NCBI RefSeq assembly: GCF_900112765.1
Contig: NZ_FOMZ01000009.1
Span: 239,863 to 294,080 of the forward strand
DNA length: 54,218 nt
Direction: 5' to 3'
DNA from: Actinopolyspora alba
GTDB taxonomy: Bacteria > Actinomycetota > Actinomycetes > Mycobacteriales > Pseudonocardiaceae
The position numbers and the translations under genes are program-made. Below, in pieces: positions 1 through 54,218 of this stretch. Under the pieces are notes generated by a model, which was not told where the DNA came from, did not search any database, and worked only from the letters and a program-made list of their open reading frames with translations. Positions within the stretch are counted from its first letter, which is position 1. Each line of letters opens with the position of its first letter.

Positions 1-1
1 G

Positions 2-824
2 GGCTCACCCCCGCTCGCGCGGGGAGATCGGCGCTGTCGAGTGCGCGGATCACTGACCCCAGGGCTCACCCCCGCTCGCGCGGGGAGATCGAAGTCGTCG
101 GAATTGACGGCCTCGACGGCGGAGGCTCACCCCCGCTCGCGCGGGGAGATCGCCCGGTATGGACATGGAGGTCGTCGGCAAGGACGGCTCACCCCCGCTC
201 GCGCGGGGAGATCGTCCTCCTCCTGGGAGGCGTCGGGGTCGAGGGCGGCTCACCCCCGCTCGCGCGGGGAGATCTACGGGACGGACGTATCACATCACCA
301 AGGAGCGGGCTCACCCCCGCTCGCGCGGGGAGATCGCCAACGCCCGGTCAGACGGCGGGGAATCGTCGGGCTCACCCCCGCTCGCGCGGGGAGATCTCCT
401 CTTCGCCGAGCGCGGCGGTCTCCCGGCTCGGCTCACCCCCGCTCGCGCGGGGAGATCGCGCTGGTCGCCACGGTTGCGCTGGCATTGAACGGCTCACCCC
501 CGCTCGCGCGGGGAGATCCATGTGCGTAGCCGTGTCCAGACTGCGAGTGAGGGCTCACCCCCGCTCGCGCGGGGAGATCGTAACCCTGTCTCGCGAACTC
601 TCAGCTATCCTAGGCTCACCCCCGCTCGCGCGGGGAGATCCCAGGAGGGCGAGCACGCCGAGGGGCCGGCGGAGGCTCACCCCCGCTCGCGCGGGGAGAT
701 CCTCACCGAACCGGCGCAGTGCCTTCGCAGTGCTCGGCTCACCCCCGCTCGCGCGGGGAGATCCGACGGGGAACAGGCCGTAGTCGGCGGCGTCGGGGCT
801 CACCCCCGCTCGCGCGGGGAGATC
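2..824 (-). CRISPR. Type I-E CRISPR array 1 (14 repeats, 13 spacers)
   Basis: Fourteen near-identical 28-nt repeats start at 2, 63, 124, 186, 247, 308, 369, 430, 491, 552, 613, 674, 736 and 797. The plus strand reads GGCTCACCCCCGC then a short loop and GGGGAGATC. The period is 61, with two 62-nt steps, so spacers are 33 or 34 nt. The partly palindromic repeat and its length fit type I-E. In the usual type I-E orientation the transcribed strand is minus, which puts the leader to the right of 824 and the youngest spacer between 764 and 796. The array touches the left window edge, so older repeats may lie outside. No cas gene is in the window, so it relies on cas genes elsewhere or is orphan. 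Confidence 0.97.
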
Positions 825-1015
825 CCTTTTTGTGCTGGGAAATTCAGAGTGGGTTATCGTTTTGTGATCTTGTGGGGTGTTCACTTGCCGGGGTGTCGGA
901 AGGTGTGGGGAGGGGCATTGATGATCAGTCTGCCATCGATAGCGTGGTTGGTGTAGCAGTATGGTGGTGCTGGTTTCGTAGCAGCGTGTGGACACTGGTT
1001 GCTACGCGGTCTCGT
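825..1015 (-). promoter_or_regulatory. CRISPR leader of array 1
   Basis: This stretch directly abuts the last repeat of array 1. It is AT-richer than its surroundings (for example TTTTTGTGCTGGGAAA and TCGTTTTGTGATCTTG). It aligns almost without gaps to the sequence abutting array 2 at 3854-4040. Differences between the copies are mostly non-synonymous in the one open minus-strand frame, so I read it as a conserved non-coding leader rather than a gene. It should hold the crRNA promoter and the integration signal for new spacers. Homology fades near 1015. Confidence 0.75.
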
Positions 1016-1297
1016 GGTCGGATGACTCGGTGAGATTGCACCTCCATCGCGCCGTGGTCGTCAGGTACGACAGACTCGCCGTCTGCCACGAAGGCACCGC
1101 GACCATCGTTGCCATCAACGACTGGTTCCACCTTCGTAAACAGACCCAGTGGTCGGCAGAGATCAACCAGAGCTCTGAGAAGCAACCAGCCAGGCATGCC
1201 GATTCCTTTGGCATTTTTCAGTATCGGCTATGCGTTTCGCTTCACTTCTGGTCAGGTGGCCCCGTTGGGATTGGGCTGACGTTCCAATGCTCATTGG
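1016..1297. other. No recognisable gene
   Basis: Short open frames exist on both strands, but none shows a known motif, a good ribosome binding site or a plausible start. I see nothing I can support here. Confidence 0.5.
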
Positions 1298-1789
1298 TCA
1301 ATTCACAGCGGTGCTGTGTAGCCGCAGTTCGTATACGGCTCGGTGCTTGCCTGCTCCCTTGTAGTCGGAGATGATTTCGACACCGTTGACGGTGTGGTCG
1401 CCGGGAACGTTGACGAAGCCCATGTGAATCCATGTGTCGTGTGCGGCGGTGTTGTCGGGCTCCGATGTCAGGTAGAGACGTTGGCACCCGAATCGGCGGC
1501 CGGTGTCTCGCACTGCTTGGAGCAGCGCTGTGGAGATGCCCTGTCGGCGGTGATCTGGGGCGGTGATCACGTCTTGGATGTACAGGTTCTCCGGGTGGTC
1601 CTGGCTACGGAAAGCGATGACCGCGCCGAGGAGTTGGCCGTTGTCGTCGGCCACGGGGCAGGTTGTGGAAAAGAGATTGGCGTAAAGCCAGTAGTCGGAC
1701 GAGGTGCGAGCCCGCACGTAGGGCGCCCCGAGTTCCATGAGCTCGAGGATCGCCGGGATGTCGTCTTGGTGGATGGGCCGTATCTTCAT
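1298..1789 (-). CDS. GNAT-family N-acetyltransferase
   Basis: A 163-residue protein starting MKIRPIHQDD, with the fold order of a GCN5-related acetyltransferase. The acetyl-CoA pyrophosphate-binding loop is visible as DHRRQGISTALL at about residues 79-90 (R/Q-x-x-G-x pattern), followed by RLYLTSEPDN and TWIHMGFVNV, the usual beta5-alpha4 region ending in a G-F motif. The substrate is unknown. The frame is open further upstream, but this ATG has GAAAGG five bases ahead and matches the normal start of the family. Its start overlaps the stop of the broken upstream gene (TCATGA), so the two once formed an operon. It lies between the two CRISPR arrays with no obvious link to them. Confidence 0.85.
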   Translation of the reverse strand: MKIRPIHQDDIPAILELMELGAPYVRARTSSDYWLYANLFSTTCPVADDNGQLLGAVIAFRSQDHPENLYIQDVITAPDHRRQGISTALLQAVRDTGRRFGCQRLYLTSEPDNTAAHDTWIHMGFVNVPGDHTVNGVEIISDYKGAGKHRAVYELRLHSTAVN

Positions 1790-2123
1790 GAGTGCCTTTC
1801 GGTGGAGTGGGCGAGTTCGAGGATGCGCGCGGCTGCGCCGGCCGGGACAGTAACGTCGGCGATACTCCGCCCGGCGGTGAGGATGTCCCAGTCGGGGCTG
1901 GTGAACGCGCTGTCGTCTGTTGCGCTGAAACCGCCGCTGACGGCCACGGGAAGCTGGGTCCACGATCGTACGTGCGTGCGGCGTCGAGTGCGGTGGTATT
2001 GCCGATCCCGAGGTCGATGTTGGTGGTGATGGTGAAGCCGTCTACGCCGACACGTTCCATGTCGGTGACCCACCGTTGGCTGGTGGTCACAGGCGTGTCG
2101 AGGAGGATGGGCACGCTGGACAT
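1786..2123 (-). pseudogene. Remnant of a 3-hexulose-6-phosphate synthase-like TIM-barrel gene
   Basis: Two adjacent minus-strand frames together give the second half of an HPS/OMP-decarboxylase-superfamily protein. The first part reads VPILLDTPVT, then VGVDGFTITTNIDLGIGNTTALDAAR. Translation must shift frame near 1960 to continue as WTQLPVAVSGGFSATD and ILTAGRSIADVTVPAGAAAR. The last segment is the typical phosphate-binding end (GG…GRSIAD). The first half of the barrel is not present upstream, so the gene is truncated and frameshifted. The intact family forms or cleaves hexulose phosphates. Its end overlaps the start of the acetyltransferase. The family call is by motif recall and moderately sure; the frame break is seen directly. 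Confidence 0.6.
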
Positions 2124-2548
2124 GGCGTTGGAGTGTCTGGCCGAATCCGCCATCGATGCCTTGCGCCTCGAAAACTGGTGGGGGAACGCGCCATGACGAA
2201 CTCGAGGGGTACAGGTCTTCGGATCGGATACAGCTTCTGGGGCTTCCTCGATTCCGGGGTCACCGACACTCCGAACGGTGACCGCAGCCATGGGCACACT
2301 CGTCGACACGTTTATCGCGGCTGGACACAGGGTTGTTTCCTGCTGGTCAACCGACATCTTGCCGCACCAGCCGCCGCGTAGCGCGCCGCTATGTCGAGAC
2401 CATGTCGGTCCACCCGGAAACGTCATGACCGTGCCCAACTTCTTTATGGACGAGGAGCAGCGACCTGTTCTCTACGATGCTGCTCGTCGGCTGACGAGCA
2501 CACCACCGCGCTCGACGTCACCAAAGTCAGTGGAGCATCGGACTGTTG
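2124..2548. other. No recognisable gene
   Basis: Several short frames overlap here, but none shows a family motif. The missing first half of the neighbouring synthase remnant is not found. I see nothing supportable. Confidence 0.5.
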
Positions 2549-2576
2549 GGCTCATCCCCACGTGAACGGGGAACCG
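2549..2576 (-). repeat. Solitary degenerate CRISPR-like repeat
   Basis: The plus strand reads GGCTCATCCCCACGTG then AACGGGGAACCG. This has the same architecture as the array 2 repeat (GGCTCA, a C-run, a loop, GGGGAA, CC) but with several changes. It lies 118 nt left of the first repeat of array 2, close to two repeat-spacer units. It may be a leftover of an older array or of a different repeat variant. Nothing array-like flanks it. Confidence 0.55.
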
Positions 2577-2666
2577 CGATGATCCGATGATCGTCGGTGC
2601 TGACACTGGGTTCAACTAGCTTTTGGTGAAAGGTCCGCTAAAGCTTCAATATGGATTGAAAAACAT

Positions 2667-3853
2667 AGCGCACCCCCGCTTGTGCGGGGAATCCGCCCAG
2701 GAGGACGAACGCGCCGCGATCGAGGCGGGCTCACCCCCGCTTGCGCGGGGAATCCTACGGGGCCGACCCCGCCCTCGGTCTGGTCCTGGGCTCACCCCCG
2801 CTTGCGCGGGGAATCCTGCACGCGGCATCCCGGACACTGCTCACGCTCGGGCTCACCCCCGCTTGCGCGGGGAATCCGAGCAGAATCTGACCTCATCACT
2901 CGGAGTGGTGGGCTCACCCCCGCTTGCGCGGGGAATCCTCCCGCTGCGCCCCGAAAACGTGGGATTCCTATGGCTCACCCCCGCTTGCGCGGGGAATCCA
3001 CCTGCGCGAGGTTCTCCGTGCGCAGCTCGCGAGGCTCACCCCCGCTTGCGCGGGGAATCCTGAGACCGAACATGGTGTTCCCCTTTCGGGTGTGGCTCAC
3101 CCCCGCTTGCGCGGGGAATCCGGTGGGGCGGCCGTTGTCATCCGTTCCCGAAACGGCTCACCCCCGCTTGCGCGGGGAATCCGGTGGGGCGGCCGTTGTC
3201 ATCCGTTCCCGAAACGGCTCACCCCCGCTTGCGCGGGGAATCCTCGAATTCGAGGGATTGACCGCCAATCCCTATGGGCTCACCCCCGCTTGCGCGGGGA
3301 ATCCTTTGTTCTTGTGTTCGCGGGAGATGCGGGCGAAGGCTCACCCCCGCTTGCGCGGGGAATCCAACAGCTCCAGCGACGCGGTGTGCGGGTGCAGAGG
3401 CTCACCCCCGCTTGCGCGGGGAATCCGTTCAGGTTGCCCCCACCCGTTTGGGTGGGGGTGGCTCACCCCCGCTTGCGCGGGGAATCCGTTCATCGGGCTG
3501 GACCAGTCCAGCGGCACGACGGCTCACCCCCGCTTGCGCGGGGAATCCTCACGCTGCTGACTCTGCTCGCGACGCTAGCGAGGCTCACCCCCGCTTGCGC
3601 GGGGAATCCGCCAGTACCACTCAGGCAGGTACAGCAGCGGAGGGCTCACCCCCGCTTGCGCGGGGAATCCCGCGTCCCCCGCTGGGACAGCCCGGCCGAC
3701 ATTGGCTCACCCCCGCTTGCGCGGGGAATCCCGAGCAGTATCGCCAGGAGCGCGACGCGGCGCAGGCTCACCCCCGCTTGCGCGGGGAATCCATCGGGGC
3801 CGATCGCTGCCCACTGGGTGCCGACGGCTCACCCCCGCTTGCGCGGGGAATCC
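2667..3853 (-). CRISPR. Type I-E CRISPR array 2 (20 repeats, 19 spacers)
   Basis: Twenty 28-nt repeats start at 2667 and then every 61 nt, from 2728 to 3826 with one 62-nt-level shift or none at each step. The plus strand reads GGCTCACCCCCGC, TTGC, GCGGGGAATCC. The leftmost copy at 2667 is degenerate (GCGCACCCCC and TTGTGCGG), as expected of the leader-distal end, so the leader is on the right and the array is read on the minus strand. Two neighbouring spacers (3122-3154 and 3183-3215) are identical. The spacer at 3427-3459 contains a 9-bp perfect stem. The repeat differs from array 1 in the loop and in the last four bases. Confidence 0.97.
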
Positions 3854-4040
3854 ACTTTTTGTGCTGGGAAAATCAGATTGGGTTATTGTTTTGTGATCTT
3901 GTGGAGTGCTTACTTGTCGCGACGTCGGAAGATACGGGGAGGGGCATCGACGATCAGTCTGTCATCGAAGGCGTAGTTCGTGTAGCCGCATGGTCGTGTT
4001 GGCCTCGAGCAGCGTGTGAACTCTGGTTGCTACGAGGTCT
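3854..4040 (-). promoter_or_regulatory. CRISPR leader of array 2
   Basis: Abuts the last repeat of array 2 and aligns over roughly 185 nt with the sequence next to array 1 (825-1015). Shared blocks include TTTTTGTGCTGGGAAA, GTTTTGTGATCTTGTGG, GGGGAGGGGCAT and GATCAGTCTG. The match stops at about 4040. Position, AT content and conservation make it the leader, carrying the promoter and adaptation signals for minus-strand transcription. Confidence 0.75.
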
Positions 4041-4547
4041 GGTGGCAGGGCTGGAAGCGTCGTCAATAAGCATCCTTGTCAAGGAAACACTGACGTCGTT
4101 GCAGATCAGGTGATACTTCGATCCGGCTGCGCCTCGCTTGACCGCGAAGGGAACGGTTATCGAGCTGCCCTTTCTGTGCGGAGGTGGGAAAGTCCGCGAT
4201 GTCGAGAACAGCCGCCCCGCTCGGCAGGTTCAGCTCGGCCCGAACCACAGCTTCTGCACAGCTCATCTCTCTGGACGCCGGTGGATCACACGAACGGTCT
4301 CCTCGCACTCTCGAGCGAGCAACAACGGCTTCGGGTCTGTCTGCTGGCAGCGCACACCGGCAGCAGAGGCTCAAGCCGATGCTAGTGATCATCGGAGACG
4401 ATCTGCGGAATTGACCGGACTCCGAAGCAAAATCGGACGTGAGCGTAGGGAGTGTGGCACGCTCGCTCGGCGCGTGATTGGTCCCGTTGCGGATGTGGTG
4501 AACCCTAGGGTGCGCGATAGCGAGTGTGCTGCGGAAGGGGGGAGGTC
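4041..4547. other. No confident gene; unidentified decayed sequence
   Basis: A minus-strand frame (4063-4392) includes LPSGAAVLDIADFPTSAQKG, which has some feel of a transposase catalytic strand. The match is too weak to name and no terminal repeats are visible. Nothing else is supportable before the GTG at 4548. Confidence 0.35.
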
Positions 4548-5015
4548 GTGTCGTCGAAGTCCCGAGTGGAGCGTGTTGTCGAGGGCCTCGTTCCGGTGAG
4601 AAGACCGACTGGTGGTCGGGTTCCGCGGCTTCCGGTGGCGGCGTTGTCGTCGACCGGTACGAGCTCGATGACCTATGGGATTGCGGCTGTTGATGCGAGT
4701 GGCCGGGTGAGTGAGCGTGGTGTGCTGCGGGCTTTGGGCTGGCGAACCGGTGACCGTGTTCGGGCGTGGTGCTCTGGGAACGCGGTGATCGTGCGGAGCT
4801 GTGTGGACGGTGAACTCGCGGTTGCCGAACGAGGGAGAGTGCCGATTCCGAGTTTGCTGCGTGAGCGGTGCGCGATTCGTCCCGGAGATCGTGTGATGTT
4901 GGCGGGCTCCGCCGAGTACGGAGTGCTCATCGTGCACACGATGTCGACGGTGGAGGCGATGCTCGCACAGCATCACGCAGCTCATGACGACCAGGAGCCG
5001 GGGGAGGCGTTGTGA
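4548..5015 (+). CDS. AbrB-like swapped-hairpin DNA-binding protein
   Basis: About 155 residues from GTG 4548, preceded by the purine-rich GGAAGGGGGGAGG. Two stretches look like AbrB/SpoVT-type beta hairpins. One is YGIAAVDASGRVSERGVLRALGW with GDRVRAWC. The other is RGRVPIPSLLRERCAIRPGDRV followed by an MLAGSAEYGVLIVHT strand. The pattern G-R-V-x-I-P…L…GD-R-V is the usual AbrB signature. The protein probably binds DNA as a dimer and controls or assists the recombinase that follows. The two genes overlap by four bases (GTGA), so they are translationally coupled. The first 30 residues are basic and of unknown role. Confidence 0.65.
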   Translation: MSSKSRVERVVEGLVPVRRPTGGRVPRLPVAALSSTGTSSMTYGIAAVDASGRVSERGVLRALGWRTGDRVRAWCSGNAVIVRSCVDGELAVAERGRVPIPSLLRERCAIRPGDRVMLAGSAEYGVLIVHTMSTVEAMLAQHHAAHDDQEPGEAL

Positions 5016-6064
5016 GTTCCTACGACGCACTCAGACTAGACACCGGTCATCATCCGGCTGAGGTGGAGGCAGCGCGGCTGGTGTTGACCCGGATGGGTAT
5101 TTCTCCCGAGGAACTTGTCAACACACCAGGTCATCGGAAGACGGTGCCTGTGTTCGCCGAGTACGTTCCCCGGGTGGCCGAGGCGGTTTCGGTGGGGACT
5201 TCTCGGGCGTATCGCTCGTACTGGAATCGGGTCGTACGTGAGTGGGGAGAGCGCCGGCTCGATGAGCCCACCCCCTCGGAGATTCGTCGGCTCGCCGAGC
5301 ACATCCGTGGCCAGGTCGTGCACCGGCGCAACACACGTGGCGGTCGTTGCGCGGTGGAGCACCTGATCGCGGCGTTGCGGTGCATATACAGTCACGCGGT
5401 GGCCGACGGGCTGCTCGACGAGGCGGACAACCCCGCCCTGCGGGTGCGAAAGCCCCGGAGGTTGCCGAGTACGCGGCGGGGGCTATCGGACGAGAGCATG
5501 TCCGCGATCAACCGGGTGGCCGGTCAGACCGGCAATGATCCGATGCTGGACACGCTGTTGCTGCGGTTGCACACCGAGACCGCCTGCCGTAGGGGAGGGG
5601 CGTTGGCCTTAACCCTTGCCGATCTGGATGAGACGCAGTGTGTGGTTCTGCTGCGGGAGAAAAACGATACCGTGCGCTGGCAGCCGGTCTCCCCGACGCT
5701 CGCGCGCCATCTTCGTGACCACGCCGAGCAACGCGGTGCCGAGACTTCCGATGACGCCCTGCTGCGGTACCGCTCGGGAAAACCGTTGACTCGACGGCGC
5801 TACGACCATCTCTGGCACCGGCTGGGCCAGCATCTGCCGTGGGTGGCCACACAGCAGATCAGCACCCACTGGCTGCGGCACACCACGCTGACGTGGGTGG
5901 AGCGCCACTTCGGCTACGCCACCGCTCGTGCCTGGGCCGGGCACACCGACTCCAGTCATGCCAGTGCGACCACCACGTATATTCGTGCCGATCTTGCCGA
6001 TATCGCCACCGCCTTGGCGGCACTCACCGGCGAGCAGCACCCTCTGGCCGAATCCCGGAAATGA
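5012..6064 (+). CDS. Tyrosine recombinase / integrase
   Basis: A 350-residue site-specific recombinase. An N-terminal SAM-like core-binding domain (about residues 45-140) precedes the catalytic domain. The catalytic set is complete by eye: Arg193 in TACRRGGALAL, Lys217 in REKND, His286-x-x-Arg289 in HWLRHT, His311 in AGHTD and the nucleophile Tyr323 in TTYIRADLA. It would cut and rejoin DNA through a 3'-phosphotyrosine. The start is the GTG that overlaps the AbrB-like gene. Neighbouring conjugation-gene fragments suggest it once integrated a mobile element, but no tRNA gene or clear attachment-site duplication is visible nearby. Confidence 0.9.
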   Translation: MSSYDALRLDTGHHPAEVEAARLVLTRMGISPEELVNTPGHRKTVPVFAEYVPRVAEAVSVGTSRAYRSYWNRVVREWGERRLDEPTPSEIRRLAEHIRGQVVHRRNTRGGRCAVEHLIAALRCIYSHAVADGLLDEADNPALRVRKPRRLPSTRRGLSDESMSAINRVAGQTGNDPMLDTLLLRLHTETACRRGGALALTLADLDETQCVVLLREKNDTVRWQPVSPTLARHLRDHAEQRGAETSDDALLRYRSGKPLTRRRYDHLWHRLGQHLPWVATQQISTHWLRHTTLTWVERHFGYATARAWAGHTDSSHASATTTYIRADLADIATALAALTGEQHPLAESRK

Positions 6065-6226
6065 TCCGAGACCTTCGCAAGATTCCGCCATGGCAGCGGA
6101 TACTCCATTGCCGACACCTCTACTGCTGAGCTGATGGTGTCGACGTACGAGTACACATCGTTCGCGACGTCGGAAAAGGTGCTCCTCGTGTGTGACAGGC
6201 CGATGGCCTGTTACGATCTCGGTATG

Positions 6227-6247
6227 ATTTCCCCAAAGTGGGGAAAT
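6227..6247. repeat. Perfect inverted repeat in a non-coding stretch
   Basis: ATTTCCCCA, a 3-base spacer AAG, then TGGGGAAAT: a 9-bp perfect inverted repeat about 165 nt after the integrase stop. It stands out as AT/C-rich against its surroundings. It could be an operator, or a recombinase site for the adjacent integrase. It has no T-run, so it is a poor terminator. Confidence 0.5.
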
Positions 6248-6335
6248 TTCCCTGGTCGGAGGACTCCAGTCCCCCCTCCGACACCGTGGTGTGGCAAATC
6301 TGCTACACGACCTATTAGTGCGTTTCACGTTTTCG

Positions 6336-6364
6336 GCGGCGGTGCACTGCAGTGCGACCGCCGC
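6336..6364 (+). terminator. Strong hairpin, possible terminator
   Basis: GCGGCGGT pairs with ACCGCCGC around the self-complementary core GCACTGCAGTGC, with one bulged G. TTTGTG follows on the plus strand. It may terminate transcripts coming from the recombinase region. The distance of 270 nt from that gene keeps the call tentative. Confidence 0.4.
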
Positions 6365-6446
6365 TTTGTGCTGTCCGAGCACCCCTGGAGGCGTCTGTTC
6401 GGGGTGGTGGCAGTGGCTGAGTGGTCGGTGCTGGCTGTGAGGCCCG

Positions 6447-6665
6447 GTGGTCGGGATGGTGCCGGTGTCGCGGTCGAGTGCGGCGCAGCTGATGCCGCTG
6501 GCCGGGGACGTCACCACCGGCTGGTGCATGGAATGCACCGGCCGCGTGCTGTGGAAGATCGAGAACAACCCCGGTTACAAGGTCCAGTCGGTGCTGTCCC
6601 GTACCGAAAAGCCCACCTTCGATACTAACGCCCAGCTCCGTCAGCGGGCTGATGCGGATCGGTAG
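6447..6665 (+). pseudogene. Possible C-terminal fragment of a conjugative coupling ATPase
   Basis: The frame ends with GRVLWKIENNPGYKVQSVLS, then RTEKPTFDTNAQLRQRA. This resembles the C-terminal tail of TraD/VirD4-type ATPases in actinobacterial integrative elements, which often end with a hydrophobic strand, a PG-x-x-V segment and a TER…DTN motif. Everything upstream of about 6480, including all ATPase motifs, is missing. It sits immediately before the lysozyme-type remnant, the usual order in such elements. The assignment rests on recall and context only. Confidence 0.35.
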
Positions 6666-6671
6666 GCGGCT

Positions 6672-7530
6672 ATGTCTGATTCGAGCAAGAGCATTGTTCC
6701 CGCGATGGTCGCGGTCGCGCTCACCGCGTTCGTGATCATGCCCGCCGCGATGCTCGGCGTTGCGGTCCTGGCAGTCTCCTGCAGCCTCGGCCTCGCCTTC
6801 GGCGGTTACCACGCCGACAGCGGCTCCGGTGGCGGTGGCCAACAGGTCGGTGATCGCTAGTGGAGCGGTGAGCAGATGACCAACGCTCGCACCATCACCA
6901 ATGTGGTCATGCGCCGCCGACTCCCACAGCGGGCAGCAATGATCGCGCTTTCGACGGCCATCGTGGAATCGCGGCTGCGCAACCTGCCCTACGGCGAGCG
7001 CGACAGCCTCGTCCTGTTCCAACAACGGCCCAGCCAGAGCTGGAACACACGCGAACAGATCCTCAACCACGTCTATGCCACCAACACCTTCCTTGACCAC
7101 CTCGTGGACCTGCCCGGCTGTTATCGCATGCCGCCCGGCGTGGCCCAGCAGAAGATGCAGCGCTCGGCATTTCCTGAGCGCTACTCCCCATATGAGAAGC
7201 CGACCCGCCTGCTGATGGAGAAGCTCTGGCGTGGATCGGACGGCCCGGTACCACCCTCGACCGGGGGTCTCCCGGCCCAGCAGAGCTCCGCCGCACTGGG
7301 CTGCCCAGACCAGGGCGGGTTGGAACATGCCGCTGGACCCACAAAAGCTTTCCGGACGGTTTTACGCTGTCAGCCGACCCCCAGCCGCCGCTCGGCCGTG
7401 AAATATGCGCTGAGCAACCTCGACACGCCCTATGTGTGGGCCCCCAAAGGGCCGAACGCGTTTGACTGCTCCGGGTTGATGCAGGCCGCGTGGGCTCACG
7501 CCGGAATGGTGATCTCCGCGGGCACCAGCG
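6672..7530 (+). pseudogene. Broken cell-wall hydrolase of a transfer module (lysozyme-like plus NlpC/P60)
   Basis: The pieces line up as one former gene. MSDSSKSIVP plus a hydrophobic anchor (VALTAFVIMPAAMLGVAVLAV) and a Gly-rich linker stop at 6860. A second frame from 6876 gives a lysozyme/transglycosylase-like segment (AAMIALSTAIVESRL… FQQRPSQSWNTREQI). Further on comes an NlpC/P60 start, AVKYALSNLDTPYVW and FDCSGLMQAAWAHAG, with the catalytic Cys in DCSG. The sequence leaves the family just after that motif, so the His and third catalytic residue are lost. Intact versions open the peptidoglycan for conjugation. The internal stop and the lost C-terminus make it non-functional. Confidence 0.65.
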
Positions 7531-7577
7531 GCCAGCAGCACGACGGCCACGCCGTCGGGTCCTTGGCTCAACTCCAG

Positions 7578-7920
7578 CCCGGCCACGGTGTCCCAGCGTT
7601 CGGCGAGTGCGGAGTCCTCGGGGCGTGGCCCCAGACCGGCGGTCCAGCTCGGCTGGTCGGCGACGACCTGGGCGCGCAGTTCCGCGTGGCGGCCGTCGAT
7701 CGCGACCTCGAGCCGCTGGAGGTAGTCGCGCAGCTCCCCGCTGAGGCTGATCAGATCGGGGCGGTCCATCCATGGCAAGGCAGTCAAGTAGCCAGCACCG
7801 TTCGTGCGCTGCTCGGCCAGAGCGGCCGAGACCGCTTCGGTGGCGAAGCGGTGCGCGTCCATCGGGTCATGATCGGGCCGGTCCGCAAGCCGGTGAGCGG
7901 TTGCGGCCACTGCGGCGTCG
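7578..7920 (-). pseudogene. C-terminal remnant of a MobF-type relaxase/helicase
   Basis: On the minus strand a conserved-looking block reads DPMDAHRFATEAVSAALAEQ, LPWMDRPDLISLSGELRDYL and QPSWTAGLGPRPEDSALAER. This resembles the far C-terminus of TraA/TrwC-type conjugative relaxases of Actinobacteria (LPW…, W-T-x-x-LGPRP motif). No relaxase or helicase motifs are present on either side. It lies head-on against the NlpC/P60 remnant, with the two families meeting near 7530-7580, which points to an internal deletion or inversion of a former conjugative element. Confidence 0.5.
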
Positions 7921-8396
7921 ACGTTCAGCCCCTCCGCGCGGGATCCGGTGGCCAGCGTCACCCTCCTCCACGAAGTTGTTGACCTGGCCGTGACCACTGG
8001 TGGCAGGGTGCCTGCCAACGCCTGCGACACGCACGGCAAGCTCTGCGGCGAGTCCAAGCGGAGGTGCACTTCGCCGAACTCGACGACCACTTCCACGATG
8101 TCCTGATCGGGCGCTGCCCCCGGCTCCTGTACTTACGGGCAAGACAGCGTTCGAGAACCGGGGCCTTGTCCGGCGAAAGCCATCGGAGGCCCCTTAGAGT
8201 CCCTAACACATTGGTGATCTCGGTTTGAGGTGATCGTGGCGTGCTGCTGGCCCGCACAGGCCCGGCCTTGGTTATCACCGGTTCGTACCCGCGTGGATCA
8301 TCCTAGAGGGATCGACCGACACGAAGGGCACACACGAGCGCCACTACCCCCGAGGTTGTTGCCCGCACAGCTATTCGCCGTGATGGCCAGCTCCTC
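7921..8396. other. No recognisable gene
   Basis: Short frames on both strands without family motifs. Probably more eroded mobile-element DNA. Confidence 0.4.
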
Positions 8397-8765
8397 ATGG
8401 CGCGTCAACGCACCAAGTCCTGGTCATTCCTGCCGAGTGGCCACGTCGAATCCGGTGAACGGGTCGAAGTTGTCTTGGTCCGTGAGCTGAGCGAAGAGCT
8501 CGGGATCAAAGCCAAGATCGCGGGCTTCCTCGGCGCGGTCGAGCACGGTTACATCGAAGACGGCGCCACCTATCACGAGGTCAACCTCGTGTTTGAGGTC
8601 TTCATCACCGACACGGAACCAGTCAGCCAGGAAGATCATTTCCAGTTTCACTGGCTCGGACTGGATGACCTTGCCAACGACGACGTGCGGCCTGGCGCAC
8701 TCAAGCACGCCTTGGTGTCGGCCGGTGACGAACGCACGCCGTTTTGGCACGGATGGAACGGATGA
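8397..8765 (+). CDS. Nudix hydrolase, start uncertain
   Basis: A 122-residue protein with a full Nudix box at residues 15-37: GHVESGE, seven residues, then RELSEELGI, matching GX5EX7REUXEEXGU. The box binds the metal that hydrolyses nucleoside diphosphate-X bonds. The substrate is unknown. The frame upstream of ATG 8397 keeps the expected first strand of the fold (VVARTAIRRDGQLLMARQ) but has no ATG, GTG or TTG before the in-frame stop at 8304, and no ribosome binding site precedes 8397. The gene has therefore either lost its true start to a mutation or begins late and lacks a strand. It could be a recent pseudogene. Confidence 0.65.
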   Translation: MARQRTKSWSFLPSGHVESGERVEVVLVRELSEELGIKAKIAGFLGAVEHGYIEDGATYHEVNLVFEVFITDTEPVSQEDHFQFHWLGLDDLANDDVRPGALKHALVSAGDERTPFWHGWNG

Positions 8766-9009
8766 GCCCTCATCCCGACACGGCCATTCTTCGGTACCTC
8801 ACTTCGGCGCTTTGAGTCGCCCAGGGTTGGAGGCTTGTCGGTGTGTGAGCTCAGCAGTGGGCTGGGCGGTTTGGGGCTCGGCTGGTGGGATGTCACTGGC
8901 TTACTCGTCGAGGAAGCGCGGTAGCTGGAGCAGTCGGCTTGCGGCACGCGCTCTGTGCGTAAACCTGCGATGATCAACACCAAGGAGAACCCCGTGGAGG
9001 CTTACCACT

Positions 9010-9698
9010 GTGACCGCCGTCGATGAAGCCCGCCGCAATGCTCATGTGGCGTCCTCCCCGCCGAAAGCTTTGAGCAACATGGTGAGCACCTGCGGCTGGC
9101 CATCGACACTGTGATCGCTGCACGCATCGTGGAGGGCTACGACCTGTTCCTGCTTGCCCCCATCACGTTCTCGTGCTCGCACGAGCATGAAGGCATGCCC
9201 GGCTTTCCGGGCACGGTCAGCATCAGCGCCGGCACCCTGATCAGTGTCATCGACGACATCCGCGTCTCACTGGCACGTTCCGGTGTCACCAAGCTCTCGT
9301 CCTGGTCAACGGCCACGGGGACAATTACGTGCTGTCCAACATCACCCAGCACGCCAACGTGCAACAGCGCAGCGTTCTCCTGTGCCCCGGCCGCGACGAT
9401 TGGAAAGCCGCCCGCGATCATGCCGGAGCCGCCACGACCGCCCACGAGGACATGCACAGCGGCGAGATGGAGACCTCGATCCTGCTGTACACCCGCCCCG
9501 AGCTTGTCGGCGGCACCTACGCCGACGCCGATCACGACGCTCTGGCCACCGGCCGCACTCGCTCGTCACTGGCATGCGGGCCTACACGGCCATGGCATCA
9601 TCGGCCACCCCTCCGAAGCCACGTCAGCCAAGGGCAAGGCCGTGCTCGACAGCCTCACCACCTCGTTCGCTGACCACCTCAAGGCCCTCGCGGGATGA
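9010..9698 (+). pseudogene. Creatininase-family amidohydrolase, multiply frameshifted
   Basis: The family is clear once frames are joined. GVLPAESFEQHGEHLRLAID (metal site around E-x-H-G), FSCSHEHEGMPGFPGTVSIS, VLVNGHGDNYVLSNI, AHEDMHSGEMETSILLY and GIIGHPSEATSAKGKAVLDS occur in the right order. Reading them needs shifts near 9045, 9298, 9555 and 9590. Intact members hydrolyse cyclic or linear amides with two metals; some act in mycofactocin or riboflavin-type pathways. Four shifts in under 700 bases argue for decay rather than one sequencing error. The product named is that of the ancestor. Confidence 0.7.
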
Positions 9699-9764
9699 CC
9701 AGCACGCCCGAGTCAAACGGTCCCTCCGAAAATGCCGCAGCCCTCCATCCTGGATTTAGCGTGG

Positions 9765-9838
9765 CATATCATGTTAGCGGGGTTAACACCTTGCACTGCC
9801 GAGTGCTAGGCTAACGCCTACTCCTGTGGGAGGTGGGC
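9765..9838 (+). promoter_or_regulatory. Putative promoter/operator region of the methylase gene
   Basis: Contains TGTTA-7 nt-TAACA, then GCACT-GCCG-AGTGC, then CTAGGCTAACGCC and the ribosome binding site GGGAGG five bases before ATG 9839. TTGCAC (9791) with TAGGCT (9807) could be a -35/-10 pair with short spacing. The symmetric elements suggest a regulator site. The regulator is unknown. Confidence 0.35.
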
Positions 9839-11728
9839 ATGTCGGATGAAGCTCTGGTGACGGCAGCGGAGATCGCTCGGCTCGCGAATGTGGGGCGGGC
9901 GGCGGTCAGTAACTGGCGACGGCGGTACCCGGACTTTCCTGAGCCTGTGCTGGGTTCGGCGAACAACCCGACGTTTCCTCTTGAAGCAGTGCGTAGCTGG
10001 CTGCGGGACCAGGGCAAACTCTCGGAGTTGCCTCCGTATGACGCGTTGTGGCGCGCGCTCGATGCTGCTCGCGGCGATCGTGACGTGGTCGATCTGGTTG
10101 CACAGGTCGCTTCGCACCTGCGCGACCGGGATTCGGCGGACTTGCCGGAGACGATCAGAGCTGCGCTGGACGACGTCGGCAACGAGGATCCTAGGGAGCT
10201 GATCGAATCGCTGGCGGGAATGTTGTTCGATCGCCAGCAACGTCAGCATCTGGTGACACCACCGGAACTCGCCGAGCTGATGGTGCAACTGGCGGGGACG
10301 TCGGGAACGGTGTTCGATCCGGCATGTGGCTCTGGAAACGTGTTGCGTGCCGCCGCGGACGCCGGTGCCGCAGAGGTGGTCGGACAGGAAGTCGAGGAGC
10401 CGCTCGCAACTCTCGCTGAATCCCGGCTGGCTGACGTTACTGTCACTGTCGAAGCCGCGGACACACTGCGCTTGGACCTGTTTCCTGACCTGCGTGCTGA
10501 CGCGGTTGTATGCGACCCACCGTTCGGCTACCGCGACTGGGGGCACGCTGAACTGAGCGTGGACCCACGCTGGAAGTTCGGGATTCCGCCCAAGAGCGAG
10601 CCCGAACTCGCTTGGATGCAGCACTGCCTGGCTCATGTGAAGCCCGGTGGCATGGTTGTCCTTGCCATGCCGGCAGGTGTGGCTGGTCGTCGGCCCGGGC
10701 GGTCTATCCGCCAGGAACTCGTGCGGCGTGGTGTCCTGATGGCAGTGTTCGCCCTACCTGCTGGCGTGCTGATGTCGAGCGGTATCGCGGTGCACCTCTG
10801 GGTGCTACGTGGGCCTGATACCGACGGAGCCGGGCCTGTGCTGTTGGTTGACACCGGACATCACCAACCTGCACGGCGTGGCCAGGTGGACTGGTCAGCG
10901 ATCGGCTCCGAGATCCTCGACGCCTGGCGAGCGTTCCAGCAGGATGCTGATGTCGAGGACATCCCGGGGCGACGCCGCGTCATCGAGCCGATTGAATTAC
11001 TTGGGGAGGACGTTGACTTCACACCGGCGCGCCATCTTCCGGTGCCACCGCGGCGGGTGGTTCTCGCCGAGGTCGAAAGCGACCAGGCGGAACTACGGCG
11101 ACTGCTGAACGGGCTCACCGGTGAATGGTTCGAGCTGAGGGAAGCTGCGCCCACGCCGCGCGCGGTCACCACGATCGGTGAGCTGGCCAAGGTCGGTGCA
11201 CTCGAACTCATCCGGCAGAGCAGCCCGGTCGACGCTGATGAGAACGGCACCGGGTCGTTGGTGCTGACAGGACGCGACGTCGCTGTCGGCGCGGATCCCA
11301 CGCTGCGGTGTATCGGAGGCGCAGAGACGGTTCCGCTCCGTCCCGGAGACGTGGTAGTGCCGATGGTGGCTGCCGGTGAAGGGAACACAGCGCTGCGGGT
11401 GGTTGATACCGACGACTGGTCACTGGGCGCGAACCTATTCTTGATCCGAGTCGACGAGGAGCGTCTGGACCCGTGGTTTCTCGCCGGTCAGATCCGATCC
11501 GGTGATCCTGCGCCGAGCTCCACCACCGTGTCGGGCGTGCACCGCACCAATATCCGCCGCACCGAAATCCCGGTTACCGACATCGATGAGCAACGTCGAC
11601 TGGGCGAGGCCTTCCGGCGCCTCGCGGAGTGGGAATCGGACCTCAACAAAGCCGTCAAGCTCGGCACGCGCCTCACCCGCGAGCTTACGAACGGTATCGC
11701 CGAGGCCACCCTGATTCCGGGGGAGTAG
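9839..11728 (+). CDS. N6-adenine DNA methyltransferase with N-terminal HTH (HsdM-like)
   Basis: A 629-residue class I SAM-dependent DNA methylase. The N-terminus (about 5-50) looks like a MerR/HTH fold: VTAAEIARLANVGRAAVSNW, then RRRYPDFPEPV. Motif I for SAM binding is FDPACGSGNVL (about 159-169). The catalytic motif IV is DPPFG (about 225), an NPPF variant with Asp first as in some gamma-class enzymes. The C-terminal 200 residues look like a target-recognition domain (GELAKVGALELIRQ, VSGVHRTNIRRTEIPV), as in type I specificity-like folds. ATG 9839 is chosen because GGGAGG precedes it. It converges on the UvrD-like gene 45 nt away and probably protects self DNA for the adjacent island, though it could be a separate solitary methylase. 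Confidence 0.8.
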   Translation: MSDEALVTAAEIARLANVGRAAVSNWRRRYPDFPEPVLGSANNPTFPLEAVRSWLRDQGKLSELPPYDALWRALDAARGDRDVVDLVAQVASHLRDRDSADLPETIRAALDDVGNEDPRELIESLAGMLFDRQQRQHLVTPPELAELMVQLAGTSGTVFDPACGSGNVLRAAADAGAAEVVGQEVEEPLATLAESRLADVTVTVEAADTLRLDLFPDLRADAVVCDPPFGYRDWGHAELSVDPRWKFGIPPKSEPELAWMQHCLAHVKPGGMVVLAMPAGVAGRRPGRSIRQELVRRGVLMAVFALPAGVLMSSGIAVHLWVLRGPDTDGAGPVLLVDTGHHQPARRGQVDWSAIGSEILDAWRAFQQDADVEDIPGRRRVIEPIELLGEDVDFTPARHLPVPPRRVVLAEVESDQAELRRLLNGLTGEWFELREAAPTPRAVTTIGELAKVGALELIRQSSPVDADENGTGSLVLTGRDVAVGADPTLRCIGGAETVPLRPGDVVVPMVAAGEGNTALRVVDTDDWSLGANLFLIRVDEERLDPWFLAGQIRSGDPAPSSTTVSGVHRTNIRRTEIPVTDIDEQRRLGEAFRRLAEWESDLNKAVKLGTRLTRELTNGIAEATLIPGE

Positions 11729-11772
11729 GACCATGTCTGAGGCATCTGCGCGGTCCCCCAGACGCGTGTCAG

Positions 11773-13893
11773 TCAAGCCGGCAGGAACGGGCTCGCGGTG
11801 CCGTTGCACGAGACGGACAGCTCCTCGCGCGCACGCGTGCAGGCGACGAACAGTAGGCAGCGTTGTTTGAACACATCGTTGCAGTGCTGCTGGGCGTCGA
11901 TCTCGTACGGCGTGATGTCCCGGTCGAAGGGTAGGGCCTTCACTGTCGCCCCGATCACGGCGACACACCGGAATTCCAGTCCCTTCATCGCGTGCATCGT
12001 TGCCAGCCGCACCCCCTCGTCTTCGGCACTGGGTCGGTTCTTCACGCGCACGACGGGGATCCCCTCGGTCTGCAGGCGCTCCGCGGCCTTGTCCAGCAGC
12101 ACGTTGAACCGCGTGCATACCGCGATCTCATTGGTCAGGACGCCCCGTTCGATCCACGAGCGAACCTGGTCAACAAGGGCGGCGACCTCTTCGCTCTGCG
12201 AAGAGTGGGTGGCCATAAGGGGAGGACGGCCGCTCAGCAGCGAGCGGTAGCCGGTCAGACTGTCCGAACCATCGCCTCCGAGGTCGTCGACCGGCTCGTT
12301 GTCGAGAACCTTCGCCGACCAGGTGAGGATCTCGGACGTGCTGCGGTAGTTCAGGCGCAGTCTGCTGCTGCGACTGGTGACGTTGATGCCCAGCGAGCGC
12401 AGTGATACCCGGTTGTCGTAGATCCGCTGGTGAGGGTCACCGGCGATGAACAGGTCGTCCGATCCGACCGGAACTGTGGCGCGCAGCACGCGCCACTGGG
12501 CCGGGTGCAGATCCTGCGCCTCGTCGACCACGACGTGGTCGAACTGCTGTTCCTTGCCGAGCACGGTTGCGGCGTGCGCGCAGACTTGTAGGTGGGTCTG
12601 GTTGCCCGCGGCTTCGAGCTCGGTGAGGAAGGCTTCGACCCCGCGCCAGACCTGCTTGCGCTGAGCAGCTCGCAGCTGGGACCCGCGGCCGCGGCGTTTG
12701 GCCGCCAGGTACTCCTCTTCGGCCCGGAGGTCCTGGGCGAGAACGACGTGGCGGTACTCCTGCGCCAGGAACTGTTCGGACCAGGCCAGGTCGAGCCTGC
12801 TCGCCACGCGTCGCCACAGTTGGCGTTCGTCGGCGTCACCGATCGGGGACGGGGCAGTGCCGGTGTGCTCCCGCACGACCCGATGGGCGAGCGAGTCGAC
12901 CGTGGTGATCTCGACGCGTTCCAGCTGCGTGTCGTCCTCGAGCAGCCGCCGCAGGTTGTCGCGAAGGCTCGTGGCCAGCGCGTTGGTGAACGTCGTCAGG
13001 AGCACTCGCGCCTCGGGGTTGCGCGACAGCAGGTGTTTGGTCCGGTGCAGGGCGACGACGGTCTTACCTGTGCCGGGGCCGCCGGTGACCTGCGCGGAAC
13101 CGTTGTAGGAGGCCCGGTAGGCGACGCGGCGCTGGGAGCGGTGCAGGAAGACCCGCCACGCGGCGAAGGGCTGGTTGAGGATCTCCTCCAGCTCGTCGGG
13201 GCCACTGACCAGCGTGATGCGGCCGCGCGTGTTGGTGATGGCCATCGCCAGGCTGTCGTCGGTGGATTCGGGTTCGGCCGGGCGACGTTCGGCGACGATG
13301 TCGCGGTACACCTCGTCGGCGTTGAACCCCTCGGCGAGGTATTCCAGCACCTCGAACTGGTCCTCCGGGAGCAGACCGCTGAAGGCCTCCAGCTGTTCCC
13401 GAGTTGTGATCACGCGGGCGGCGCGCAACACCTGGTCGTCGACGCCCAGGTGGCGCAGCACCGTGTCGGAGTGCTTGTCGAACAGGCGCTCCGAAGCCTC
13501 GGCGGCAGCGGGCTCCAACGACGGCGTGATCTCCTCGAGGGCGACGACGTTGCGGACCTCGAGTCCGCGCGTGGCGGTGTTGACGGTGAAGAGGCGCTTC
13601 ACGGCCCAGGCGTAAGCCTCGTCGTGGGTGTCCACGGCCAGCAGCAGGAACATCTCGCTGCCGTCGTCCGGTGCGAGCACCACGCCGCGGTAGGACTGGG
13701 TGATGCGGATGGTTCGCACCCGCTTGTCGCGCGCGTTCTCGATCGCTTCCAGGTGCAGCCCCTTATCCGCGTAGAGCTCGGCGATGGGCAGCTGCTGAAA
13801 CTTCGCCATCGCCTTGCGGACTCCGGCCTTGACCGGCTTCTCCAGCCGGTCGTAGGTCTCCCAGAAGCTGGAAGCGAAGGCGAGCTGGGCCAT
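11773..13893 (-). CDS. UvrD-type SF1 helicase with RelE-like N-terminal domain
   Basis: 706 residues. The first ~100 residues (SFWETYDRLEKPVKAGVRKA… LHLEAIENARDKRVRTIRIT… YRGVVLAPD) have the pattern of a RelE/ParE-fold domain: helical hairpin, then R-x-x-R-I strand and YR strand. A linker to about 240 leads to the helicase: Q-like region, Walker A GGPGTGKT (about 268-275), motif II DEAQD (about 461), GDPHQRIYD, motif IV LRLNYRST and late motifs GVRLATMHAMKGLEF and VACTRAREEL. It unwinds DNA 3'-5' by family analogy. It lies 8 nt behind McrC, at the end of the minus-strand series, so it is co-transcribed with the McrBC pair. The toxin-like domain may act in RNA or DNA sensing rather than as a toxin. 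Confidence 0.85.
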   Translation of the reverse strand: MAQLAFASSFWETYDRLEKPVKAGVRKAMAKFQQLPIAELYADKGLHLEAIENARDKRVRTIRITQSYRGVVLAPDDGSEMFLLLAVDTHDEAYAWAVKRLFTVNTATRGLEVRNVVALEEITPSLEPAAAEASERLFDKHSDTVLRHLGVDDQVLRAARVITTREQLEAFSGLLPEDQFEVLEYLAEGFNADEVYRDIVAERRPAEPESTDDSLAMAITNTRGRITLVSGPDELEEILNQPFAAWRVFLHRSQRRVAYRASYNGSAQVTGGPGTGKTVVALHRTKHLLSRNPEARVLLTTFTNALATSLRDNLRRLLEDDTQLERVEITTVDSLAHRVVREHTGTAPSPIGDADERQLWRRVASRLDLAWSEQFLAQEYRHVVLAQDLRAEEEYLAAKRRGRGSQLRAAQRKQVWRGVEAFLTELEAAGNQTHLQVCAHAATVLGKEQQFDHVVVDEAQDLHPAQWRVLRATVPVGSDDLFIAGDPHQRIYDNRVSLRSLGINVTSRSSRLRLNYRSTSEILTWSAKVLDNEPVDDLGGDGSDSLTGYRSLLSGRPPLMATHSSQSEEVAALVDQVRSWIERGVLTNEIAVCTRFNVLLDKAAERLQTEGIPVVRVKNRPSAEDEGVRLATMHAMKGLEFRCVAVIGATVKALPFDRDITPYEIDAQQHCNDVFKQRCLLFVACTRAREELSVSCNGTASPFLPA

Positions 13894-13901
13894 GGGTGGA
13901 A

Positions 13902-15098
13902 TCAGCTCCTTTCGATGAGCCGTCGAGCGAGCACACCGATATCCTCCAGCAACTGAGGCGGCGGTTGGTCGAGTTCCAGAGCATGTTGGTGGATCGTGAT
14001 GCCGGCTCCTCGGACGCGATGCGTGCCGTGTGTCGCGTTTCCCGCGGCATACACGAGATGCCCTGCAGGTAGGCCGAGTGCGACGCAGTAGGCCAGCATT
14101 TGGTAGACGTCCGCATTCGGGTAGCCGGACGGGCGCTCGGCCTTGTATTTGGCATCGGCGACCGTGCTGGGTTTGCCCTCCGGGTCGTAGTGCACGAAGT
14201 CCGGGGCCAGCGAGATCGTGTTGCCCTCGTCGAGGTGGCAGGGGTCCTGCAGAACGCTGTGACCGGGGTAGTCGGCAAGAGCGTCCCGCAGAGCGATGGT
14301 GACGAAGTCTTCGAAGAGCTTCGCGGTGTCGACGAGGAAGCCGTGGGCGGTGAGATCACCCGGTCGGTGCTCGATGGAGGCCCCGCGGAGGACGAGTTCG
14401 GCCAGCCGAAGTGCGTGGTGGTAGCGGGCGTTGAGTCGGGTGGGTTGCCAGGCGGGCAGCCGGCAGCCCCGGGGAAGCGGAGTGATCTCGGCGAAGCGCC
14501 GCTGCAGACGGCGGAGTCGGACGCGAACGTCCTCAGGGAGTTCGGCGGGGATTCGGAGTAGGGCGTGCGCTGCGCTCGCCAGCAGGCGGTTCTCGGTGAT
14601 GTCGGGGGTGTACTCGTCGTGGGTGACTTCCAGCGGCAGCGGTCTGCCGTGGTGCAGGCGGAGTTGGTCGCTGTGCCGCAGACGGCCGCGCATGACGTGT
14701 GTGGCCTCGTCGGCCTCCCGATAACCGTGCATGAGGCCCTGCTGCACGGCGTGCTCGGCCTGCGCGGCATAGAGCCGGGCCACCGCGGGCACCAGTTCGC
14801 GTTCGTCGGTGACGGGCACGGGATCGTCGAGCAAGATTCTGGAGCTGCGCCGGTAACCGAGGAGGAACAGAACCCGGGCGATCGGGACTTTCGGAGTGAT
14901 GCGCACGACGATCGCATCGTCACCGGTGCTGATGCGGGCGGCACCGATGGTGCCGTTGGCCCGCACTTGCCAGCAGCCGGCGCGGTCGGGATGCGGGGAC
15001 GCGTCGACGACACCGCTGTGGGCCAGGGCGCGCCCGGCCACATCGGGCAGCGGCACGGTTCGCGCCGGGGCGTTTTCGGTCAGCGACAGGTTGATCAT
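13902..15098 (-). CDS. mcrC: McrC-like nuclease subunit
   Basis: 398 residues from ATG 15098, whose ATGA overlaps the McrB stop. The frame is open further upstream, but that part is Arg-rich shadow coding inside McrB. The N-terminal half is the McrC-type beta-rich domain (RISTGDDAIVVRITPKVPIARVLFLLGY). The PD-(D/E)xK nuclease core is visible as LAPDFVHYD and, 15-20 residues later, VADAKYKAE (about 297-320), followed by DVYQMLAYCVALG. In the known system McrC docks on an McrB ring and cuts modified DNA. Length and order next to McrB fit. The target modification cannot be read from sequence. Confidence 0.85.
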   Translation of the reverse strand: MINLSLTENAPARTVPLPDVAGRALAHSGVVDASPHPDRAGCWQVRANGTIGAARISTGDDAIVVRITPKVPIARVLFLLGYRRSSRILLDDPVPVTDERELVPAVARLYAAQAEHAVQQGLMHGYREADEATHVMRGRLRHSDQLRLHHGRPLPLEVTHDEYTPDITENRLLASAAHALLRIPAELPEDVRVRLRRLQRRFAEITPLPRGCRLPAWQPTRLNARYHHALRLAELVLRGASIEHRPGDLTAHGFLVDTAKLFEDFVTIALRDALADYPGHSVLQDPCHLDEGNTISLAPDFVHYDPEGKPSTVADAKYKAERPSGYPNADVYQMLAYCVALGLPAGHLVYAAGNATHGTHRVRGAGITIHQHALELDQPPPQLLEDIGVLARRLIERS

Positions 15099-16507
15099 GA
15101 TGTCGTGTCGCTGCCGAGCGCGGCGCGCAGGGGAGCAAGACCGTAACGGTGCTCGACGTCGATTCCCTCGCCGTAGTGGTGTTCCTCCAGCAGGGGGAGG
15201 ATCTTGGTGCGCCACGTGCGTTCCAGCCCGCCTTGCCGGTAGACGCTCTTGTTCATGAGGTAGGACGGGCCGATGTGGAAGTCCGAGTCCGGGATCCGGC
15301 GGTTGAGTTCGTCGAGCAGGTCGGCCGGTTCGGGGGCGTGTCCCTGCTCGGCGAGCCACCGGCGCAGCAAACCGCGCGTGGGTTCGATGCCCGGGGAGAG
15401 CTCGACGAATGAGAACCGCCGCCGCATCGCCGCGTCGACCAGCGCGATCGAACGGTCGGCGGTGTTCATGGTGCCGATGAGGAACAGGTTCGGCGGCAGT
15501 GCGAAGTCATCCCCCGAGTAGGTCAACCGCACCGAGCGGTTGCGGTACTCGAGCAGGAAGTACAGCTCGCCGAACACCTTGGCCAGGTTCGCACGGTTAA
15601 TCTCGTCGATCACCAGGAAGTGCGGCAGGTGCCGATTGCCCTCCAGCGAGGCGTGGTCGGCGAGCTCGCGCAGCGGACCGTCCTGGAGCCGGAATGCCAC
15701 CTCCCGGCTTCCCGGGTCTTCCCGTGGCCGGAATCCCTCGAAGAAGTCCTCGTACGAGTACGACGGGTGGAACTGCACGAGCGAGACCTGTTCGGGACCA
15801 CCGCCGAGGAATTCGGCGAGTTTGAGCGCGAGGTAGGTCTTGCCGGTGCCGGGCGGACCGTGGAAGACGAGCTGCTTGTCGTCCCACAGCAGTTCGCGGG
15901 CCTCCCGCAGCCATGCGATGTCGTGCACAAGGAGCTCGTTGGCAAGCTCGGCTGTCGGCTCGGGCAGTTCGAGTTCGCGTCGTACCATCAGGGCCGCGGT
16001 GCCCGCCTCGGAGTCGGCGCCGTTGCTGTCGGCGGCGAGCTCCTCATCGCTGCGACCGATCCCGTCGATGTAGGCCTTCACCGGGGTGAGGTCGACGACA
16101 TCGAGCTGGATGGACAACTTCTGCTGCAACGCCTCCGGCAGTTCCTCGTAGGGAAAGCCGGAGTCGTTCCAGGTCACCGGGCGCCGCAGGTTCGACCGGT
16201 TGCCCTCGGAGTGCACCCGATCGGTGTCCCCGGTGATCTCACCGAGATACAGCTCCCCCTCGGAGACCGTGCACACCATGTCGCCCGGCTTCATCTTGGC
16301 CAGGAAGAAGTGCAGCTCCTCGATCATCCGTTGGCGCTGGTTGTATGTGAGAACACCCTCGTAGTCCTCGTCCACGATGGCGCGCAGCTCTTCCTTGCTG
16401 ACGAGCTGGTCGACCTCACGCAGGTGGGTAGCTGCCAGGCTCACGACTCCCTCCCGCAGCCAGAGACGCTGAACCAGGTTCTGCCCGAAGACGTTCGAGC
16501 CGCGCAC
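15095..16507 (-). CDS. mcrB: McrB-like AAA+ GTPase
   Basis: 470 residues. The N-terminal domain starts at once with VRGSNVFGQNLVQRLWLREG and continues to MKPGDMVCTVSEGELYLGEI (about 1-95), a DNA/base-recognition domain found in front of actinobacterial McrB-type ATPases. The AAA+ part has Walker A GPPGTGKT (217-224), Walker B/sensor FLVIDEINRAN (about 298-307) and the McrB signature GTMNTADRSIALVD (about 345-358). McrB proteins hydrolyse GTP. The start is unclear: GTG 16507 has no ribosome binding site and falls inside the DUF4357 frame, while residues AWL directly upstream in frame look like native domain sequence without a start codon. A frameshift or reinitiation is possible. Confidence 0.85.
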   Translation of the reverse strand: MRGSNVFGQNLVQRLWLREGVVSLAATHLREVDQLVSKEELRAIVDEDYEGVLTYNQRQRMIEELHFFLAKMKPGDMVCTVSEGELYLGEITGDTDRVHSEGNRSNLRRPVTWNDSGFPYEELPEALQQKLSIQLDVVDLTPVKAYIDGIGRSDEELAADSNGADSEAGTAALMVRRELELPEPTAELANELLVHDIAWLREARELLWDDKQLVFHGPPGTGKTYLALKLAEFLGGGPEQVSLVQFHPSYSYEDFFEGFRPREDPGSREVAFRLQDGPLRELADHASLEGNRHLPHFLVIDEINRANLAKVFGELYFLLEYRNRSVRLTYSGDDFALPPNLFLIGTMNTADRSIALVDAAMRRRFSFVELSPGIEPTRGLLRRWLAEQGHAPEPADLLDELNRRIPDSDFHIGPSYLMNKSVYRQGGLERTWRTKILPLLEEHHYGEGIDVEHRYGLAPLRAALGSDTTS

Positions 16508-16911
16508 CAGCCACGCGCGCTGGGCCCCCAGGGCGGCACTGCGAGGAAGTCACCGAGCGGGCGTTCCTCGGCGGTCTGCCACGACGTGTAGCCGTTCACC
16601 GAGCTACCGAGGATGACGCCCGCAGCTGCGGAGGGGGAACCGAAAGTGTAATCCTGGCTGAACTCGAGGTGGTCGGGGTGCTTCGTTGAGGCGTTGATCA
16701 TGCCGTCGGCGATCAGTTGCTCGCGTAGGCGGTGCGAGGCATGGAAGTGGGAGGCGAACGACGGCACGACCTCCGACCGCACCGGCGAACTCGCGAGCAC
16801 AACGAACTGTTGACTCCCGTTGGTGCCCTTCTCCGGCAACAACCGTCCGGTGGCCAGCGGTCCATCGTAAGGTAACTTCAGGTGGAACTCGGGGTAGTCG
16901 TCCTGCGTCAT
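16441..16911 (-). CDS. DUF4357-domain protein
   Basis: 156 residues. The middle (SPSAAAGVILGSSVNGYTSW, then QTAEERPLGDFL, about 92-125) matches the short DUF4357 motif (S-x-A-A-x-V-x-L-G-x-S-x-N-G…W). This domain is often found at the C-terminus of restriction-linked proteins. The N-terminal half (EFHLKLPYDGPLATGRLLPE, FVVLASSPVR) fits the associated beta-rich region. The last ~25 residues lie in an overlap with McrB and look non-native (GWCAARTSSGRTW), so the true end may be nearer 16510. It is the first gene of the McrBC sub-operon and may take part in target recognition. Confidence 0.6.
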   Translation of the reverse strand: MTQDDYPEFHLKLPYDGPLATGRLLPEKGTNGSQQFVVLASSPVRSEVVPSFASHFHASHRLREQLIADGMINASTKHPDHLEFSQDYTFGSPSAAAGVILGSSVNGYTSWQTAEERPLGDFLAVPPWGPSARGWCAARTSSGRTWFSVSGCGRES

Positions 16912-17053
16912 GAGGGCAGGCTATCGTCGTAATCACGAGGCTGGGGAGATTTGGTGATATTCGCCGTTGGGCTCTTGCCGAGGTTGACTGAGCAGCATTG
17001 GGTAGAGCGGGAGCGGTGCGATCGGCTAACGCCGCCGATTCCAGCGGCCGTCA

Positions 17054-18592
17054 TCACGAGTCATCCGACGATTCGGTGTTCTTTACTCTCGACTTCGGGC
17101 GTGGATCCTTCCTGCTCAGTTTGATGACGGGCGTGATACCGAGGTTTTTCGCTGCGCGAGCCCACGCCTCGATCTTTTGCTTGAGGATGATCGATCTGGA
17201 CTGTTCGATGCTGGTGAGTCCGAGCTTCGACTCGTAACCGAGCCAGAGACAGTACCGGTCGAAGTCCGGGATCGTGTCGCGGTTCGCTCTGTTGCCCAGG
17301 AGGTTTACGATGTTCATCGCCTGGTCACAGACGTAGCTGAGCTTCTGTGCCGAGCCGAACTTCACTGCATAGACAGTGGAGTCTCGTTTGAGATCCCACG
17401 CTTCAACTGAGGTAGAGCTGCGCGTTCTGAAGATCTCGAAATCCTTGTCCGCGAGTTCGTACCCCCATTTGTTTGCGCACATCTTCGTGAACTCGTCTTC
17501 ACGGCCTTTGACCTCGCTGAAATCCTCTTCTGTTGGCTCGACTTCAATGTTGGCGACAAAGCTGTCGAGAAAGTCCAGGTAATCTTGATTGAATCGAACC
17601 CACCGGCCGTTGTTGAGGGCCACCCGGTCGTCGTCATCTGCCACAAATTCGAGGTCGCGCTTCAGCTCGTTGGTGTAGGCAGGGTTTCCGTCGCGTTCAT
17701 GTACGATCCTGATGGAGAAGATCTGATCTCGGTGGATCGAGTTTCTTCGGATGAAATCTTGCAAATTTTCTAGCGCAAGCTCTTGAACAGGCTGAGTCTT
17801 CGATTTGTGCTTGATCGTGTAGCTTCCGATGCCGGCGAATACGAAGTCGACGCCGTAGAGATCGTAGGAGTTTTCGGCGAATTCTGTGCCGGATGATTTT
17901 CCCTCGAGTGCATCCAGGAGTTTCTCTTCGAACTTCTCGATCTCGTCTGCCTCGGTGAGGCGTGTGGTACGTGGAAGCTTGAACTTTTCTGACTCAGTGA
18001 GGACATGCTCGATGTCGTTCAGGAGGGTTCCGATTTCGTCTGGGCCAATCTCCACCGTGAGTTGTGCAGAGGACCCGAACTGGCCCATTTTTCCGAAGCG
18101 GGTGATGTGCTCGTTGAGGATGCCTGCTCGAATGTAGTCGACCGACTCGCCGCTCTCCACGGAGAGTTGGGTTTCTTCGGAAAAACTCCTGATGGACTTC
18201 CTCTGGCGCCCGGTGAAGCGTTGCGAAGAGGTCTGTCTGATATCGTCCTCCCTGGCTATTCGTTTGGCGAGGTCGATCCCGAAGTCATAGTCGCATAGCG
18301 GGCGAATATAGAAATGAGACTTACCATAACTGATAGCGAAACACTTGTCCGCCTTGGTGAAGAGGAAAACAGCGAACGGGCTCTTGGATTCGGGTATGAC
18401 GGTGCTCTCGAAATACTTTTCCAGGTGCTTGACCCATGGGACTTGGCGGCCGCTTTCTCCGGGTGAGTAGTAGAGTTGGTACTCCCAGCCATCCTGACTT
18501 CCGCTCGCAATGACGGACATCTCGACTGATTCCAGTTTGTCTCGTAGTCTAGCGATTTCTTCGGGTAGTACTGAGAAAATGTTGAGCTTCAT
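17054..18592 (-). CDS. TIGR04141/DUF6119-type sporadically distributed protein
   Basis: 512 residues from MKLNIFSVLPEEIARLRDKL. Family features are the KLNI start, FAVFLFTKADKCFAISYGKS, HFYIRPLCDYDFGIDLAKRI, the Q-R-F-T-G segment after it, and the C-terminal AWDLKRDSTVYAVKFGSAQK with SYVCDQAMNIVNLL. This is the layout of the family called sporadically distributed protein TIGR04141, which is repeatedly found in restriction and defence islands. The final domain may be nuclease-like: the pattern FEIFRTRSSTSVEAWDL then Y-A-V-K-F-G resembles an (E/D)xK core. Codon use is clearly AT-richer than in both neighbours, a sign of separate acquisition. It lies 101 nt behind the methylase. Confidence 0.65.
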   Translation of the reverse strand: MKLNIFSVLPEEIARLRDKLESVEMSVIASGSQDGWEYQLYYSPGESGRQVPWVKHLEKYFESTVIPESKSPFAVFLFTKADKCFAISYGKSHFYIRPLCDYDFGIDLAKRIAREDDIRQTSSQRFTGRQRKSIRSFSEETQLSVESGESVDYIRAGILNEHITRFGKMGQFGSSAQLTVEIGPDEIGTLLNDIEHVLTESEKFKLPRTTRLTEADEIEKFEEKLLDALEGKSSGTEFAENSYDLYGVDFVFAGIGSYTIKHKSKTQPVQELALENLQDFIRRNSIHRDQIFSIRIVHERDGNPAYTNELKRDLEFVADDDDRVALNNGRWVRFNQDYLDFLDSFVANIEVEPTEEDFSEVKGREDEFTKMCANKWGYELADKDFEIFRTRSSTSVEAWDLKRDSTVYAVKFGSAQKLSYVCDQAMNIVNLLGNRANRDTIPDFDRYCLWLGYESKLGLTSIEQSRSIILKQKIEAWARAAKNLGITPVIKLSRKDPRPKSRVKNTESSDDS

Positions 18593-18693
18593 GGTAGTAT
18601 TCCACTCGATGGTGTTTTCGTACAGTGAGAAATGACCTCCAATGGCTGAGTTGAGCGCTAGGAAATGGGTGGTGTGAGATTCGGTAGAGATGC

Positions 18694-21600
18694 TTATGGC
18701 CTAGCTTCTCGTGCCGGGTGTCGGGGGCCTTGGCCCGGGGGTGGGTTGAGAGTGGAGGCGTAGTTGTCGCCGTCGACCAGTGGGGTGTCAAGGGAGACTC
18801 CCGCGGTGGCCATGCGGTCGTACTCGGCAAGGATGAGGTCTTTGGTGCGGTAGGTGCCGTACTTCTTGATGTCGCTGTTCTTGAGGCCACCCGTGTCGGA
18901 CTGGAAGGTCTCCAGTATGTAGTCGACATCGGTCCGCTCGATGCCGTAGAGGTGGAAGAAGTACGCGTCCAGTTCGGCGCGAATGAATGAGCGGCGTTCT
19001 TCGTCCCACCGGAATGGTGCTCCGGAGTCGTCAAGGTCCTTGGCCAGCCCCGACATGTCGTGCGCGGTGTAGGTCAGTTCCAGAACACGCGGGATGACGA
19101 ACGGGGTGTGCGGTTTCATCGTCTGTGGGGTTGGGACGGGGAGCTGCTTCCACGTCATAAGGGCCATGTGATTGCTGTTGACCTTCTGTCGACTAACGAA
19201 GTCGAAGACCAGCGAGCTCTGAGTCGTGATCAACGCGGCAACCAAGTCGGGCGAAACATGCGGAAACATTAGCGGAAAGGTATGCCCGACCGCGGTGCGT
19301 GGGATGAAGGTCGGTATAGCAGTGCGTTCATTGGTTGGCGAGGTGACGTCGCTCCAACCACAGAGCCAATCACGTTCCCACCCCACCTCTTCAAGTCGAA
19401 TCTGGACTCCGGGAACTTTGACATCCTTGTTTTTGCGTCGTGTTTGGATAAGGCCGGATTCGGCGATCCAGTTGAGCGGCATAGCGAGACGGTTAGGATC
19501 CTGCAGCTCGCCGGTGGTGAGGTAACGTGGCTGATTTTGCCGATTTACGGCAGTTTTGCTCTTGACTACATCGGCTGCGCGGTGGTTGAAGAAATCGACC
19601 ATTTTCGCCTCGTAAAGCGGTAACATCCGCTCCTCGCCGCGTACGAAGACGTTGCCGTCCAGTTCCCAACCTTCGCGTTCGAGTTGTTCGCGGGTGCGGA
19701 AAAGGTCGGAGTCATCGGTCATGTTGAACAGGTTCTTGAAGACGATTCCCCAGCGGTTTCCGGATTTGGTCGTCTCGTCCCACAGGACGGGTATCCGTCG
19801 GTAGATGGCTGCGGTGAGCTCTGCGTCGCGGCGGTCGCGGAAGATGGGCAGGTTCCCCGTGTTCGGGTTGATGAGTGCGATCTCTTCGGGCGCGAGAGTG
19901 AAGGTTCGGGTGGGGTCGTCGAGCTCGACGACATCGAGCAGAAAGAAGGCGAACTTGGACTCGGGCTCGTGTAGTCCGTGGCCTCCGAACGAGAACAGAC
20001 AGAACTTGTAGCTGCGGTGAATGTCAAAGAGCTTGTTCCGGTTCTCGAAGTCGTACAGCATCCGGATCGAGCCGCGCCGGGTGAAGTCGGAGAACAAGTA
20101 CTGCGCTCCTGCACCCGTGGCGATGGATGACTGGATGATGCATCCCGCTCGACCGGTGGCCGCGACGACCGTCGAGAAGAGCTCGGTGAAGAGCTGATCC
20201 GTCAGCAGGGAATTGACTCCCTTGATACTGAGCCCATGAGCACACAGCGGGAAGAGTCCGGAGCTCCCCGCAAAATGGAAAGTCGACTTCTGTTTGCGGC
20301 GTGCGAGGTAGTAGCGCCGCCCCTCCTCGGGGTGCTCGGCGGCCCACTCTGCGATGTGGTCACGGCGCGTCACGCCCGAGATCTCGGCGATGCTCGACTC
20401 GACGGCGCTGAAGTACTTCTTGTCCTCGAAATCGACCTTGTCCCACGGTGGATTTCCGAGTAGGCAGTCGAATCCGCCGGACCACCCCGCCTCTCTGTCG
20501 CTGCCAGTGTCGTTCGCATCGACGGTGAACACGTCGGGGAACGCCAGGTGCCAGTGGAAGAACTGGTAGCGCTCGCTGAGGACGGCGATCTCTTCGTGGA
20601 CGCGAGGATCGACGGAGGAGCCGGCCCGGATGTTCTGGAAGACGTCATGGGTGATCGCTGGTGGCGCGTCGGTAGTCTTGTACCACATGAACGCGGCACA
20701 CCAGGCGTCCGCGACGTGCCGGGCGTGCTGGTACTCGTCGGCGTTCTGCCAGGCTTCGTACTGCTTTTCCTTTCGACGAACCGCCGTGAGTGTGCCGGAC
20801 GGTCCTTCGATGATCTCGCGCAGGTTTGCACCGAACTCGCGGTTCGCGACCGGTACGTTCTCTTCGGCCTCGAACAGGCCGAACTGCCCGGTGCGCTGCT
20901 GGAGGTTCTCGTCCTGCAGTTTGCGGGCGATCTTCTCGTCGTCACCTTCGGTCGGCTTGAACGCCTTGTCCGGGATCCCTTCGCGGATCAGCGACGGCGT
21001 GGCACCGATGAGCGCGTTGCCGACCTTGACGTGAGCGTCGAGGAAGCTCAGCGGCTTGCCCGGCTCCATGGCCTCCAACCACAGCGAAACCTTGACGAGC
21101 TCCACCGCTATCGGATTGAGGTCTACGCCGTAGATGCAGCGTGCGATGACCTCGTGCAGGGCTTGGCGTACCGCATCGACGGTCGGCTCGGGGTTGCGTT
21201 CCCGGACCGAGGCGACCCGCTTGGCGATGCGACGTGCCGCGGCAAGCAGGAAGTGCCCGGATCCGCATGCCGGATCGCACACCGTCAACGACAGCAGTTC
21301 CTCCACGATGGAATCGGACGGGTCGGTGTTTCCGGCTTGGGTGGCGCGCTGTTCCCCACGCTTGACCGCATCGTCGAGGACTGGGTCGAGGCTCGAATCG
21401 AGCAGACACTCGATCAGCGAAGCGGGCGTGTAGTACGAGCCGGTGGTCTTGCGCTCGTTACCGGCCAGCGCGACCAGGGTGAACTCCCGATCGACCGTGC
21501 TGTGCTTGGGTACCCGTTCCAGCAGCGACTCGTAGATCGAGCCGAGTTCCTCGGCATCCAGGTGCCGGTAATCGACCGTGCGCAGCCGCTTCGACGCGGG

Positions 21601-22842
21601 GTCGCGTACCTGGGACAGGTGCCGGACCGCGCCCAACAGGTATTCGTTGGACAGCGACAGACCTTCGAGTGGCGCGTCGGCCTCGGTGCGGTCGAAGATG
21701 CCGCCGAGTCCGGGCAGTGCGAGTTCGGGGCGGCCGTTCTCCTCGCCGAGCGCGTCGAGAACCAGCCGCAACGCGCGATACAGATCGTCGTGCGTGCTAC
21801 CGCGACGCCGGCGTGCGTGCGCGCGCAGCTTCGCCGTCGAGAAGTACGCGGCATAGCGTTCGCGTGCCAGCTCCTCGGCGTGTTTGCCCTCTTCGGTGGC
21901 AGCTGTGCGGCGCGGGTGCAGCACCTCGCGGTCTTCGACGACGAACACGAACAGTAGCCGGTATACCAGGCGCAGCAAGGCCCGGTGCAACTCCTGCGGG
22001 TCCACGTTCTCCCGGAGCGCGGTGTTCGCGGGATGACGCAGGAAACCGGTACCGAGCGTGGTGATGGCGTTTTCCACGCCCTCGCGCAGCTGGTCCAGGG
22101 CGCGTGTTCCGGAGCTGATGGCATCCAGGCGCCAGCGCTCCAGCCAGCAGGTGGCAGGTCCGGCGCCGTCGGCGACGGCGAACCGGGAGACGTGCAGCAT
22201 CCGGTAGAGCAGCACGAACTCGCTGAACAGTTCACCGTCGAAGATGGCCTCGAGGTCGAATTCGACGTAGGAGGCAGTGGACAGCGCGTTGGAATCCCGC
22301 AGCAGCCGCACCTGCCTGCCGTTGGTGACCACACCCCACAGGTGCGCGTCGGTGCGGTTGAGCAGCTCCTGCAGCAGCGACTGCGGTGGCACACTGCCGG
22401 CCCCACTCGGACGCTTGTCCAGCTCGGAGTTCCAGGGGGTGACGTGGATCGGGACGTGGTTCCAGAGGTACGCGACCGGGAATGTCTTGTCGCCGCTCTC
22501 CGCGAGGATGCCGTCGGCTAGCGGTGTGAGCTCACCGAAACCGAGCTCGGTGAACAGCGGCATTAACCATTGCGGGACGGCCAGCCCGGTCGGATCAGCC
22601 GGAGCGTCGTCCTGCGGCGCGGCGGGCAGCTTCATCCGCAGATCTGCCCACACCGAACGCAGGAACTCCCAGTGCCGCTCGGCCTCGTCGCGTACCGAGC
22701 GGGAACCGACCACGCGGTAGTCGGACGGGGTGCTGCCCGAGATGTCTTTGCCCTCGGCGACGCGGAGCAGCAGGTCGACGGGCAGCAGGTTGCCGATGGT
22801 GTGGACGGCGGAGAACACCTGGTTGCGAGTGATCGAGGACAT
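18694..22842 (-). CDS. DrmMI/Eco57I-like adenine-specific DNA methylase
   Basis: 1382 residues. The N-terminal ~450 are alpha-rich (MSSITRNQVFSAVHTIGNLL…). SAM-binding motif I is VCDPACGSGHFLLAAARR (about 522-540), preceded by the typical GSYYTPASLIECLL. The catalytic NPPW is in DCLLGNPPWDKVD (about 797). Later segments (FENRNKLFDIHRSYKFCLFS, GNRWGIVFKNLFNMTDDSDL, PRTAVGHTFPLMFP) are those of large Eco57I/PglX/DrmMI-type enzymes with their own target-recognition part. It starts in a TGATG overlap with the DrmD-like gene, the gene pair typical of class 1 DISARM. It should methylate adenine in self DNA. BREX PglX is an alternative family name, but the DrmD partner favours DISARM. Confidence 0.8.
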   Translation of the reverse strand: MSSITRNQVFSAVHTIGNLLPVDLLLRVAEGKDISGSTPSDYRVVGSRSVRDEAERHWEFLRSVWADLRMKLPAAPQDDAPADPTGLAVPQWLMPLFTELGFGELTPLADGILAESGDKTFPVAYLWNHVPIHVTPWNSELDKRPSGAGSVPPQSLLQELLNRTDAHLWGVVTNGRQVRLLRDSNALSTASYVEFDLEAIFDGELFSEFVLLYRMLHVSRFAVADGAGPATCWLERWRLDAISSGTRALDQLREGVENAITTLGTGFLRHPANTALRENVDPQELHRALLRLVYRLLFVFVVEDREVLHPRRTAATEEGKHAEELARERYAAYFSTAKLRAHARRRRGSTHDDLYRALRLVLDALGEENGRPELALPGLGGIFDRTEADAPLEGLSLSNEYLLGAVRHLSQVRDPASKRLRTVDYRHLDAEELGSIYESLLERVPKHSTVDREFTLVALAGNERKTTGSYYTPASLIECLLDSSLDPVLDDAVKRGEQRATQAGNTDPSDSIVEELLSLTVCDPACGSGHFLLAAARRIAKRVASVRERNPEPTVDAVRQALHEVIARCIYGVDLNPIAVELVKVSLWLEAMEPGKPLSFLDAHVKVGNALIGATPSLIREGIPDKAFKPTEGDDEKIARKLQDENLQQRTGQFGLFEAEENVPVANREFGANLREIIEGPSGTLTAVRRKEKQYEAWQNADEYQHARHVADAWCAAFMWYKTTDAPPAITHDVFQNIRAGSSVDPRVHEEIAVLSERYQFFHWHLAFPDVFTVDANDTGSDREAGWSGGFDCLLGNPPWDKVDFEDKKYFSAVESSIAEISGVTRRDHIAEWAAEHPEEGRRYYLARRKQKSTFHFAGSSGLFPLCAHGLSIKGVNSLLTDQLFTELFSTVVAATGRAGCIIQSSIATGAGAQYLFSDFTRRGSIRMLYDFENRNKLFDIHRSYKFCLFSFGGHGLHEPESKFAFFLLDVVELDDPTRTFTLAPEEIALINPNTGNLPIFRDRRDAELTAAIYRRIPVLWDETTKSGNRWGIVFKNLFNMTDDSDLFRTREQLEREGWELDGNVFVRGEERMLPLYEAKMVDFFNHRAADVVKSKTAVNRQNQPRYLTTGELQDPNRLAMPLNWIAESGLIQTRRKNKDVKVPGVQIRLEEVGWERDWLCGWSDVTSPTNERTAIPTFIPRTAVGHTFPLMFPHVSPDLVAALITTQSSLVFDFVSRQKVNSNHMALMTWKQLPVPTPQTMKPHTPFVIPRVLELTYTAHDMSGLAKDLDDSGAPFRWDEERRSFIRAELDAYFFHLYGIERTDVDYILETFQSDTGGLKNSDIKKYGTYRTKDLILAEYDRMATAGVSLDTPLVDGDNYASTLNPPPGQGPRHPAREARP

Positions 22843-25739
22843 CAGGCGGCCCCTCCCGAGACAGGCAGGTACACGTAGGTGCCGAGGACATCGGCGGGCT
22901 TCTGGGCGGAGACGCGGACACCGCGTACGATCTCTCCCGACGCCTGGCGCACGCGGCGGTGCGAGGTCAGCAGCTCGTCGGCGAGCTCGTCGCCGTGGGA
23001 GTCAAGGTGCGGTTGCACGCTCGGCAGGTCGTTGAGTATGCGGCGCATGGTGTTCTGCGCGAAGGACGGATCGGTGTTCTCGTCGGGCTCGACATCGAGC
23101 AGCTCCGCGGCCTGCTCCGGCGTCAGCCAGGTCGCGTTCGCCGGGGATCCGCTGAACGCCAGCACCCGGACGTCTTCGGCGACGATCTGTCGTTCACGCC
23201 CACGGGTCGGCAACGAGAGGTGGAAGCGGTAGCGCACCAGCAGGGCGGTGGTGCGAATCGACACCCCTCGCGTGCGGATCACGGCGCAGCGCCGTGCCGG
23301 TCGTGCGCCTTCGGCCTGCGGATCCAACGCCGAGTTGAGCACGTATCCGGCCACGGCGCCGACGGTCGGGTCGGTCCGCACCAGGGCGGCCTCCCCGCGA
23401 GCGACGGCGGCGGTGTCGCGGAACGGCACGGGCTTGTTGCGCTCGATCGCGTCACTGCCGAGGACTGGGGCGACGGCGTCGCGCAACCCGGCTGGGGTGG
23501 AGCCGAGATCCGCGTTGAAACCGTCCTCGGCATTCTCCCACAGTACGCCATCCATCGCGCGCAGGCTGCGTCGAACGAAGGAGCGGACCTCGTCGGAGCG
23601 GCCGAGCGTGTCGCGGATCGCCGCGACCTCCTGGGCAACCTCGTCGATGCGGATGCTGTTCTGCGCATACCGGGAGCGGGAGGTCTTCTCCTTCTCCGCG
23701 GCGGACCTCCAGTCGGCCTCCACCTCGTTGACGGTGTGCTCGAGCGTATCGAGCTCGAACAGGCCTGCCTGGTCCGGGTTCTGGCTGCGCATCAGAACCC
23801 ACTCGACGATCGCGTCGGTGACCTTCGACGACGTGGCGTCCGGCACCGACACCGAGATGCCGAGGGTTTTCTGGATCTGCCGGTGCTTGGTGATCAGCAC
23901 CTCGAGGACCTTGCCGTCGATGCCGTTGTCCGCACCGTAGAGCGTGACGACCTTGACCTCGTCGCGCTTCTGACCGAACCGGTCGACACGGCCTTCCCGC
24001 TGGTCGTGCCGGGTCGGGTTCCATGCCAGGTCGTAGTGCACCACCGCGTCGAAGTGGTGCTGCAGGTTGACGCCCTCGGACAGGCAGTCGGTGGCGACCA
24101 GGACCCGGCGGGCCGCCAGATCGTCCCCGGATTCCTCCGCCAGGTCTTCGATGCGCTGTGCACGCTGTTGCGGCGAGAGAGTACCGGTGACCGAGCGCAC
24201 GACCGTCTTCTTGCCGAGCTTTCCGTCCAGGTGCTCGGCAACGTATTCCGCCGTGGGAATGTAGCGGCAGAAAACGATCGGGTTGTAGCCCTCGGCGATC
24301 AGCGCCTTGAGGTGCTTGATCAGCGCCGCGAGCTTCTTGTCCTCGGTGGTGCCCTCCAACTTGGTGGCACGTTCGGCCAGCTCACGCAGCCGGGCATCGG
24401 TTACGTCCGTGTCGGCGCCAGGGACGACATCGGTACCTTCGAGATTGTCGTTGTCCACCGAGTCCTTCGTGGGTGGAGCACCGATTCGGTCGGCTTCCTC
24501 AGCGGAAGTGGCGTTGGCCGCACCGGACCGGGTGAGCAGTGTCTGGGTCGCCGCCCGCGGTGAGGAAACGATCGAGCGCAATAGTGCGATCGCCGACCAC
24601 CAGGCGATGCGCGCCTCTCTGCGGTTCCCGTCGCCGGATGCTCGCACGCGTTCGCTGGCATAGGCGATGGCGTCGTCCAGCAGGTCGCGGTAGGTGGGGG
24701 AGAGCTTGTAGGTCTCGTCCTTGAAGTAGCGGTCCGACGGGAACGACGTGGTCTCCTGCAGCTCGTTGTCGCAGAGACCGTCGTCGGTGGTGAGGAAGTG
24801 GCGGACGTCGGCACGTTTGCGCTGCACGAAGTGGCGCGCCAGCAGCTGTCTGCCCTTCTCGGTCTCGAAGTCCGCGGTCGCCAGCTCGGGGCGCACCAGC
24901 CCCAGCAGCGCTCGGAAGGCGCTCTCCTTGCCGCTGTGCGGGGTCGCGGTGACCAGCAGCAGGTGGCGCTGCTCGTCGGTGGCGATGCGCTGCAGCAGCT
25001 CTTCGCGCAGCTGGTTCTGCGTCGTGGTGGCTTCGTCGGCGGTCACGCACGTGTGGGCCTCATCGACGATGACCAGGTCCGGGCAGTGCTTGACGAAGTC
25101 GTCCCGGTGGCGGGTGGACTTGATGAAATCGGTGGAGACGACGACGTGCGGGTGCTTGTCGAACAGCGACTGCCCGAGCTCCAGCTGTCGCTCCAGTTTG
25201 GAGACCGTGGAGGCCAGCACCAGCTCGGCGTCGATCCCGAACTTGGTGCGCAGCTCCTCCTGCCACTGCTCGGCCAGCGCCGGTGAGCACAGCACCGCCA
25301 GCCGTTGCGCCGTCCCCTGCGCGAGCAGTTCGCCGGCGATGAGGCCGGCCTCGATGGTCTTGCCGATACCGACGTCATCGGCGATGAGCATCCGCGCCGT
25401 CGGCTGCCGCAGGGCCATCATCAACGGCACGAGCTGGTAGGCGCGCGGTTCGACCGCGATACCGGCGAGGGAACGGAACGGGCCCGCGCCGGACCGGAAA
25501 CCGATGCGCAGCGCGGAGCGCAGCAGTCCGGCGGCCTGCGAGTCACCGAGATCGTCGGACGAGGGCGGCGGGAACTCCGCGCCGCGAACCTCCTCGAGTT
25601 CGGGGAAGACGGCGGTGACGTCGTCGTCGCTGCCGCCGAGCGGGCGCAGCACCAGCATGTCAGCTGCGCTTTCCGGCAGCACGACCCAGTCTCTGCCGCG
25701 GGTGGCAACCAGCGAGCCGGGGGTGAATGTCGTGGTCAT
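22842..25739 (-). CDS. DrmD-like SNF2-family helicase
   Basis: 965 residues. SNF2/RapA-type motor: YQLVPLMMALRQPTARMLIA leads to Walker A DDVGIGKT (121-128), motif II DEAH (226-229), LLLVTATPHSGKESAFRALL, and in the second lobe FCRYIPTAEYVAEHL, ATDCLSEGVNLQ and motif VI QREGRVDRFGQ (about 585). Length and the GIGKTIEAGLIAGE form agree with DISARM DrmD and RapA-like proteins. It would translocate on double-stranded DNA. It sits 32 nt behind the kinase fusion and overlaps the methylase start, so the three genes are one transcription unit. Confidence 0.8.
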   Translation of the reverse strand: MTTTFTPGSLVATRGRDWVVLPESAADMLVLRPLGGSDDDVTAVFPELEEVRGAEFPPPSSDDLGDSQAAGLLRSALRIGFRSGAGPFRSLAGIAVEPRAYQLVPLMMALRQPTARMLIADDVGIGKTIEAGLIAGELLAQGTAQRLAVLCSPALAEQWQEELRTKFGIDAELVLASTVSKLERQLELGQSLFDKHPHVVVSTDFIKSTRHRDDFVKHCPDLVIVDEAHTCVTADEATTTQNQLREELLQRIATDEQRHLLLVTATPHSGKESAFRALLGLVRPELATADFETEKGRQLLARHFVQRKRADVRHFLTTDDGLCDNELQETTSFPSDRYFKDETYKLSPTYRDLLDDAIAYASERVRASGDGNRREARIAWWSAIALLRSIVSSPRAATQTLLTRSGAANATSAEEADRIGAPPTKDSVDNDNLEGTDVVPGADTDVTDARLRELAERATKLEGTTEDKKLAALIKHLKALIAEGYNPIVFCRYIPTAEYVAEHLDGKLGKKTVVRSVTGTLSPQQRAQRIEDLAEESGDDLAARRVLVATDCLSEGVNLQHHFDAVVHYDLAWNPTRHDQREGRVDRFGQKRDEVKVVTLYGADNGIDGKVLEVLITKHRQIQKTLGISVSVPDATSSKVTDAIVEWVLMRSQNPDQAGLFELDTLEHTVNEVEADWRSAAEKEKTSRSRYAQNSIRIDEVAQEVAAIRDTLGRSDEVRSFVRRSLRAMDGVLWENAEDGFNADLGSTPAGLRDAVAPVLGSDAIERNKPVPFRDTAAVARGEAALVRTDPTVGAVAGYVLNSALDPQAEGARPARRCAVIRTRGVSIRTTALLVRYRFHLSLPTRGRERQIVAEDVRVLAFSGSPANATWLTPEQAAELLDVEPDENTDPSFAQNTMRRILNDLPSVQPHLDSHGDELADELLTSHRRVRQASGEIVRGVRVSAQKPADVLGTYVYLPVSGGAA

Positions 25740-25771
25740 CAGTGGCGTCTCGTTTCGGTACGCGAGGTGGG

Positions 25772-28700
25772 TCAGCCGCGGGGTCCGGCCCCGAAGTAGT
25801 TCGGGTGCTTCTCGACGATCGCGAACCAGTCGGCATCGGCCGGGAAGCGAAGTACGTCCCAGCCGAGGTCGATGAGCCGGTCCTCGGCTTCTCGATCACG
25901 CTGCGACACGTTCTCGTACTCGTGCACCGGACCGTCGACGAACACGGCCAGGCTCACGTTCTGCCTCTTGTAGACGAAGTCCGGCTTGGCCAAGGCATCG
26001 GTGATCATCTTCTGGGTGTCGTCGGGCAGCCGGAGCCCGTTCTCCTTCAGGAAGGCCATGAAGCGGGCCTCGAGGTTCGTCTCGGTCTGCTCGGACAGCC
26101 GCTCGAGTTGGTCGGTGCGGCTCTCACCGGCCCCGGTCTCGAGCGTGGTGGCCGAAGCGAGTCGCACCAGCACCGCGGCGATCGTGTGGCGGTCGAGCTT
26201 GCCGTGGACGATCTGGTTGCTGTACGAGAGCAGGCAGTCGTAGCAGCCCTTCCCGCAGGGCCGGTCCGCATCCGGACCACCGAGATCGTTGCCGTGCTCG
26301 TCGAAGTGGCAGAGCTGCAGAGCGGTCTTGGCCGCCGTGGCCAGAGCGTCACGGTCGGCCTGCATCCGCCGGAGCACACCCGCACCGCCCTCGGCGGCTT
26401 CGGTGAACAGCATCCGATCGCGCGGCCCCTCGTCGGGCGGCAGTAGTTCGCTGGTGAGCTCGTTGTCCTCGAGCTCGAAGGCAGCGGCGATGCCCCGTTC
26501 CAGGGCGTACATCAACGACAGCGCCACCGGCTCCTCCAGCGGCCTGTCGAGTTTGAACACCATGATGTTGCGGCGGTCCTCGACGTACGGGATGACGCGC
26601 TTCCTGCGGCGCCTCTCGTGACCCTCCTCGTCGACCACGCGCATCTCGCCGGAATCCCCGGACGCCTCGTCGGCCTGGCGCTCGTTCAGCCAACGACCGT
26701 CATCCGGGTCCAGCCAGAACCCGTCCGGCTCGTTCTCCTTGGCGCGCAACCGGCCGACGTTGGTGATCCGCACAGTCGCCGAGTCCCCGTAGCTCAGCGT
26801 CGCCAGCCGGCCGGAATCGTCCGAGACGATCGCATCCCGTCGACCGGGGCGATCCCCGTGATCCTGGAAGCGGTAGGAGGTCACCAGGCGGAAACCGGCG
26901 CGGCGGCGCTCCTCCTCGTCCGACGAGATGCGCTCGCGACGCTTCGTGTACACCGTGTGCAAGCGAAGAAGCCCTTCGGTCCGCTCCGCCAACCGCTCGC
27001 CGCACAGTTCACACTTCTCCGCCTGCTCGCGGGCGTCGTGGAAGTAGCCGCAGGAGCCGCAACGCCGCGCGGCGCTCGTCTCGACGTCACCACTGGAGTC
27101 GGCGGGCAGTTGGATCCGGGTGACCTGGTAGCGCGCCCCCTCGTGGTAGACCAGCGCGCCCGGGCCGAACTCGCGGATCGCCAGGAACCGCGGCCGCTGC
27201 AGGTAGTCGCCGTCGTTGAAGCGCCGTGCGTTGTGGGGAATGTAGGCGGCCAGCGGCAACCGGGGGAACGAATAGCCGGGCAGGAATCCTTCACCGGCCA
27301 GGTAGCGGTAGGGGTTGAAGTCCGACAGGACCGACCTGCTCTCCGCGCTCTCGTTCTTGAGCAGGTTCAGCTGGGTCTCGGCCTCCCGCCGCCTCGTCGT
27401 GGCGGTCTTGCGGTCCTTCTCCGACAGGGTGTGGTCGAGTACTCGGCGGTTCTGCTCGGCCTGATCTTGCACGGCCGCCTGGTACAGCTCCCGCCACCGC
27501 CCGAAGGCCCGATCGAAGTTGTCCGGGGCGGTGCGCACGGTCGTCTCGATCCACTGGGGATCCCACCAGGTCGTGCCGGTGAACCGCTCGATCAGCTGCC
27601 CGAACACCTCGCGCGCCGCCTCGAGCGCCCTGCGCTGGGCATCGTGATCGCGGATCGCGTTGGCGACCTCCTCGTGCAACTCCAGACTCGGGTCCGGACG
27701 CCCGGACTCCTCGCTGTCCGAGATGTCGATGATGCGCGGAATCGCCGCACCGAGTTTCACACCGGTCTCAGCCAGCCAGATCGCCTGCACGTGAGAGCGA
27801 ACCAGATCCTCGTTGGCGAGATCCAACCGTGGCGCGGCCACGGTTCCGGAGACCATCCGATCCGAGTGGCGGAAGTAGTACTGGTCGTGGCTGTTGCCGG
27901 TGGCGCAGTAGGTCGTGACCAACGCCGGCTGCCCGGAACGGCCCGCGCGGCCACTGCGCTGCGCGTAGTTGGCCGGTGTGGGCGGCACGTTGCGCATGAG
28001 CACGGCGTTGAGCTGCGCGATGTCGACCCCGAGCTCCATCGTGGGGGAGCAGTAGAGCAGCTTGAGATCGCCGTTGCGGAAATCGCCCTCGCGGTTCTCC
28101 CGCTCGACGGGATCGATCTGGGCGGTGTGCTCCTTGGCCATCATGCCCGCGAGGTCCTGCGCGGTCTTGCAGTAGAGATCGCGGAAGAACGTGTTCACCT
28201 TCGGCCCGTCGCCGCTGGCGTACGTGCGGCTCAGCGGGTCGTGCACACCGGTCGTGCCCGAACCGGCCTGCCAGACGAGCGCGCGGGCGGAGATGCGGTA
28301 GCCGGTGGCGGTCGTCGCACGCTTGCGATACCGGCGGGCGTACTCGGGTCGAGTGGCGACCTTGACCAGGATCTCCGCGCCGGTCAGTGTTTCCAGCAGG
28401 TCGGTGATGATCTGCTGGGTCTCGTCGACGGAAGCGCCCTTGAAGTGAGCCCGCCGCAGATACTTGCCGAACTTGGCGCGGCCGGACAGGAACAGGCCCG
28501 CGCGGTCCATCCCCGGGGCAGAGCTGCGCGGATAGGCGGTGCCGATCGCCGGACGGTCGTTGTTCGACAGCACCCACGGCGGGACGAGTCGCTCCTCACT
28601 GGCGCGCTGCAGGTTCTCGAACTCGTCCCGGAACACCTGCACGTCGATGGCCAGCTCGCGCCGCATGTGGTCCAGCAGCACGCGCATGATCTCTTTGCGC

Positions 28701-31700
28701 TGCTGCGGGTCCGCGTAGCGCAGGCGGTCGTGCGTTCCGCTCCACCGGGAATCCTGCTCGGCCAGCCAGTCGAGGTCCTCGTAGTCGATCCGTAGCAGCC
28801 CGGTCTGCTCCAGGTTCGGCATCGTCACGCGCCAGCCGCGCTGCAGGTCGATGTAGAGCCGGAAGGCGATGACATCGCGCAGCGTCTTCGCGGCGTTGCG
28901 CGCCAGCGACGGCGGCATGTCGCTCGTGCCGGTGTAGTCGGCGACGTCCAGTCCCATGGCGTTCGTGACCCGCGCGGCCAGTTCCTCGTGGCGGAGACCT
29001 TCCGCGCCGGCATCCCGCACGGCCCGGTACAGCGCGCCGCGCAGCTGGGTCACCTGAACGAAGTCGTTGAAGTGACCGGACTGAAGAGCGGCGTCCTGCC
29101 GGTTGTCGATGAACGTCAGCAGCTTGCGTGCTTCGCGATCGAGAGCGTGCGCCTGTTGCAGCGACCGGACGATCGCGGCCGACACGAGCGAGGTCGCCGA
29201 GGAACGCCCCTCCTGGGCGAGAGTGGCGAGCTTGGCAAAGTCCTGCCCCCGCACCTGCTCGTAGGTGACACCGCAGTGCAAGCAGAAGCCGAACGGTGCC
29301 GGGATGAACGTGGCATCGAGTTCCCCGTGCCCCTCGTTGCCGAGCGCGTCGACCGTGACGGCCTTGGGCAGGCGCTTGCGGTACGAGTCGCGAACGGTCG
29401 AATAGCCGTGCTGGTCCTGGTCCAGCCACGAGTCGGGCAGACGCTTGTCGTCGACGGCCTCCTGGATCGTGCTCGGCCATTTCCCGATGTAGAGGTATCC
29501 CTCCTGGGACTGTCCTCCGGAGATCGTGGCATCCAGGCGAGGTTCATAGACGATGCTTCCTTCGGTCTCCGGTTTGCGCCACACGGTGAGGTATTCCTGC
29601 CCGCACTCGCGGCAGAACGCGGTCGGCAGCAGGATCTTGCCGTTCGATCCCGGCAGAACCCGCTGATAGTCGCGGGTGTGGTAGCGCTCGCTCGGCTCTT
29701 CGAGGGTGACGTAGACGGTGTCGCCCTTGGACAGGAACTGGTGCAGCCGGAAGGCGAACAGCGGTCGTCCGGTTACGGGATGCGAGGCTTGGGACCCGGC
29801 TTCGAGGGTGCGGCGGATCGCGCTCGTGCACTCCTGCTCGGACAGGCCGCTGGAGACGGCCAGCTCCTTGGCGGTGTCCTCGATCCGCGACGGTCGCTGT
29901 CGCACGACGCGGCCGGAACTGTCCGTGGTGAGGCCGAAGCGGGTCTCGATCCAGCGGGCGAGCGGGTCTTTGACGAGTTCCGAATAGGCCAGCGGGGGTG
30001 CGGACTCGAGACGAGCGGCCGGTGGCTCCTCGGGGGGTTCCTCGGTAGCGCGCTGGAGAGTCTCGCCGATGACGTTGTCCGGACTGACCTCGGTGCCGAA
30101 GATGGTCGTCGCCACGTTCGCGACCAGCTTCCGCTGGTCGGCGAAGGTGCCCTCGGTCGACATCGTCGCCGACGTCCCCACACACTGCATGAGGTCGCTG
30201 CCGCAGGCCTCGCGGAGACGACGGATCAGCAGCGAGACGTCGGCTCCTTGCCGACCGCGATAGGTGTGCAGCTCGTCGAAGACGAGGAAGTCCAGCCCCT
30301 TGGCCATCCTGATCAACGACTTGCGGTCGTCGGGCCGAGTGAGCATCAGCTCGAGCATCACGTAGTTGGTCAGCAGGATGTCTGGCGGGTTCTTCCGGAT
30401 CTCCTCGCGGGTCTCCTCGCTCTCCTGTCCGGTGTACCGCGCGAAGGTGACCGGTTCGTGGCCGTTGCCGTAGCCGTGGCGCAGGAACTTCTCGAGTTCG
30501 TTGAGCTGGCTGTTGGCCAGCGCGTTCATCGGATACACGATGATCGCGCGGACCCGCTTGTGGCCGTTCGCGGACTCGCGTTGCCGATCCCGCAGCACCT
30601 TGTCCACGATCGGCACGATGTACGCGAGGGACTTGCCGGACCCCGTCCCTGTCGTGAGCACATACGAGGCGCCGGTCCGCGCCGCCTCGATCGCGTCGCG
30701 CTGGTGCTGATGCAGGGTGATCGGCTTTCCGTTGCAGGTCGTGCTGTCCTCGGATTTTCCGGACCGGAAGATGCGCGTGCACTCTTCGTGCAGGACTCCG
30801 GCCTGTGCCAGCTCGAGAACGGTCCCGCCGGAGGCGAAGAACGGGTTCAGCGACACCCACGGGTCGGGCCACTGCTTCTTGGAATCGAGCTCCTCGTCGA
30901 CGAATTCGGCGATGCGTTCGTCCCGGATGACCGTGCCGCTCTTGGTGAACTCGCGGTACTCCCTGATGAGGTCATCGTGGATGCCGAAGACATCCATCAC
31001 CGAACTCGACGCAGGTCGGCCCGTGTGCTCGCCGTCACCCGTGGACGTCGCCGTGACGGCAGGAGCGGGGTGATGGCGTGGCGCGAACTCGTCCCATCCC
31101 GGCAGTGCCGGGTCCGTACCGGTCCAGGTCAGCAGGTCGTCGCGAACCGCAGTGGCGTCGATCGGGCGATTCGCGGGGTCCTTCTCCAGCAGGTGCTCGA
31201 TCAGGCGCGGCAACCCCGCGGGGAGGTCAGAGCGCTGGGGAGCGAGTGGAGGTACCTCGTCGTTCTTGTGCTTCTCTCCGAGTTCCTGGGCATTGTTGCT
31301 GTAGAACGGCGGAACCCCGACCAGGAGCTCGTACAGGACGCAGCCGAGGGCGTAGAGATCCGCGGCCGGTAACACCTTGGACGAGCTGAACTGCTCGGGC
31401 GCCATGTAGCGCGCGGTGCCGATCGTGACTCCAGTGCTGGTGATCCTGTCCTGGTCCGCGGTGTCGAAGATCCGACCGACGCCGAAGTCCAGGACCTTGA
31501 CCTGGCCGCCGCGGAGGAGCATCAGGTTTGACGGCTTGAGGTCGCGGTGCACGATCTCCTTGTCGTGTGCGGCCGCCAGTCCGTCGGCGATCTGTGCTCC
31601 GATCGCGGCCACCCACGGGACCGGCACCTGCGGATGATCGTCGATGAGATCGCGCAGCGCGCGTCCCTCCAGGTACTCCATGGCGAGGTAGGGCAGGTCG

Positions 31701-31981
31701 GTGTCGTCGACGCCGCCCGCGACGATCCGTGCGAGGCTGGGATGGGCACCCAGCTGGTTCATGATCGTGATCTCGCGCTTGAATCGTTTGACCAGTGACG
31801 CGTCCGTGCCGGCGGCGTTGCTCAAGCGGTGCTGCAGGATCAGCTTGAGCGCGACAGTCCTGTCGGGGGAGTCGGGCGCCGCCTCAAGGTCCTCCGCGCG
31901 GTGCACTTCGCCCATGTTTCCTCGGCCGATCGGCCCGAGGATGCGGAATCGTCCCGCCACGGTTTCCGGCGTTGGTGGCAC
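25772..31981 (-). CDS. Ser/Thr kinase - SF2 helicase - DUF1998 - nuclease-like fusion
   Basis: 2069 residues from GTG 31981 (GGAGGG six bases upstream). Residues 11-290 are a complete Hanks-type kinase: GRGNMGEVH glycine loop, Lys46 in VALKL, HRDLKPSN (145-152), DFG (165-167) and APE (194-196). From about 420 comes a DEAD/DEAH motor: Walker A TGTGSGKS (444-451), DELH (569-572), GTSATMS, then ELGVDIAQLNAVLMRN and QRSGRAGR (about 1340). A Zn ribbon CGSCGYF…CELCGE follows, then a DUF1998 region ending in CGKGCYDCLLSYSN (about 1910). The last ~90 residues (KPDFVYKRQNVSLAVFVDGP, DRLIDLGWDVLRF) look like a Vsr/DUF559 nuclease fold. The helicase-DUF1998 part resembles DrmA/DrmB, DruE and MrfA. The kinase recalls PglW. 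I know of no standard defence gene with this whole order. Confidence 0.85.
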   Translation of the reverse strand: MPPTPETVAGRFRILGPIGRGNMGEVHRAEDLEAAPDSPDRTVALKLILQHRLSNAAGTDASLVKRFKREITIMNQLGAHPSLARIVAGGVDDTDLPYLAMEYLEGRALRDLIDDHPQVPVPWVAAIGAQIADGLAAAHDKEIVHRDLKPSNLMLLRGGQVKVLDFGVGRIFDTADQDRITSTGVTIGTARYMAPEQFSSSKVLPAADLYALGCVLYELLVGVPPFYSNNAQELGEKHKNDEVPPLAPQRSDLPAGLPRLIEHLLEKDPANRPIDATAVRDDLLTWTGTDPALPGWDEFAPRHHPAPAVTATSTGDGEHTGRPASSSVMDVFGIHDDLIREYREFTKSGTVIRDERIAEFVDEELDSKKQWPDPWVSLNPFFASGGTVLELAQAGVLHEECTRIFRSGKSEDSTTCNGKPITLHQHQRDAIEAARTGASYVLTTGTGSGKSLAYIVPIVDKVLRDRQRESANGHKRVRAIIVYPMNALANSQLNELEKFLRHGYGNGHEPVTFARYTGQESEETREEIRKNPPDILLTNYVMLELMLTRPDDRKSLIRMAKGLDFLVFDELHTYRGRQGADVSLLIRRLREACGSDLMQCVGTSATMSTEGTFADQRKLVANVATTIFGTEVSPDNVIGETLQRATEEPPEEPPAARLESAPPLAYSELVKDPLARWIETRFGLTTDSSGRVVRQRPSRIEDTAKELAVSSGLSEQECTSAIRRTLEAGSQASHPVTGRPLFAFRLHQFLSKGDTVYVTLEEPSERYHTRDYQRVLPGSNGKILLPTAFCRECGQEYLTVWRKPETEGSIVYEPRLDATISGGQSQEGYLYIGKWPSTIQEAVDDKRLPDSWLDQDQHGYSTVRDSYRKRLPKAVTVDALGNEGHGELDATFIPAPFGFCLHCGVTYEQVRGQDFAKLATLAQEGRSSATSLVSAAIVRSLQQAHALDREARKLLTFIDNRQDAALQSGHFNDFVQVTQLRGALYRAVRDAGAEGLRHEELAARVTNAMGLDVADYTGTSDMPPSLARNAAKTLRDVIAFRLYIDLQRGWRVTMPNLEQTGLLRIDYEDLDWLAEQDSRWSGTHDRLRYADPQQRKEIMRVLLDHMRRELAIDVQVFRDEFENLQRASEERLVPPWVLSNNDRPAIGTAYPRSSAPGMDRAGLFLSGRAKFGKYLRRAHFKGASVDETQQIITDLLETLTGAEILVKVATRPEYARRYRKRATTATGYRISARALVWQAGSGTTGVHDPLSRTYASGDGPKVNTFFRDLYCKTAQDLAGMMAKEHTAQIDPVERENREGDFRNGDLKLLYCSPTMELGVDIAQLNAVLMRNVPPTPANYAQRSGRAGRSGQPALVTTYCATGNSHDQYYFRHSDRMVSGTVAAPRLDLANEDLVRSHVQAIWLAETGVKLGAAIPRIIDISDSEESGRPDPSLELHEEVANAIRDHDAQRRALEAAREVFGQLIERFTGTTWWDPQWIETTVRTAPDNFDRAFGRWRELYQAAVQDQAEQNRRVLDHTLSEKDRKTATTRRREAETQLNLLKNESAESRSVLSDFNPYRYLAGEGFLPGYSFPRLPLAAYIPHNARRFNDGDYLQRPRFLAIREFGPGALVYHEGARYQVTRIQLPADSSGDVETSAARRCGSCGYFHDAREQAEKCELCGERLAERTEGLLRLHTVYTKRRERISSDEEERRRAGFRLVTSYRFQDHGDRPGRRDAIVSDDSGRLATLSYGDSATVRITNVGRLRAKENEPDGFWLDPDDGRWLNERQADEASGDSGEMRVVDEEGHERRRRKRVIPYVEDRRNIMVFKLDRPLEEPVALSLMYALERGIAAAFELEDNELTSELLPPDEGPRDRMLFTEAAEGGAGVLRRMQADRDALATAAKTALQLCHFDEHGNDLGGPDADRPCGKGCYDCLLSYSNQIVHGKLDRHTIAAVLVRLASATTLETGAGESRTDQLERLSEQTETNLEARFMAFLKENGLRLPDDTQKMITDALAKPDFVYKRQNVSLAVFVDGPVHEYENVSQRDREAEDRLIDLGWDVLRFPADADWFAIVEKHPNYFGAGPRG

Positions 31982-32039
31982 GCTAACCCTCCAGCGTCAT
32001 GATCGCCCAAACCTTCCCACGCTTCGTGCAGCGGGACCG

Positions 32040-32116
32040 TACGGTGGGTGATGATAGTTGACGCAGACAGGTTAACGGTAGGTCTGTTTGTTAACGAAGT
32101 CAACACAAACTTGTGT
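32040..32116 (-). promoter_or_regulatory. Putative control region of the kinase-helicase operon
   Basis: An AT-rich stretch upstream of the GTG at 31981. It holds the 14-base palindrome ACACAA-AC-TTGTGT (32103-32116) and GTTAAC elements at about 32071 and 32090. These are candidate operator sites for a repressor. No promoter hexamers can be assigned with confidence. Confidence 0.35.
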
Positions 32117-32369
32117 AGCGGGGATATGAGTGTGATTCCACGGAGTGGCTTCCACCCGCAGCACTACCGGTACTCGGACCACGACATGACCAGGTGATCT
32201 GACTCGGCTTCGGCCAGCTGTGGAGATTCCAAATCCGGACACGGTCGGATGTGCCGTGCCACTCTCGCTTGCCCTTCGCCTTCCGAAGCGGGGGAGCGGC
32301 TGCGGGGGCGACAGGTTGCTCCGCGCGCAGGCGTGATCCATGCAGGGGGGGCGTGGGTGATGGATGAGT

Positions 32370-32775
32370 TGTCGCGTCGGTTGGTGCTGGACGAGTGGTT
32401 ATGGCGTTGTTCGAGCCGTTGATGCCGCAGGTGGGGGTGCGCCCGCAGGGTGGTGAGCCGGGACCTGGCGGAGGTGCGGGCGGTGTTGGCTGCGATCGTG
32501 GAGGCGGCCAGCGTCCGTGAGCGAAGAGGGGCTGGCTGGCCGGGCCGAGTACCACTGAGCACGGAAAACCCGGCAGCACGATCCACATCCCCATGGAACA
32601 GGGTGGCACTCCTGTGTTGGTGGGGGTTCTCGGCGGCCACTTCACCACGACAGCTACGCGTTGACCCCCTCTCGGGTAATGCCGGTGGGCCCGTCGCACG
32701 CTACGGCGACCACGTCGCCCTCTTCCGCGCCCTCGCTGCCGCACTGACCTGCTGGAGAACTCACCAAATGAGACA
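32370..32775 (+). pseudogene. Decayed IS5-family transposase
   Basis: Two anchors of an IS5-type transposase are readable. Near the left, ALFEPLMPQVGVRPQGG matches the conserved start (L-F-E-P-L-x-P). At the right, RYGDHVALFRALAAALTCWR matches the usual end (hydrophobic helix closing with CWR). The DDE core between them is missing or scrambled and the frame breaks more than once. No intact terminal repeats are seen. It separates the defence island from the following operon, so one or both may have arrived by insertion. Confidence 0.5.
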
Positions 32776-32779
32776 CGGT

Positions 32780-34774
32780 CTAAGCGGCGGACTCGATGCC
32801 GAAGGGAACCGGGTTGCTCCGCTGCGTCGCGGCGGTGTCGCGTTGGATCCATGCTTTGCCCTCGGCGGAGATTCCTTCCAGGACGTGGAGGGCGTGCGTG
32901 AATCCGGTGGCGTCGAGGCTGATCCGGGACAGGCCCGGTTCGTCAGGACTGGCCGGTTCGAAGTTCCGCTCGGGTTCGGTGACTTCGATGGTGCGGGAGG
33001 GACCGTTGCTCAGGGTCAGCTCCAGCGTGTACTTGTAGTCGCCGGATTCGACCACGCGGAGCGATGAGACGGCGTCGAAGCGGAAGTGCCCGCGTTCGTT
33101 GCCGTGGAAGGTTCCGTGCTCGACGTCGAGCTGCTTGGCCAGCTCCCGCACCCCTTCAGCGGTGATCAGGAACAGTTGGAGGTCGTACTTCGAGTAGCGC
33201 CACGGACCGCCGTTGACGCGTGCTCGCTTGCAGCTCTTCGCCGGGGTTTGCACGATCGTGTGAGCGGTGATGTCGCGCCAGGCGAGGCGGTAGTGGCGCA
33301 GCGCCTCGTCGACGAGTAGGGCTCGATCGCATTCCAGCCAGGTCTCCATCTCCTCATCAGTGGGGCAGGTGGCGGCCAGCTTGTCTTTCCACCGCTGGTA
33401 CGCGGTTTGGCGAGCTTCCAGCGTGCGTTCGTGCTCTTGATCCTCCTCGGCGAATCGTCGGCGTTCACCGAGGATGTAGCACCAGCGAAACGTGGCGACG
33501 CGGCCGCTTATCACCGCGATGAGCACGCCGGCCAGCGCCGACAACGGGGCCGTCCGTACGGCCGCATCGACGACGGCACAAGCCGCGAGGACACCGACCA
33601 CGAGTGCGGACAGGCACCAAGCTCGTGTGGACAGGGGCGTCCGGTACTGCTGCCGGTAGGAGAACAGGGTGTTCTCACACCACTGTTTCCGAACATCGAG
33701 GATCAGGTGCCGGATGAGCCACCTGACCCGGCCGACCTGGATTCTGCTTTCGCGGTACAGCTCGACGACTTCGTTGCGCAGCGTGGTGCGGATGCCCCTG
33801 GTCTCGGCCAGCCAGCCCGAGCGGTCCACGCCCCTGGGCGCGTACTTGTGGGCGTAGTACTGGAAGGCGTGATCGACCTGGTTGGCGAACCCCGAACCGG
33901 GTGCCGCGTGGGCGGCGACTTCGCCCGCGTGCTCGCGTTCCTTGGCGCGGAGGCGTTGTGTGCGGTATCGCCACTCGAATCCCGTCCTGGCCGCGAGCGC
34001 TCCGACCGCCAACGTCATCGAGTAAGCGATTACTGATATCGCTGTCGGGCGTTGCAGCAGAATCCAACCGAGACTTCCCAGGGCTCCGGCGAGCAGTGCG
34101 CTCGCGAGGACGGCGCGAAGCCAGTGCTGGGGAGTGGCACCGTTCGGGTCAGGAGACTGGGCCCGCGGTGGGATCGGCTCGGGCTGAAAGTAGGCCCACA
34201 CGCGGTTCTCGCGATTTCCGGCGTGCTGTCGCCGCTCGGCGGTGCGTCGGGTCTCCGCCCAGAGGCTGTCCTTCACCCCGCTGGTCAGGACGAGATCGCA
34301 GTGGCGCACGATCTGCTCGCGTTGTCGGGCGGGAAGGGACCGCAACTTTTCCAACGCCGGCGTGGGATCGCGGTCGGGGACGTCGAGATGGCCGAGTAGC
34401 TCGCACAGCGCTTCGAGCGCGCGTGTCCATTCGCTGTCCGGATACGTGGCGATGTGGTCGGGCAGCTCACCGAGCAGCCCTCGCTCCTCGGTGCTCAGTT
34501 CGCGGTACGAGCGCTTGCTGAGCAGGGCCAGGGCCCAGTAGAAGCGCACTGCGGCGCCGTCGTAGTCGCGGGCGATGGCTGCGTCGATCCACTCGCGGGC
34601 CCGCGATGGCACCCCGTTGTCCAGGTAGTTGACGCCGACCCGGTACTTCTGTTCGGGCGGGTCGTCGGAGGACACCATGTACACGTTGGAGTTGTGTACC
34701 CATTCGGCCTGGATCCCCACGCTGGAGCCGGATCCGGCGGTGTTGGTCGTGGTGGTGGTCTCGTTCCCCCTCAT
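32780..34774 (-). CDS. Four-helix membrane protein with GIQA motif (candidate effector)
   Basis: 664 residues, family not recognised. The N-terminus is Thr/Gly-rich and carries SSVGIQAEWVHNSNVYMV (17-34). Residues 43-130 look TPR-like (YRVGVNYLDNGVPSRAREWI… RFYWALALLSKRSY). Two membrane pairs are evident at about 219-240 with 246-263, and 386-406 with 409-428. The long loop between them and the C-terminal ~230 residues are charged. The C-terminal part (YSKYDLQLFLITAEGVREL… YKYTLELTLSNG) is strand-rich, perhaps PH-like. ATGA overlap couples it to the phosphorylase gene. A membrane-disrupting or membrane-sensing role in a conflict system is inferred, not shown. Confidence 0.6.
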   Translation of the reverse strand: MRGNETTTTTNTAGSGSSVGIQAEWVHNSNVYMVSSDDPPEQKYRVGVNYLDNGVPSRAREWIDAAIARDYDGAAVRFYWALALLSKRSYRELSTEERGLLGELPDHIATYPDSEWTRALEALCELLGHLDVPDRDPTPALEKLRSLPARQREQIVRHCDLVLTSGVKDSLWAETRRTAERRQHAGNRENRVWAYFQPEPIPPRAQSPDPNGATPQHWLRAVLASALLAGALGSLGWILLQRPTAISVIAYSMTLAVGALAARTGFEWRYRTQRLRAKEREHAGEVAAHAAPGSGFANQVDHAFQYYAHKYAPRGVDRSGWLAETRGIRTTLRNEVVELYRESRIQVGRVRWLIRHLILDVRKQWCENTLFSYRQQYRTPLSTRAWCLSALVVGVLAACAVVDAAVRTAPLSALAGVLIAVISGRVATFRWCYILGERRRFAEEDQEHERTLEARQTAYQRWKDKLAATCPTDEEMETWLECDRALLVDEALRHYRLAWRDITAHTIVQTPAKSCKRARVNGGPWRYSKYDLQLFLITAEGVRELAKQLDVEHGTFHGNERGHFRFDAVSSLRVVESGDYKYTLELTLSNGPSRTIEVTEPERNFEPASPDEPGLSRISLDATGFTHALHVLEGISAEGKAWIQRDTAATQRSNPVPFGIESAA

Positions 34775-35919
34775 GACAGACCGTTCACCGCTGTGATCAA
34801 CATCGCGACCTTGGAGGCCACCTCGGCAGCCTCGTCGGTCAGCCCGCCCAGACGCTTGAGCGCTCGTACGGACCTGCTCTTGCCATCGGACGTGTCCTCC
34901 TTCAACGCCTCGCTGGCGAGGGCGAGCTCATGCTGCGCGTCTTCGTAAGTGGGGGAGTCGAGCGTGCCGATCGAACGGGCACGTTCGAGCTCGTCGCGGA
35001 GGGAGGCAAGCTTGGCCGCGAGATCGTCAGGTGTCGCGGCCGGTTGTGCCGGGCCGATCGTGACGGTGCTGTTGGTGACGTCTCTGGCCTGGATTCCGAC
35101 TGTGCTGCCGTGCGCGATGTGGGTGACATCGCCGCTGCTGGGCTTGTTCCGATGCCGCATCGGGCTGTTCCCCTGTTCAGTGATGAGTTCTTCGGCGAGT
35201 CGAGTGGCGAATGCCGCGGCGTTGTCGGCGGCCCGCGGTTGCCAGGTGCCGTCACCGGCGGTGTTCTTGGTCCCGTCGGCCTTGTCGCTGATTCCGCGCA
35301 CGACGGCCACCGGGGAGCCGTTGAGGTGGCCGGCTTGAGCGACACCGGCTGATTCCATCTCGATGGCCAGCGCGTCGTTGTAGTGCTGGCGGATCCATGC
35401 CGCCTCGTAAGAGATCCGGGAGTTGTGCACGATCTCTCCGGCAGCGATCGCTCCGAAGTGGACGTTGTGGTGGTGTCGGCCGGAACCCGCGTGGCCGGTC
35501 CAGCCGTCGGTGCGGGCCACGTGCGAGGCGAGCTGGCTGATCCCGTGTTCGGCTTCCCACACCCGAGGTCTGGCTTTGAGTCCGTCGTCCTCGCTGGTGC
35601 CGCCGTGGTAGGCGTAGACGTGCGTGGCCACCACGACGTCGCCCAGCGGCGTGGCATCCCACAACGCACCGGCCACGCCGACGAACAGCACGGCCGCCGG
35701 ATCGAACTCGTGGATCGCGCGCTCGGCCAAGACCGCCGCGGAGTGATTTCCTTTGCTGGTCAAGGCAAGTGCTACCTGACAGCCCGTATCGCGCAGGGAA
35801 CCGACCTCGAACCGGGTGCCTCGTTCATGCAGCTGAAGCTGCGGGGCGACCAGTCTGCGCCGCACGGCGTCGTACTCGAGATTCAAGGCGGTGAGCACCA
35901 CCACCATGTTCTCCGTCAT
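34771..35919 (-). CDS. MTA/SAH-nucleosidase-like phosphorylase with C-terminal GIQA extension
   Basis: 382 residues. Residues 1-245 are a nucleoside phosphorylase/MTAN fold: MVVVLTALNLEYDAVRRRL, LFVGVAGALWDATPLGDVVV, nucleoside-binding IEMESAGV (186-193) and the catalytic-Asp loop GISDKADG (209-216). It would cleave an N-glycosidic bond of a purine nucleoside or related signal. The extension carries GSTVGIQARDVTNSTVTI (271-288), a likely coiled coil and a final hydrophobic segment (ASKVAMLITAVNGL). Phosphorylase domains of this type recur in NTPase-linked bacterial conflict systems. It overlaps both neighbours by ATGA. The substrate is unknown and stand-alone salvage is less likely given the extension. 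Confidence 0.75.
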   Translation of the reverse strand: MTENMVVVLTALNLEYDAVRRRLVAPQLQLHERGTRFEVGSLRDTGCQVALALTSKGNHSAAVLAERAIHEFDPAAVLFVGVAGALWDATPLGDVVVATHVYAYHGGTSEDDGLKARPRVWEAEHGISQLASHVARTDGWTGHAGSGRHHHNVHFGAIAAGEIVHNSRISYEAAWIRQHYNDALAIEMESAGVAQAGHLNGSPVAVVRGISDKADGTKNTAGDGTWQPRAADNAAAFATRLAEELITEQGNSPMRHRNKPSSGDVTHIAHGSTVGIQARDVTNSTVTIGPAQPAATPDDLAAKLASLRDELERARSIGTLDSPTYEDAQHELALASEALKEDTSDGKSRSVRALKRLGGLTDEAAEVASKVAMLITAVNGLS

Positions 35920-36644
35920 CTCGCTCCTTCGGAGTCGATGGATTCAGGTCTCACCAGCGGTGGATGCAGCACAGCCGTCGACCCGGCCTTGAACAACCGC
36001 GCAGGACGCCCCTTCGTGGCCCTGCGTTCCTGTCCGGCCGGCTCGATGAACCCGGGGACCTTCTGCACCTTCCGGTAGAAGTTCCGCGGATCCAGCCGCA
36101 CCCCCCACACGGCCTCGTAGACCTGCTGCAGTTCGGCGATCGTGAAGGTCTCCCGGCAGAAAGCGGTCGCCAACGCCGAATGCTCCAGCTTGCTCCGCGC
36201 CCGCTCGATGCCATCGGTCACGATCCGGAGGTGGTCGAAGGCCAACTTCGTCCGGCCGAACAGCACGTCCGGCACCGATTCCCACCCGGCGTCCGCCGCG
36301 TCGGTACCGGCCACGGGGTCCGGAAGTTCGGGCGCGATCGCCAGGTAGGCCACCGAGATGACCCGTCCCCGCGGATCGCGACCAGGAGCCCCGTAGGTGC
36401 CCAGCTGCTCCAAGTGCAGCCGCGCCACGTCCAAGTCCGCCTCTTCCCGCAACTCCCGATGGGCGGCATCGAGGATGTCCTCACCGGCATGGTTCAAGAA
36501 TCCACCGGGTAACGCCCGCGCACCCCGATACGGGTCCACACCACGTTCGACCAGCAGCACGCGAAGCTCCTGCTCCCGCAGGGTGAAGATCACCAGGTCC
36601 ACAGTGACCAGAACTTCCGGCGGCGACCACGACTCTTCGATCAC
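35916..36644 (-). CDS. NrtR-like Nudix/winged-helix regulator
   Basis: 242 residues. Nudix half: VLVTVDLVIFTLREQELRVL, ALPGGF, and a Nudix box at about 48-71 (GFLNHAGE, then REL and EEADLD). The box has one extra residue before its first Glu and Asp where the Gly of EExGU should be, so hydrolysis may be lost. The C-terminal part (FTIAELQQVYEAVWGVRLDP, NFYRKVQKVPGFIEPAG) is the winged helix of NrtR-type repressors, which sense ADP-ribose and control NAD genes. It is first of three coupled genes and two palindromes lie just upstream of its ATG, so autoregulation is likely. It may report NAD breakdown products to the two effectors behind it. Confidence 0.8.
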   Translation of the reverse strand: MIEESWSPPEVLVTVDLVIFTLREQELRVLLVERGVDPYRGARALPGGFLNHAGEDILDAAHRELREEADLDVARLHLEQLGTYGAPGRDPRGRVISVAYLAIAPELPDPVAGTDAADAGWESVPDVLFGRTKLAFDHLRIVTDGIERARSKLEHSALATAFCRETFTIAELQQVYEAVWGVRLDPRNFYRKVQKVPGFIEPAGQERRATKGRPARLFKAGSTAVLHPPLVRPESIDSEGAR

Positions 36645-36652
36645 GACGACTA

Positions 36653-36675
36653 CATTAGCTTAATGTCATTTTGAC
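36653..36675 (-). promoter_or_regulatory. Twin palindromic operator ahead of the Nudix-phosphorylase operon
   Basis: Two touching palindromes share one base: CATTA-GCT-TAATG (36653-36665) and GTCA-TTT-TGAC (36665-36675). They start 9 bases upstream of the regulator's ATG at 36644, in an AT-rich island. They are good candidates for the binding site of the NrtR-like protein itself. Confidence 0.55.
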
Positions 36676-36909
36676 AGAAAGGGGGGTCGGTTCAGTGCTG
36701 CTGGAGTGAACCGGGTTCCCGCCTCGATGCTCGGAAAGGGGCCGTGTCGGCTGCTCTCGGAGCCGGGAGCGGATTCGGACATGCCTGCCACCACCAGGTG
36801 GCGAAGTCGGTGGTGGCAGGTTTGCTGGTCCGGTAACGGGACGGACACCGGCGAGCACGCGGGCTGACTCAACCGCTTTGGCGCGTTGAATTGCATATAC
36901 GTAGGCCAA

Positions 36910-36941
36910 AATCCCCCGGTGGGGCACCCTGTCGGGGGATT
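36910..36941 (-). terminator. Rho-independent-type terminator
   Basis: On the minus strand a 9-bp stem (AATCCCCCG with CGGGGGATT) encloses a 14-base loop and runs into TTTTGG. It starts 22 nt after the stop of the toxin remnant and would end that transcript. Confidence 0.6.
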
Positions 36942-36962
36942 GTCGGTGCTGTGCCGGTCGAG

Positions 36963-37079
36963 CTACAGCGCCAGGGCGGCCCGTAGGGCCTCGTCGACGC
37001 GGCGCATCGTCTCCCGGGGCGGCGCGCCGTAGATCCGCCCACGGGTGATCGTCGGAGTCCCTGCGTGGCCGCGGGTCAT
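36963..37079 (-). pseudogene. C-terminal stub of a MazF/PemK-type toxin
   Basis: A 38-residue frame reads MTRGHAGTPTITRGRIYGAP, then PRETMRRVDEALRAALAL. The last part (PxETMRxVDxALRxAL) is the common C-terminal helix of MazF/PemK endoribonucleases. The beta-barrel core with the catalytic Arg and Thr is absent. The start still overlaps the upstream gene by ATGA, so the toxin was probably gutted by an internal deletion and can no longer cut RNA. Confidence 0.6.
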
Positions 37080-37390
37080 TCGGCGTCCTCGGCCCGCGTG
37101 CGGCGACGGCGGGACATCGTGATCGCGCGGTCGTCGGCGGACTCCTCGGTGGTGCTCTGCTCAGCGAGCTGCCGGTAGCCCTCGTCCATGGCGATCTCGG
37201 TGATGCGGTCCGTGCCGATGCGGAAGGCGGCCCGCGGGACAGTGGACTTCGACGCGTCGGGCTCGATGCCGGTCACGGACTCCAGTGCCCAACGTTCGAG
37301 GCTGGTCGGGTCCATCAGCCTGTCGACGAGGCGAGCGTCGGCGGTGGCGAGCGCGAGGGTTTCGCGGCGCTCGGTTGGTTCAACAATCAT
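37076..37390 (-). CDS. Probable antitoxin partner of the MazF remnant
   Basis: 104 residues, family not recognised from sequence. It has an acidic/hydrophobic first half (LATADARLVDRLMDPTSLER) and a polar basic tail (RAITMSRRRRTRAED). Upstream position, small size and the ATGA overlap with the toxin stub suggest it was the antitoxin. It appears intact, possibly kept for DNA binding or protection against related toxins. It could equally be a drifting leftover. Confidence 0.45.
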   Translation of the reverse strand: MIVEPTERRETLALATADARLVDRLMDPTSLERWALESVTGIEPDASKSTVPRAAFRIGTDRITEIAMDEGYRQLAEQSTTEESADDRAITMSRRRRTRAEDAE

Positions 37391-37884
37391 GCCCCAGTAC
37401 GATGCATCCTCGTGCCTGACTCCAGTGATGTGTATCGACGCATTGCTCGGCGATGCGTTTGCTGCGAGGCTCTGGGATTACTGCGCTGCTCATGAGGTGG
37501 TTGGGATTGTGGGCGGCCTGCGATCACCGCGGTAGGCCTTTCGGGGAGAGTACGACGGGTGTTGTCGCCGAGGGTGTTTCGCCGTTGAGGTGTCCGCGGT
37601 TGGCTGAGGCGCCTCGGCCTCGGGTGGCTGAGTTGCTGGAGTAGTGGTCTCTCCAGGCCCAGGTGGCGCGGTGCGCGCGGAACCTGGGGCGCAGCCCGCG
37701 GTAGCGGATTCGCACCGCGATTCCTTCCCCTTCGGTGGTCGATCGCGGTGACGAGGACCAAGCGATTCCGTCGGGGGGAGTACGAACGCGACTCCGTGGG
37801 CGCCAATCTGCGAGTTCGTGAATCGATTCAGAAAACATGGGCCCTTTACCGGCTGGTGGTCTAGACGTTTCCCTCTTTATGCAT
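37391..37884. other. No recognisable gene
   Basis: About 500 bases with only short Arg-rich frames, none with motifs or good starts. I see nothing supportable before the operator at 37885. Confidence 0.5.
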
Positions 37885-37898
37885 TGAGAGCGCTCTCC
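37885..37898 (+). promoter_or_regulatory. LacI/CebR-type operator
   Basis: TGAGAGCGCTCTCC contains the perfect 12-base palindrome GAGAGCGCTCTC. It matches the TGGGAGCGCTCCCA-like boxes bound by CebR-type LacI-family repressors that control beta-glucan and cellulose genes in actinomycetes. It lies 54 nt upstream of the GH16 remnant, so it probably made these laminarinase genes sugar-inducible. Confidence 0.6.
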
Positions 37899-37951
37899 TT
37901 CGGTTGCCCGGTGGGCCGGAGCGGTCCGCCCCTCCAGGAATGAGGAGTTCC

Positions 37952-38413
37952 ATGTCCACGCGAAATCGTTTCGCGATCGTGGTGGCGACAGCCCTGCCGC
38001 CGTTGTCGGCAGCTCCGGTGGCCGTGGCCGAGCAGGAGGGTTCCTTCGACGACTTCTCCGGTTCGACGATCGACCGATCGAAGTGGACGGTCGAGGCCAC
38101 CGGGGAGAACTTCGGGACGGTCAACTCCGAACAGCAGGATTGGGTCGATTCTCCGGAGACGCGCTACATCGGCCAGGACGCCGCTGATTCCCGGAACGGA
38201 GCCCTGGCCATTCATCCGCGTTACGGGCCTGGCTGTCAGGCTCCGGACGGCAACGCCTACGATTTCGTCGCCGGGCGGTCGCAGAGCCGGGGCAGGACGA
38301 AGTTCACCCACGGCACCTACTCGGTCCGGCTCGAACTCCCCGAAGGCGCGAGCGCGCCCGGGAAGTCGGGCGATGTCCGCTACCTCGTCGACCGGGTCCG
38401 CGTCGACCCCTGA
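37952..38413 (+). pseudogene. GH16 beta-glucanase remnant with the catalytic core deleted
   Basis: 153 residues from ATG 37952 (GAGGAG five bases ahead). A Sec signal peptide (MSTRNRFAIVVATALPPLSA… VAVA) precedes a GH16 N-terminus: FDDFSGSTIDRSKWTVEATG, then RNGALAIHPRYG and FTHGTYSVRLELPEG. After that it jumps to VRYLVDRVRVDP, the usual last strand of GH16. The ExDxxE catalytic segment and most of the jelly roll are missing, although the frame stays open. It is thus a secretable but inactive stub of a laminarinase. It lies just before an intact GH55 laminarinase under one operator. Confidence 0.65.
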
Positions 38414-38559
38414 TAACCCCCGCTTTCTCGGGGATCGTGTCGTCCCGATCGAAACCCGAGAGCGGCGAGAGAAATCGTGTTTCCGCGGTGTTCCCGTTTT
38501 TCGCAAACGGGAATTCCCGAACACCGTGACCGATCACCTTCGTATTTGGAGGATTTTTC

Positions 38560-40359
38560 GTGTCCACCTCTTCACCCGAGGACCAGGAATCCGGCGGCAC
38601 CACGTTCTCCCGTCGAAGCGCCCTCGGCGCGATGGCCGCCGCCGTGGCGACTCCGGCCGTGCTGGCCGGTTCGTCGCAGCGCTCCGCGCAGGCCGCCACG
38701 ACGACCTCGTCATCGAGCGCCGACGTCGACCTCGGACCGAACGTACTGGTTTTCGACCCCAGCACCCCCGACATCCAGGCTCGCCTGGACCAGATCTTCG
38801 CCGAGCAGGAGTCGTCCCAGTTCGGCACGGGCCGCTACCAGCTGTTCTTCAAGCCGGGCACGTACGACGGGCTCAACGCCCAGCTGGGCTTCTACACCAC
38901 GATCGCGGGTCTGGGGCTGTCTCCCGATGACACGACGATCAACGGCGATGTCACCGTCGATGCAGGTTGGTTCGACGGCAACGCGACGCAGAACTTCTGG
39001 CGTTCCGCGGAGAATCTCGCGCTGCGACCGGTGAGTGGAACGGACCGCTGGGCGGTCGCCCAGGCCGCGCCGTTCCGGCGGATGCACGTCAAGGGCGGGC
39101 TCAATCTGGCACCGAGCGGGTACGGCTGGGCCAGCGGTGGCTACATCGCCGACAGCCGTATCGACGGCACGGTGTCTCCGTACTCGCAGCAGCAGTGGTA
39201 CACCCGCGACAGTGCTGTGGGCGGTTGGCGCAACGGCGTGTGGAACATGGTCTTCTCCGGTGTCGCGGGTGCTCCGGCGCAGAGCTTCCCCGAACCGCCG
39301 TACACGACGCTGGCGACCACCCCGATCTCGCGGGAGAAGCCGTTCGTGTATCTCGACGGCAGCGAGTTCAGGGTCTTCCTGCCCGCGCTGCGCACCGGAG
39401 CCAGCGGCACCACGTGGGAGGGCGGCGCGCCGGCGGGCGAGTCGCTGTCGCTGTCGCGGTTCCACATCGTCAGGCCAGGAGAGAGCGCGGCCACGATCAA
39501 CGCCGCCCTCGATCAGGGCAAGCACCTGCTGGTCACGCCCGGCATCTACCACCTCGACCAGCCGATCCGGGTCAACCGGGCCAACACCGTGGTCCTCGGG
39601 CTCGGCTATGCCACGCTCATCCCGGACAACGGGGTCACGGCCCTGCGGATAGCCGACGTGGACGGGGTGCGGATCGCCGGACTCCTCGTCGACGCCGGAA
39701 CCGTCAACTCGGAGCCCCTGGTGGAGGTCGGTCCCGAAGGCTCCTCCGCCGACCACGCGGCCAATCCGATCTCGCTGCAGGACCTGTTCGTCCGCATCGG
39801 CGGGGCAGGGGCCGGTAAGGCCACCACCAGCGTGGTGGTCAACGCCCACGACACGCTCATCGATCACACCTGGCTCTGGCGCGCCGACCACGGCAGCGGC
39901 GTCGGCTGGGAAACCAACCGCGCCGACTACGGCCTGATCGTCAACGGTGACAACGTGCTGGCCACCGGCCTGTTCGCCGAGCACTTCAACAAGTACGACG
40001 TGCAGTGGTACGGAGAGCACGGCCGTACCGTGTTCTTCCAGAACGAGAAGGCCTACGACGCCCCCGACCAGGCAGCGATCAACCACGACGGGATCCGCGG
40101 CTACGCCGCCTACAAGGTCGGCGACTCCGTGACGACCCACGAGGGTTGGGGCATGGGCAGCTACTGCAACTACACCACGGACCCGACCATCCGCCAGGGG
40201 CGCGGCTTCACCGCACCGAACACGCCGGGCGTGGTCTTCCACGACCTGCTCGTCGTCTCGCTCGGCGGCAAGGGGCAATACGACCACGTCATCAACGACA
40301 CCGGAGCCGCCACCTCCGGATCGGACACCGTGCCCTCCACCGTCATCTCCTACCCCTGA
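38560..40359 (+). CDS. GH55 exo-beta-1,3-glucanase (laminarinase), Tat-exported
   Basis: 599 residues from GTG 38560 with GGAGG just upstream. It has a twin-arginine signal (SRRSALGAMAAAVATPAVLA, Arg18-Arg19). The mature part matches Streptomyces GH55 laminarinases along its length: NVLVFDPSTPDIQARLDQIF, FGTGRYQLFFKPGTYDGLNA, GDVTVDAGWFDGNATQNFWR, and in the second half FAEHFNKYDVQWYGEHGRTV, which carries the region of the catalytic Glu. The fold is two beta-helix repeats. It releases glucose from laminarin or fungal beta-1,3-glucan outside the cell. It is probably controlled with the GH16 remnant from the CebR-type box. Confidence 0.9.
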   Translation: MSTSSPEDQESGGTTFSRRSALGAMAAAVATPAVLAGSSQRSAQAATTTSSSSADVDLGPNVLVFDPSTPDIQARLDQIFAEQESSQFGTGRYQLFFKPGTYDGLNAQLGFYTTIAGLGLSPDDTTINGDVTVDAGWFDGNATQNFWRSAENLALRPVSGTDRWAVAQAAPFRRMHVKGGLNLAPSGYGWASGGYIADSRIDGTVSPYSQQQWYTRDSAVGGWRNGVWNMVFSGVAGAPAQSFPEPPYTTLATTPISREKPFVYLDGSEFRVFLPALRTGASGTTWEGGAPAGESLSLSRFHIVRPGESAATINAALDQGKHLLVTPGIYHLDQPIRVNRANTVVLGLGYATLIPDNGVTALRIADVDGVRIAGLLVDAGTVNSEPLVEVGPEGSSADHAANPISLQDLFVRIGGAGAGKATTSVVVNAHDTLIDHTWLWRADHGSGVGWETNRADYGLIVNGDNVLATGLFAEHFNKYDVQWYGEHGRTVFFQNEKAYDAPDQAAINHDGIRGYAAYKVGDSVTTHEGWGMGSYCNYTTDPTIRQGRGFTAPNTPGVVFHDLLVVSLGGKGQYDHVINDTGAATSGSDTVPSTVISYP

Positions 40360-40802
40360 CGGACAGGACCCCGCACAACACGGTCACCACGCCGGAACAG
40401 CGAGCGAGCGTGTTGCGAGTCATCACCTCGCGGCACGCTCGCACCTACTCGGGCAGACCCCGAGGACGTCGGGACCGGGTGATCACCCGCGAGCGGGTGG
40501 AACGGTCGATGCGGGGCACGGGTCCTCGACCGGGTTCCGCGCCGGTGGTTACGCACCACGATTTCCGGGCCGCTTGCCGAACCAGAACCTGACCTGGTCA
40601 GCAGGGTTTCCACTCCCAGCGGGCCGGAACAACGCCGGGTAGGTGACATCGCCGGGGTGATTTTCCTCAGGGCTCAAAACTGGTGTTGCGGGTGGGGAGG
40701 TTGTTGACGCTGGGGTGCTAGGGATGGCTGAGGGGACGGGTCGTGCGGCGGCAGGATGAGAACCGCCAAGTCACTCGTCCGCCGAACGGCAAGGGACCGT
40801 CC
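40360..40802. other. No recognisable gene
   Basis: Only short frames of low quality follow the GH55 gene. No clear terminator hairpin or promoter can be assigned. Confidence 0.45.
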
Positions 40803-41551
40803 CGTGCTACACGGTAACGCCCCGCTGTCTATCGAGGACCGTCGTCGTCTCGTCGCTCGTTGCCAGTACCGTCCGATCGCCCATGTCGCCGCACCGTCAC
40901 CCGCCACCTACGACGCTTGGGCCTGCAGCGTCGTAGGTTCCTCGGCTCACCGGCGCCTCGAACCGCACGCCGCGTCGGATCATTGCCTACCGGCCGGGAC
41001 ACATGGTCAACCTCGACGTGAACAAGGTCGGCCGCGTCCGGTGACGGCGGCTGGCGCGACCACGGCCGCGGCAGCCACCAGGCCCAGACCGTCGAACGTC
41101 GTAAGGCCGCCGGTGCTCGGGCCGGACACGGTTCCCTGCGCTCGGCCGTCGATGGCTACTCGCGGCTGACCTGAACTGAGGCGTTACCGGACGAGAAGGC
41201 GGCCACCGCGATCGCTGTCACCCACCGGGCGCGGGCGTTCTTCGCCGCGCACGGCATCACCCACATCCAGCGGATCGTGACCGATAACGGTGCGTGCTAT
41301 CGCGCCGGCGACGTCGCCACCGTGCTGCGCGGTGCGCGGCACCAGCGCATCACTCCGTACACGCCCCGATACAACGGGATCCTGGCCGAGGAGTTCCGTT
41401 CCGCCCGCGCTCGGCCCAGCGAGCAGCAGCGCGCCCAGGACCTGACGGGGTGGAACATCCACGACAACTACCATCGACCGCACACTGCCGCCGGAAACCG
41501 GCCTCCCAGCTCCACACCGGCGTCACCAACCTCCAGACCTCTTACTACTAG
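40803..41551 (+). pseudogene. Decayed IS481-family transposase
   Basis: Pieces in different frames match an IS481 transposase in order. LHGNAPLSIEDRRRLVARCQ with PIAHVAA is the HTH start. A fragment around 40985-41035 reads IIAYRPGHMVNLDVNKVGRV, the first catalytic Asp strand. HITHIQRIVTDNGACYR (second Asp) and HQRITPYTPRYNGILAEEF with NIHDNYHRPHTAAGNRP form the C-terminal core. The helix with the catalytic Glu has lost a few residues (NG-ILAEEF) and several frame breaks are present. No terminal repeats were identified. It borders the biosynthetic cluster. Confidence 0.75.
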
Positions 41552-42120
41552 TGGCCCCGAGCCTGAGCAAGGCATGTAGTGGGCTGGAAGTCGGATAGAT
41601 GCTCGTCAAGCGAGGGCAGTTCGGCGCGTCGGGAGACAGTGGTCGGATCGGGTGTCCCGACGTAGAGCCAGCCAAGTAGCGATTCGTCTTTGTGCACATC
41701 CAGCATCGCCCTCGCCGACGGGCTACTTACATGCTTCCCTGTTTTCCAGATCGACCCGTACCCACCGTTGTGGAGTAGGAGCATGAGGTTGTTGACGACG
41801 CCAGCGGTGGCGACCAGCTGTTCCCACCCTGGAATCGTGTTTCCCCGTGGCCGGAACACGATTGTCACGAGCAGCGGTGCGCGCAGTGGGAGTTGAGCGA
41901 CCTGCTCAGGTGACTTGGTGCCGGAGTCAACGGCGAAGCACTGACCGAGTGCTTCGCGGGCATGTCCTCGGACTGTGATGAACCGCCAAGGATGTAGCCG
42001 TCCATGGTCTGGGGCATGTGCGGCCGACTCGATCATGTGGCCCAACTCGCTGTGGTCCGGTGTCGGGTCCAGAAGCCGGTGTTGGCTCATGCGAGTCCTG
42101 ATTGCTGCCGGGACCTCCAC
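41548..42120 (-). CDS. Nitroreductase-family flavoprotein
   Basis: 190 residues from GTG 42120, chosen for AAGGAG six bases ahead. The frame extends upstream but reads as Pro/Arg-rich nonsense. Family features are ESAAHAPDHGRLHPWRFITV (FMN-binding Arg and substrate loop), APLLVTIVFRP, the dimer helix GWEQLVATAGVVNNLMLLLH and SIWKTGKHV, ending in LLGWLYVGTP. It uses FMN and NAD(P)H to reduce, or in some members dehydrogenate, a small substrate. It is the last gene of the minus-strand biosynthetic series, 191 nt behind the peptidase. The gap makes membership in the operon likely but not certain. Confidence 0.8.
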   Translation of the reverse strand: MEVPAAIRTRMSQHRLLDPTPDHSELGHMIESAAHAPDHGRLHPWRFITVRGHAREALGQCFAVDSGTKSPEQVAQLPLRAPLLVTIVFRPRGNTIPGWEQLVATAGVVNNLMLLLHNGGYGSIWKTGKHVSSPSARAMLDVHKDESLLGWLYVGTPDPTTVSRRAELPSLDEHLSDFQPTTCLAQARGH

Positions 42121-42311
42121 CTGTATCTCCTTACTTTCCTCGACGTCCTGCCATGCGCTGCGGTCCCCGGAGGTCTGATGCCGCGAAATCCCAGCGACCG
42201 GGTGGTCCAGCCGGACCTCTGGGCTGGGGCGTGAAGACATCGGGGTGGGTTGTTGGTCAGGACGAGACAGTGGCGCAAAGTGTGAGGGCGCATTTTGCTG
42301 GCTTAGTACAC

Positions 42312-44033
42312 CTAGCGGGTGAGCTCGGTGTGCAGCAGATCCAGTCCCATCGGACCCAAGTCCAGGGCGTGGTGGTGGAAATGCTTGAGATCGAAGGCGG
42401 CGCCCTCGCGGCGGCGGACTGCCTCCCGCGCCTCCAGCCACACCTTCTCTCCCAACTTGTAGGCGATGGCCTGCCCAGGGCGTCCTAAATATCGATCGAT
42501 CTCGAACTCCACGAACCCCGGCGGACCCAGCCCGCAGTGCTCGATGAGGAACTCACGGGCCAGCTGCGGCGTCCACCGCTCGCCGTCATGGAACCCAGTG
42601 CCTACGGGGATCGGGAACTGCAGATGCAGTCCGATGTCCAGCACGATCCGCGCGGCACGCAGCTGCTGCCCGCCGGCCAGCATTCCCAGCCGGTGTGCCG
42701 GGTCAGCGAAGTACCCCAGCTCGTCCATCAACCGCTCGGCGTACAGGCCCCACCCTTCACAGTGCCCCGGGTGCAGTTCACTCGACAGTCGCTGGAACCG
42801 GTTGAGGGTGGTGGTGTTCAGGGCCGTCATACCCAGCTGTAGGTGATGCCCCGGGACACCTTCGTGGAACATCGTGCTTGGCACCGTCCATGTCGGGATC
42901 GGCGCGTTCGGATCGGACAGCGTCCACCAGACAGTCCCGGGACGGGACATATCCTCGCTGGGTGCGAGATAGTAGGCGGGTCCGTTGTTGGAAGCGATCC
43001 GGCAGTCAATCCGCCGCAACGGCTCGGGGATCGTGAAGTGCATCCCGTCGAGGTCGGCAATGGCGCCATCAGCAAGCTCCTGAATCCAGTCGCGCAGGGC
43101 CTCCGCGCCCATCACCTGGTACTTGGGATCGTTGTCGAGCGCCGTCAGCACTGCCGGCACCGGTTCGCCGGGTGCGATTTGCGCCGCCGCCTCGGTCATG
43201 TCGCGCCGTACCCGGGCTAGTTCGTCCCAACCCCACGCGTAGGTCTCCGCCAGGTCCAGTCTGGTGCCGAGAAACTCCCGGACCCCCAGCTGGTAGCGAT
43301 CTCCGCCCAGAGCGTCCAGCTGCGGCGCATCCGCCACAAGCTCCTCGGATAGGTACGCCGCGAACCGTGTCAACGCCTCGCTTGCGGCCGCCACAGCCTG
43401 ATCCAGAACGCCGCGGAACACACCGTCGCCATGCTTGGCGGGCAACCCGGTCAGGTACTGTCGCATGTCCCGGCAATCCCCAGCGTTACGGCTGATCTGA
43501 CGGACCGGTGCGACCAAGCCGTCGCGCCGGGCAGCCTCCAGGCTCTCGCGCAATCCCGTCAGCGCTCTCGGGAGGGACCGCAGTCGCGAGAGCAACGCAT
43601 CCCGTGCAGTGTCACTGCCCTGGTCCAACATCTCCACCGCGAGCCGCATTCGCTGGATCGGCCCGTCGATGGTGTCCAACAACGTGCCGTACGCATCGGC
43701 GTCAGCCAGTGCCACCTCAGTGGCAAGCCGCTCACGCAGCATCGCCGCAGCGACTCGCTCCGCTTCCCCCACGACCGGTGTCTCGTCGATCGTCCTCAAC
43801 GTGCGACGGGCCAACTCCGATCGCGCCTGCACCGTCTCCGGGTCGAAATCGGTCAGCTGTCCCTCCCGCCCGGAGATGCCCATCACCTCGGCTTGGCATG
43901 GATCCAACACAGCCATGTCGTCCACGTACCGGTCCACGAGATCGTTGAGGGCGGTCGTTGACGGAGGCCCACCGTGGGGGGCTGGGCGGCGGTCACAGGC
44001 CACGGTTTCCGGTGCCGCTTGATACTTCGTCAT
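42312..44033 (-). CDS. DUF885-family zinc peptidase
   Basis: 573 residues. The zinc motif is HEGVPGHHLQLGM (about 388-400), an HExxH-type variant, followed by HCEGWGLYAERLMDELGYF with the third ligand in E-G-W. The rest is helical, as in DUF885 proteins, which are relatives of M32/M3-type carboxypeptidases. Known members are poorly characterised hydrolases. The ATGA overlap with the ATP-grasp gene places it in the pathway, perhaps removing a protecting aminoacyl group or trimming the peptide product. There is no signal peptide, so it is cytosolic. Confidence 0.8.
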   Translation of the reverse strand: MTKYQAAPETVACDRRPAPHGGPPSTTALNDLVDRYVDDMAVLDPCQAEVMGISGREGQLTDFDPETVQARSELARRTLRTIDETPVVGEAERVAAAMLRERLATEVALADADAYGTLLDTIDGPIQRMRLAVEMLDQGSDTARDALLSRLRSLPRALTGLRESLEAARRDGLVAPVRQISRNAGDCRDMRQYLTGLPAKHGDGVFRGVLDQAVAAASEALTRFAAYLSEELVADAPQLDALGGDRYQLGVREFLGTRLDLAETYAWGWDELARVRRDMTEAAAQIAPGEPVPAVLTALDNDPKYQVMGAEALRDWIQELADGAIADLDGMHFTIPEPLRRIDCRIASNNGPAYYLAPSEDMSRPGTVWWTLSDPNAPIPTWTVPSTMFHEGVPGHHLQLGMTALNTTTLNRFQRLSSELHPGHCEGWGLYAERLMDELGYFADPAHRLGMLAGGQQLRAARIVLDIGLHLQFPIPVGTGFHDGERWTPQLAREFLIEHCGLGPPGFVEFEIDRYLGRPGQAIAYKLGEKVWLEAREAVRRREGAAFDLKHFHHHALDLGPMGLDLLHTELTR

Positions 44034-45274
44034 GCCGAGACCTCTTCCGGAGCCGTGGTGACGGAAAGGGCGCCGAACAAGTCGACGATCCAGTCGCGGG
44101 TCTTCTCGGGAGTGTCGCTCACAGTGATCCCGGTGAGAACCGTCTCTCCGGCCTGGTAGGTGATGTGGTCGGGCAACGGTGTGCCAGGCAGCAGTTCGTT
44201 CCAGGCGACCACGTGCGGACTATGCCGGAAAGGCTCGGTACCGTCGAGGCCCCGGAACCCCATCCCAGCCAGATGATGGCCGGGATGGACGAACCAGCCG
44301 TACCAGCTTCGATCGGTGGGTGGTTCGGGGAGCGTCCCGATGAGGGACTCGCCGAGCAGGACGCGCAGCTCGTATGACGGCAGGTGGACTCCGGTGGCCA
44401 GCTCGACGGTCGCCACCACGTCGGCACCCCCCACTCGGTTCCCGACCTCGAGAAAGACGAGTTCTCCCCCGTGGACGATCGCCTCGAGATGGAAGCTGCC
44501 GTCCTCGATCCGCACAGCGGACAGAGCGCGCGAGACCCAGTCGCGAGTCTCCTCGGAGATCTCGATCTGGAACGACCCCATCGGCATGCCCTGTGCGTAT
44601 GCCAGGCAGGTGCCCACGTATTCGCTCCCACTGAGGATCAGAACCTCGCCGCCCTGCACCAGACCGTCGAAGTGCCTAATCGGGCCGGAGACGAACTCCT
44701 CAACCGCAAGCTCCTCCAGGTCACTGCCAGCGTCGACCCGGGCGACGCCGGTTCGCCCCTCGGCGATCGCCGCGGCGACTTGCCCCGGGGTATCGAATAC
44801 GAGTACGTCCTCGCTGGACGCGCCACGATTCGGTTTGAGGACGGTTTGGCCGTCCCAAGGCACCTGGCCGGCGAGTTCGAGGAAACGTGGCAACGGGAGG
44901 AAGCGCGGCACACGGATACCTGCCGCTTCAACCGCCTCTTTCATCAGGGGCTTGTCACGGGCAAGGGCAACCTGTTTCACCGATGCACCCGGGATATTCA
45001 GCTGCTCACGCAGCCGAGCGGCGTCGAGCAGCTCGTACTCCGACATCGAGATGACACGATCGAAGGCGCGAGTCATCTCCGCCAGCCACTCCTGGGCCTC
45101 CTCGAACGCCGAGCGCGCCCCCGGGCGACTCACCCGTTCGCAGCGCAGGTCAGAGGGCAGGGTTGCCAGAGCCTGGTCAGTTCCAAAGTAAGTGACCTCG
45201 TGCTGGCTGTGGTCGATTCCACGATGGTATTCAATTTTGAAGTAGGGCACGCGGTGCAGGATGAGGATTTTCAT
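44030..45274 (-). CDS. ATP-grasp carboxylate-amine ligase (copy 1)
   Basis: 414 residues. N-terminal Rossmann-like part MKILILHRVPYFKIEYHRGI, central ALARDKPLMKEAVEAAGIRV with the usual K-x-x-M-K…G-I/V-P entry to the ATP-binding domain, TVLKPNRGASSEDVLVF (ATP Lys and Gly loop), and Mg site HLEAIVHGGELVFLEVGNRV with GG (E…E-x-N/G-R). It resembles carbamoyl-phosphate-synthase-like ligases that activate a carboxylate as acyl phosphate for amide formation. Its start overlaps copy 2 and its end overlaps the peptidase by ATGA, so three genes are coupled. Substrates are unknown. Confidence 0.85.
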   Translation of the reverse strand: MKILILHRVPYFKIEYHRGIDHSQHEVTYFGTDQALATLPSDLRCERVSRPGARSAFEEAQEWLAEMTRAFDRVISMSEYELLDAARLREQLNIPGASVKQVALARDKPLMKEAVEAAGIRVPRFLPLPRFLELAGQVPWDGQTVLKPNRGASSEDVLVFDTPGQVAAAIAEGRTGVARVDAGSDLEELAVEEFVSGPIRHFDGLVQGGEVLILSGSEYVGTCLAYAQGMPMGSFQIEISEETRDWVSRALSAVRIEDGSFHLEAIVHGGELVFLEVGNRVGGADVVATVELATGVHLPSYELRVLLGESLIGTLPEPPTDRSWYGWFVHPGHHLAGMGFRGLDGTEPFRHSPHVVAWNELLPGTPLPDHITYQAGETVLTGITVSDTPEKTRDWIVDLFGALSVTTAPEEVSA

Positions 45275-46602
45275 AAGCCTCTCCTAACGGGAGTGGGGGC
45301 GTTGAGAGCGCGATCCAAGGCGTCAGACCATGCCTCGCGCAAGGCGTACACGACGGTGCGGATGTCGGCGCGGTCGCCGTGTAGCACAACGCAGCCCTGC
45401 GCCGCGAAATCTGCGTTGTCACGGGCTACCGCGTGCAGCTCGCGGCGCGCGGGCGATAACCAGGAGAACTCCATGATGGTCAATTCCCCCTCGCCCAGGC
45501 CAAACCATTCGGCGGTGGCCTGCACCGCCTCCGCGAATGGATTCGCTCCCACCGCGACGTCATCCGGCGAGAACGAGCGGTCGCTCCCGACGCCGAGCAT
45601 GACCGTCGCCGCCGAGCAACGAGGCACCAGCTGCCCCGTGTTGGCGGCCGTACCAAATGCCGTGTCGACCCAGCGATGGTGCAAATCGATCCCGTAGACC
45701 CATCGGGCCATCGACCAGATCTTCATCCCAGCAGGTCTCCGGTTTGGCTCCACGATCGCGGCGCTCAGTCCGTCGTCGCTCAGCTTGATCTCGTTGTGGA
45801 ACGGCCCGTTGCGCTGACCGACCAGCAAGTTCGCCTGCCGCCCTGTTCGTTTCAACGTCACGAGCTCGTACTCGTCCACTGCGGCGGGCAGCACCTGCGC
45901 AATCTCGACGGGATACCGTCCGCGTGCACTGATCTTCTCGGTGAGGAACTCCAGCGATCCCAGCCCATCGAAGGAGTACTCACGGCGGTACGGGATGAAC
46001 TCCTCGCAGATGACCCCGCTATCCAGATAGGGGAGGACCTCGGCGAACGCCGCCGTTAGGTCGTCGCCGGGACGGACCGCGACGACGCCTCGGTTGTTTC
46101 CCTCCACGGCGGGCTTAACGACGAAGCCCTCCTCGGCATGGTCACGTGCGAACACGCTCAACTCCTCGAATGAGGAGATCTTGGCGAATGCGGGCACCAT
46201 TATCCCTTGCGCGGTTAGCAGGTCGGCCACGCGCGATTCGCCAAGCCGGTAGCTGTGCTTGGAGAACGCGCCCTCGGCCAGGTGTGGCGAGTCGACCGCG
46301 ACACCCAGCCGCTCGAGCAACTCGACCCCACTGCGCACGGCATTGTCGGAGAAGACAATGCCTGCCTTGATTCGCTCGCGCCGGTCGGCGAGTAGTTTCT
46401 CCCCTAACTCGGCAAAGTCGTCGCTGAGTGGATCGAGGTCGATTACCTCGTCGGCGATGGCATGATCGGTTTCAGTGGGATCAGCACGGATCAGGATCAC
46501 GGTCGCGCTGTGGCGTTCGCGCGCATACTCCTGCAGGTGGCGTACCTCGTCGATCCGGCTGAGATTGTAGTCGACGATGATGAGGATCGGTCCGGTCATC
46601 AT
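45271..46602 (-). CDS. ATP-grasp carboxylate-amine ligase (copy 2)
   Basis: 443 residues. Start MMTGPILIIVDYNLSRIDEV, then SKHSYRLGESRVADLLTAQG and IMVPAFAKI leading into the grasp domain, GFVVKPAVEGNNRGVVAVRP (ATP Lys and loop), ICEEFIPYRREYSFDGLGSL (adenine hinge) and AAIVEPNRRPAGMKIWSMAR, which replaces the usual E-x-N-x-R metal motif. It is divergent from its neighbours, so the three ligases are not recent duplicates. ATGATGA at its start overlaps the copy 3 stop. It probably joins a different pair of building blocks. Confidence 0.8.
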   Translation of the reverse strand: MMTGPILIIVDYNLSRIDEVRHLQEYARERHSATVILIRADPTETDHAIADEVIDLDPLSDDFAELGEKLLADRRERIKAGIVFSDNAVRSGVELLERLGVAVDSPHLAEGAFSKHSYRLGESRVADLLTAQGIMVPAFAKISSFEELSVFARDHAEEGFVVKPAVEGNNRGVVAVRPGDDLTAAFAEVLPYLDSGVICEEFIPYRREYSFDGLGSLEFLTEKISARGRYPVEIAQVLPAAVDEYELVTLKRTGRQANLLVGQRNGPFHNEIKLSDDGLSAAIVEPNRRPAGMKIWSMARWVYGIDLHHRWVDTAFGTAANTGQLVPRCSAATVMLGVGSDRSFSPDDVAVGANPFAEAVQATAEWFGLGEGELTIMEFSWLSPARRELHAVARDNADFAAQGCVVLHGDRADIRTVVYALREAWSDALDRALNAPTPVRRGL

Positions 46603-48011
46603 CCGCTCTCCGTCTCGTACATGATTTCGATCGCGCGCATGGAAGCGGGAAGCAGCTCAGCAAGGAGGTCATCCCGGTCGGCCAGGTCCATGCGCCAGAG
46701 CACCTGACCGAGGAAGACCTCACGCGAGGACGCCTCCACGACGTCACCGGGCTTGAGAAGGACATGCGACAGAAGCGGCTGAAACGGGAGGTCATCGTTC
46801 AGACCCACCTCACGGATGGTGCCGGGGCCAGTGAAAAAAACGCGGAAGAACGTCGCGTTCGGGCTCGGCGTGGTGCCGTCCATCCCGAACGACAGCCCCT
46901 TCAGCGTCTTCAGGAATCCACCCGGCTGGCTGGCGGTAAGCAGCAAGTCCAGCCACAAATCGAGCATCCCCGGACCGCCGGTCAGCGCCGCCACGCTGGG
47001 CGAAATCAGACTGCCGCCGACGCGCGGGTTGACCTCGATCAGATCCCAGCCGGACGAGGCGTACCGCGCTTCGACATGGAAACAGCCCCAGCGGAGATCC
47101 AGAGCGGTCAGCGCCCTCGTCGTCCACCGGATCCCGGCGGCGACTTCTTCCTGCGACAGAGTCGTCGGTGGGCTGACGCAGGCGTTCTCGAGCACGGTGC
47201 CCGTCGACTCCGTCACCTCGCACTTCTCGTGCACGGCCACCACATACGGATCACCGTCGACGACGACCACCTCGAAGCTGAACTCTTGTCCAGGCACGTA
47301 ATCCTCGATGAGGAACTCCACCTCGCAGCCCACACCGGAGGGCGCGCTCACGGCCGAGTCCGCGCCGTTGTTCAGGTCCGTGCCGGATTGCGAGAACGGG
47401 CCAGCGGTGGTGGCGAAGGTGTTTGCGTAGACCGTGTCGGAACGAGCTTCCAAGGTGAGGCGTTCCAGTTCGGACCAGGTCGTCTCGGGGGTGAGCGGGA
47501 ACGTTCCGAACGAGGCGATACCGCTGACCGGTTTCACGAAATAGCGGCCGCCCTCGCGTTGCCGCTCAGCGAGTGTCGTGGGGGTGAGCGCGGACGCTCG
47601 GCCCCGGGTTAAGCCGACGTCGGCGAGCCGATTCCGCAGCGTTAGCTTGTCGCGTAGTTTCAGGATTTGCTTCTCGTCCAGGTCTGGCACGCCGAGGCGA
47701 GCGTTGGCCGACGCCATCAAGTGCCGGTACCCCTCCCAGACGGTGAGACAGCACTGCACAGATGTACCCGTGGCCTCCAGCTGGTCGATATAGGCATCGA
47801 CGTCCTCTGGGGTCAGCACGTGCTCGCTGGTCACGTGGAGCTCGTCGGCGAGCTCGATGAGCTGCTCAGGTCTGGATACTTGGTGCCTCGGTTCCGGCAG
47901 CGAGCTGAGCACGCAAGTTTTCACCCCTCGCGCCGTGACCGTGCCGATGAGGTCCTCCATGAACGAGAACCCGACGTGGCTGAGCAGCAGTACTCCCAAG
48001 GTGTTTTCCAT
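46599..48011 (-). CDS. ATP-grasp carboxylate-amine ligase (copy 3)
   Basis: 470 residues from ATG 48011 (GGAGG ten bases ahead; the in-frame TTG at 48017 is a possible earlier start). Features are ILKLRDKLTLRNRLADVGLT, GGRYFVKPVSGIASFGTFPL (ATP site), FLIEDYVPGQEFSFEVVVVD (hinge and E-x-S), and metal site CFHVEARYASSGWDLIEVNP with RVGG. This is the classic peptide-ligase type (E…E-x-N-P-R). It is the first of the coupled ligase-ligase-ligase-peptidase block and lies 69 nt behind the di-iron oxidase. It likely forms an amide with a tailored amino acid. Confidence 0.85.
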   Translation of the reverse strand: MENTLGVLLLSHVGFSFMEDLIGTVTARGVKTCVLSSLPEPRHQVSRPEQLIELADELHVTSEHVLTPEDVDAYIDQLEATGTSVQCCLTVWEGYRHLMASANARLGVPDLDEKQILKLRDKLTLRNRLADVGLTRGRASALTPTTLAERQREGGRYFVKPVSGIASFGTFPLTPETTWSELERLTLEARSDTVYANTFATTAGPFSQSGTDLNNGADSAVSAPSGVGCEVEFLIEDYVPGQEFSFEVVVVDGDPYVVAVHEKCEVTESTGTVLENACVSPPTTLSQEEVAAGIRWTTRALTALDLRWGCFHVEARYASSGWDLIEVNPRVGGSLISPSVAALTGGPGMLDLWLDLLLTASQPGGFLKTLKGLSFGMDGTTPSPNATFFRVFFTGPGTIREVGLNDDLPFQPLLSHVLLKPGDVVEASSREVFLGQVLWRMDLADRDDLLAELLPASMRAIEIMYETESG

Positions 48012-48080
48012 GCTCAATCCGCCTCCTCACTGGCGGGCGGGGGCGCGACGCGACGCCGCGCCCCCGCACGGAGAACAGGC

Positions 48081-48842
48081 TCAGGCCGACTGCTTCTCGG
48101 CCTTGGCAATGGTGTCCCGATGGAGCTCCTCGAAGTACTGCCCGAGGATCGTCTGGTGCTCGCGGAGGTACCGCTTGAAGGCGGCGATGTCATCCTCGCT
48201 GCGAAGCAGGTGCCGGACGGCCTCCCACACCTCGCCGGGGTGGTCTTCGTTCACGTCGGTGTGCGAGTGGTTAATCTGACCGCCGATATTGCTCTCGCCG
48301 ACTGAGCCCTTCAGCGCCTCCAGCTTCCTGGGCTCCAGCTTCACATTCACGTACTCGACCAGATAGGAGTACGCCACCACGCCGAGCGGACCCTCGTGAT
48401 CCAGGAGGTAGGAGAAGTAGCCGGACAGCAGTTTGGTCGACAGATAGGGTTCGGTGGCCAGGAACTGCTCGCGTGATACACCGACCTTCTCAAGGTCGGC
48501 GATGAACAGTTCGTCGTGGAGCATCTCCTCCTGTTCGTAGTTTGCCCAGACCTGTGCCGCCTCTGGGCTTACCTTGGCTATCTCCACCAGTGCCTTCGCT
48601 TCGGCCACCCGCAGCATCCGGATGCGCCAGGCGGTTTCGATCAGATTCCGCTTGTAGTACTCAGAATCGACATTCTTGCCCTCGAGGTGCGCAGCCTCGG
48701 AGACATTGGCGTACCATTCGACGACCTGCTGGTCGAGCTGCTCGTCGATCTCGGTACGTAGCTTCGCCGAGGCGGTCGCGTTGAGGAACGGGGTGCGCTC
48801 CGGGGTGTGCTCCCCATAACCAACGTTGATCACGCGATTCAT
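48081..48842 (-). CDS. Haem-oxygenase-like di-iron oxidase (HDO)
   Basis: 253 residues from ATG 48842, preceded by AAAGGTGA. An all-helical protein of the iron-containing redox enzyme family. Candidate metal ligands are seen in YEQEEMLHDELF (Glu105/106, His109), YSYLVEYVNV (Glu163) and NHSHTDVNEDH (His192, His194, Asp196, His201). HDOs such as UndA, BesC and SznF use O2 and a di-iron centre for desaturation, C-C cleavage, N-oxidation or ring formation. The next two upstream genes are a ferredoxin and its reductase, a dedicated electron supply. The exact reaction cannot be told from sequence. Confidence 0.8.
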   Translation of the reverse strand: MNRVINVGYGEHTPERTPFLNATASAKLRTEIDEQLDQQVVEWYANVSEAAHLEGKNVDSEYYKRNLIETAWRIRMLRVAEAKALVEIAKVSPEAAQVWANYEQEEMLHDELFIADLEKVGVSREQFLATEPYLSTKLLSGYFSYLLDHEGPLGVVAYSYLVEYVNVKLEPRKLEALKGSVGESNIGGQINHSHTDVNEDHPGEVWEAVRHLLRSEDDIAAFKRYLREHQTILGQYFEELHRDTIAKAEKQSA

Positions 48843-48889
48843 CTTTTTGTCACCTTTCTTGTGTGTGCTCGAACGTTTGCCCGAGCAGT

Positions 48890-49189
48890 TCATGTGTCGG
48901 CCGCGGGGCGGACCTTCGCGTTGCCGTACAGCCGGCATTGACAGGCCAAGCGGTGGTCACCGCCGGGTCGGCCGAGATCTTCGAGGAAGTCGAGCTCGTT
49001 GTCGTCAGGTTGGCCGAGGGAGTCAGATCCCTCCAGCACTTCGATCACGCATACTCCGCATGATCCGGAACGGCATCCGAATGGGATGGGCTTCTGCAAG
49101 ATCTCGAACTCGATTTCAGTGAGACGAGATTTCGCGGGTAGCACGACCTTTGTTCCTGTCGGAAGGATGGTTAATGTGTACTGAGTCAT
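48890..49189 (-). CDS. Plant-type [2Fe-2S] ferredoxin
   Basis: 99 residues. Cluster ligands are Cys39, Cys44 and Cys47 in FGCRSGSCGVC and Cys83 in RLACQCRL, the C-x4-C-x2-C…C pattern. GxxCGxC spacing is that of vertebrate/plant-type 2Fe-2S proteins. It overlaps the reductase stop by ATGA and lies 47 nt before the di-iron oxidase, which it most likely reduces. Confidence 0.92.
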   Translation of the reverse strand: MTQYTLTILPTGTKVVLPAKSRLTEIEFEILQKPIPFGCRSGSCGVCVIEVLEGSDSLGQPDDNELDFLEDLGRPGGDHRLACQCRLYGNAKVRPAADT

Positions 49190-50208
49190 AGCAGCGGAGC
49201 GGCCTCGCGGTCGGTGGAATGTTCAGGCGCGAGAGGGGAACCGGGAAGAAGTTCGACTGCCACGTGATTCGCGGCGATCGCCGCGTCGCCGAACCCCACC
49301 GAGATAAGTGGGACGCGCCCCTCGTAGGTACAGATATCGCTGACCGCGTACACCCGTGGTAAGTTCGTCCGCATCGAGCTGTCGACCGCGATCTGACGAT
49401 TCTCCACACGAAGTCCCCAGTCCGCGATCGGGCCCAGGCTGGTGATGAATCCCAGTGCCGCGATGAGAACTTGTGCGGGCAGCGTCACTTCTTCTTCGCC
49501 GGTCCGGACCCGTACTTCTTCCAACCGCTCCACGCCATCACAGTTCGTCACCTGTGTATCGGTCAACACGTGAATGCCAGCCGTCGCATACATTTGTCTG
49601 ACGCTGTGCTCGTGGGCACGGAAAGATGAGCGCCGATGGACGACCGTGACGGACCGTGCGATCGGAGCGAGAGCGAGAGCCCAGTCAACCGCACTGTCAC
49701 TACCACCGACGATCACCACGTCGCGATCCCGGTGGTCATCGAGGTGCGGCACGTGGTATGCTACTCCACGTCCTTCGTATGGCCGTAGACAGGGCAACGT
49801 ACGCGGGACGGAACGTCCGAGTCCTCCCGCGATCACGACTGCCTGCGCTCGAATCCTCCCGCCATCCTCCAGTCCGACCGACCAGCCCGACTCCTCATCC
49901 AGGGTCAGGGAGGCCGCTGTCCGGCCGAGAAGGTAGTGCGGATGAAAGGGTGCGACCTGGGCGACTAGGTTGTCGACCAGTTCTCGACCTCGCACGGCCA
50001 CGTGGCCGGCAACGTCGTAGATCTTCTTTTCTGGATAGAGGGCCGCGATCTGGCCGCCCGGCTCCGGTAGCACGTCGACTATCGCGCTAGACAACCCTCG
50101 GAATCCCGCGCAGTAGGCCGCGTACAGTCCGGCTGGGCCCGCTCCGACGACAGCCACGTCCGCGCTCATCTCCGCGCCGGCCGCGACCGTGCCTCCTCGA
50201 TCGCCCAC
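49186..50208 (-). CDS. Ferredoxin-NADP reductase (thioredoxin-reductase-like type)
   Basis: 340 residues from GTG 50208 (AGGAGG six bases ahead). FAD-binding site VAVVGAGPAGLYAAYCA, then EPGGQIAALYPEKKIYDVAG, NAD(P) site VVIVGGSDSAVDWAL with downstream VHRRSSFRAH, and C-terminal YAVSDICTYEGRVPLISVGF. There is no CxxC redox pair, so it is a ferredoxin reductase of the TrxR-like class, not thioredoxin reductase. It passes NADPH electrons to the adjacent ferredoxin. A palindrome (CCTGAA-G-TTCAGG, 50218-50230) touches its ribosome binding site and could fold over it. Confidence 0.88.
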   Translation of the reverse strand: MGDRGGTVAAGAEMSADVAVVGAGPAGLYAAYCAGFRGLSSAIVDVLPEPGGQIAALYPEKKIYDVAGHVAVRGRELVDNLVAQVAPFHPHYLLGRTAASLTLDEESGWSVGLEDGGRIRAQAVVIAGGLGRSVPRTLPCLRPYEGRGVAYHVPHLDDHRDRDVVIVGGSDSAVDWALALAPIARSVTVVHRRSSFRAHEHSVRQMYATAGIHVLTDTQVTNCDGVERLEEVRVRTGEEEVTLPAQVLIAALGFITSLGPIADWGLRVENRQIAVDSSMRTNLPRVYAVSDICTYEGRVPLISVGFGDAAIAANHVAVELLPGSPLAPEHSTDREAAPLL

Positions 50209-50337
50209 TTGATTCCTCCTGAAGTTCAGGCGCTTTCAACGCTCAGCGACATCGGACTCGCAGCAGGTCCGCTAGCCGCTTGAGCAGCCGACACACCTGC
50301 ACGCCATTTCAAGAATCGGGAAAACGAGCAAGACCGA

Positions 50338-51627
50338 TTAGGCTAGTGACCGAATTACCGCCAGAGCCATCTCGACGTCCTCCGGGAAATTGACAATTCC
50401 GGCAGACAGTCGCACGCGTGGATCCGCATACGGCGTGCAACTCGCTATAACTCGATTGTTGCGGAGAATCTGAACAACGTCTCGTGGATTGTAACCATGG
50501 ACATCGAAGGTAACGATACCTGCAGACAGCTCCGGGTCAAGCGGTGTATGCAGCGTGACATGTTCCATATCCGCCAGACCGTCCTTGATCAGGCTGTTCA
50601 TCTCGGCGATTCGGTTCTGGACCCGCTTTCTTCCGATCTGCCAGTGGAAGTTGAACGCTTCCACCGTGGCCCACTGATGTTCGTACGCGAAGAATCCTCC
50701 GGGGCTGATCCACGAGCCTGCGTCCGGGTCAGCCGGTGGCCGGCCTTGTCGCCAGGCATTGGACGGCTCCTTGGCCATGAGGCTGGGAATCGTCGGCTGC
50801 ACCAGAGCCCAATTTTCCGGCTTTGCCCAGACGATTCCAGTTCCACGCGGGCCGAGAATCCACTTGTGTGTGCCCGCAGAAAAAAAGTCGCAACCCATCT
50901 TCGCGACGTCTTCGTCTACCACGCCAAAACCATGCACCCCGTCTACTACCAGCAGGATACGATCCTCTTCGTCGCGGTTTCGATTCACCTCAGCAATAGC
51001 TTCCGCGATTGCGGCCATCGGTAGCCGCACGCCGGTGTTTGAATGGACCCAAGCGACTGCGAAGACTCGGGTATTCGAGCGCACAGCGGCGCGTACTCGC
51101 TCGACGGCCTCATCGCCAGAGAAGTGGAACGACGACTCGTAAAGTGGGATTTCGCGCATGCTCGCGCCCCATTTGTCGCTTGCCAACCGTATTGATTCGT
51201 AGTGAGGGTAGAATTCGTGCGTAGTGGTAAGAATTTCCTGGCCGGGCTTCAGGCGGAGACCGTTGTGGATCAGGGCAAGACCCGTCGTGGTGCTGCTGGT
51301 GAGAGCGATTTCGTTAGACTGCCCGCCGATGTATTCGGCTGCGGCGGCGCATACGTTCCGCCATAGCATATCCTCATCGCGGCGGAACATGTTGTCGTCG
51401 AGAAAACCGTGGGGATCCTCATCGAACGCCCTCCGGTAGCGCGTGATCGCGTCGCGAACCGGCGTTGGGTTCGAGGCGAAGTAAAAATTCGACAGATGCG
51501 CGAGTTCGGGCGACAGCAGGAACTGGTCGCGGACGGATCTCCAGTCGTAGGGATCGAAGGACTGTTGCGCGGCATCCTGTGCAACAGCATTGTCCGTGGA
51601 TTCTATGGTCGTCGAGGAATCAGCCAT
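50338..51627 (-). CDS. Class V PLP-dependent aminotransferase/lyase
   Basis: 429 residues from ATG 51627 (GGAGGAG six bases ahead). Fold-type I PLP enzyme: SSTTTGLALIHNGLRL (cofactor phosphate), ILLVVDGVHGFGVVD with PLP-N1 Asp229, and Schiff-base Lys255 in SAGTHKWILGPRGTG. This is the isopenicillin-N-epimerase/EgtE/NifS-like branch, which includes epimerases, C-S lyases and beta-eliminating enzymes as well as transaminases. It is 129 nt upstream of the reductase gene in the same direction and heads the structural genes. It probably forms or modifies the unusual amino acid used by the ligases. Confidence 0.85.
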   Translation of the reverse strand: MADSSTTIESTDNAVAQDAAQQSFDPYDWRSVRDQFLLSPELAHLSNFYFASNPTPVRDAITRYRRAFDEDPHGFLDDNMFRRDEDMLWRNVCAAAAEYIGGQSNEIALTSSTTTGLALIHNGLRLKPGQEILTTTHEFYPHYESIRLASDKWGASMREIPLYESSFHFSGDEAVERVRAAVRSNTRVFAVAWVHSNTGVRLPMAAIAEAIAEVNRNRDEEDRILLVVDGVHGFGVVDEDVAKMGCDFFSAGTHKWILGPRGTGIVWAKPENWALVQPTIPSLMAKEPSNAWRQGRPPADPDAGSWISPGGFFAYEHQWATVEAFNFHWQIGRKRVQNRIAEMNSLIKDGLADMEHVTLHTPLDPELSAGIVTFDVHGYNPRDVVQILRNNRVIASCTPYADPRVRLSAGIVNFPEDVEMALAVIRSLA

Positions 51628-52152
51628 GTCGTTACTCCTCCATGAAAGTGCAATACGGCAAGACGTCGTGCGATGGCTTGAGTGCCGTCAGATCAGTACG
51701 GAAGTAGTCGATTCGAACCAGTTCTGCTGATTACTGAAAGTGAGACTAATTCTGCTTCCTTGGGGTCGTCAAGTGAACACGCCAACCGTATAGACACAGC
51801 TTGATCGTGTTGTGGATGTCACAATTTCTGGCGGGCCCCAAGGGTCGGTCAAGCTGCCAGAGCAGATTCTGGAGGCGCGGAAGTGTTCCTTGTGCAGGAT
51901 CGTCCATATGGGGGATCCATCGCGGTATGCGGTCCTGTTGGTGCGCGAGCGATCTAGTAGTGCTGTCAACGCCCATAAAAGAAGAAGAATCTGCGTCGCG
52001 AGAGTCAGTGGTCTGGCCGGAAACACCCACCGAAAAAATCCGACGACCTGAATCTAAGTTCAGATGAGGGTACTGCCGCGGATTCTGCCTCTGCCGGATC
52101 GACATCGGAGAGCCGGGCTCAAGGCATTGTCGAACCCCGCCTGGACAATCGC
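51628..52152. other. Gene-free stretch ahead of the PLP gene
   Basis: About 525 bases between the PLP gene start and the regulator stop. AT content is higher than in the genes. It should contain the main promoter of the minus-strand cluster. Small frames on both strands show no known motif. I could not find a complete StrR-type GTTCGA…TCGAAC palindrome, only half-site-like GTTCGA near 51713 (minus strand) and TGTCGAAC near 52128. Confidence 0.45.
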
Positions 52153-53193
52153 TCAGTCCGGGCCAGATGACGACGACCGCCGCTGGTCCAAGCGGAACGT
52201 CAGTTCTTGCCACGCATCGACGCTCGCAGCCGCGAGTTCCGCCACGGGATCGACGCAATGCTCCGGCAGATCCACGATGAGGCGCTCGTAGGCGTCGGCA
52301 TCCATCGAGGCCACCGCCAGAATGCTTAGCAGCAGGCGGCCGGACTCAGTAAACCGCAGCAACGGGTCGGCGCGGAGCGCGCGCAGCACCGCCTCAGGAT
52401 CGGCTGGTCTGTCGCGCCGCCGCGCCGCGACTTTCCGGTGCGGCATCTTCGTGCTCGACGCGGGAGCAGCAGAGCGGGGGTTCGGGATCTCTCGGCTGTC
52501 TTGCCGGAGTTGCTCCCGTACGGCACGTACGGTGCCCGGAGAAACTCCGGCAACCGCGCTCACCTCGCGCAAGGACGAGGTCGGGCTGTTCTCGAGGATC
52601 GACTTGGCACGCTCACGACCGGATGTCGTGCTTAGAGGCCGTTCACGGCCGTCGCGGCCGACCCTGGCCTGTATTTCAGGAAGGTTGCTCTTCTCACGCA
52701 GCCCGGCGATTGTTTTGTGCGACAGCCCAGCGACCTTCGCGATCGCCCTGTTCGACCAAGTTGGGTGCGCGTGCAGGATGTGTCCGGCGGCCTCCTTGCG
52801 CTCGGCTAATGTTAGCGGCAGCCCGTGCTTGACATTTAGGCGAACTGCCAGCACGAACGCGTTCTCATCGTCTCCGTCGAAAAAACGAGCCCGGATCGCG
52901 TGCTCCCCTCGGAGCTGTGCGGCGCGAACTCGGTACATTCCATCGACCACCCGGTTAGTACCCCGCTGGACGATGATCGGCGGCAGCTCGTCCTCCGACT
53001 CCGCCAGGGCCCGCGTGTGCTCGTTGTTCTCCCCCGCGGTCCGAGGTGACTTCGTCAGGACCAGCTCTTCGATAGGGATCCATTGGACATCGGCGCTCTT
53101 GTCGCCACACGCTTGGATATCCTCGAGCTGCAGCGGTCCGGGCTCCGCGGCCCCTCCACGAATGTGGACAGATTCGCTGTTTTCAATAGACAT
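52153..53193 (-). CDS. StrR/NovG-type ParB-like pathway-specific activator
   Basis: 346 residues from ATG 53193 (an in-frame TTG at 53202 is a possible earlier start; GGGGAGG lies just upstream of both). The ParB-like N-terminal domain reads HTRALAESEDELPPIIVQRG, then RVVDGMYRVRAAQLRGEHAI, ARFFDGDDENAFVLAVRLNV and KHGLPLTLAERKEAA. A ParB-type HTH follows (SNRAIAKVAGLSHKTIAGLR). This domain order is that of StrR and NovG, which switch on antibiotic clusters. Its place at the head of the biosynthetic genes, same strand, fits a cluster activator. The C-terminal ~100 residues are less conserved. Confidence 0.85.
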   Translation of the reverse strand: MSIENSESVHIRGGAAEPGPLQLEDIQACGDKSADVQWIPIEELVLTKSPRTAGENNEHTRALAESEDELPPIIVQRGTNRVVDGMYRVRAAQLRGEHAIRARFFDGDDENAFVLAVRLNVKHGLPLTLAERKEAAGHILHAHPTWSNRAIAKVAGLSHKTIAGLREKSNLPEIQARVGRDGRERPLSTTSGRERAKSILENSPTSSLREVSAVAGVSPGTVRAVREQLRQDSREIPNPRSAAPASSTKMPHRKVAARRRDRPADPEAVLRALRADPLLRFTESGRLLLSILAVASMDADAYERLIVDLPEHCVDPVAELAAASVDAWQELTFRLDQRRSSSSGPD

Positions 53194-53458
53194 CCCGCTC
53201 AATTACCTCCCCAGTCGTGCTTACCCTTTCGACTGCGTGTATTAATCTTCCGAAGGATGACGATGCCACAGATTGCGCGAAGGCAAGTGTCCTTCACGTG
53301 AACTCTTTCCGAGGTGATTCTTCGGCAGTCTTGCACCTCTTTTCACGCTTCCCGATCCGCCCTTGAGTTACCAAAACGGCCCTACATGCGAAGTGCGATC
53401 GTGTCACGACCTCGTGTCGGAAGGCAGAGTGCGCTGTGACCTGTCGAAATCTACCGTC

Positions 53459-53500
53459 TCGGCATTGCGCTCCTGGAGATGTCCAGGAACGCAATGCCGA
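53459..53500 (-). terminator. Large near-perfect hairpin after the 51-residue ORF
   Basis: An 11-bp stem (TCGGCATTGCG with CGCAATGCCGA) continues after one mismatch into a 6-bp stem (TCCTGG with CCAGGA) and a 6-base loop. It begins two bases beyond the stop of the small minus-strand ORF, so it is best read as that gene's terminator, without a T-run as is common in actinomycetes. A weaker hairpin lies inside the ORF (53521-53549). Confidence 0.55.
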
Positions 53501-53501
53501 C

Positions 53502-53657
53502 TCAGGTGTGGCACTCCGCCGTGCAACTGGGATTCTTCGCCAGTTGTACGGGCACCGGTGGTACCGCTGAGCCCAGGTCGCGCAGACGGCAGACTTTGAT
53601 TCCAGGCGAGGAAGGGTCGACGGCGGGCAGGGCGGGCACGTCAAAGCCGACATCCAT
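53502..53657 (-). CDS. Possible 51-residue peptide (uncharacterised; RiPP-like?)
   Basis: The ORF starts ATG 53657 with MDVGFDVPALPAVDPSSPGI and ends NPSCTAECHT. It has three cysteines, two in the last seven residues, an acidic start, and a Pro/Val-rich middle. Small size and a Cys/Thr-rich C-terminus resemble a precursor peptide, but no known leader motif is visible. Support for a real gene is the strong hairpin straight after its stop and the divergent regulator 83 bases away. Against it is the weak ribosome binding site (GAGA only). No RiPP-type modifying enzyme is next to it unless the ATP-grasp genes serve. Confidence 0.35.
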   Translation of the reverse strand: MDVGFDVPALPAVDPSSPGIKVCRLRDLGSAVPPVPVQLAKNPSCTAECHT

Positions 53658-53740
53658 TCTCGGGCTGGTAGTAGTATGAAACCAATCGGAATGTAGTCAT
53701 AAAGGTAGCAATATGCAACCGATCTGTTTGGGGGTCTGCC
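53658..53740. promoter_or_regulatory. Divergent control region with an 11-base direct repeat
   Basis: GTAGTATGAAA (53671-53681) and GTAGTCATAAA (53693-53703) match at 9 of 11 positions and are 22 bases apart, two helical turns. They lie between the small ORF and the HxlR gene and are a plausible HxlR-type binding site. Confidence 0.4.
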
Positions 53741-54218
53741 GTGACCACACCACCCGCCGGGTCAGGACACCCAGCCGCGCCCTCCGACGGGTGGTCCGAC
53801 CCTCCCTGCGCTCTCGCGCGCGCCGTGGACCTCGTCGGGGACAGGTGGAGCCTGCTGATCCTCCGCGACGCCTTAGACGGGACCCGGGCGTTCAGCGACT
53901 TCCAGCGCAACCTCGGTGTCGCCAAGAACATCCTGAGCGACCGACTCCGCCGGCTCGTCGCCCACGGCATCCTCGACCGACAGACCGCCGCATCGGGCAA
54001 ACGGCAGGAATACGTCCTCACCCACTCCGGTGAACAACTGTTCACCGCCATGGTGGCCCTACGGCAATGGGGCGAGTCACACGCTTTCAACACCGGCGAG
54101 CCTCACTCGGTACTGCTCGACGACGACACCGGCACACCGGTACCGACACTGCACCTACAACGCCCGGACGGCACCACCCTCACCGCCAACAACACCCACA
54201 TCGAAAAACTCACTAACG
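53741..54218 (+). CDS. HxlR-family winged-helix regulator (3' end cut by window)
   Basis: 159 residues are visible from GTG 53741 and the frame runs off the window without a stop. Features are CALARAVDLVGDRWSLLILR, then FSDFQRNLGVAKNILSDRLR, LVAHGILDRQ and QEYVLTHSGEQLFTAMVALR with QWG. This is the standard HxlR helix-turn-helix with the characteristic D-R-W-S-L-L-I-L-R start. These proteins act as dimers and often control the divergent gene in response to electrophiles or small ligands. The part after TGEPHSVLLDDDTG is a C-terminal extension seen in many actinobacterial members. Confidence 0.88.
   Translation, partial: MTTPPAGSGHPAAPSDGWSDPPCALARAVDLVGDRWSLLILRDALDGTRAFSDFQRNLGVAKNILSDRLRRLVAHGILDRQTAASGKRQEYVLTHSGEQLFTAMVALRQWGESHAFNTGEPHSVLLDDDTGTPVPTLHLQRPDGTTLTANNTHIEKLTN

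What the first reader, a model, noticed from the sequence alone, without database searches (positions are those of the whole stretch)
41548..53193. Uncharacterised cluster: three ATP-grasp ligases with a di-iron oxidase
A StrR-type activator heads a class V PLP enzyme, a ferredoxin reductase, a ferredoxin, a haem-oxygenase-like di-iron oxidase, three ATP-grasp ligases, a DUF885 peptidase and a nitroreductase. No NRPS, PKS or halogenase is present. It should make a small ligase-built peptide containing an oxidatively remodelled amino acid. HDO enzymes make alkenes, nitroso groups, azetidines and similar rare groups, so the product could be chemically new.
Basis: partly seen in the sequence, partly recalled or inferred. 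Interest (0 to 1): 0.85.

Follow-up and report, generated by a model that had tools for sequence, protein, structure and literature searches.

The report
Ligase-built peptide cluster with di-iron oxidase
This is a real gene cluster, shared with Streptomyces and even a Burkholderia, that probably stitches a short peptide with stand-alone ligases and then oxidises one of its amino acids with an iron enzyme related to the one that makes the alkyne in mangotoxin; its product is unknown.

Summary
In detail: ten minus-strand genes at 41548-53202 encode a ParB/HTH-like (StrR-like) regulator, a PvdN-like PLP enzyme, a ferredoxin reductase, a [2Fe-2S] ferredoxin, a haem-oxygenase-like di-iron oxidase (HDO), three ATP-grasp proteins, a DUF885 metallopeptidase and a nitroreductase. 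It is not unique. The cassette reductase-ferredoxin-HDO-AG1-AG2-AG3 is complete in 12 of 15 named Streptomyces/Streptacidiphilus loci and on a Streptomyces plasmid, and without the reductase on a Burkholderia stagnalis plasmid. The HDO's only strong solved relative is MboA, the mangotoxin alkyne-forming enzyme that works on a ligase-built tripeptide (PMC13185094). MboA's iron ligands and proposed base Tyr82 are kept; its arginine-binding residues are replaced by one uniform set in 23 of 23 clade rows (20 distinct). Best reading: a MboA-like desaturase or acetylenase acting on a non-arginine C-terminal residue of a peptide made by the ligases, fed by its own ferredoxin chain; the PvdN-like enzyme may make a carboxamide end. 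The product is unknown and all chemistry is inferred. New variant of a known kind.

The parts
52153..53202 (-). StrR-like regulator (ParB-like plus helix-turn-helix); start uncertain (TTG 53202 or ATG 53193)
   Evidence: weak HTH/ParB models; 36-42% homologues just upstream of the reductase in 12 of 15 loci; homologue annotated ParB/RepB/Spo0J in S. cyaneofuscatus
50338..51627 (-). PvdN-like class V PLP enzyme, lysine motif SAGTHKW; no Tat signal seen by eye
   Evidence: NCBIfam PvdN 383.1 bits, below cut-off 650; PDB 5i90 PvdN E 8.4e-88; 38.5% identity to PvdN
49186..50208 (-). Thioredoxin-reductase-like ferredoxin-NAD(P)H reductase
   Evidence: no CxxC motif; overlaps the ferredoxin gene by 4 bp
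48890..49189 (-). [2Fe-2S] ferredoxin
   Evidence: Fer2; Cys39, 44, 47, 83, 85
48081..48842 (-). Haem-oxygenase-like di-iron oxidase (HDO), 253 aa
   Evidence: MboA E 4e-19; ligand equivalents E106, H109, E163, H192, D196, H201, plus D110 and Tyr102; model pLDDT 84.4, Foldseek 3dde, CADD, UndA
46599..48017 (-). ATP-grasp ligase AG1
   Evidence: ATP-grasp_4 51.5 bits; 3vot
45271..46602 (-). ATP-grasp protein AG2 (divergent)
   Evidence: profile hits 3vot, BacD; BacD/YwfE first in Foldseek of a weak model
44030..45274 (-). ATP-grasp ligase AG3
   Evidence: 4wd3, 3vot; hhalign with AG1 97.3%
42312..44033 (-). DUF885 zinc-peptidase-like protein, HEGVPGHH motif
   Evidence: 443.2 bits; 3iuk E 9.9e-110; motif; present in 11 of 15 loci
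41548..42120 (-). Nitroreductase, probable start GTG 42120 (the ORF starts at 42441)
   Evidence: start candidate behind AAGGAG; L004, 1 of 15 named loci, and L063 beside the PLP gene
53741..54218 (+). HTH regulator (HxlR-like by eye) at the contig end; counterpart of the HTH gene beside the exporter in Streptomyces clusters. A near-identical inverted copy starts contig C35, followed by an MFS exporter (outside the window)
   Evidence: 58% to S. cyaneofuscatus HTH; 564 of 571 bases identical to C35:1-571; MFS 53-55%

Best explanation
A peptide-making biosynthetic cluster of the HDO plus ATP-grasp kind. AG1-AG3 join amino acids into a tri- or tetrapeptide. Electrons pass from NAD(P)H through the flavin reductase and the [2Fe-2S] ferredoxin to the HDO, which binds the peptide's C-terminal carboxylate at its di-iron site, takes H from C-beta and, with Tyr102 as base, makes a beta,gamma double bond, possibly a triple bond on a second turnover. 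The residue is not expected to be arginine. The PvdN-like enzyme may convert an end that still has both alpha-amino and alpha-carboxyl groups (such as a gamma-linked Glu) into a primary carboxamide (loss of 30.01 Da, my arithmetic). DUF885 peptidase trims or inactivates the product, the MFS protein exports it, the ParB/HTH protein activates the operon. Shown here: gene content, order, conservation, active-site residues. Inferred: every reaction, the peptide, its length, regulation and export.
For: HDO closest to MboA; MboA's iron ligands and Tyr82 are kept in the window protein and in the aligned relatives wherever the alignment reaches. MboA acts on a ligase-built Leu-Ala-Arg and needs the flavin/Fe2S2 partner MboB to go past the alkene (PMC13185094, whole text). 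VarO, put by those authors at about 30% identity to MboA, desaturates a peptide Arg (passages of PMC6511847). Reductase, ferredoxin, HDO and three ligases stand together in 12 of 15 named loci; of the other three, two are cut by contig edges and one is broken. AG1-like and AG3-like genes also lie near a sister HDO class in 4 of 4 loci. Ferredoxin-HDO-AG1-AG2-AG3 persists in B. stagnalis. Four-base overlaps couple AG1-AG2-AG3-DUF885. O2-dependent carboxamide formation by PvdN: passages of PMC7497351 and PMC11794154.
Against: Only 27% identity to MboA over 191 residues, a distance at which HDO chemistry can change. Asn57, Asp61, Asp139 of MboA are Leu, Glu, Ser, so the substrate differs. AG2 is not securely a ligase. 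The PLP enzyme was found in only 9 of 15 named loci, and not in L013, L014 or the B. stagnalis stretch, so its step is not common to all; B. stagnalis also lacks a match to the reductase. Foldseek did not show MboA among the 50 matches listed of 725; its entries may postdate the library limit of 8 April 2026, which I did not verify. Seven of the nine other HDO relatives opened (L071-L079) have no ligase match in the stretch. I have no product, expression or enzyme data.
Confidence: 0.5

Rival explanations
1. The HDO oxidises an amino acid first (as BesC or PolF do, recalled and named in PMC13185094) and the ligases then build it into a peptide.
For: Characterised HDOs have predominantly been linked to fatty- or amino-acid substrates (PMC13108848, passages); PolF and BesC are among the Foldseek matches.
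Against: By sequence only MboA, a peptide oxidase, is a strong characterised relative; pocket residues vary by clade, and ligase context differs between clades.
Confidence: 0.25
2. A cluster whose product is already known under a name that I could not reach (subscription paper or MIBiG entry).
For: It is common enough (5 of 392 sampled genomes of the Streptomyces-like genus with HDO identity 80-89%) to have been found; PMC13185094 counts at least 25 HDO plus ATP-grasp cluster types, and its list is in a supplement not open to me.
Against: Six searches aimed at it listed no paper that, by title, abstract start or opened passages, describes it; open-licence papers only, and searches showed 20 of 104 and 30 of 257 papers.
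Confidence: 0.15
3. The product is a metal-binding small molecule (siderophore or chalkophore type) rather than an antimetabolite peptide.
For: PvdN-like enzyme; TonB, ExbB/ExbD and a TonB-dependent receptor near the B. stagnalis core.
Against: The TonB-system genes start about 7 kb beyond AG3; none is annotated in the S. cyaneofuscatus stretch, where such systems are not expected anyway (recalled); the B. stagnalis stretch has no match to the PvdN-like gene.
Confidence: 0.1

Closest known systems
Mangotoxin (mbo) cluster, Pseudomonas syringae
   Same: HDO of the same family with the same iron ligands and base Tyr, dedicated NAD(P)H/flavin/Fe2S2 electron supply, ATP-grasp ligases beside it (PMC13185094, whole text)
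   Different: Two ligases, not three; one reductase MboB holding flavin and Fe2S2, here a separate reductase and ferredoxin; arginine pocket absent here; no counterpart of the arginine deiminase MboE among the ten proteins, while PvdN-like and DUF885 genes are added; HDO 27% identical
Thiovarsolin (var) cluster, Streptomyces varsoviensis
   Same: HDO (VarO) with an ATP-grasp ligase and an MFS exporter gene; beta,gamma-desaturation of a peptide residue
   Different: Ribosomal peptide with YcaO/TfuA; deletion of the ligase gene varL did not affect production; no reductase or ferredoxin among the seven genes named (PMC6511847, passages). VarO sequence was not compared here
PvdN of pyoverdine biosynthesis
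   Same: Fold-type I PLP enzyme, 38.5% identical
   Different: Below the NCBIfam equivalog cut-off (383.1 against 650 bits); PvdN is periplasmic, no export signal seen here by eye
L-amino-acid ligases BL00235, BacD, RizA
   Same: ATP-grasp relatives by sequence or fold
   Different: Low similarity; substrates unknown; AG2 only at E about 1e-4

Membership tests
HDO superfamily (di-iron) | Haem-oxygenase-like helical fold | tested here: met
   AlphaFold2 model pLDDT 84.4; Foldseek: 3dde TM 0.76, CADD, UndA
HDO superfamily (di-iron) | 3-His/3-carboxylate ligand set | tested here: met
   E106, H109, E163, H192, D196, H201 align with MboA's six ligands; kept in all 42 rows except that the aligned piece of L030 ends before the last three
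HDO superfamily (di-iron) | Bound iron and O2 activation | not testable with these tools
   needs protein
MboA-type peptide acetylenase | Sequence relation to MboA above other solved HDOs | tested here: met
   E 4e-19; next 3dde 8.7e-7; no other characterised HDO with E up to 1
MboA-type peptide acetylenase | Arg pocket Asn57, Asp61, Asp139 | tested here: not met
   Leu, Glu, Ser in 23 of 23 clade rows (20 distinct)
MboA-type peptide acetylenase | Dedicated electron-transfer partner | tested here: met
   reductase and ferredoxin genes adjacent in the window and in 12 complete loci of 15; B. stagnalis matches the ferredoxin only
MboA-type peptide acetylenase | Alkyne product | not testable with these tools
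   needs assay
Mangotoxin mbo operon | MboE-like arginine deiminase and two ligases | tested here: not met
   three ATP-grasp genes and no deiminase family among the ten proteins
PvdN equivalog | NCBIfam NF051467 cut-off 650 bits | tested here: not met
   383.1 bits
StrR regulators | Similarity to StrR itself | not tested
   no StrR model or sequence at hand; only sub-threshold ParB/HTH matches, none in the PDB

The most novel reading that the evidence does not exclude
A widespread, unread family of actinobacterial peptides, made by three stand-alone ligases, in which an MboA-type HDO with its own two-protein ferredoxin chain installs an alkyne (or alkene) on a non-arginine C-terminal residue, and a cytoplasmic PvdN-like enzyme caps another end as a carboxamide.
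Probability: 0.3. Interest if true: 0.75.

Novelty: new variant of a known kind. Interest (0 to 1): 0.55.

Why it matters
MboA is the one HDO described as making an alkyne in the two papers I saw on this (PMC13185094, whole text; PMC13108848, passages). A second, clearly separate clade with a uniform and different substrate pocket, three ligases and its own redox proteins, present in culture-collection strains, would show whether alkyne-forming HDO chemistry is general and what sets its substrate. The three pocket positions give a direct test of that.

Tried and rejected
Rejected: cluster unique to this genome; chance arrangement; SznF/BesC/PolF-type chemistry as first choice (not returned by sequence). 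Led nowhere: VarO by name (searches gave only PMC6511847 of use); vinyl/dehydroarginine peptides; the diazo paper PMC13061610, whose enzyme is a ferritin-like oxidase (passages); papers PMC12145162 and PMC12335807 are not held; the penicillin ligase paper PMC13338154 (passages); AG2 against AG1 by hhalign failed; no PDB relative of the regulator. I looked for a YcaO context among third-class HDO loci with a crude motif in a script and stopped without an answer.

Row handling: three loci (L062, L064, L065) appear to be the same contigs as L002, L008, L016 (equal contig lengths), so 23 clade rows are 20 distinct. Of the 39 places listed, 20 were fetched for context and one (G191). L067 begins at its contig end, so genes beyond its HDO could not be seen. 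Counts per gene are within flanks of up to 10 kb. For proteins with more than 25 family matches only the best 25 were shown.
Full report
What is there. The ten genes of the finding are real and lie on the minus strand. FdR-Fdx, AG1-AG2, AG2-AG3 and AG3-DUF885 overlap by four bases, so most of the set looks like one translation-coupled operon. The HDO probably begins at ATG 48842, where similarity to the homologues begins.

How widespread it is. A scan of one genome per species found 15 loci with HDO relatives, 14 Streptomyces and one Streptacidiphilus, 70-88% identical. Reductase, ferredoxin, HDO and AG1-3 are all present in 12 of 15; L009 and L011 are cut by contig edges, and L003 (S. tricolor) matches only the first 194 residues of AG1. 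Within the fetched flanks the regulator was found in 12 of 15, DUF885 in 11, the PLP enzyme in 9, the nitroreductase in 1. A Streptomyces cyaneofuscatus plasmid carries the full set except the nitroreductase, with an HTH/MFS pair and gamma-butyrolactone-type genes ScbA/ScbR; a Burkholderia stagnalis plasmid carries ferredoxin, HDO, AG1, AG2, AG3 at 49-72% and an MFS gene at 42%, with no match to the reductase, regulator, DUF885 or PLP gene in the 28.7 kb seen. In a sample of one genus of the same class, which I take for Streptomyces, 35 of 392 genomes have some HDO relative and 5 of 392 a close one (80-89%). In the window's own genus 1 of 10 genomes has it, the window's, and in the phylum sample 3 of 396, itself included, the other two at 38% and 26%. 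Horizontal arrival is therefore likely (inference).

The edge of the window is a contig end. The last 571 bases (a HTH gene) recur inverted at the start of contig C35 (564 of 571 identical), and there an MFS exporter 53-55% identical to the Streptomyces cluster's exporter follows. In Streptomyces this HTH/MFS pair lies within the cluster, so the cluster probably continues there; the gap is not closed.

What the HDO is. By sequence the only strong solved relative is MboA (E 4e-19; next 3dde, 8.7e-7). In PMC13185094 (whole text read) MboA, with the flavin/Fe2S2 reductase MboB, turns the C-terminal Arg of a ligase-built Leu-Ala-Arg into an alkyne; without MboB only traces of alkene form. I mapped the residues that paper names: the six iron ligands, Asp90 and Tyr82 are all present in the window protein; Asn57, Asp61, Asp139, which hold the guanidinium, are Leu77, Glu81, Ser159 here. 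Across 42 rows the three positions follow the tree: Leu/Glu/Ser in 23 of 23 close-clade rows (20 distinct), Ser/Gln/Asn in the 4 sister rows, Lys/Asp/(Val, Ser or Gly) in 11 rows, Asn/Asp/(Asn or Asp) in MboA and its 3 nearest rows; Tyr82, Glu86, His89 and Glu143 equivalents are invariant, those of His172, Asp176, His181 are kept in the 41 rows whose alignment reaches them, and position 90 is Asp, or Glu in L080 and L081. This is evidence of one shared substrate type for the clade, different from arginine, not of what it is.

Ligase context. Of 20 fetched loci of the genus sample, all 5 close-clade loci (3 of them the same contigs as named loci) have the whole cassette; all 4 sister loci (40-43% HDO) have AG1-like and AG3-like genes near the HDO but no reductase or ferredoxin match in the stretch; L080 and L081 of the MboA clade have ligases; of the remaining 9 loci only L071 and L077 have any ligase-like match, several kb away. 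So among these loci the reductase/ferredoxin pair goes with this clade, much as MboB goes with MboA. By MboA's logic this favours more than one turnover, that is alkyne rather than alkene; this step is inference.

Other enzymes. PvdN is described as an O2-using PLP enzyme that decarboxylates its substrate, and as a carboxamide former together with Cap15 (passages of PMC7497351 and PMC11794154). If the PLP enzyme here does the same, the peptide should carry an end with both free alpha-amino and alpha-carboxyl groups. DUF885 has a zinc-peptidase-like motif; trimming or self-protection are guesses.

Literature. Six searches of open papers aimed at such a cluster listed no paper that, by title, abstract start or the passages I opened, describes it; four more were on VarO, dehydroarginine and PvdN. 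PMC13185094 states that 1447 HDOs lie near an ATP-grasp gene in at least 25 cluster types; this one is probably among them, but the list is in a supplement that I could not open. The cluster is therefore a new variant of a known kind, not a new category.

Noticed in passing
window 11773-31981: Defence-like island beside the cluster: DpdE homologue (1568 bits), DrmMI/type IIG-like methyltransferase, UvrD helicase, AAA protein, DUF6119, and a 2069-aa protein combining a Ser/Thr kinase with a DruE-like helicase and MZB domain.
   Followed up: partly
window 53648-54218 and G000:C35:1-571 (L026): A HTH gene region, 564 of 571 bases identical, inverted at two contig ends; likely the repeat that broke the assembly.
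   Followed up: partly
L029:7998-11248 (Paraburkholderia phymatum pBPHY02): An MboA-clade HDO with two ATP-grasp genes sits between nifA and nodB on a symbiosis plasmid; similar HDO hits in P. phenoliruptrix and P. sabiae were not opened.
   Followed up: no
L067-L070: Sister HDO class with AG1/AG3-like ligases; L069 also has EPSP synthase, DUF1611, PhyH, PhzF, MFS and aminotransferase families, L070 has DUF1611, PhyH and a malic enzyme: another cluster type that I could not name.
   Followed up: partly
L027:12349-13302 (Burkholderia stagnalis): A second iron-containing redox enzyme gene next to the ferredoxin-HDO-ligase core, with several luciferase-like oxidoreductases and TonB genes nearby.
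   Followed up: no
L003:6027-6608 (S. tricolor): AG1 stops matching after 194 residues and no match to AG2, AG3 or DUF885 follows although the sequence continues: a broken or rearranged copy.
   Followed up: no
L071, L073, L074, L076, L077: Third HDO class (Lys/Asp/Val pocket) next to proteins sharing a FGQFGEPSGTFCL-like start, seen by eye; no ligase adjacent.
   Followed up: no
window 34771-36644: NrtR-like NUDIX regulator gene beside a nucleoside-phosphorylase-family gene.
   Followed up: no
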